A DNA stretch of 23,375 nucleotides from positions 1-23,375 of the IMG/VR virus record IMGVR_UViG_3300025132_006407; one strand, given 5' to 3'. The position numbers were made by a program, and so were the translations under genes. Shown here piece by piece: positions 1 through 23,375 of the stretch. The notes under the pieces were generated by a model that was not told the DNA's origin, ran no database searches, and saw only the letters and a list, made by a program, of their open reading frames with translations. This DNA is from a virus. Position 1 is the first letter of the stretch. Every line of letters begins with the position of its first letter.

Positions 1-368
1 TCTTTTACTAGCATTAGCAACTCTGACTCAGACTCATGTAAACTTTCAAGAAGTTGAATGAACATGTTCTCTCTCTTCATCTGTGAGAGTTTGTCATTGC
101 CACCTCTGATAAAGTTATACAATGTTTTCCACTCATGTACGAGTCTAGTATGCCCACCTGAGTTGATAGGTGCTTCATTCTTTTTGTAAGGCACCTCTCC
201 TTCTGGGATGGCACTTCTGATTTCTTTATCAAAGTTCCAAATCAGTAATGCCTTTACATCATCTCGTTTGTACTGTGATAAGAGAGCGATCTTTCCGTTC
301 TTATCTTTCTTGCCATGAACTGCTTTGAACAGTTCAGACACCAAAGGATTTGGAGGTAGTTTTGCCAT
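1..368 (-). CDS. DUF6433-like cyanophage protein (partial)
   Basis: The gene is cut by the left edge of the window, so only the N-terminal ~122 residues are visible. It starts at an ATG two bases after the stop of the upstream small membrane protein gene. The readable protein begins MAKLPPNPLVSELFKAV and contains a PEGEVPY segment, a VHEWKTLYNFIRGGN segment and, near the edge, NMFIQLLESLHESESELL. That pattern (PEG-PxY, then a leucine-rich FIQLLEGL-type end) is what I recall for the DUF6433 family, common in T4-like cyanophages and without known function. No membrane segment, signal peptide or catalytic motif is visible. The family call comes from memory; the reading frame itself is secure. 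Confidence 0.7.
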   Translation of the reverse strand, partial: MAKLPPNPLVSELFKAVHGKKDKNGKIALLSQYKRDDVKALLIWNFDKEIRSAIPEGEVPYKKNEAPINSGGHTRLVHEWKTLYNFIRGGNDKLSQMKRENMFIQLLESLHESESELLMLVK

Positions 369-370
369 AA

Positions 371-589
371 TTAATCTTCAAGTTCAGTAGATTCGTCCCC
401 TTCGATTCGGAATGAAATGATTTCGTCAGGAACTAATTGTCCATTCTCATCAAACATTTCTGGATGATAAGTATATGCATTTTGGTTGTTGTCTTGTATA
501 TAGGTGCGTAGAATATACCCTAAGATTACACCCACAGAAAGGGTGAGAATGCCTGTGAATACACCGATTGTTATGAGTGCTGCTTCCAT
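371..589 (-). CDS. small single-pass membrane protein, cyanophage type
   Basis: A 72-residue protein with one hydrophobic segment (about residues 3-25, ALITIGVFTGILTLSVGVIL) followed by an acidic tail containing YHPEMFDENGQL and ending ELED. The frame stays open upstream to 718, but that extension would overlap the glutaredoxin gene and has no ribosome site. The ATG at 589 sits 7 bases after a clean AGGAG, so I chose it. A membrane helix followed by a YHPEMFD motif matches a short conserved protein I recall from T4-like cyanophages; function unknown. The likely topology is N-terminal anchor with a soluble tail. A late-promoter-like AATAAATA lies about 70 bases upstream of the start. Confidence 0.72.
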   Translation of the reverse strand: MEAALITIGVFTGILTLSVGVILGYILRTYIQDNNQNAYTYHPEMFDENGQLVPDEIISFRIEGDESTELED

Positions 590-660
590 TCGTTTTCTCC
601 TAGTAAGGTTTTCAGTTGGAGGTTGACTAAACTCCCTCCGCATCAAGAGTTCTACACCCT

Positions 661-668
661 TATTTATT
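661..668 (-). promoter_or_regulatory. possible T4-late-like promoter element
   Basis: On the minus strand this reads AATAAATA, one mismatch from the T4 late consensus TATAAATA. It lies just after the glutaredoxin stop and about 70 bases before the ATG of the small membrane protein, in one of the few intergenic gaps of the block. In AT-rich DNA such an 8-mer arises by chance, so this is only a candidate. Confidence 0.28.
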
Positions 669-672
669 TCTC

Positions 673-927
673 CTAGATCAATTTCTTCTCTTGGAGATAC
701 CTCAGTGTTTCTTTGCATCCACCTATGTGTACATTGTCAAGTTGAACTTGTGGAAAGGTAGCACCCTCCTCAAATTCTTTATAGAACTGGTTACGGGAGA
801 AGTCCTTGTCCAGTTTGTATTCTAGATAGTCTATCTTTGTAGCAGCAAAGAGTTGCCTAACTCTCTCACACCACTGACAGTTGTCTTTAGACCATAGAAC
901 TGCTTTCATTTGAATTTGGTTGGTCAT
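673..927 (-). CDS. glutaredoxin
   Basis: An 84-residue glutaredoxin-fold protein. The redox motif CQWC is at residues 17-20, the cis-proline TFPQV at 57-61 and the glutathione-loop motif HIGG at 67-70. These are the three hallmarks of the family at the usual spacing, and the length is normal for a phage glutaredoxin. By family knowledge it would reduce disulphides with glutathione or a thioredoxin reductase, and in T4-like phages it is the usual partner of ribonucleotide reductase; no reductase gene is in this window. The ATG at 927 has no close Shine-Dalgarno, and an in-frame ATG at 909 (residue 7) is an alternative start. Confidence 0.9.
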   Translation of the reverse strand: MTNQIQMKAVLWSKDNCQWCERVRQLFAATKIDYLEYKLDKDFSRNQFYKEFEEGATFPQVQLDNVHIGGCKETLRYLQEKKLI

Positions 928-937
928 ACTAATTATA

Positions 938-1183
938 TCAGATACCTTGGTCCTTGTATCTTGTCAGGAATTCTTTTAGACTAGATTGATTCTGACCTTC
1001 ATTGGGTTTGGGATCGAGTTTATCGTACCCCTTGATTCTTTTCCAATCAGAATGCATTGCTCCTAATAACCATGCCTGTGCCAAACTATGAGGTCCTTCT
1101 TCTAATAGTTTGAGTTTGAATTTGTTACTTACGTAACCTTTGTACTCTTCTCTCCAATTGGAATCGTCGTAAGGTTTAGTCAT
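938..1183 (-). CDS. small hypothetical protein
   Basis: An 81-residue soluble protein beginning MTKPYDDSNWREEYKGYV, with a central AQAWLLGAMHSDWKRIKGYD stretch and a charged end. The frame is open back to 1288, but the ATG at 1183 forms an ATGA overlap with the stop of the upstream membrane protein. That is the coupling style used throughout this block, so I chose it. No known domain is recognised; the composition suggests a compact helical protein. The tryptophan-rich central segment is the most distinctive part and resembles short cyanophage proteins I recall without function. Its position between two other short genes suggests accessory early genes. Confidence 0.65.
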   Translation of the reverse strand: MTKPYDDSNWREEYKGYVSNKFKLKLLEEGPHSLAQAWLLGAMHSDWKRIKGYDKLDPKPNEGQNQSSLKEFLTRYKDQGI

Positions 1184-1404
1184 GATTTTAGCAACATGTA
1201 TATGAGACCGGGGACTATGATAAAAAATTGTGGAAGGAAGTTCATAACAATTGCCCTTTCTCTCCACCTTATGCCTACGTATGTCCATCCGGTTGCTCCC
1301 ACTAATTGTAGCATACTATTCCATGGTGTCAATCCTAATACGTGAAACACCATAGCAGTCAATATTACTGTGGCACTAAACCACTTGACTGTTCTAACGC
1401 TCAA
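1180..1404 (-). CDS. small two- to three-helix membrane protein (TTG start)
   Basis: A 74-residue, strongly hydrophobic protein. Hydrophobic segments lie at about residues 8-27 (FSATVILTAMVFHVLGL), possibly 29-46, and 54-72 (NFLPQFFIIVPGLIYMLL), with a WRER charged turn between the last two. The start is a TTG at 1404 preceded by AAGGAG at a spacing of about 7, the best ribosome site in this neighbourhood, and it lies just inside the 3' end of the upstream gene. No ATG near the start fits. The downstream gene begins on its ATGA stop overlap. Function unknown; an inner-membrane location is expected. Confidence 0.66.
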   Translation of the reverse strand: MSVRTVKWFSATVILTAMVFHVLGLTPWNSMLQLVGATGWTYVGIRWRERAIVMNFLPQFFIIVPGLIYMLLKS

Positions 1405-1852
1405 TAATTCTCTCCTTCATCTCCGATGTCCAGTTGTCGTAGTAATTAGTCCCTTGCAATTTATGTCTAGTCTCTTCTAAATGATCTCTCTTCTGTACAA
1501 TTAGTAATATTAGTTCTCCTTGATTGACTACAAACCCACCTACATCTTCTACTAGATCAGGATGCTCTTCTAAAAATATGTAATCAGGATATAATTTATT
1601 ATAGTTCTTTGCCATCTGAGACAGGAATTCTGCTGATAAGTATGGATCCATGACATAGATGGTAACTTCTTTCTCCCACTTCTCATACCTGAAACTTCCA
1701 TAGTCTTTCCACATCTTGACCTCTACATTACCATCAAACCATGCCTTTTTAGCATGAGGACATGGTGCAATACCTCCAAACTTACTGTTCGGAACATCAA
1801 GAACTCTTGTGATCCACTCTTCAATTTTAGAAGTAACTATTTCTGGTACCAT
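1394..1852 (-). CDS. hypothetical protein with PCPHAKKAW motif
   Basis: A protein of about 152 residues. From the ATG at 1852 it reads MVPEIVTSKIEEWITRVLDV, then a striking APCPHAKKAWFDGNV motif at about residues 29-43, then an acidic stretch (LEEHPDLVEDVGGFVV) and a charged C-terminus. The open frame extends to 1957, but that part overlaps the amidinotransferase-like gene deeply. ATGs at 1891 and 1954 exist too, and none has a clear Shine-Dalgarno, so the start is uncertain. The conserved-looking cysteine and histidine in CPHAKKAW could bind metal or be catalytic, but I do not recognise the family. It is coupled to the downstream membrane protein by an 11-base overlap. Confidence 0.6.
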   Translation of the reverse strand: MVPEIVTSKIEEWITRVLDVPNSKFGGIAPCPHAKKAWFDGNVEVKMWKDYGSFRYEKWEKEVTIYVMDPYLSAEFLSQMAKNYNKLYPDYIFLEEHPDLVEDVGGFVVNQGELILLIVQKRDHLEETRHKLQGTNYYDNWTSEMKERIIER

Positions 1853-3101
1853 GTCTGTCGATGTCGGATGTGATACAGTGGAGTCCTCCATCCCAGAAAT
1901 ATCTATGTCTGAAGTTAACAATGTGTGGGGTGATACCATGTCTTTCAAATGCATCAAAAACTTTCTTGTTTACATTATTACATACAACATTCTTTTCGTC
2001 AATGACTAGCATGTTTACATCAAACACAGTCTCTTCAACATAAGTTACCCAATCATCCATCCACTCGTTGACAAAATCATAAAATGATTCATCAGCATCC
2101 GGAACCCAGTATCTACCTCTTGTTCTTTTCTTCTTATCTAAGAATGGTCTAACCTTATTCCAACTGTCACCCTCAAGATAAACAACTTCCCAACCGGGAA
2201 AAGTCTCTGCATATGTTTCTGCATTTTTGAGTGCTACTATAAGACCCGGTTTTACAGCACACATAGCACCATCAGAATGACCGGGAATAGAGACTGGGTG
2301 AATACGATAGTCAGGGAATAATTTTTGCCACTTCTTCATGAAGTTATCTTCATTCAATTTACTTACAATATTATTGAGACTGAAAAAAAGATCCTTCCCT
2401 ACTCTTATCATTGATGCAGTATTGATGTATTGATCATACACAATCTTGTTACCATTATCCTGTGCAAATTTTTCTAGTGTTCTAAATGGATATATCTTAT
2501 CATCATGTGCATACTTCGATGTCTTTCCTATTGTATTTGTGTGTCCTTGCAAGATAATATTTTTCAAATCATCTGTATCAATTGCCTGCAATAAATTTCC
2601 TACATTTCCTTTGTCTAATCCTTTGAGTAACATGGATTGTGAGACTGAAGATACAGGTCTGCCGGGAAAAGTAAGATCGTAGACATATTTTAGTAAAGTT
2701 TTCTGAGTATCTGATGCTCTTCTCATAGAGATCGAACTTGACCTCATGATTGTCTTGAGTTCTTCTCCTACATCAATGTTCTTTCCATAATTTTTTCCGG
2801 GTAAGAATAATTTTTCACCCACCATAGCAGTATAATCTCTTGGCACCATAGGAGGAGATGTCATGACACCATCTTTTATATGATCATTTGGATCTTCTGA
2901 TATGTCAGTTCTTATAACATTCACATCAAATTTTTTCAAAACTGATATCAACTTCTGATAGTCCTCTTCAGTTTCATCTGCTATGCGATGAAATGTTTCT
3001 TTTACTTTAGGATTCTGTATGTAATTGAAATACTCAGGGGGATAGCATCTTCCTACACAACAGGTCTTCAGTGGATCCCAATGCTGATGCACTGATAGCA
3101 T
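1827..3101 (-). CDS. glycine amidinotransferase-like (pentein) protein
   Basis: A 424-residue member of the guanidino-group-modifying (pentein) superfamily. Visible matches to arginine:glycine amidinotransferase are WDPLKTCCVG (8-17), PPMVPRDY (83-90), IRVGKDLF (232-239), GHSDG with His275 and Asp277, and the C-terminal GGLHCITSDIDRHGTRNSY with the nucleophile Cys409. The family moves an amidino group from arginine to an amine through a cysteine adduct. From memory of the human enzyme, its catalytic Asp (DAADFIRAG) aligns here with Ser230 (NTASMIRVG), so activity may be altered. The ATG has AAGG six bases upstream. Placement at the end of a glycan gene run suggests an amino sugar as acceptor, which is inference. 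Confidence 0.8.
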   Translation of the reverse strand: MLSVHQHWDPLKTCCVGRCYPPEYFNYIQNPKVKETFHRIADETEEDYQKLISVLKKFDVNVIRTDISEDPNDHIKDGVMTSPPMVPRDYTAMVGEKLFLPGKNYGKNIDVGEELKTIMRSSSISMRRASDTQKTLLKYVYDLTFPGRPVSSVSQSMLLKGLDKGNVGNLLQAIDTDDLKNIILQGHTNTIGKTSKYAHDDKIYPFRTLEKFAQDNGNKIVYDQYINTASMIRVGKDLFFSLNNIVSKLNEDNFMKKWQKLFPDYRIHPVSIPGHSDGAMCAVKPGLIVALKNAETYAETFPGWEVVYLEGDSWNKVRPFLDKKKRTRGRYWVPDADESFYDFVNEWMDDWVTYVEETVFDVNMLVIDEKNVVCNNVNKKVFDAFERHGITPHIVNFRHRYFWDGGLHCITSDIDRHGTRNSYF

Positions 3102-3116
3102 AACAAACCTTTTTTT

Positions 3117-3866
3117 TTATTTATTGCGTCGTCTACAACATGGTTTATACCTGAATGCAGATAGTCCTGTCATATTACAGAGCACTCGCAACACATTATC
3201 ACTATCTTTTTCTTTGAAGAGTCTGTAGTCTCCTTTTCTGACTTCCCACCACTCACCTTTGTATCCTGCATTTGTAAAATTGTTTAGGAACTTGATTGCA
3301 TCATCATATCTAAAGTTCATTGAGTTTGCTTGTAGTGCTGTTGCATATGACATCTGATCTCTCACACCACCTCTTTCATACCATCTCCACCAAATATCAT
3401 TGAAGTCTTTACGATTCTTTCTCCATAATATTGTACACAATGGTGAGAAGAATTTCTTGAAATCAAATCCATGATCTACAAGTTCTGCAGTGTATTGCAT
3501 GATCTGATTCTTACTCCACCAACCATTATTATAATACTCCATCATCTCATTCAAGTATGAGTGTCGATGTGGATGCTGTAAACAAAACATCTTATCATCA
3601 TAAGTGTTCAGTATCTCATGACTTATAGTAAAGAATGGTTCTTTGAGTAAATGTAATCTTGTAGCATCTACATACACACTTGATTCAAATGGACAATTGA
3701 TCTTATAATATCTTGATGATCTTACTGGATCACCACAATCTTTTCCGGGTAATACTTTCCATGGTCCAACTGCTTCTGCTTCACCAAAACAATAATATTC
3801 ATGTCCATCGGGCATGCTCTCTGGCAACTTGCAATAATTATTCGTAATGCATGTGTAAATTATCAC
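3117..3866 (-). CDS. TOD1/MUCI70-like glycosyltransferase, copy C
   Basis: A 249-residue protein of the DUF616/TOD1-MUCI70 hexosyltransferase type. It opens with MIIYTCITNNY, has PWKVLP and DPVRSSRYYKI (46-56), a YVDA motif at 65-68 where its neighbours have WIDG, HPHRHSY at 98-104 and RDQMSYATAL at 169-178, and ends in a basic CCRRRNK tail. By family knowledge it would move a sugar from a nucleotide donor onto a glycan. The start is a GTG overlapping the upstream stop (GTGA). It is the last of three tandem paralogues. A stretch around its start is nearly identical to the start of copy B, pointing to duplication. Donor and acceptor are unknown. Confidence 0.74.
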   Translation of the reverse strand: MIIYTCITNNYCKLPESMPDGHEYYCFGEAEAVGPWKVLPGKDCGDPVRSSRYYKINCPFESSVYVDATRLHLLKEPFFTISHEILNTYDDKMFCLQHPHRHSYLNEMMEYYNNGWWSKNQIMQYTAELVDHGFDFKKFFSPLCTILWRKNRKDFNDIWWRWYERGGVRDQMSYATALQANSMNFRYDDAIKFLNNFTNAGYKGEWWEVRKGDYRLFKEKDSDNVLRVLCNMTGLSAFRYKPCCRRRNK

Positions 3867-4633
3867 TGAATACTTCGCATGAAATCGTGCTTATGTTTTA
3901 TATAGATCCTTGACATACCCACGTATGATCTCATTGCATTTACAAATTCGTGCCTGTTTCTCCACTGATCTTGTGATCCTCTTTGTGGATGTTTACCTCT
4001 ACGTCCCACCTTATTTTGATAACCCAGTGCAATACCACAATTGTTTCTGTCCTCTATAATTTTCGGGTCCAAATCATTGAGTTGTAATGCAGCATCAAAT
4101 GATATCTGATCTCTGTTGACACCTATGTCAAAGTAATGCCACCATGAATCTCCAAACTTGATGGTGTCATCATTAATTGTTCTGTAGATGATTGTTCCTA
4201 GTGGACTTCTATACTGTCTGAAATTATATCCATCTTCAAATAATATTCTAGTGAGTTCTACACCTTCTCTAAAACCAAAGAAAGAACATTCAAATCCTTC
4301 TAGCATTTCATCATAGTAAGAGAACCTATTTGGATGTCTTAGTATAGTGAAAGGGAATCTTTGCTTTGCTAGTTCTACAAACTCCTTTGTCATTTTATAA
4401 CAACCATCAATCCATACTGTATTCTCACCTTCATCAAAATATTTGTGAGGATTTATCTTGGGATATGCAGACAATCTTCTTGGGCAATCAATATCAACAT
4501 CAAGTTCTATCAACTCCCATGGTTCCTGTGGTACCGCAGTTCCGTCATGGAACAAAACATATCGAACATCTGGATCATAATAATGATCAGGTATTACATC
4601 ATAAGAATTAGTAATGCATGTGTATATTATCAT
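3863..4633 (-). CDS. TOD1/MUCI70-like glycosyltransferase, copy B
   Basis: A 256-residue paralogue and the best-preserved of the three. It starts MIIYTCITNSYDVIP, with YVLFHD (25-30), PRRLSAYPKINPH (51-63), VWIDGCY (73-79), HPNRFSYYDE (100-109) and NRDQISFDAAL (173-183). The WIDG acidic motif probably holds the nucleotide-sugar metal ion, as DxD motifs do in GT-A enzymes; that is inference. The C-terminal 60 residues are basic (GRRGKHPQRGSQDQWRNRHE) and absent from copy C. The ATG forms an ATGA overlap with copy A upstream, and its own TGA overlaps the GTG of copy C, so the three are surely translated as one coupled set. Confidence 0.78.
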   Translation of the reverse strand: MIIYTCITNSYDVIPDHYYDPDVRYVLFHDGTAVPQEPWELIELDVDIDCPRRLSAYPKINPHKYFDEGENTVWIDGCYKMTKEFVELAKQRFPFTILRHPNRFSYYDEMLEGFECSFFGFREGVELTRILFEDGYNFRQYRSPLGTIIYRTINDDTIKFGDSWWHYFDIGVNRDQISFDAALQLNDLDPKIIEDRNNCGIALGYQNKVGRRGKHPQRGSQDQWRNRHEFVNAMRSYVGMSRIYIKHKHDFMRSIQ

Positions 4634-5349
4634 AATGCTGCCTTTAGAATTCTACGTGCTTTGTATATGAATTCTTCTTCGTTTTCATTTGTAGTAAAAT
4701 CATAAGATTCGTCGTAAGGTTTTACTCTGGTTGATTGTGATAGATCTACTTGTAGTGGCACTCTCGGTAGACATTTACCATATACAAGATACTCAGCGAT
4801 AGAACTTGTTATCTGACAACCATGAAACAATTCATAGTCAACATACCACTTCCAATACTCTTCATTCCATTTGGTAATTTTGTCAGAACAATTTCTCCAT
4901 ATGACACAATTGATTGTATGGTCAAAGAATGATGGTTTGAAACCTGTTGCAGCAAGATCTTTACAAAATTTATATAACCTTTCCTCTGGTACAAATCCAC
5001 ACCTGTACAACTTTAACAGTTCCTGTAATAAAGTTCTCTTAGTAGGATGATGCATCAAAGTTATTTCATTCTCGTCAAGAAATCTTTTAGAATTTTCAAC
5101 AAATTCTTTGGTCATAGTATAACAACCATCAATCCAAACGTGAGGTTCATGAAACCACAAATGTGAATTGCATCTTGTATGATATGCATTCAACACAGGA
5201 TGATCATACCTGCAATTTAATTTTCTAAACTCCCATGGTCCTTTCTGTTCTATAGGTTTATCGTAGAACATCACATACTTGACATCCCCATCATAATAAT
5301 GATTGGGGATATCGTCATAGGCATTTATATTGGTGGTGAATATAATCAC
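4630..5349 (-). CDS. TOD1/MUCI70-like glycosyltransferase, copy A
   Basis: A 239-residue paralogue and the most divergent. It keeps MIIFTTNINAYDDIP, KYVMFYD (24-30), PWEFRKL, VWIDGCYTMTKEFVE (71-85, nearly the same as copy B) and HHP (100-102). The later RDQ motif of its siblings is replaced by GCQITSS (177-183). The C-terminus is acidic then basic (ENEEEFIYKARRILK). The start is a GTG overlapping the TGA of the upstream oxygenase. The loss of the RDQ motif may mean a different acceptor or weaker activity. It belongs to the same coupled string as copies B and C and most likely arose with them by tandem duplication. Confidence 0.72.
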   Translation of the reverse strand: MIIFTTNINAYDDIPNHYYDGDVKYVMFYDKPIEQKGPWEFRKLNCRYDHPVLNAYHTRCNSHLWFHEPHVWIDGCYTMTKEFVENSKRFLDENEITLMHHPTKRTLLQELLKLYRCGFVPEERLYKFCKDLAATGFKPSFFDHTINCVIWRNCSDKITKWNEEYWKWYVDYELFHGCQITSSIAEYLVYGKCLPRVPLQVDLSQSTRVKPYDESYDFTTNENEEEFIYKARRILKAAL

Positions 5350-6104
5350 TCGTTCAGTTTACTTTTCGTTGGTGGTGCTGTTCCTAGTTTCTGCTTCACA
5401 ATTCTATCTGTTACGTTACCGGGTTCTCTTAGGAACCAACCTGTAGCAATATACTTTGGTGTGTCACCTGTCAAGAATGACCCACGATGCATATGAGTAT
5501 ATGCTGCTGGCCAATACACTGCTGTTCCCTGTGTTGGATGGAATGAACACTTCTGATGTAAGAAATCAGTCGATCCACCATTCTCTAACGGTATATCATT
5601 TAGGTAAATCATCCATGTCAATACTCTGTCTCTGTATATAAATGAACCATCTTCACAGTGCCATATGTGATATCCTCCACCTGCTTCTGTTTTCTGTAGT
5701 TTTACAGTCCATGATGCGATAGGATCAGAACTGTCTATGATACCTTTATATTCATTTGCATAATGTTCAAACCCTTCTCCTACAACCATTGTTGTTCTTG
5801 CTGCAAGACCTGAGTCTGCAACTTCCAAATATAATTGTTCATCAGATCTACCCATCTTACCATTACTGAATTGATTCACACCCACATCAGTAGTTGCCAA
5901 ATCAAAAGTATCACCTATGACTTTCTTCCTTACAAACTTTTGTTGATTGTAAAATTCAAAAGCATCTATAAGAGTCTTACAATACTGAGGTGACATAAAG
6001 TTTTCAATGACTCCTATACCATCATTGAATTTCATCTCATGAGGACCATCAGATAATAGTTGTATATTAGGATCCTGTGCTAGAGGTTGCTGCTGCTCGG
6101 TCAT
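5346..6104 (-). CDS. 2-oxoglutarate/Fe(II) oxygenase, prolyl-4-hydroxylase-like
   Basis: A 252-residue protein with a C-terminal double-stranded beta-helix oxygenase domain. The iron site is visible as YHIWHCEDGS (145-154, His149 with Glu151 or Asp152) and a distal histidine in THMHRGSF (203-210). TPKYIATGWF (215-224) follows, where the 2-oxoglutarate-binding basic residue is expected. LTWMIYLNDIPLENGGSTDF (162-181) is typical of phage P4H-like enzymes. The family hydroxylates proteins or small molecules. The frame opens with a TTG at 6110; I use the ATG at 6104, and an ATG at 6035 is also possible. It overlaps the GT25 gene by 38 bases. In this setting it may hydroxylate a sugar, a lipid or a host protein. 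Confidence 0.85.
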   Translation of the reverse strand: MTEQQQPLAQDPNIQLLSDGPHEMKFNDGIGVIENFMSPQYCKTLIDAFEFYNQQKFVRKKVIGDTFDLATTDVGVNQFSNGKMGRSDEQLYLEVADSGLAARTTMVVGEGFEHYANEYKGIIDSSDPIASWTVKLQKTEAGGGYHIWHCEDGSFIYRDRVLTWMIYLNDIPLENGGSTDFLHQKCSFHPTQGTAVYWPAAYTHMHRGSFLTGDTPKYIATGWFLREPGNVTDRIVKQKLGTAPPTKSKLNE

Positions 6105-6900
6105 TTTCAAATTGTTGTTGGTAAACGGATGGTGGAATACGTCCTACGTATTCATCTAGTTCCATGAGTTGATCAAGTAATATATCTTGACCACTTGATT
6201 GCCAGAACTGGTCGAGTCCTTGCTTGCTATCCTTATGAAAAATATCTAAATGTTCTTCATGAATAGCAGACCCCATATCAAGTCTGTAGTTCAATATTGG
6301 GAGGGCATAACCCTTACCACTATCTAGTATCAGGTCTTCTGACACTGCTCGTGGTCTGATGTTTTGATCTATCTTCCACAAGTTACCACGTTGATGACAT
6401 TTTAGCACCTTTGTGGCATGATGTCTAGTGATAAGATAACATGCAGCAGAGAAATCATTGATAAATCTATGATGCAGTTTCAAATGAATACCATTTGGAT
6501 TTATAATAGTAAATTGACAGGTATCAAAATTGATAGGTAATTTTTTCCTGACATCTCTCCATGTAAATGTCCAATGTTTTGCAGGAGAAAGATCTACATC
6601 GTCTTCCATGATGACAATCTCATCATCGTCAGTTTCTTCTACAAAATGTTTCAGTGCAGTAAGGTGTGTAAGAACACAACCTATCTCACCGGGGTTCATG
6701 TTATCTGGAACCCTGCCCTTCAAGTATGAAGATGGATCGTCTTCCTTACCATCAATACCTGATATCCTAGTATGATTTTCTACACCCCAATAATCAAGGT
6801 GCTCTACCATATATTTTTGTCTATCAGTATACCTATCTAAGTTCAACCAATAGACTGGTGGGAGTCCACTTAGTTTGTATTTACTTTTGTTCTTGTCCAC
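6067..6900 (-). CDS. GT25-family glycosyltransferase
   Basis: A 277-residue GT25 (lipooligosaccharide type) glycosyltransferase. It shows VYWLNLDRYTDRQ (16-28), RISGIDGK (45-52), GEIGCVLTHLTALK (71-84) and the acidic metal motif IMEDDVDLSP (97-106). These are the four hallmarks of this family in the expected order. GT25 enzymes are typically beta-galactosyl- or glucosyltransferases acting on lipopolysaccharide core or on hydroxylysine. The neighbouring oxygenase makes the second kind of substrate conceivable, but I cannot tell. The start is a GTG with GAGG about 5 bases upstream, 20 bases inside the upstream glycosyltransferase gene. Confidence 0.88.
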   Translation of the reverse strand: MDKNKSKYKLSGLPPVYWLNLDRYTDRQKYMVEHLDYWGVENHTRISGIDGKEDDPSSYLKGRVPDNMNPGEIGCVLTHLTALKHFVEETDDDEIVIMEDDVDLSPAKHWTFTWRDVRKKLPINFDTCQFTIINPNGIHLKLHHRFINDFSAACYLITRHHATKVLKCHQRGNLWKIDQNIRPRAVSEDLILDSGKGYALPILNYRLDMGSAIHEEHLDIFHKDSKQGLDQFWQSSGQDILLDQLMELDEYVGRIPPSVYQQQFENDRAAATSSTGS

Positions 6901-7837
6901 GTCGCCTCTTCATGTAATCAACTTCTGCATAATATTTTTCCAGAGACTTCTTACCATAGAACTTTAGTTTCTCCCACACCTTACGATTATCTTCTATGTA
7001 AGGGTTTGTGAACCAAGAGTTCTTACTTCTCTTATGTTCTAAATGATATATTACATCGTTCAATCTAAGAACATGAGAGCAAGAATTGAATCTATGATAT
7101 CTTTCATCATCTTCATATCCATATGATATAAACTCTTCGTTCTCCATACCAAGTCTCTTATATTCCTCTGTGTCAAAGAACTGACAGAAACCAAACTTAG
7201 CATCGTATGCATTCATGCTACCATCAAAGGCATGAAAGTTGAAGTTTGAATTTATAAACTTACTTACAATTTCATCATTGGCACGAACCTGCCATTGGAA
7301 CATACCATAACCATATGGATAAACACACTTGACAGGTTCTGGTTTTGTACCTTCGGGTGCATTATCTGGAAGGTATCCGTTTATGATATAGTGACATGCA
7401 AGAGCATGGTTATATGCAGGTATAATAATATCGGCATCAAAATTTACTACAATTTCTGTGTCTGCCATCATGATCATATCATTGATCAATCTAGTTCTAT
7501 GAAATGTAAATTCATCAGACTGCTCAAACACATGTGTAAGTTTTGACAACTCCTCTTCACTACACACAGGTTTTATTTGTGGTAAAACACTTTGCTCAAA
7601 TATAGATTCTTTATCAAACTCTTTAATAATTACTTTAGCATCTATGTTCTTGAGAAGATAAAGTAAAGATGTGATTATATTTCTCATCCTATCATCACTT
7701 TCGATTCTCAAAGGAATCAAATAAGTGGCACATGGAAGATTGATCTTAGTAAAGTCTTCGTTGATAGGAATATCACCATGAATGGGTGCTTCTGGTGCAG
7801 GATGTTTGATTTCATTAGTGTTGATTTTTGGTTTCAT
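6881..7837 (-). CDS. GT2/GT7-like galactosyltransferase-type enzyme
   Basis: A 318-residue GT-A fold glycosyltransferase. Features are ATYLIPLRI (37-45), HRTRLINDMIMMADTEIVV (113-131), the metal-binding VNFDADIIIP (131-140), a GT7 C-terminal-like motif YGYEDDERYHRF (239-250) and HLEHKRSKNSW (266-276). The combination of DxD with a later G-x-E-D-D motif is typical of chondroitin-polymerase or galactosyltransferase-type enzymes. The donor may be UDP-galactose or UDP-N-acetylhexosamine, by family only. The N-terminal 30 residues are proline-rich and probably flexible. The ATG overlaps the GT11 stop (ATGA). Confidence 0.78.
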   Translation of the reverse strand: MKPKINTNEIKHPAPEAPIHGDIPINEDFTKINLPCATYLIPLRIESDDRMRNIITSLLYLLKNIDAKVIIKEFDKESIFEQSVLPQIKPVCSEEELSKLTHVFEQSDEFTFHRTRLINDMIMMADTEIVVNFDADIIIPAYNHALACHYIINGYLPDNAPEGTKPEPVKCVYPYGYGMFQWQVRANDEIVSKFINSNFNFHAFDGSMNAYDAKFGFCQFFDTEEYKRLGMENEEFISYGYEDDERYHRFNSCSHVLRLNDVIYHLEHKRSKNSWFTNPYIEDNRKVWEKLKFYGKKSLEKYYAEVDYMKRRRGQEQK

Positions 7838-8619
7838 AATACCTCCCAGTTATCACAGTATAGGTCAGATGTATTGTGGTTTTTAGTATAACCAGTACCA
7901 AACCACTTCTTAGGTGCAATGATTCTCTTATCAGGGTTACGTGATAAGTAAGATCCCCACCAAGAGAATGATGAATTTGCAATGATAAAGTCAGAACACA
8001 AAGTCATCATACACAAGTCTGCAAGATTGTCACCACCTTCTGAGACAAGGAACCTGTCATCAGGGAACTCAGTGCTACACCATTGAGGATCATCAGAAAA
8101 AACAACCACTGTACGATCGTTATCAAACTTTGACAATGCAGCGTCATAATATTCTTTGGGGCAGGGTGGATGGTTATCACAGTTCTGTATATAGTCACCT
8201 CTACGAACATGTAATGCAATAGGATCTTTCAATGTATCCATCATCTCTTTACATGGTAAATGTATATCATTCTTGAACTCAAAATCTTGTCTTATATCTT
8301 CTTCTATATGCTCAAAATATTTCGTGCTTTGGAGATATGCATAAACGTTATGTCCATCAGGCATATTATCAAATAAGTTTTGATCAAAATGAAAATGTGC
8401 TTCCTGCACATATGGTCCGGGAATATGATTTATATTTGTAAGACCGGTGAGTTTGAATGCCTCAAATAATTGATGATCATTCCACTCATCATTGAAGTCA
8501 CTAGGAGGGATAGCAAAGTCATAATCTTTATGTGCTGCGATGCCTCGTAGTCCTGCATACTGGAACATCTGGTTACCCAGTCTGCCATGTCTGCCTAGAT
8601 GGTTGAATCCTATAGTCAT
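7834..8619 (-). CDS. GT11 alpha-1,2-fucosyltransferase-like
   Basis: A 261-residue GT11 enzyme with all main motifs: GRLGNQMFQYAGLRGIA (12-28), the donor-binding HVRRGDYIQN (137-146), VVVFSDDPQWC (171-181) and ANSSFSWWGSYLS (214-226). The length is a little below the family norm of 280-300. By family it transfers L-fucose from GDP-L-fucose, usually onto galactose. No GDP-fucose synthesis genes are in the window, but a GDP-mannose 3,5-epimerase-like gene is. GDP-L-galactose, which differs from GDP-L-fucose only by the 6-hydroxyl, may therefore be its donor (inference). ATGA-type overlap with the upstream GT2 gene. Confidence 0.92.
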   Translation of the reverse strand: MTIGFNHLGRHGRLGNQMFQYAGLRGIAAHKDYDFAIPPSDFNDEWNDHQLFEAFKLTGLTNINHIPGPYVQEAHFHFDQNLFDNMPDGHNVYAYLQSTKYFEHIEEDIRQDFEFKNDIHLPCKEMMDTLKDPIALHVRRGDYIQNCDNHPPCPKEYYDAALSKFDNDRTVVVFSDDPQWCSTEFPDDRFLVSEGGDNLADLCMMTLCSDFIIANSSFSWWGSYLSRNPDKRIIAPKKWFGTGYTKNHNTSDLYCDNWEVL

Positions 8620-9302
8620 GATGAGTGTTTCTGTTTCAAATATTCAATCTCCTTTGGTAGGAGGTGTTCATAAGTTCTCTGTGTTTGAGACTTATGTTCT
8701 CTGTTTGAGATGTGATAATCCTTTAGTATCACTGGGTCTCCGTGATATTTATACAGTCTAAAATACATATCACAGTCCATCAACATGGTCAATTCTTCAT
8801 CAAAGAACATGTCGATTCCTCGCTTTATTGCAAGGATGGATGGTGAACTCAAAGTGTTGACACCTTCCAATAACTTATCATTATAATATGGAATCTTTGG
8901 ATTGTAATGGGTCTGACCATCATCAACTGTGTGAGCATATCCTGTGACTGCCCACTTGACATCATCAGTGAATGCCTTGTCCAGTTCTGCTACAAGATTA
9001 CATGTCAAAATAAAATCATCAGAGAATAATACCTTTAGGATATCCCCATTCCCATGCTGTAATGCATGGTTAGTATTAGCAGAAATGTTGCCATACTTAT
9101 TTGTATTCTTAATGTAGTTGATCTCGAACAGATCTGCATACTCTTGGCATGCTTGTAGAACCTTATTAGATTTGCTATGATCTGATATCCAGACGTTGAA
9201 ATCTTTGTTGGTTTGTTGTGAGAGAGCATGAAAAATATCAAACAAATAATTTTGACATCTTGCATTACCATCATGAGTTGGAATACAAAAACTAACTCTC
9301 AT
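8616..9302 (-). CDS. GT2-family glycosyltransferase
   Basis: A compact 228-residue family-2 glycosyltransferase. It begins MRVSFCIPTHDGNARCQNYL, has WISDHSKSN (38-46), YGNISANTNHALQHGNGD (70-87), the metal motif LFSDDFIL (92-99) and an LMDCDMYFRLY segment near the acceptor region. It lacks membrane segments, so it would act on the cytoplasmic side. Donor specificity cannot be read from the sequence. The upstream GT10 gene ends 11 bases inside this gene, and the stop overlaps the next ATG, so translation is coupled on both sides. Confidence 0.85.
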   Translation of the reverse strand: MRVSFCIPTHDGNARCQNYLFDIFHALSQQTNKDFNVWISDHSKSNKVLQACQEYADLFEINYIKNTNKYGNISANTNHALQHGNGDILKVLFSDDFILTCNLVAELDKAFTDDVKWAVTGYAHTVDDGQTHYNPKIPYYNDKLLEGVNTLSSPSILAIKRGIDMFFDEELTMLMDCDMYFRLYKYHGDPVILKDYHISNREHKSQTQRTYEHLLPKEIEYLKQKHSS

Positions 9303-10104
9303 ATACTATAGCGTTTTCCTCAACATCAGCGATAATGGTTTTTGTCAATCGAGGAACTACATCATTCTCACCATAAAATTGCTTGGCAATCTCATAGTTC
9401 TTTTCAATAACTTCCTTTTTACTATGGTAGAAGTCTTCAGTTAGTTTGTCAAATATTTTCTTGAGTTCGCTGACATCACTAAATTTAATCACACCATCCA
9501 TGTCAAACCACTTGCCAAGATTAGGACAACCCCAGTATATTGGTATAGTTCTACTGGCAAAACAGTCTATGATCTTCTCTGTAAAATAATTATTTTGTCT
9601 TGAGTTCTCTACTGTGATATGATACAATGCATTCTCGAAAAAATCATTCCTTCTTTGATGAAATGGTGGTGACTTATGTGCATACACTTCCATACCATTT
9701 ACATCATCTATATCATCTAGCATATCCATAATAAGATTTCTAGTTTTGTGTCCAGTGGTCTGCAACTTAGAACTGGTAACGAATGTAATGTGTGGTTTCT
9801 TATCTATCTTGAGATCTTTGAAGTCTAACCATGAAGAACCCCACTCAAATAATTCTGCCTGTGGGTATTTCTCTAGTATTGATTTTGTAAATGTATAAAT
9901 TCGATTGAAGTTATGTGCATTTCTAAGGGCACCTTCATTCACAGATGGTGCTACTGCATATGGTTCTGCTAAAAATAATATTCTATAGTCTGCTTTCTTA
10001 TCAAATGTCAGATTGTCTATTGATATACTTACTCTTCTGTTACCTACATCCAATCCTTCTTCACCCCATGGATTCCACCACAGTTGGTTGATAGTTGCTT
10101 TCAT
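9292..10104 (-). CDS. GT10 alpha-1,3/4-fucosyltransferase-like
   Basis: A 270-residue protein with the GT10 catalytic signature in its C-terminal half: HITVENSRQNNYFTEKIIDC at 162-181 followed by IPIYWGCPN (187-195). These residues hold the GDP-sugar. The N-terminal half is a divergent acceptor domain. Family members transfer L-fucose onto N-acetylglucosamine or glucose. As with the GT11 enzyme, the donor here may be GDP-L-galactose, because no fucose pathway is seen; this is inference. The length is shorter than bacterial Lewis-type enzymes, which carry extra C-terminal repeats. The ATG overlaps the stop of the DUF5672 gene. Confidence 0.9.
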   Translation of the reverse strand: MKATINQLWWNPWGEEGLDVGNRRVSISIDNLTFDKKADYRILFLAEPYAVAPSVNEGALRNAHNFNRIYTFTKSILEKYPQAELFEWGSSWLDFKDLKIDKKPHITFVTSSKLQTTGHKTRNLIMDMLDDIDDVNGMEVYAHKSPPFHQRRNDFFENALYHITVENSRQNNYFTEKIIDCFASRTIPIYWGCPNLGKWFDMDGVIKFSDVSELKKIFDKLTEDFYHSKKEVIEKNYEIAKQFYGENDVVPRLTKTIIADVEENAIVYES

Positions 10105-10769
10105 CGTATCTCTTGAAAATGATAATGGAAACCAAAGGTCTCTTGTTCACTGTCAGGTAGAGTTTCTTCCCTAGAGAATTTACTCGCCACCGCGACGGGA
10201 GCATACACACATCCCTGTCCCTCAAAGATGTGTCGATTGTGGCAGCATATGTTCCCGTCCTCATTATATAGTCCGGCGTTCATATGTTTATAGAAATCTC
10301 CTTCGTTTACTTCCCAAGGGACGGTGACTTTACTGGGGACGTCGAGTAGACGCTTGGAGCGTAGGGAAAATCCTCCATTCCCGACTCGATGATTCTTTCC
10401 CCACGGGTCGAGGTAGGCATTTGGGTCATCCCTCCACGGTGCACCGATATAGTCGTAATCAAGAAATTTATTATCCCAAAGGTGAGGACGAATAACGTAG
10501 CCGTCCGGATGTATGAGAAGGCAGTGCGAGGTCCTGACGTGATTAGTAAGATTATAGATACAATAAAAATTAAAGTCATTGATTGATTGAATTGGATATA
10601 CTTCCTCATAGTCCACATTGGGATTCAAACCTTTCGGTCTTCCTTTACTACTAAGAAACTTAGCAGCACCCCATTGAATACCTTCACATGATTTGTTTAC
10701 TGCATACACAGCATCTTCGATGTCAAGGTCAGCGAGCATGACCAATGTAACTTCAGGAATTTTTTGCAT
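10101..10769 (-). CDS. DUF5672-family glycosyltransferase-like protein
   Basis: A 222-residue protein with the DUF5672 pattern: YEEVYPIQS (54-62), IHPDGYVIRPHLW (86-98), FLDYDYIGAPW (102-112) and VGNGGFSLRSKRLLD (129-143). The GNGGFSLRS motif is shared with several GT-A transferases and probably lies in the acceptor site; the family is regarded as glycosyltransferase-like with no defined product. The middle and 3' part of the gene (10,141-10,440) is about 50 percent G+C by hand count, while flanking genes are near 35 percent. That suggests a patch from another source. The ATG lies 17 bases inside the upstream gene. Confidence 0.8.
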   Translation of the reverse strand: MQKIPEVTLVMLADLDIEDAVYAVNKSCEGIQWGAAKFLSSKGRPKGLNPNVDYEEVYPIQSINDFNFYCIYNLTNHVRTSHCLLIHPDGYVIRPHLWDNKFLDYDYIGAPWRDDPNAYLDPWGKNHRVGNGGFSLRSKRLLDVPSKVTVPWEVNEGDFYKHMNAGLYNEDGNICCHNRHIFEGQGCVYAPVAVASKFSREETLPDSEQETFGFHYHFQEIR

Positions 10770-11679
10770 TCTTTACAGCACGGTTGAATACAGTATAAAG
10801 ATCAAGTAAGTTGTTGTCAATATTCTGTGCTTGTTCAAAGAGATGATTGTTATCAGACAGTAATGCTTTGGTACAGTCCATAAAATCATTTACCCATAAA
10901 ATAGGATAGTCTTTGTATAACTCTTGGAGATACTCTGACTTCTTCATTACGGGAACTCTTCCTAAGTATAACACTTCCCAGTTCCTATGGCAATCTACAC
11001 CATTTCCCTGTGGACATATCATAAACTTATGATCTAATATCTGCTGACAGTATAGATCGTAATGAACTCTTTCACCAATGGTGACATATTTTTTACCTGA
11101 GAACTTCTTTCTTACATTACCCCTCTCACTTATATTTGTATGCTCTGAGTGGTTTATGTATAATAATTTCTTAGGTTTCTGATCTCTCTTCAGAAGATAC
11201 TTCTTCATTATCCCTATACGATTATCACTTGGATGCAAGATCCTTTGAAGTCCATATGGGAATGGGTGTACCTTACCTCCGAAACCGATAGCATTTGTTC
11301 CATAAATTGCAACAACATTATCAGGTATCTTGGTATGGATATCCTCTGTGATAGGTGTGTCTTCTAAGTTAGTGAATATACAAAATTTCGTATCAGGATA
11401 GATCTTACAAGTTTCAAGGAGGTCATTAGTCTCCATCAAACCATCTATCCATTTCTGATCGCTCTCGGTGCTCGCCTTGAGTGGTCTATTATAAAGTCGT
11501 ATATTATCTATAAAAACTGTCAGGAACGGTTTACCGCCCTTCACTAGGTCACCGAACTCTGTATTGCATGGATCTGCCTGCTTCATGTAAGCACCTGCAA
11601 CGTTTCCTATACAACCAGACTGATCACCAAACGAGTAATCACAGTGATTAGATACTGCTACTCCTTCTATCAGATTCAT
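10753..11679 (-). CDS. exostosin/RXYLT1-like glycosyltransferase
   Basis: A 308-residue protein with a GT-B-like C-terminal half. The key motif is MICPQGNGVDCHRNWEVLYL (220-239) followed by GRVPVMKKS. This P-x-G-N-G-x-D-x-H-R-x-W-E pattern is typical of exostosin/RXYLT1-type transferases and of related proteins in large viruses and bacteria. Upstream, FPYGLQRI (140-147) and KKLLYINHSEHTN (170-182) fit the same fold. Substrates are not readable. There is no signal peptide or membrane helix, so it should be cytoplasmic. Its ATG overlaps the GT17 stop (ATGA). Confidence 0.7.
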   Translation of the reverse strand: MNLIEGVAVSNHCDYSFGDQSGCIGNVAGAYMKQADPCNTEFGDLVKGGKPFLTVFIDNIRLYNRPLKASTESDQKWIDGLMETNDLLETCKIYPDTKFCIFTNLEDTPITEDIHTKIPDNVVAIYGTNAIGFGGKVHPFPYGLQRILHPSDNRIGIMKKYLLKRDQKPKKLLYINHSEHTNISERGNVRKKFSGKKYVTIGERVHYDLYCQQILDHKFMICPQGNGVDCHRNWEVLYLGRVPVMKKSEYLQELYKDYPILWVNDFMDCTKALLSDNNHLFEQAQNIDNNLLDLYTVFNRAVKNAKNS

Positions 11680-12515
11680 TTGATGAACCTCGCTAGTTCT
11701 TCCTTATTCCTCTGAATATAGTTCGGGTATGAACTATCGATAGGTACCACAGTTGGTTTATACAAATAATCTCTGCCAAATGGGTCAACTCCTGCCTCGA
11801 TACGTTGTTCCATTGTATCTCTGAACTGAGATAAATTGTTCTCTTGGTGTTCATATGCATCCATCTTGGCACGTACAGTGTCAGCATCACCAAAGAAACT
11901 CCAATGCCATGATGCATTGTCAATCTTCCAAGAGTCTTGATGTGATTGCCTCAACTTATCTATACTCATTGTCTTGAGTGTCTTCATTGTGCACACTCTA
12001 GTTCCCATCCATTCCTTTTCACATAATAGATTCAGATAGTAATAGTATACAGGACCTTTCAATACATAATGATTCTCAGGTTTGAACCACTCATCTATAG
12101 CGAGCAGTGCATCTGGATTCGCTATCTCATCAGCGTCACTTGTTAGTATAAGATCATCATCCTTTGCCCTATCAAGTAATGCATATATTGCAGAGTCTTT
12201 ATGGAAGCATGCCCTTTGATAGTGTAATGGTAGTTGATATATGTTCTCCTCTTTCATGCTCCTGTGATAAGGAACACCTTCCCAATACTTTTCTAATGTT
12301 TCATTATCATCTATTGTGACATGATGAATGATTTTATCTTCCCACTTCTTGAAACGTTCTTTATTCTCTTGGTAGTATAATGGTTTAGGTTTACCAGTAA
12401 AAGTAATGTTTGCTTCATTGATTACAAAATAATCAACAACATCACCTAATATGTTGAGTCTGAGTTCTAGTAAATCAAGTTCATTATAAAAAGTGAACGT
12501 ATCAAATATGGTCAT
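11676..12515 (-). CDS. GT17-family glycosyltransferase
   Basis: A 279-residue GT17 protein (the family of beta-1,4-mannosyl-glycoprotein beta-1,4-N-acetylglucosaminyltransferase). Motifs are FDTFTFYNELDLLELRLNIL (4-23), INEANITFTGKPKPLYY (32-48), YQRACFHKDSAIYALL (99-114) and the acidic LTSDADEIANP (124-134). All are family hallmarks, and the length matches bacterial and viral members. GT17 enzymes are best known from eukaryotic glycoprotein processing; phage and bacterial members probably act on surface glycans. It overlaps the upstream oxygenase by 14 bases. Confidence 0.9.
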   Translation of the reverse strand: MTIFDTFTFYNELDLLELRLNILGDVVDYFVINEANITFTGKPKPLYYQENKERFKKWEDKIIHHVTIDDNETLEKYWEGVPYHRSMKEENIYQLPLHYQRACFHKDSAIYALLDRAKDDDLILTSDADEIANPDALLAIDEWFKPENHYVLKGPVYYYYLNLLCEKEWMGTRVCTMKTLKTMSIDKLRQSHQDSWKIDNASWHWSFFGDADTVRAKMDAYEHQENNLSQFRDTMEQRIEAGVDPFGRDYLYKPTVVPIDSSYPNYIQRNKEELARFIK

Positions 12516-13047
12516 AGTTAATGTTCAATGTCATTCTAATGTTTTTTGTCGGTGAAGAACTAGCATGATATGCATGAAGACCTTCAAAGATTACACACTT
12601 ACCTTTCTTTGGGGTTTCTCTATGTATGATCTTAGAATGATCATCTTCATCACAGAAAATAGTATCACCATCAGCATCATTGACATAATATAATGCCACG
12701 ATATGAGGGAACTGTTGATCTATATGAAAGTTATGTGGCAAACCAAAGTTGTCTGGTCGTGGCCAATGGAATGTAACGTGTGCCCTTATAATAGGGTGTG
12801 TATGCATTCTAATATACTTGCTGAAAAATGCAAGGTCATAATGTTTTACCACCTCATGCTGTGGCATACGATCTCTGATCAACGTGCATGAAAAATAAGG
12901 ATTCGTACCCTTCTGTAACTCATGTCCTATTTTATGAGCACAGTCTGGAAGATACCACCACGGTCCATTCGTTGCTGCCTTTTCAATTTTGTCTGCAATT
13001 TTCCTAGGAAATTGGACAGTATTCAAGAATAAATTTTCGTTGCTCAT
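12502..13047 (-). CDS. 2-oxoglutarate/Fe(II) dioxygenase
   Basis: A 181-residue protein unrelated in detail to the other oxygenase here. The iron triad is visible as FHID (His108, Asp110) and a distal histidine in LHAYHASS (His158 or His161), with Arg171 in NIRMTLNINY as the likely 2-oxoglutarate anchor. VALYYVNDADGDTIF (117-131) and PKKGKCVIFEG (146-156) are typical of small Phytanoyl/P4H-like domains. The substrate is unknown; a sugar or lipid is plausible from context. The frame begins with a GTG at 13,065, but I prefer the ATG at 13,047; both lie inside the 3' end of the upstream transferase gene. Confidence 0.83.
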   Translation of the reverse strand: MSNENLFLNTVQFPRKIADKIEKAATNGPWWYLPDCAHKIGHELQKGTNPYFSCTLIRDRMPQHEVVKHYDLAFFSKYIRMHTHPIIRAHVTFHWPRPDNFGLPHNFHIDQQFPHIVALYYVNDADGDTIFCDEDDHSKIIHRETPKKGKCVIFEGLHAYHASSSPTKNIRMTLNINYDHI

Positions 13048-13783
13048 CACTGTTAGTCCATTCACCTACGTTTATGTAGTTTTCAAGTGGCATCAAACTT
13101 ACTGTTACATCTGTGCCTAGAAGCATCTTATAATTTAGATGCTCACTCATACTTACATCAGTACAGTAGAAGGTGTCAATATTATTACTGCATAGAGCAG
13201 CAGCAATCCCAAAAGTTCCAACCCCAGAATTGGCAAGATGTTTTGCTGACAGTAACGTACCAAAATCTTCCGCCACACTTTTAGATTGTATTGTAACCTT
13301 TGGATTCTTTCTAAGTTCATCTAGTATAGGGTTGTGATTATCTCCTTCAGTAACTACTATCGCTTTATTAAATTCTTCAATGAGTGAAGTGTAAAAATAA
13401 AGAGGATTAGGGATATAATTACAAGGGTTAGAAATGTTTTTGTCAAAAATATCTCCACTCCTGATATGAATAACAATAGTATCATCAGATATTTCTGTTG
13501 TTGGAACGTCAAGTTGGGGACCGATCCATGTCTTACAAACCTGACGCATGTTTTCATAAATGATGTCCTCTTCGATATTGACTTCCTTATACGGACCCTC
13601 CCAGTAGAAGAACTTTGATCGTACTTCCTGACTATTCTGTCCAAACGATGTCTTGTGTTTTCTGATAATCTCATGATCGATAGATTCAAATGTTGATTGA
13701 GTTAGTGCTGCTGCCATCGTACCGACTGCACACTGTTGTATGTTATTTCCTAGTCTACCGTACCAGTGAGATATTGCAATCAT
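13004..13783 (-). CDS. fucosyltransferase-like GT-B glycosyltransferase
   Basis: A 259-residue protein with three motifs of the alpha-fucosyltransferase-like GT-B superfamily: GRLGNNIQQ (9-17), VIHIRSGDIF (104-113) and ANSGVGTFGIAAALCS (184-199). It is more distant from GT11 than the gene at 7,834 and lacks the SSFSWW motif, so it may belong to a separate family related to O-fucosyltransferases. The arginine in HIRSGD is the usual GDP-sugar contact. It is the second of three fucosyltransferase-like genes in the cluster. The ATG overlaps the FkbM stop (ATGA). Confidence 0.78.
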   Translation of the reverse strand: MIAISHWYGRLGNNIQQCAVGTMAAALTQSTFESIDHEIIRKHKTSFGQNSQEVRSKFFYWEGPYKEVNIEEDIIYENMRQVCKTWIGPQLDVPTTEISDDTIVIHIRSGDIFDKNISNPCNYIPNPLYFYTSLIEEFNKAIVVTEGDNHNPILDELRKNPKVTIQSKSVAEDFGTLLSAKHLANSGVGTFGIAAALCSNNIDTFYCTDVSMSEHLNYKMLLGTDVTVSLMPLENYINVGEWTNSDEQRKFILEYCPIS

Positions 13784-14424
13784 TTTATGAATAATGTTCT
13801 CGCTTCAGCATTATGTGATACAAATGGTCCCCATGTCATTTCATCTACAACTTCTGGATCTACCCACCAATCCTCGAATGGATTACCACCATTAGCAACA
13901 TCTCTTGCTACAATCTGGTAACCTAGATCATTCAATATTCTTCTTTGAATGTCCCTATACTCAGATCCATGAGCATACAAATCTGATTCAAATGTAATCA
14001 CAGAAAATCTATACTCATCCAATGGCAGATTCTCTAATGCCTTGAGAGTTATATTAGGTGGTTCACAATCTATAGAAACATAATCAAATCTTTTCTTTTT
14101 CCACCCTTTATTTTTTATCGCTTCTTTCCAATCAAATGTTGTGGCATCTGCAAGATGACAATCGTTTCCTCTTTGTATGACAAACTCACCTTGAAAACGT
14201 TCTTCTATTTCTACTGATATACCTTGCCAATTGAATTCAGATTCAAGTAACCATGTGTTATTGAATGCAGTAGGATGATTAGCACCTATCTCAAGATACC
14301 TTCCATTCTTTTTACCACCTAACATGGTCAAAACAAATAGATCTTGATATGCTTGAGAGTGATTCTCCTTTATGTTTACTGGATGAATAAGTTCATCCAG
14401 TTTTTCATCGTACCTTGTGTTCAT
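13780..14424 (-). CDS. FkbM-family SAM-dependent methyltransferase
   Basis: A 214-residue FkbM-type methyltransferase. SQAYQDLFVLTML (23-35) is the typical lead-in, GRYLEIGAN (41-49) is the S-adenosylmethionine-binding loop, VEIEE (71-75) is the acidic end of strand 2, and FDYVSIDCEPPNI (113-125) is motif IV. Family members O-methylate sugars or polyketides, so capping or decoration of the glycan is likely. The frame opens with a TTG at 14,445; I prefer the ATG at 14,424, which overlaps the epimerase gene by 20 bases. The C-terminus carries an EDWWVDPEVVDE segment seen in phage FkbM proteins. Confidence 0.88.
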   Translation of the reverse strand: MNTRYDEKLDELIHPVNIKENHSQAYQDLFVLTMLGGKKNGRYLEIGANHPTAFNNTWLLESEFNWQGISVEIEERFQGEFVIQRGNDCHLADATTFDWKEAIKNKGWKKKRFDYVSIDCEPPNITLKALENLPLDEYRFSVITFESDLYAHGSEYRDIQRRILNDLGYQIVARDVANGGNPFEDWWVDPEVVDEMTWGPFVSHNAEARTLFIK

Positions 14425-15325
14425 CAATCCAATCACTAAGTTCAATAGATGGCATGTAATTCAAAAGTTTTTTTGCTTTTGAGATATCAGCAAGAGTTTC
14501 TCTTGCCTCTGCCGGTCTAGGTGGTATAAATTTATAATCAGTGGAGATCATATTCGCCACTTGATTTACAGAATGATTAGTTCCTGTGCCAACATTTATA
14601 ATCTCACCACTTATATCACTTGCTCTTTCTGCTGCTGCTATATTTGCTCTGACTACATCTCTTACATGAGTGAAGTCTCTACGTTGTTCTCCATCACCTA
14701 CGATAGTAAGTGGTTCACCACGTTTCCATTGCTCTAAAAATAATCCCACAACAGGTGCATATTGTCCTACGAGTGGTTGCCTTTCACCATATACATTGAA
14801 GTATCTTAGATTGACTACATTCAAATCAAATAGATCTGAATACATCTTACACATATTCTCTGCTGCCACCTTTGATACTGAGTATGGATTCAAACAATCA
14901 GGTGTCATGTCCTCTCTAAGAGGTGGTTCATTTTTCAAACCATAGGATGATGATGTGGATGAGTTTACGAATGCCTTGACACCATGCTCACGGGCATACT
15001 GTAATAACATTGTTGTTCCTAATACATTTGTCCTTACACATCCAACTGGATTCTTCAATGCAATCTGTATTCTAGAATAGGCAGCAAGATGAAACACATA
15101 ATCAATCTTTGGCATTCCTTCATTGACACAGTTGAAAACCTGCTCCATAATTTGTGGATCAGAAATATCTGCCTTGACATTCCATGCCTCATCATTCCAG
15201 TAGAACTCTTCATTACATATTGAGGATTCATTATCCACAACAGTAACCTGATGTCCCATCTCTAATAGTTTGTCAACAAGGTGGGATCCTATGAATCCTG
15301 CACCTCCAGTAACGAGTGATCTCAT
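14405..15325 (-). CDS. NAD-dependent sugar-nucleotide epimerase/dehydratase (SDR)
   Basis: A 306-residue extended short-chain dehydrogenase. The NAD loop is TGGAGFIGSH (6-15), and the catalytic set is SSTSSSYG (122-129), Tyr148 and Lys152 in NPYSVSKVAAE. Family signatures NVYGERQPLVGQYAPVV and RRDFTHVRDVV are present. This looks like a UDP-glucose 4-epimerase-type enzyme (UDP-Glc/GlcNAc to Gal/GalNAc or the uronic acid forms), but the exact substrate cannot be told. It lies one base after the stop of the GDP-mannose epimerase-like gene and would supply donors for the GT2/GT7 and GT25 enzymes. Confidence 0.87.
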   Translation of the reverse strand: MRSLVTGGAGFIGSHLVDKLLEMGHQVTVVDNESSICNEEFYWNDEAWNVKADISDPQIMEQVFNCVNEGMPKIDYVFHLAAYSRIQIALKNPVGCVRTNVLGTTMLLQYAREHGVKAFVNSSTSSSYGLKNEPPLREDMTPDCLNPYSVSKVAAENMCKMYSDLFDLNVVNLRYFNVYGERQPLVGQYAPVVGLFLEQWKRGEPLTIVGDGEQRRDFTHVRDVVRANIAAAERASDISGEIINVGTGTNHSVNQVANMISTDYKFIPPRPAEARETLADISKAKKLLNYMPSIELSDWIDEHKVR

Positions 15326-15326
15326 A

Positions 15327-16451
15327 CTAACCTGATGCTAATAAATCGTATTCTTTGTTTTCAAGAGTAGCAGATGATATACTTTCCTTACATATCTGCT
15401 GACTGATCCAATTATAGGTCTTTCTGATTCCTTCTTCAAGTGTTTGTGTGTAATCCCAACCAAGTTCTTTTCTGATAAGATCATTGTTTGAGTTACGTCC
15501 ACGAACACCAAGAGGACCATCAATATGATCTCTACCTATGGACTTGCCTGCTACTTTTGCTGCTATTCTTACTAACTCATTAATAGTAACCATTTCTTCT
15601 GAACCTATATTCACAGGTCCTTTGAAGTCTGATTGCATCAATCTCCATGTTGCCTCAATGCATTCATCAATGAATAGGAATGATCGAGTTTGTTCGCCAT
15701 CTCCCCATACTTCGATAGTATCGGCGAGACCTGCATTTGCAACCTTCCTACAAATTGCTGCGGGTGCCTTTTCGCGTCCACCTTTCCAAGTTCCTTCAGG
15801 ACCGAAAATGTTGTGGTAACGAGCAACACAAACAGGCATGCCATAGTTACGACTGTACGTAAGATATAGTCTTTCTGAAAATAATTTTTCCCATCCATAT
15901 TCTGAATCCGGTGCTGCAGGGTATGCTGATTCTTCACGACAATCTGGATTGTCAGGATCTAATTGATTGTACTCAGGGTACATACATGCTGAACTAGAAT
16001 AGAAGATCTTAGTGATCCAATCTAGGCATGGTCTGTTACATTCACTCCATCCTTCTGACCCATCAAAGGTTTCATTCAACTTCTGCTGTGCATCTAATAA
16101 GTTTAGATTTATACTTGCAGAGTTCTGCATGATGTCAGCATCATTCTCACCTGTAAAGATAAATCCTGCACCACCCATGTCAGCAGCAAACTGATATATT
16201 TCATGAAATGGTTCGATGTATCTGTAAGGAACAGACTCATAGAAGTTTCCTTGTTCTCCTTTATACTGTATGACTCTTTCAACAAAACTTTTATCTCTCA
16301 AGTCTCCTTGAATAAACTCGTCTGCTTCTGTATCAGAAAACTCTGGATACTTGAGGTCTACACCTCTTACCCAGTAACCTTCTTTCTTGAGTCTCTTGAC
16401 CATGTGACTTCCAATGAAACCACCGGCACCTAATACTAATGCTGTTTTCAT
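15327..16451 (-). CDS. GDP-mannose 3,5-epimerase-like enzyme
   Basis: A 374-residue extended SDR that closely follows plant GDP-mannose 3,5-epimerase. Motifs are LGAGGFIGSH (7-16), FAADMGGAGFI (88-98), FYSSSACMYPE (150-160, with Cys156), EYGWEKL (184-190, Tyr185 and Lys189), FGPEGTWKGGREKAPAAICR (216-235, Lys223), WGDGEQTRSFLFIDECIE (249-266) and NIGSEEMVTINEL (281-293). The cysteine-lysine acid/base pair of the family is kept. The reaction makes GDP-L-galactose (and GDP-L-gulose) from GDP-mannose. About 20 C-terminal residues look like an extension. The ATG has AAGG five to six bases upstream and follows the only sizeable gap (54 bases) in the sugar cluster. Confidence 0.88.
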   Translation of the reverse strand: MKTALVLGAGGFIGSHMVKRLKKEGYWVRGVDLKYPEFSDTEADEFIQGDLRDKSFVERVIQYKGEQGNFYESVPYRYIEPFHEIYQFAADMGGAGFIFTGENDADIMQNSASINLNLLDAQQKLNETFDGSEGWSECNRPCLDWITKIFYSSSACMYPEYNQLDPDNPDCREESAYPAAPDSEYGWEKLFSERLYLTYSRNYGMPVCVARYHNIFGPEGTWKGGREKAPAAICRKVANAGLADTIEVWGDGEQTRSFLFIDECIEATWRLMQSDFKGPVNIGSEEMVTINELVRIAAKVAGKSIGRDHIDGPLGVRGRNSNNDLIRKELGWDYTQTLEEGIRKTYNWISQQICKESISSATLENKEYDLLASG

Positions 16452-16488
16452 AAAAACCTTAATGAGGATTTTTTTGGCGGAAAATTTT

Positions 16489-16504
16489 TTCCCAAAAGTG
16501 GGAA
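16489..16504 (-). other. stem-loop in the gap between two sugar genes
   Basis: TTCCCA and TGGGAA pair around a four-base loop, two bases beyond the stop of the dehydrase gene, in a gap rich in A and T runs. On the minus strand it is followed by A and mixed AT, not a clean T run, so it is not a standard terminator. It could be an attenuator or a processing site; the fold is seen, the role is inferred. Confidence 0.4.
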
Positions 16505-16505
16505 T

Positions 16506-17804
16506 CTAAAGTTCATTTCTGAACTTAGTAACTACTTCTTCTATGTAGTCTATCATAGGATCTGTAATTACAGGGGAACATCCTAAGAAAAATACATTAT
16601 CTAATACCTTACTAGAGTTAGGATATCTAGCGTATGAATCTATGCCACGATAGGCAGGATGCATGAGAATATTACCTGCAAAATAATTTCTAGTTTGTAT
16701 CTTATGTTCTTCTAAATATTTCACGAGTTGTACCTTGTTTCCTTCATATACTATAGGTACACCAAACCAAGAAGTTTCGGCATGTTCTTTTTCTTCAATA
16801 ACCCTCGCACCATCGATCTTAGAGAAGATCTCATGAAGTCGAGTTTTGTTGAGACGACGGATGCGATGTATCTCGTCCTGCTTAGTCAATTGTACAAGAC
16901 CGATAGACCCCTGCAGATCGGCGGGTTTGAGGTTATATCCTTGAACTCCGAAGACATACTTATGATCGACATCATGGTCGTACCCTTCCAACCAACGATC
17001 AAATCTCTGCCCACAGACACCGTTGGACAATTTGTTTTGGGATCCTACACAATAGCATCCACGACCCCACCAAGCAAACGATCTGGCGATCTGGATTATC
17101 TCCTCGATATTAGAGGAAACCATACCCCCTTCGATAGTAGAGATATGATGAGCTGGATAGAAAGAACAAGAAGCAGCGACGGAGTGTTTGGTAAGAAACT
17201 GACCTCTCCACTTGCTACCGAGGGAGTCACAGTTGTCCGCGATATATTCGAGTCCGTAAACATCCAAAATTTCGAGAAACTTATCGAAGTCGTAGGGATT
17301 TCCCAGAACAGGAGAAGAAAAACACGCTCTAGTTCTACTGGTGATCTTGGACTCTAACATCTCAAGATCCCAATTCAAATCTGTATAATCAATATCTACA
17401 AATACAGGTTTCAAATTATTCTGTATGATAGGGTTGATTGTGGTAGGGAATCCACAAGCACATACTAATATCTCATCTCCATCTGCCCATCCAAAATATT
17501 TTTTGAGTGCAGCAACCATCACAAGATTAGCAGATGAACCACTGTTGACCATGAGGTTATATCTAAAGTCAAACCTTTTACCAAACTGTGATTCAAATTT
17601 GTTGACTTCCTCTCCTGCAGGCAACCAATTACCTTTCAGTAAAGTTGTTATTGCAGCAGTTGGTTCTTGCTCATCCCAGTATGGACCAGAGTAATATATG
17701 TTACCACCGGGTTTCCAATCCTTGTTGGCAAGATATGGAAATAGATTCTCTCCATCACCTTGTAGTTCTGATATAAAATTTGATACCTTATCTTTTACTG
17801 ACAT
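16506..17804 (-). CDS. rfbH: RfbH/E1-type CDP-4-keto-6-deoxyglucose-3-dehydrase-like enzyme
   Basis: A 432-residue DegT/DnrJ-fold enzyme. Instead of the PLP lysine it has histidine in SFYPAHHISTIEGG (214-227, His220), the mark of ColD and of the E1/RfbH 3-dehydrases. The iron-sulphur cysteines of E1 are also present: Cys192 (DNCDSLG), Cys250, Cys252 (GRGCYC) and Cys264. The first spacing is exactly 57 residues and the next is one residue, as in E1, while the last is 11 where I recall 7. The family removes the 3-hydroxyl from a 4-keto-6-deoxyhexose, on the way to 3,6-dideoxy sugars, with an E3 reductase that is not in this window. The central third (16,800-17,340) is richer in G+C. Confidence 0.88.
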   Translation of the reverse strand: MSVKDKVSNFISELQGDGENLFPYLANKDWKPGGNIYYSGPYWDEQEPTAAITTLLKGNWLPAGEEVNKFESQFGKRFDFRYNLMVNSGSSANLVMVAALKKYFGWADGDEILVCACGFPTTINPIIQNNLKPVFVDIDYTDLNWDLEMLESKITSRTRACFSSPVLGNPYDFDKFLEILDVYGLEYIADNCDSLGSKWRGQFLTKHSVAASCSFYPAHHISTIEGGMVSSNIEEIIQIARSFAWWGRGCYCVGSQNKLSNGVCGQRFDRWLEGYDHDVDHKYVFGVQGYNLKPADLQGSIGLVQLTKQDEIHRIRRLNKTRLHEIFSKIDGARVIEEKEHAETSWFGVPIVYEGNKVQLVKYLEEHKIQTRNYFAGNILMHPAYRGIDSYARYPNSSKVLDNVFFLGCSPVITDPMIDYIEEVVTKFRNEL

Positions 17805-18613
17805 AATTCCCTCACTATATCTTTTGTATCAAACAAGGGACTGAATCCCAACTGATCTAACTTGCTTGTGTTCAAATAAAATTTCTGCAATCCTTGTACC
17901 ACTTTGTGAAACTTTGGTGTATCTATACTAATAAGATTTCCTCTATAATGACACTCTCTCTTTGCTATGTCAAGCATCTCTTTTACAGATGTTTCTTTTC
18001 CTGATCCTATATTGTAAATCTCATCTACATTTCCCTCATCCATAACCAATTTGATGGCACGACACACATCAGTCACATGCATGATGTCTCGTGTGTGACT
18101 ACCATTATCATACATCTTGACATCTCTATGTTCAATCATTTCATTTATCATCCATGTAATTGCATTCTTTTGTTTAGTTGCATTAGTATCTCCATACCCC
18201 ATGACATTACATAGTCTCAAAATTCTATATCTCATACCATAAGTTTGTGCAAATGATTTGATAAGATCTTCTGCACATTTTTTTGTAATAGAATAAAATC
18301 CATTCGGGTTCAGAGGATCATTTTCACTAGCAGGAATATTATCACCTGCACCATATACAAACCATGATGATACAAAGTTGAAAGTAATATCTTCATCTCT
18401 ACAATGTTCTAAGACTTCGCATAGAACCTTCAAGTTTGTATCCACATCAAGTGTAATCTTATCATGCACATGATAATTATGAGTTGTCGATATCATGTAT
18501 AAGATATCTTCTGATTTGGGTTTACGTTCTTCCCTAGGAATCACATGCACATCATTATCATAAAGACGTTTGAATTCCCTTCCAACGAAACCACATCCAT
18601 ATAATGAAATCAT
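17795..18613 (-). CDS. NAD-dependent epimerase/reductase (SDR), possibly dideoxysugar synthase
   Basis: A 272-residue SDR with a short, reduced nucleotide loop (GCGFVG, 6-11), SSWFVYG (82-88), catalytic Tyr107 and Lys111 in FYSITKKCAED, LRLCNVMGYGD and RDIMHVTDV. It is smaller than epimerases of the RmlB type. Its place between RmlB and the E1-like dehydrase suggests that it reduces or epimerises their 4-keto product, as RfbJ-type abequose or paratose synthases do; that is inference from order, and RmlD-like reduction is an alternative. It overlaps the dehydrase gene by 10 bases, and its ATG overlaps the RmlB stop. Confidence 0.8.
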   Translation of the reverse strand: MISLYGCGFVGREFKRLYDNDVHVIPREERKPKSEDILYMISTTHNYHVHDKITLDVDTNLKVLCEVLEHCRDEDITFNFVSSWFVYGAGDNIPASENDPLNPNGFYSITKKCAEDLIKSFAQTYGMRYRILRLCNVMGYGDTNATKQKNAITWMINEMIEHRDVKMYDNGSHTRDIMHVTDVCRAIKLVMDEGNVDEIYNIGSGKETSVKEMLDIAKRECHYRGNLISIDTPKFHKVVQGLQKFYLNTSKLDQLGFSPLFDTKDIVRELCQ

Positions 18614-19542
18614 CTATTCAAATACCATTCAATAGTATGTTGTAAACCTGTGTCAAAATTCATGATCGGTTTCCACCCAGTTTTGTTATACAACTTAGTA
18701 TAACTCATGGCATATCTTTTATCAACCCCCGGTCTTGCATCTGAAACACCTATTAGATCATGTGATTTACCTAGTATGGTAAGTATTTTTTTGACCACAG
18801 TTTCTACATCAAGTTCACAACCACCACCTATGTTATAGGTGTCATTCATAATACCTTGTTCTTCTAGCAACCAGATAGCACGACAATGATCCTCAACGTA
18901 CAACCAGTCACGAATCAATCTTCCTTTACTATGCATGTAAGTTTTCTTACCTCTCATAGAGTTTATAATAGTGAGAGGTATGAGTTTTTCTAGATGTTGA
19001 TGTGGTCCGTAGTTATTTGAACAGTTTGTTATAAGATAAGGAAGTCCATATGTATTATGCCATGCCTTCACAAAATAATCTGATGCTGCCTTACTAGCAG
19101 AGTATGGATTTCGTGGGTCATATGGTGTGGTCTCTGTAAATATTTCTTCGTCATCATACTCTAGAGAACCATACACCTCATCAGTAGAAACATGATGAAA
19201 CTTCTCTACCCCCACTTCTAATGCAGCATTCATCAAATTGATAGTTCCTATCACATTTGATTCTAGAAATGGTTTGTAATTCTTGATTGAATTATCTACA
19301 TGACTCTCAGCAGCAAAATGAAATACTTTGTTTGGTTTATATGTCTTGAATATATGATTGACATGTTTCTCATTTGCAATGTCACACCATACAAATGTTG
19401 TCTTGGTATCTCTCTTGATAAATTTTATGTCAGAAGCATATGATAAAGAATCTATGACAACAATCTCATCATCATAAACTCTCTGAACATAATTTACAAA
19501 GTTACTTCCTATAAAACCGGCACCACCAGTAATCAGAATCAT
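18610..19542 (-). CDS. rmlB: dTDP-glucose 4,6-dehydratase (RmlB-like)
   Basis: A 310-residue RmlB-type dehydratase. It has TGGAGFIGSNFVNYV (5-19), FHFAAESHVDNSI (74-86), the catalytic STDEVYG (119-125, with the Thr/Asp/Glu acid-base set), Tyr147 and Lys151 in NPYSASKAASD, NNYGPHQHLEKLIP (176-189), RDWLYVEDHCRAI (211-223) and DARPGVDKRYAM (268-279). All are close to the family norm. It converts an NDP-glucose (dTDP by family) to NDP-4-keto-6-deoxyglucose, the entry point for deoxysugars. No RmlA nucleotidyltransferase is in the window, so the activated sugar must come from the host or from elsewhere in the genome. TAATG overlap with the upstream cupin. Confidence 0.93.
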   Translation of the reverse strand: MILITGGAGFIGSNFVNYVQRVYDDEIVVIDSLSYASDIKFIKRDTKTTFVWCDIANEKHVNHIFKTYKPNKVFHFAAESHVDNSIKNYKPFLESNVIGTINLMNAALEVGVEKFHHVSTDEVYGSLEYDDEEIFTETTPYDPRNPYSASKAASDYFVKAWHNTYGLPYLITNCSNNYGPHQHLEKLIPLTIINSMRGKKTYMHSKGRLIRDWLYVEDHCRAIWLLEEQGIMNDTYNIGGGCELDVETVVKKILTILGKSHDLIGVSDARPGVDKRYAMSYTKLYNKTGWKPIMNFDTGLQHTIEWYLNR

Positions 19543-19928
19543 TATTCAGTCCCGTATTCGTTCATGCACATATATGTATTTTCTTTCTTGATACGACCAT
19601 AGTCATCTTCAAGTCTAATAATATCATTCTCTTTACATATACCGATCTGCGTTTCGATAATCAACAATCCTTTCTCACCACCCTTTGCTCGATGCTTCAT
19701 CTCTGTGCCAATATGAAAAGTGTCACCCACTTTACATACAGTTTCCATTCTATTCTGAGTTATAATACCACTTCCCTCCACAATCACCCAGTCCTCTGTC
19801 CTCAGATTATGATACTGAAGTGACAGTCTCTGATCAGGTGCTATGTAAAGTCTCTTCACTTTATAGTTATCGTCCTCGACGATGGTTTCATACCACCCCC
19901 AAGGACGCTCTCTTCTTACGAACATCAT
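19542..19928 (-). CDS. mannose-6-phosphate isomerase-like cupin (ManC C-terminal type)
   Basis: A 128-residue single cupin domain equal to the C-terminal isomerase part of bifunctional ManC. The matches are RPWGWYETI (8-16), KVKRLYIAPDQRLSLQYHNL (23-42), EDWVIVEGSG (45-54), HRAKGGEKGLLIIETQIG (79-96) and EDDYGR (107-112). The metal ligands of the cupin (Gln38, His40, His79) are visible. By family it interconverts fructose-6-phosphate and mannose-6-phosphate, feeding GDP-mannose. The guanylyltransferase half is missing, so the host enzyme would be needed. Two consecutive ATGs exist; the first overlaps the talC stop. Confidence 0.87.
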   Translation of the reverse strand: MMFVRRERPWGWYETIVEDDNYKVKRLYIAPDQRLSLQYHNLRTEDWVIVEGSGIITQNRMETVCKVGDTFHIGTEMKHRAKGGEKGLLIIETQIGICKENDIIRLEDDYGRIKKENTYMCMNEYGTE

Positions 19929-20596
19929 TTTGATTGTACTTGTGCCCAGTCTTGATCGAATAGTTCAAGACCTTTATCAGTGAGTATATGATTATACATC
20001 TTCTCAAAAATACTAGGTGGCATTGTGCATATGTTTGCTCCGTTTAGAAAAGAGTCTGTCACATGCTGCACACTTCGTATTGATGCAGAAAGGACCTGTG
20101 TCTGAGATCCATGCATACGATATATACTTGCTATCTGATTTATAAGAGCAATACCATTGACTGATTGGTCATCTAATCTACCTACAAATGGAGAAACATA
20201 AGTTGCTCCTGCCTTTGATGCTAGAACTGCTTGTGCTGCTGAGAAAACAAGAGTAACATTTACTTTGATCCCATCAAGAGCAAGTGATCTACATGTCCTT
20301 AGACCATCTGGTGATAGTGGTACTTTGATAGTGGTAGGATTGATACTAAGTCTTTTACTTTGGAATGCATACTTACTATGCAATCTCCTACCTTCTGCAG
20401 TCATAGTCTCCTCGTCACCAACAACTTCCATGCTGATGTCACGGACACCATAGTCTGCTAGTTCTTGGTATACGTCCTCTGGGTCTCTCCCACTCTTTCG
20501 GATAAGAGTAGGGTTTGTAGTAACACCGTCAATAAGACCAGTCCCATAATACTTCTTGATTAGATCTGTCTCTGCTGTATCTAGGAAAATCTTCAT
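19925..20596 (-). CDS. talC: transaldolase TalC (cyanophage type)
   Basis: A 223-residue short transaldolase/fructose-6-phosphate aldolase-type protein. It shows MKIFLDTAETDLIK, DGVTTNPTLIRK (23-34), INPTTIKVPLSPDG with the Schiff-base Lys91, IKVNVTLVFSAAQAVLA (110-126) and YVSPFVGRLDD (133-143). This small type is the known cyanophage auxiliary metabolic gene that steers carbon into the pentose phosphate pathway, giving NADPH and ribose for phage DNA. It is the second gene after a strong early promoter and is coupled by TGA/ATG overlaps to genes on both sides, so it is expressed with the sugar cluster. Confidence 0.95.
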   Translation of the reverse strand: MKIFLDTAETDLIKKYYGTGLIDGVTTNPTLIRKSGRDPEDVYQELADYGVRDISMEVVGDEETMTAEGRRLHSKYAFQSKRLSINPTTIKVPLSPDGLRTCRSLALDGIKVNVTLVFSAAQAVLASKAGATYVSPFVGRLDDQSVNGIALINQIASIYRMHGSQTQVLSASIRSVQHVTDSFLNGANICTMPPSIFEKMYNHILTDKGLELFDQDWAQVQSK

Positions 20597-20805
20597 GCTT
20601 CAAAATACTCCTTTAGTACTTGGATTTGCTCATGGTATCTTGAGATCTCATTCAACTCAGTTTCAATAGCACCCATAACATCTGGATGTTCACCTATACC
20701 TGTGGGATATGTGAAATAAATTTCTACATTTGCTTTGTGTTTTGCTATCTGTCCTTCTGCATGCTTGATGAGTGAGTTGACGAGACTGTCTCGTAGGTGA
20801 ATCAT
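20593..20805 (-). CDS. small conserved cyanophage protein, first gene of the early operon
   Basis: A 70-residue, probably helical protein: MIHLRDSLVNSLIKHAEGQI, then YPTGIGEHPDVMGAIETELN and HEQIQVLKEYFEA. It resembles a short protein I recall from many T4-like cyanophages with no known role. The frame is open to a GTG at 20,838 and an ATG at 20,826, but those codons lie in or at the -10 box, upstream of the expected transcription start near 20,820. The ATG at 20,805 is therefore the sensible start, although its ribosome site is weak. Its TGA overlaps the talC ATG. Confidence 0.72.
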   Translation of the reverse strand: MIHLRDSLVNSLIKHAEGQIAKHKANVEIYFTYPTGIGEHPDVMGAIETELNEISRYHEQIQVLKEYFEA

Positions 20806-20826
20806 AGTACCATATAAACTAAACAT

Positions 20827-20855
20827 ATTATAAGACACACGTTTCGAGATGTCAA
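20827..20855 (-). promoter_or_regulatory. consensus sigma70 early promoter
   Basis: On the minus strand a perfect -35 TTGACA (20,855-20,850) is followed after exactly 17 bases by a perfect -10 TATAAT (20,832-20,827). Transcription should start near 20,820 and read the small protein, talC and the sugar cluster. A perfect match on both boxes with ideal spacing points to the host housekeeping polymerase, as for cyanophage early genes. Confidence 0.88.
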
Positions 20856-20859
20856 TAAG

Positions 20860-20867
20860 AATAAATA
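20860..20867 (+). promoter_or_regulatory. T4-late-like promoter element
   Basis: AATAAATA, one mismatch from the T4 late consensus TATAAATA, 50 bases upstream of the ATG at 20,917. It sits five bases from the -35 box of the divergent early promoter, so the two could not easily be used together. Confidence 0.6.
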
Positions 20868-20916
20868 TTTGAGTACAAAAAGTACCTAAACCTGTCTAAT
20901 TCGGAGGATTACCCTA

Positions 20917-21198
20917 ATGGCACTTACAAAAGACGTTGATGTCGATAAGATAACCGTTCGTGGACCACACAATGTTGTGGAACTAAGAACAGCAACAAGA
21001 GTATATGAAGATAATGAAATGCTTTCAATCTCATTCTCCCGTAAACTTGTAGCATGTGGAACTTTAGACGGAAGTGACAACCTAGTAGAAACAGATATCT
21101 CAGGATACTCTGCAGTTGTACAGGGTGTTATGAATGCAGTCTGGACAGATACTATCAAGTCACAATACAAAGCACAATTAATCGCTGATAAATCATAA
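20917..21198 (+). CDS. small conserved protein on the late strand
   Basis: A 93-residue protein that begins MALTKDVDVDKITVRGPHNV, continues with ATRVYEDNEMLSISFSRK and ends with YSAVVQGVMNAVWTDTIKSQ. It is rich in alternating hydrophobic and polar residues, suggesting beta strands, and has no signal peptide or membrane segment. It has a GGAGG site nine bases before the ATG, lies behind a late-type promoter and is closed by its own strong terminator, so it is a single-gene late unit. I recall similar small cyanophage proteins but no function; a minor structural or assembly role would fit late expression. Confidence 0.72.
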   Translation: MALTKDVDVDKITVRGPHNVVELRTATRVYEDNEMLSISFSRKLVACGTLDGSDNLVETDISGYSAVVQGVMNAVWTDTIKSQYKAQLIADKS

Positions 21199-21219
21199 TC
21201 ACATACGAATTATTGTGAT

Positions 21220-21247
21220 CCCCAACCTCACGCGAGTGGGGTTTTTT
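21220..21247 (+). terminator. rho-independent terminator
   Basis: A GC-rich stem (CCCCA with TGGGG, extended by CTC with GAG around ACGC, with a small AC bulge) followed at once by six T residues, about 22 bases after the stop of the 93-residue gene. Confidence 0.85.
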
Positions 21248-21250
21248 ATT

Positions 21251-21258
21251 GCTAAATA
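21251..21258 (+). promoter_or_regulatory. possible late-type promoter for the exported-protein genes
   Basis: GCTAAATA, two mismatches from TATAAATA, right after the terminator and 26 bases before the ATG at 21,284. A promoter is needed here if the terminator works, but the match is modest. Confidence 0.35.
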
Positions 21259-21283
21259 GAGCTAGCAAATAATCGGTAATTTC

Positions 21284-21781
21284 ATGAAGAAATACTTACC
21301 ACTTATATTATTGGCAGGATTTAGTTCTCCTGTATTTGCAGATATCACACATAAAATGCAGTCTAGTGTTCAGTTGACCACTAACGCTGCAGCAACACAG
21401 GTATCAAGAATCGGTAGTACCTACTCGGTCTCTGGTTCTGGTGTGACCATGGACGTTGGAGGCGGTGGATCTGCTGATGGTGTCGTTGGTGGACTAGGAA
21501 CATTGACTGACGGAGTTGGTCAAGGATCAATCGCTACAGCGACACAAACAAGTGCAGGCGGTGCATATAGTTTCTCTCAATCATTCATTGAAGGTGATGC
21601 AATTGTAACTACAGCACCAAGTTTAGGTGCAGTAAGTGCATATTCTAATCAAACATCAACAGGAGTTGGTACTGGTACTGGTACAGGTACTGTAACTTCA
21701 GCACACGTTGTAACAGCAGTTGGTGGTGGATCTGGAACTACATCCATAGGTCAGTTCGTAACCGAATTACAAATCGACTAA
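21284..21781 (+). CDS. exported glycine/serine/threonine-rich protein 1
   Basis: A 165-residue protein with a clear type I signal peptide: MKK, a hydrophobic core YLPLILLAGF and a VFA cleavage site after residue 19, leaving DITHKMQSSVQL as the mature start. The mature part is low in charge and rich in Gly, Ser, Thr and Val, with SVSGSGVTMDVGGGGSADG and a TGVGTGTGTGTVTS tract. The tract is coded by tandem GGTACT-like hexamers. The composition suggests a beta-rich or flexible extracellular or periplasmic protein. Similar proteins occur in cyanophages as I recall them, with no known role. The ribosome site is weak. It is the first of three exported proteins in a row. Confidence 0.78.
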   Translation: MKKYLPLILLAGFSSPVFADITHKMQSSVQLTTNAAATQVSRIGSTYSVSGSGVTMDVGGGGSADGVVGGLGTLTDGVGQGSIATATQTSAGGAYSFSQSFIEGDAIVTTAPSLGAVSAYSNQTSTGVGTGTGTGTVTSAHVVTAVGGGSGTTSIGQFVTELQID

Positions 21782-21797
21782 GAGGTTATGTTAACAT

Positions 21798-22241
21798 ATG
21801 AAACTTCTTCGTGCGATAGTTGTGGGTGCAATTGCCCTTGCGACTGCACCGACTGCCCTGAATGCAGTCCCTGTAGTACCTAATTTTACACAGGGATCGA
21901 TGACCTCACACACGGAAACGACTTCGACCGTGAGTGAGACCATTAATTCTATGGATTATAACACTGGGTACCAATACTCGGTATCGGGTGTTAACGTACA
22001 GCACGATGGTACTGGTATAACACCGGATACTGGTACCGAACAAGTAACAAACAATGGTGTGACTTCAACATGGACAAACTTGAACACTTCACAAAAACCC
22101 AATTGGACACTAACAACTCCCGGAGCAGCGTTTCAATTCACCGAGACGTACAAAGCCCCCGGTCTTTCGACTCATACTGTAATACAAAGAACCACCACAA
22201 TCCAAAGCGTAACCGATACAACAAGTATATTCAGTCAATAA
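21798..22241 (+). CDS. exported serine/threonine-rich protein 2
   Basis: A 147-residue protein with a signal peptide (MKLLRAIVVGAIALATAPTA, cleavage after LNA at residue 23) and a mature part starting VPVVPNFTQGSMTSHTETTS. Further on are INSMDYNTGYQYSVSG, TPGAAFQFTETYKAPGL and IQRTTTIQSVTDTTSIF. It is rich in Thr and Ser and lacks cysteine. G+C is higher than in neighbouring genes (about half in the first 60-base blocks counted). A GAGG lies about 12 bases before the ATG. The pattern resembles a conserved cyanophage protein of unknown role. It is 16 bases after protein 1, so probably in the same transcript. Confidence 0.78.
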   Translation: MKLLRAIVVGAIALATAPTALNAVPVVPNFTQGSMTSHTETTSTVSETINSMDYNTGYQYSVSGVNVQHDGTGITPDTGTEQVTNNGVTSTWTNLNTSQKPNWTLTTPGAAFQFTETYKAPGLSTHTVIQRTTTIQSVTDTTSIFSQ

Positions 22242-22960
22242 TTGCAACACTTAGTGCTATAACAATACCTTATACTGTAACTCCATCCTATGCATCTGAT
22301 ATAGGAGGGGTTTCTGCTACTGCAAACCCAGTCGCCAACTCCAGTGGGTCAGTGACCAATCAGGCAATACAGGTTTTACAAGGTCCTTATATGACTAACA
22401 CTTATGGTGATGGTATATCTTGTCAAGTTCCTACCATGAACGTTACACCATACGTCACCAGAACGGGATCGTGGATGGATCCTTACGAAGATTATTGGAT
22501 GGATCCTGTGTACAACAATCTAGATGCCAATGATGACTCGGTTCCAGACAACCCCGGAGAAATTTTATTCTATAAACCAACAAGAACAGGACAGAAATCA
22601 AATCAAAATATAAACCTAGGGTTCTCTGCAACCATGAGTTTCTCATTGAATAGGGATGCCCAAAGAAAGTGTCAGGAAGCAGCAACATTACATAATGAAT
22701 ATCGTTCACAATTGACTGCCAATAAACGATTAGACTTTGAACTTGCTAGACTAAAAAACTGTGGAGAACTAATCAAGGCAGGCATCAAGTTTCATCCAAA
22801 CTCACCTTATGCTAGTATATGTGCCGACGTTGTTGTAATGGGTGTGAATACTATAAAAGACCACTCACATTCAATACCCGTAGTTCCTACTGGTAATGCT
22901 AATGATCTAAAGGAAGTATCTATTGGGACTTCTTCTTCTTCGGACGTTTCAAAGGAGTAA
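22070..22960 (+). CDS. exported protein 3 with unclear start codon
   Basis: The real protein appears to begin with a signal peptide around NRYNKYIQSIIATLSAITIP, cleaved after PSYA, giving a mature SDIGGVSATANPVANSSGSV. The mature part has about 220 residues with TMNVTPYVTRTGSW, PDNPGEILFYKPTRTG, a helical KRLDFELARLKNCGELIKAG and HPNSPYASICADVVV. It resembles a cyanophage protein I recall without function. The only ATG in frame is 22,070, which adds a 50-residue basic leader read inside gene 2. No ATG, GTG or TTG lies near the signal peptide. The start given is therefore the outer limit of the frame, not a confident choice. Confidence 0.65.
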   Translation: MDKLEHFTKTQLDTNNSRSSVSIHRDVQSPRSFDSYCNTKNHHNPKRNRYNKYIQSIIATLSAITIPYTVTPSYASDIGGVSATANPVANSSGSVTNQAIQVLQGPYMTNTYGDGISCQVPTMNVTPYVTRTGSWMDPYEDYWMDPVYNNLDANDDSVPDNPGEILFYKPTRTGQKSNQNINLGFSATMSFSLNRDAQRKCQEAATLHNEYRSQLTANKRLDFELARLKNCGELIKAGIKFHPNSPYASICADVVVMGVNTIKDHSHSIPVVPTGNANDLKEVSIGTSSSSDVSKE

Positions 22961-23357
22961 GACCTTTCTTTTCTCTGTACTTATTAGTTTGTATTTCTGA
23001 CAACGATAGTTTAGGAGGTTGTTTACCAAATGCCTTCTGAACTTTTTTTGTTAATGCTTTGATCGCAGGTTTAATAACTCTTAATAATAAAGGTGTTGCT
23101 GCTGCAGTAGCGGTTGCTATCACTGCTATAGATGCAGTTGTGCTTACCTCGGCGGGAGTAGGTAGATACTCTTCAACCCAAGTTGGAGGTGGTTCTTCGG
23201 TGTTGGTAACCTCTTCAGATCCAGTCGTCGTTGGGATCTCAGGTATTGCAGGAGTTTCAAGGTCTGGTTGCTCCGTGTTCGCTACTGGTGGAGGTGGTGC
23301 CTCCTGTACTATTATCAGATCCTCTGGTGTATATTCAATAGGATTGAATGATGGCAT
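22920..23357 (-). CDS. proline-rich single-pass membrane protein
   Basis: A 145-residue protein with three parts: an acidic, proline-rich N-terminus (residues 1-70, PEDLIIVQEAPPPP and TNTEEPPPTWVEEYLPTP), one hydrophobic segment (about 73-95, TTASIAVIATATAAATPLLL) and a strongly basic tail ending LKRPKKKKSQ. The charge pattern predicts the tail in the cytoplasm and the acidic part outside. It faces the exported-protein genes, and its last 41 bases overlap the end of exported protein 3 on the other strand. I recall a similar cyanophage protein without known role. The ATG is 18 bases from the right edge, so its promoter lies outside. Confidence 0.72.
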   Translation of the reverse strand: MPSFNPIEYTPEDLIIVQEAPPPPVANTEQPDLETPAIPEIPTTTGSEEVTNTEEPPPTWVEEYLPTPAEVSTTASIAVIATATAAATPLLLRVIKPAIKALTKKVQKAFGKQPPKLSLSEIQTNKYREKKGLTPLKRPKKKKSQ

Positions 23358-23375
23358 ACTACCATCACAAAAAGT

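Follow-up and report, generated by a model that had tools for sequence, protein, structure and literature searches.

The window analysed here, a virus record of 23,375 bases, has a cyanophage-type content, with a TalC transaldolase gene and, on the minus strand, a long series of genes for nucleotide-sugar enzymes and glycosyltransferases (table 1), and its best nucleotide matches are marine single-cell virus contigs, Prochlorococcus phages, and Synechococcus phages. The three open reading frames on which the original prediction was built, namely an E1-like dehydrase, an SDR, and RmlB, are all present at the positions given for them, all on the minus strand, and successive genes from TalC through the cupin, RmlB, and the SDR to the E1-like gene overlap by 1 to 10 bases, the spacing between TalC and the cupin differing between phages. 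Downstream, the gene order of the remaining glycan cluster is maintained in related phages. At its far end, three similar-looking genes follow one another on the minus strand (3117–5349), with more copies of their relatives in a 192-kb phage (L194), and the minus-strand gene at 1827–3101 encodes a protein of 424 aa (phrog_25854) that matches no Pfam family and is amidinotransferase-like by eye, relatives of which stand two in tandem in the same 192-kb phage.

Table 1. Features of the sugar cassette and its surroundings in the window.
Feature	Position	Strand	Basis
E1-like PMP/[2Fe-2S] nucleotide-sugar 3-dehydrase, 432 aa (predicted)	16506..17804	-	PF01041, 3bcx match, fold, His219 and Cys192/250/252/264
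Extended SDR, 272 aa, Rossmann half shortened; probably a 4-ketoreductase (or an epimerase)	17795..18613	-	PF01370, triad, fold model
RmlB, dTDP-glucose 4,6-dehydratase, 310 aa	18610..19542	-	TIGR01181; Thr120-Asp121-Glu122, Tyr147-x3-Lys151
Cupin (mannose-6-phosphate isomerase C-terminal type), with which the cassette opens	19542..19928	-	PF01050 1.4e-21
TalC transaldolase; overlaps the cupin here and in a few other lineages	19925..20596	-	phrog_440 3e-90
Perfect sigma-70 type promoter TTGACA-17-TATAAT, operon head	20827..20855	-	Sequence motif
GDP-mannose-3,5-epimerase (GME)-like SDR, 3' of E1 (name read from sequence)	15327..16451	-	PF01370, phrog_540
Remaining surface-glycan cluster: another SDR, GT10/GT11/GT17 glycosyltransferases, 2OG oxygenases, unknowns	3117..15325	-	Pfam and PHROGs matches

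In a sequence search, the nearest solved structure to the E1-like protein is the E1 dehydrase 3bcx (E = 1.5e-70), and a match to PF01041 at 220.7 bits places the protein in the DegT/DnrJ/EryC1 fold. Its AlphaFold2 model (mean pLDDT 89.7) likewise finds 3bcx as top structural match with both Foldseek and VIA-align (Z 50.8, rmsd 2.5, 403 residues aligned), at 31–33% sequence identity to E1 (AscC/DdhC/RfbH), the CDP-4-keto-6-deoxyglucose (CDP-6-deoxy-4-hexulose) 3-dehydrase that works with the reductase E3. The four cysteines Cys192, Cys250, Cys252, and Cys264, spaced by 57, 1, and 11 residues, align with Cys193, 251, 253, and 261 of E1, where the last gap is 7, exactly the spacing and the deviation that had been predicted. 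A histidine in place of the PLP lysine had been predicted too; the replacement stood, although its residue number did not, since it is His219 that aligns with His220 of E1, the neighboring His220 of the phage protein being likewise invariant. As His219 and the four cluster cysteines are conserved in all 85 aligned proteins, and given the E value to E1, a chance match can be ruled out, and the protein is, judging from its residues and its predicted fold, a member of the broad E1/SpnQ-type family of iron–sulfur 3-dehydrases. Structural modeling delivered the fold but not the cluster, whose geometry is not confirmable from the model because the loop 253–263, which houses the extra residues of the 11 gap, has a pLDDT below 50. 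ColD itself, a GDP-4-keto-6-deoxymannose 3-dehydratase, shares the fold and the catalytic histidine but has no iron–sulfur cluster, three of the four cluster cysteines being missing from it in the alignment; a ColD-type enzyme acting on a GDP sugar is ruled out by the conservation of these four residues. A second metal site made of Cys115, Cys117, and Cys213 was considered and dropped, residues 117 and 213 also being part of the consensus of the alignment that includes bacterial homologs.

Among viral contigs, 146 of 148 pattern matches encode E1-like relatives, of which 80 (75–97% identical) were retained, and a scan of bacterial genomes yielded relatives mostly 35–41% identical, with three at 49–63%. 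A last gap of 11 is shared by the phage proteins and five bacterial lineages (Nitrosomonadaceae, Nitrospirales, Prochlorococcus AG-363-O16, and two picocyanobacteria), whereas it is 7 in the 69 other rows compared; in the tree, the spacing-11 rows form a single clade on a long stem, with a support of 1.0. Against the RfbH model of NCBIfam (NF011936, curated cut-off 423 bits), the window protein scores 345.6 bits and its clade relatives 363–367 (346–367 for the clade overall), when seven proteins of the other branch, which are true RfbH, reach 666–752 bits, about twice as much. By these scores, the E1-like protein falls outside RfbH as curated, though within the broad family.

The 4,6-dehydratase and the SDR that the original prediction had noticed beside the dehydrase turn out to belong to one conserved cassette found in many marine phages, in which a cupin, RmlB, a reductase-like SDR, and the E1-like gene follow one another as an overlapping operon. 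Of 72 testable loci, 69 have the SDR immediately 5' of E1; RmlB lies 5' of the SDR in 60/64, the GME-like gene comes next after E1 in 60/64, and the cupin is found 5' of RmlB in related phages. In bacteria, the SDR–E1 pair recurs without an adjoining RmlB in three lineages (Prochlorococcus, Nitrosomonadaceae, and Nitrospirales), and the E1-like gene of two picocyanobacteria has no SDR beside it. The E1-like gene is under purifying selection, with a dN/dS of about 0.06 to 0.13 against four relatives. At the head of the operon, a perfect promoter site (spacer of 16–18) is found at most 1.6 kb upstream of the cupin in 18 of 60 related cassettes, at several spacings, and such sites total 26 in 914 kb of viral loci, these loci being related rather than independent. 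In the related phages, perfect sites concentrate directly upstream of the cassette.

RmlB scores 387.5 bits against TIGR01181 (cut-off 365.1) compared with 88 bits against the CDP-glucose model, and its Thr-Asp-Glu is retained in 72/72 proteins. With regard to the SDR, the triad Ser83-Tyr107-Lys111 is conserved (Ser or Thr at 83) and Trp-Phe occupy the positions of the dehydratase Asp-Glu of RmlB, so the protein, lacking the residues for dehydration, should from its sequence be a reductase or an epimerase. Its model is confident (pLDDT 91.5) despite the shortened Rossmann half, and the best folds, which differ by no more than about one Z unit, are those of UDP-glucose 4-epimerases and of a GDP-4-keto-6-deoxymannose reductase, so that an assignment by fold was abandoned, reductases and epimerases being tied. 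This mixture of folds speaks for a rival reading, in which the SDR would be an epimerase, or an enzyme of another pathway, with host reductases completing the sugar. The Synechococcus phage RB11-B is consistent with the same reading: there, an RmlC gene is inserted between RmlB and the SDR, which follows RmlC and is not beside E1. However, the SDR adjoins E1 in nearly all viral loci and in the three bacterial lineages mentioned above, and we regard the rival reading as rather unlikely, a reductase acting together with E1 being the preferred reading. The RmlC of RB11-B would suggest, for its part, an L-sugar in that phage and a D-sugar in the phage of the window.

The SDR also stands out by its evolution. 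A comparison with twelve close relatives shows 92–97% identity to the window, where covered, for both RmlB and E1, when the SDR falls into a class near that of the window (82–86% identical; L005, L008, and L015) and a distant class (61–63%; L007, L010–L014, and L016), the two allele classes being 61–64% identical, the drop in DNA identity starting and stopping near the ends of the SDR gene. The dS of the SDR against the distant class is 1.6 to 2.2, compared with 0.2 to 0.4 for E1 and RmlB of the same genomes. In the SDR tree, each class is a clade with full support, whereas the classes are intermingled in the E1 tree, and a single clade for the second (B) SDR class is rejected by the E1 data (p-AU 0.012). 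The simplest reading is that the SDR was exchanged singly, by recombination between near-identical phages. We also considered, and did not retain, clean and separate origins for the two classes, the SDR data not rejecting one clade for both (AU p 0.37). The cupin is variable among close relatives as well (53–98%), as are some other genes of the cluster. The exchange of the SDR, which is reminiscent of the swapping of abequose and paratose synthase genes among Salmonella serogroups, may alter which sugar is produced.

As for the nucleotide carried by the substrate of the E1-like enzyme, RmlB scores over its cut-off in 4 of 5 phage records checked, RmlA was not found in the phage records tested, and no RfbF was found in 15 phage records. 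The genome Prochlorococcus G015, which has the SDR–E1 pair, encodes RmlA (482 bits) and RmlB (445 bits), and its best RfbF (49 bits) and RfbG (97 bits) matches are far under the cut-offs, an absence to be read as soft in this draft, as in the other bacterial genomes, which are drafts too. By comparison, RfbF is over cut-off in 25 of 32 genomes with this enzyme family. Because the phages have RmlB without RfbF, and this Prochlorococcus has RmlA and RmlB without RfbF and RfbG, dTDP appears more likely than CDP. The competing view is that of the classical CDP pathway, in which a divergent RfbH would act on CDP-4-keto-6-deoxyglucose made by RfbF and RfbG of the host, when RmlB would serve another sugar. 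E1 and RfbH are indeed the best-characterized relatives of the phage protein, GenBank names a homolog in the phage S-H68 a CDP-4-dehydro-6-deoxy-D-glucose 3-dehydratase, and the host of the phage could provide both genes. The Nitrosomonadaceae genome with a relative of the phage enzyme likewise has RfbF and RfbG; having both the dTDP and the CDP gene sets, it does not discriminate, but its RfbG and RfbF adjoin a second, different E1 homolog (33% identical), on a contig other than that of the SDR–E1 pair. The score of the phage protein below the RfbH cut-off, the position of RmlB two genes upstream of E1 in 60/64 loci, and the lack of RfbF in the phage records and the draft Prochlorococcus relative further argue against the CDP pathway, which we consider unlikely.

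The absence of an E3 partner, predicted from the window (itself a fragment), extends to longer records: E3 combines 2Fe-2S, FAD, and NAD domains, and the NAD-binding reductase domain PF00175 was found in 0 of 15 longer phage records. The window contains no 2Fe-2S ferredoxin domain, and a standalone 2Fe-2S ferredoxin is encoded in 5 of these 15 records, including a 192-kb contig and the 210-kb RB11-B. The remaining 10, one of them 172 kb long, have no ferredoxin match, so that a phage ferredoxin is, on gene content, not obligatory. All five cultured phages with the cassette carry a ferredoxin, as do 279 records in all; a phage ferredoxin as dedicated donor is nevertheless not supported, such genes being widespread in cyanophages and absent from most records tested. 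Cyanobacteria, for their part, possess both ferredoxin or flavodoxin and the matching reductase. A precedent for such a supply is SpnQ, the dTDP-4-keto-2,6-dideoxyglucose 3-dehydrase of spinosyn biosynthesis, an iron–sulfur enzyme for which, on its dTDP sugar, ferredoxin or flavodoxin with a matching reductase suffices in place of E3 (PMC8987622). SpnQ differs in belonging to an actinobacterial antibiotic pathway and in its substrate, which has no C2 hydroxyl. By gene content and by this analogy, the phage pathway is likely dTDP-linked and ferredoxin-driven, and nearer to the logic of SpnQ than to that of E1/E3, as its cassette combines RmlB and an SDR with neither E3 nor RfbF in the records tested.

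The precedent of SpnQ cuts both ways, since this enzyme transaminates when a reductase is absent (PMC8987622), and the phage protein could in the same manner, with its DegT/DnrJ fold, be an aminotransferase turning the 4-keto sugar into a 4-amino-6-deoxy sugar. Aminotransferases of this fold, however, use a lysine and have no cluster (PMC8987622), when the histidine and the four cysteines are found in 85/85 proteins aligned; plain transamination is disfavored by the histidine, and we hold the aminotransferase reading to be improbable. Finally, that the glycan genes are functionless filler for headful packaging, as raised for the large and sporadic LPS clusters of cyanophages by authors who were undecided on their function (PMC3037559), is hardly credible for genes with overlapping ends, an E1 dN/dS well below 0.2, invariant catalytic residues, and an operon-head promoter retained at several spacings.

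On the basis of the observed genes, residues, gene order, co-occurrence, purifying selection, and SDR exchange, we infer a nucleotide, an electron donor, a product, and a target glycan as follows, with a probability of roughly 0.6 that the phage has the genes for most of a dTDP-3,6-dideoxyhexose pathway, with a ferredoxin-fed E1-like dehydrase and an SDR as finishing enzyme. RmlB would convert dTDP-glucose supplied by the host into dTDP-4-keto-6-deoxyglucose, which the E1-like enzyme would bind through PMP. His219 would then take the cofactor proton, the C3 hydroxyl would leave, and the [2Fe-2S] cluster of the protein would pass on two electrons, one after the other, that reduce the intermediate to a 3,6-dideoxy-4-keto sugar. 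The source of these electrons would be a soluble ferredoxin, that of the host or, in some phages, that of the phage itself, rather than a dedicated E3. By reducing C4, the neighboring SDR would determine which sugar results, and one of the glycosyltransferases of the cluster would attach this sugar to a surface glycan. A more far-reaching version, in which this pathway runs on photosynthetic ferredoxin with exchangeable reductase alleles, remodels the surface sugar of the host during infection, and switches that sugar in the manner of the O-serotype genes of enteric bacteria, is unlikely.

From a broader perspective, LPS clusters of cyanophages were on record no later than 2010, their function being left undecided (PMC3037559), and ascC/ddhC/rfbH are listed among marine viral auxiliary genes (PMC10653327). 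Homologs of these genes in marine viruses, one of them named in GenBank (S-H68), were thus already known, and in the literature on the E1-like gene in cyanophages we found only catalog mentions, with no earlier description of the clade as a separate one, of the cassette and its conservation, of dTDP as the likely nucleotide of the substrate, or of the exchange of the reductase. The T4-like cyanophages P-SSM2, S-SM2, and S-SSM7 also have large glycan clusters, and S-SM2 shares the GME-like gene, but the RmlB–SDR–E1 cassette was found in other phages, S-SM2 having only a 25% identical SDR. For clusters long known without an assigned product, the cassette would indicate one specific class of products, along with the cofactor, electron donor, and substrate involved, each of which could be tested once three small proteins are purified. 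Within the iron–sulfur sugar dehydrases, a distinct branch is defined as well, common in marine phages, and the gene likely deciding the final sugar is seen to be swapped on its own among close relatives.

Two further members of the E1 family deserve mention. A 642-kb uncultured phage (LR756502; locus L004, 8001–9230) has two E1-family genes, one of which is 55% identical to that of the window and has the spacing of 11. In a picocyanobacterium (G281; locus L190, 6337–14972), the neighborhood of a 68% identical E1-like gene includes a PDH-E1 alpha/beta-like pair and a gene resembling acetolactate synthase, which could point to a branched dideoxysugar of the yersiniose kind.
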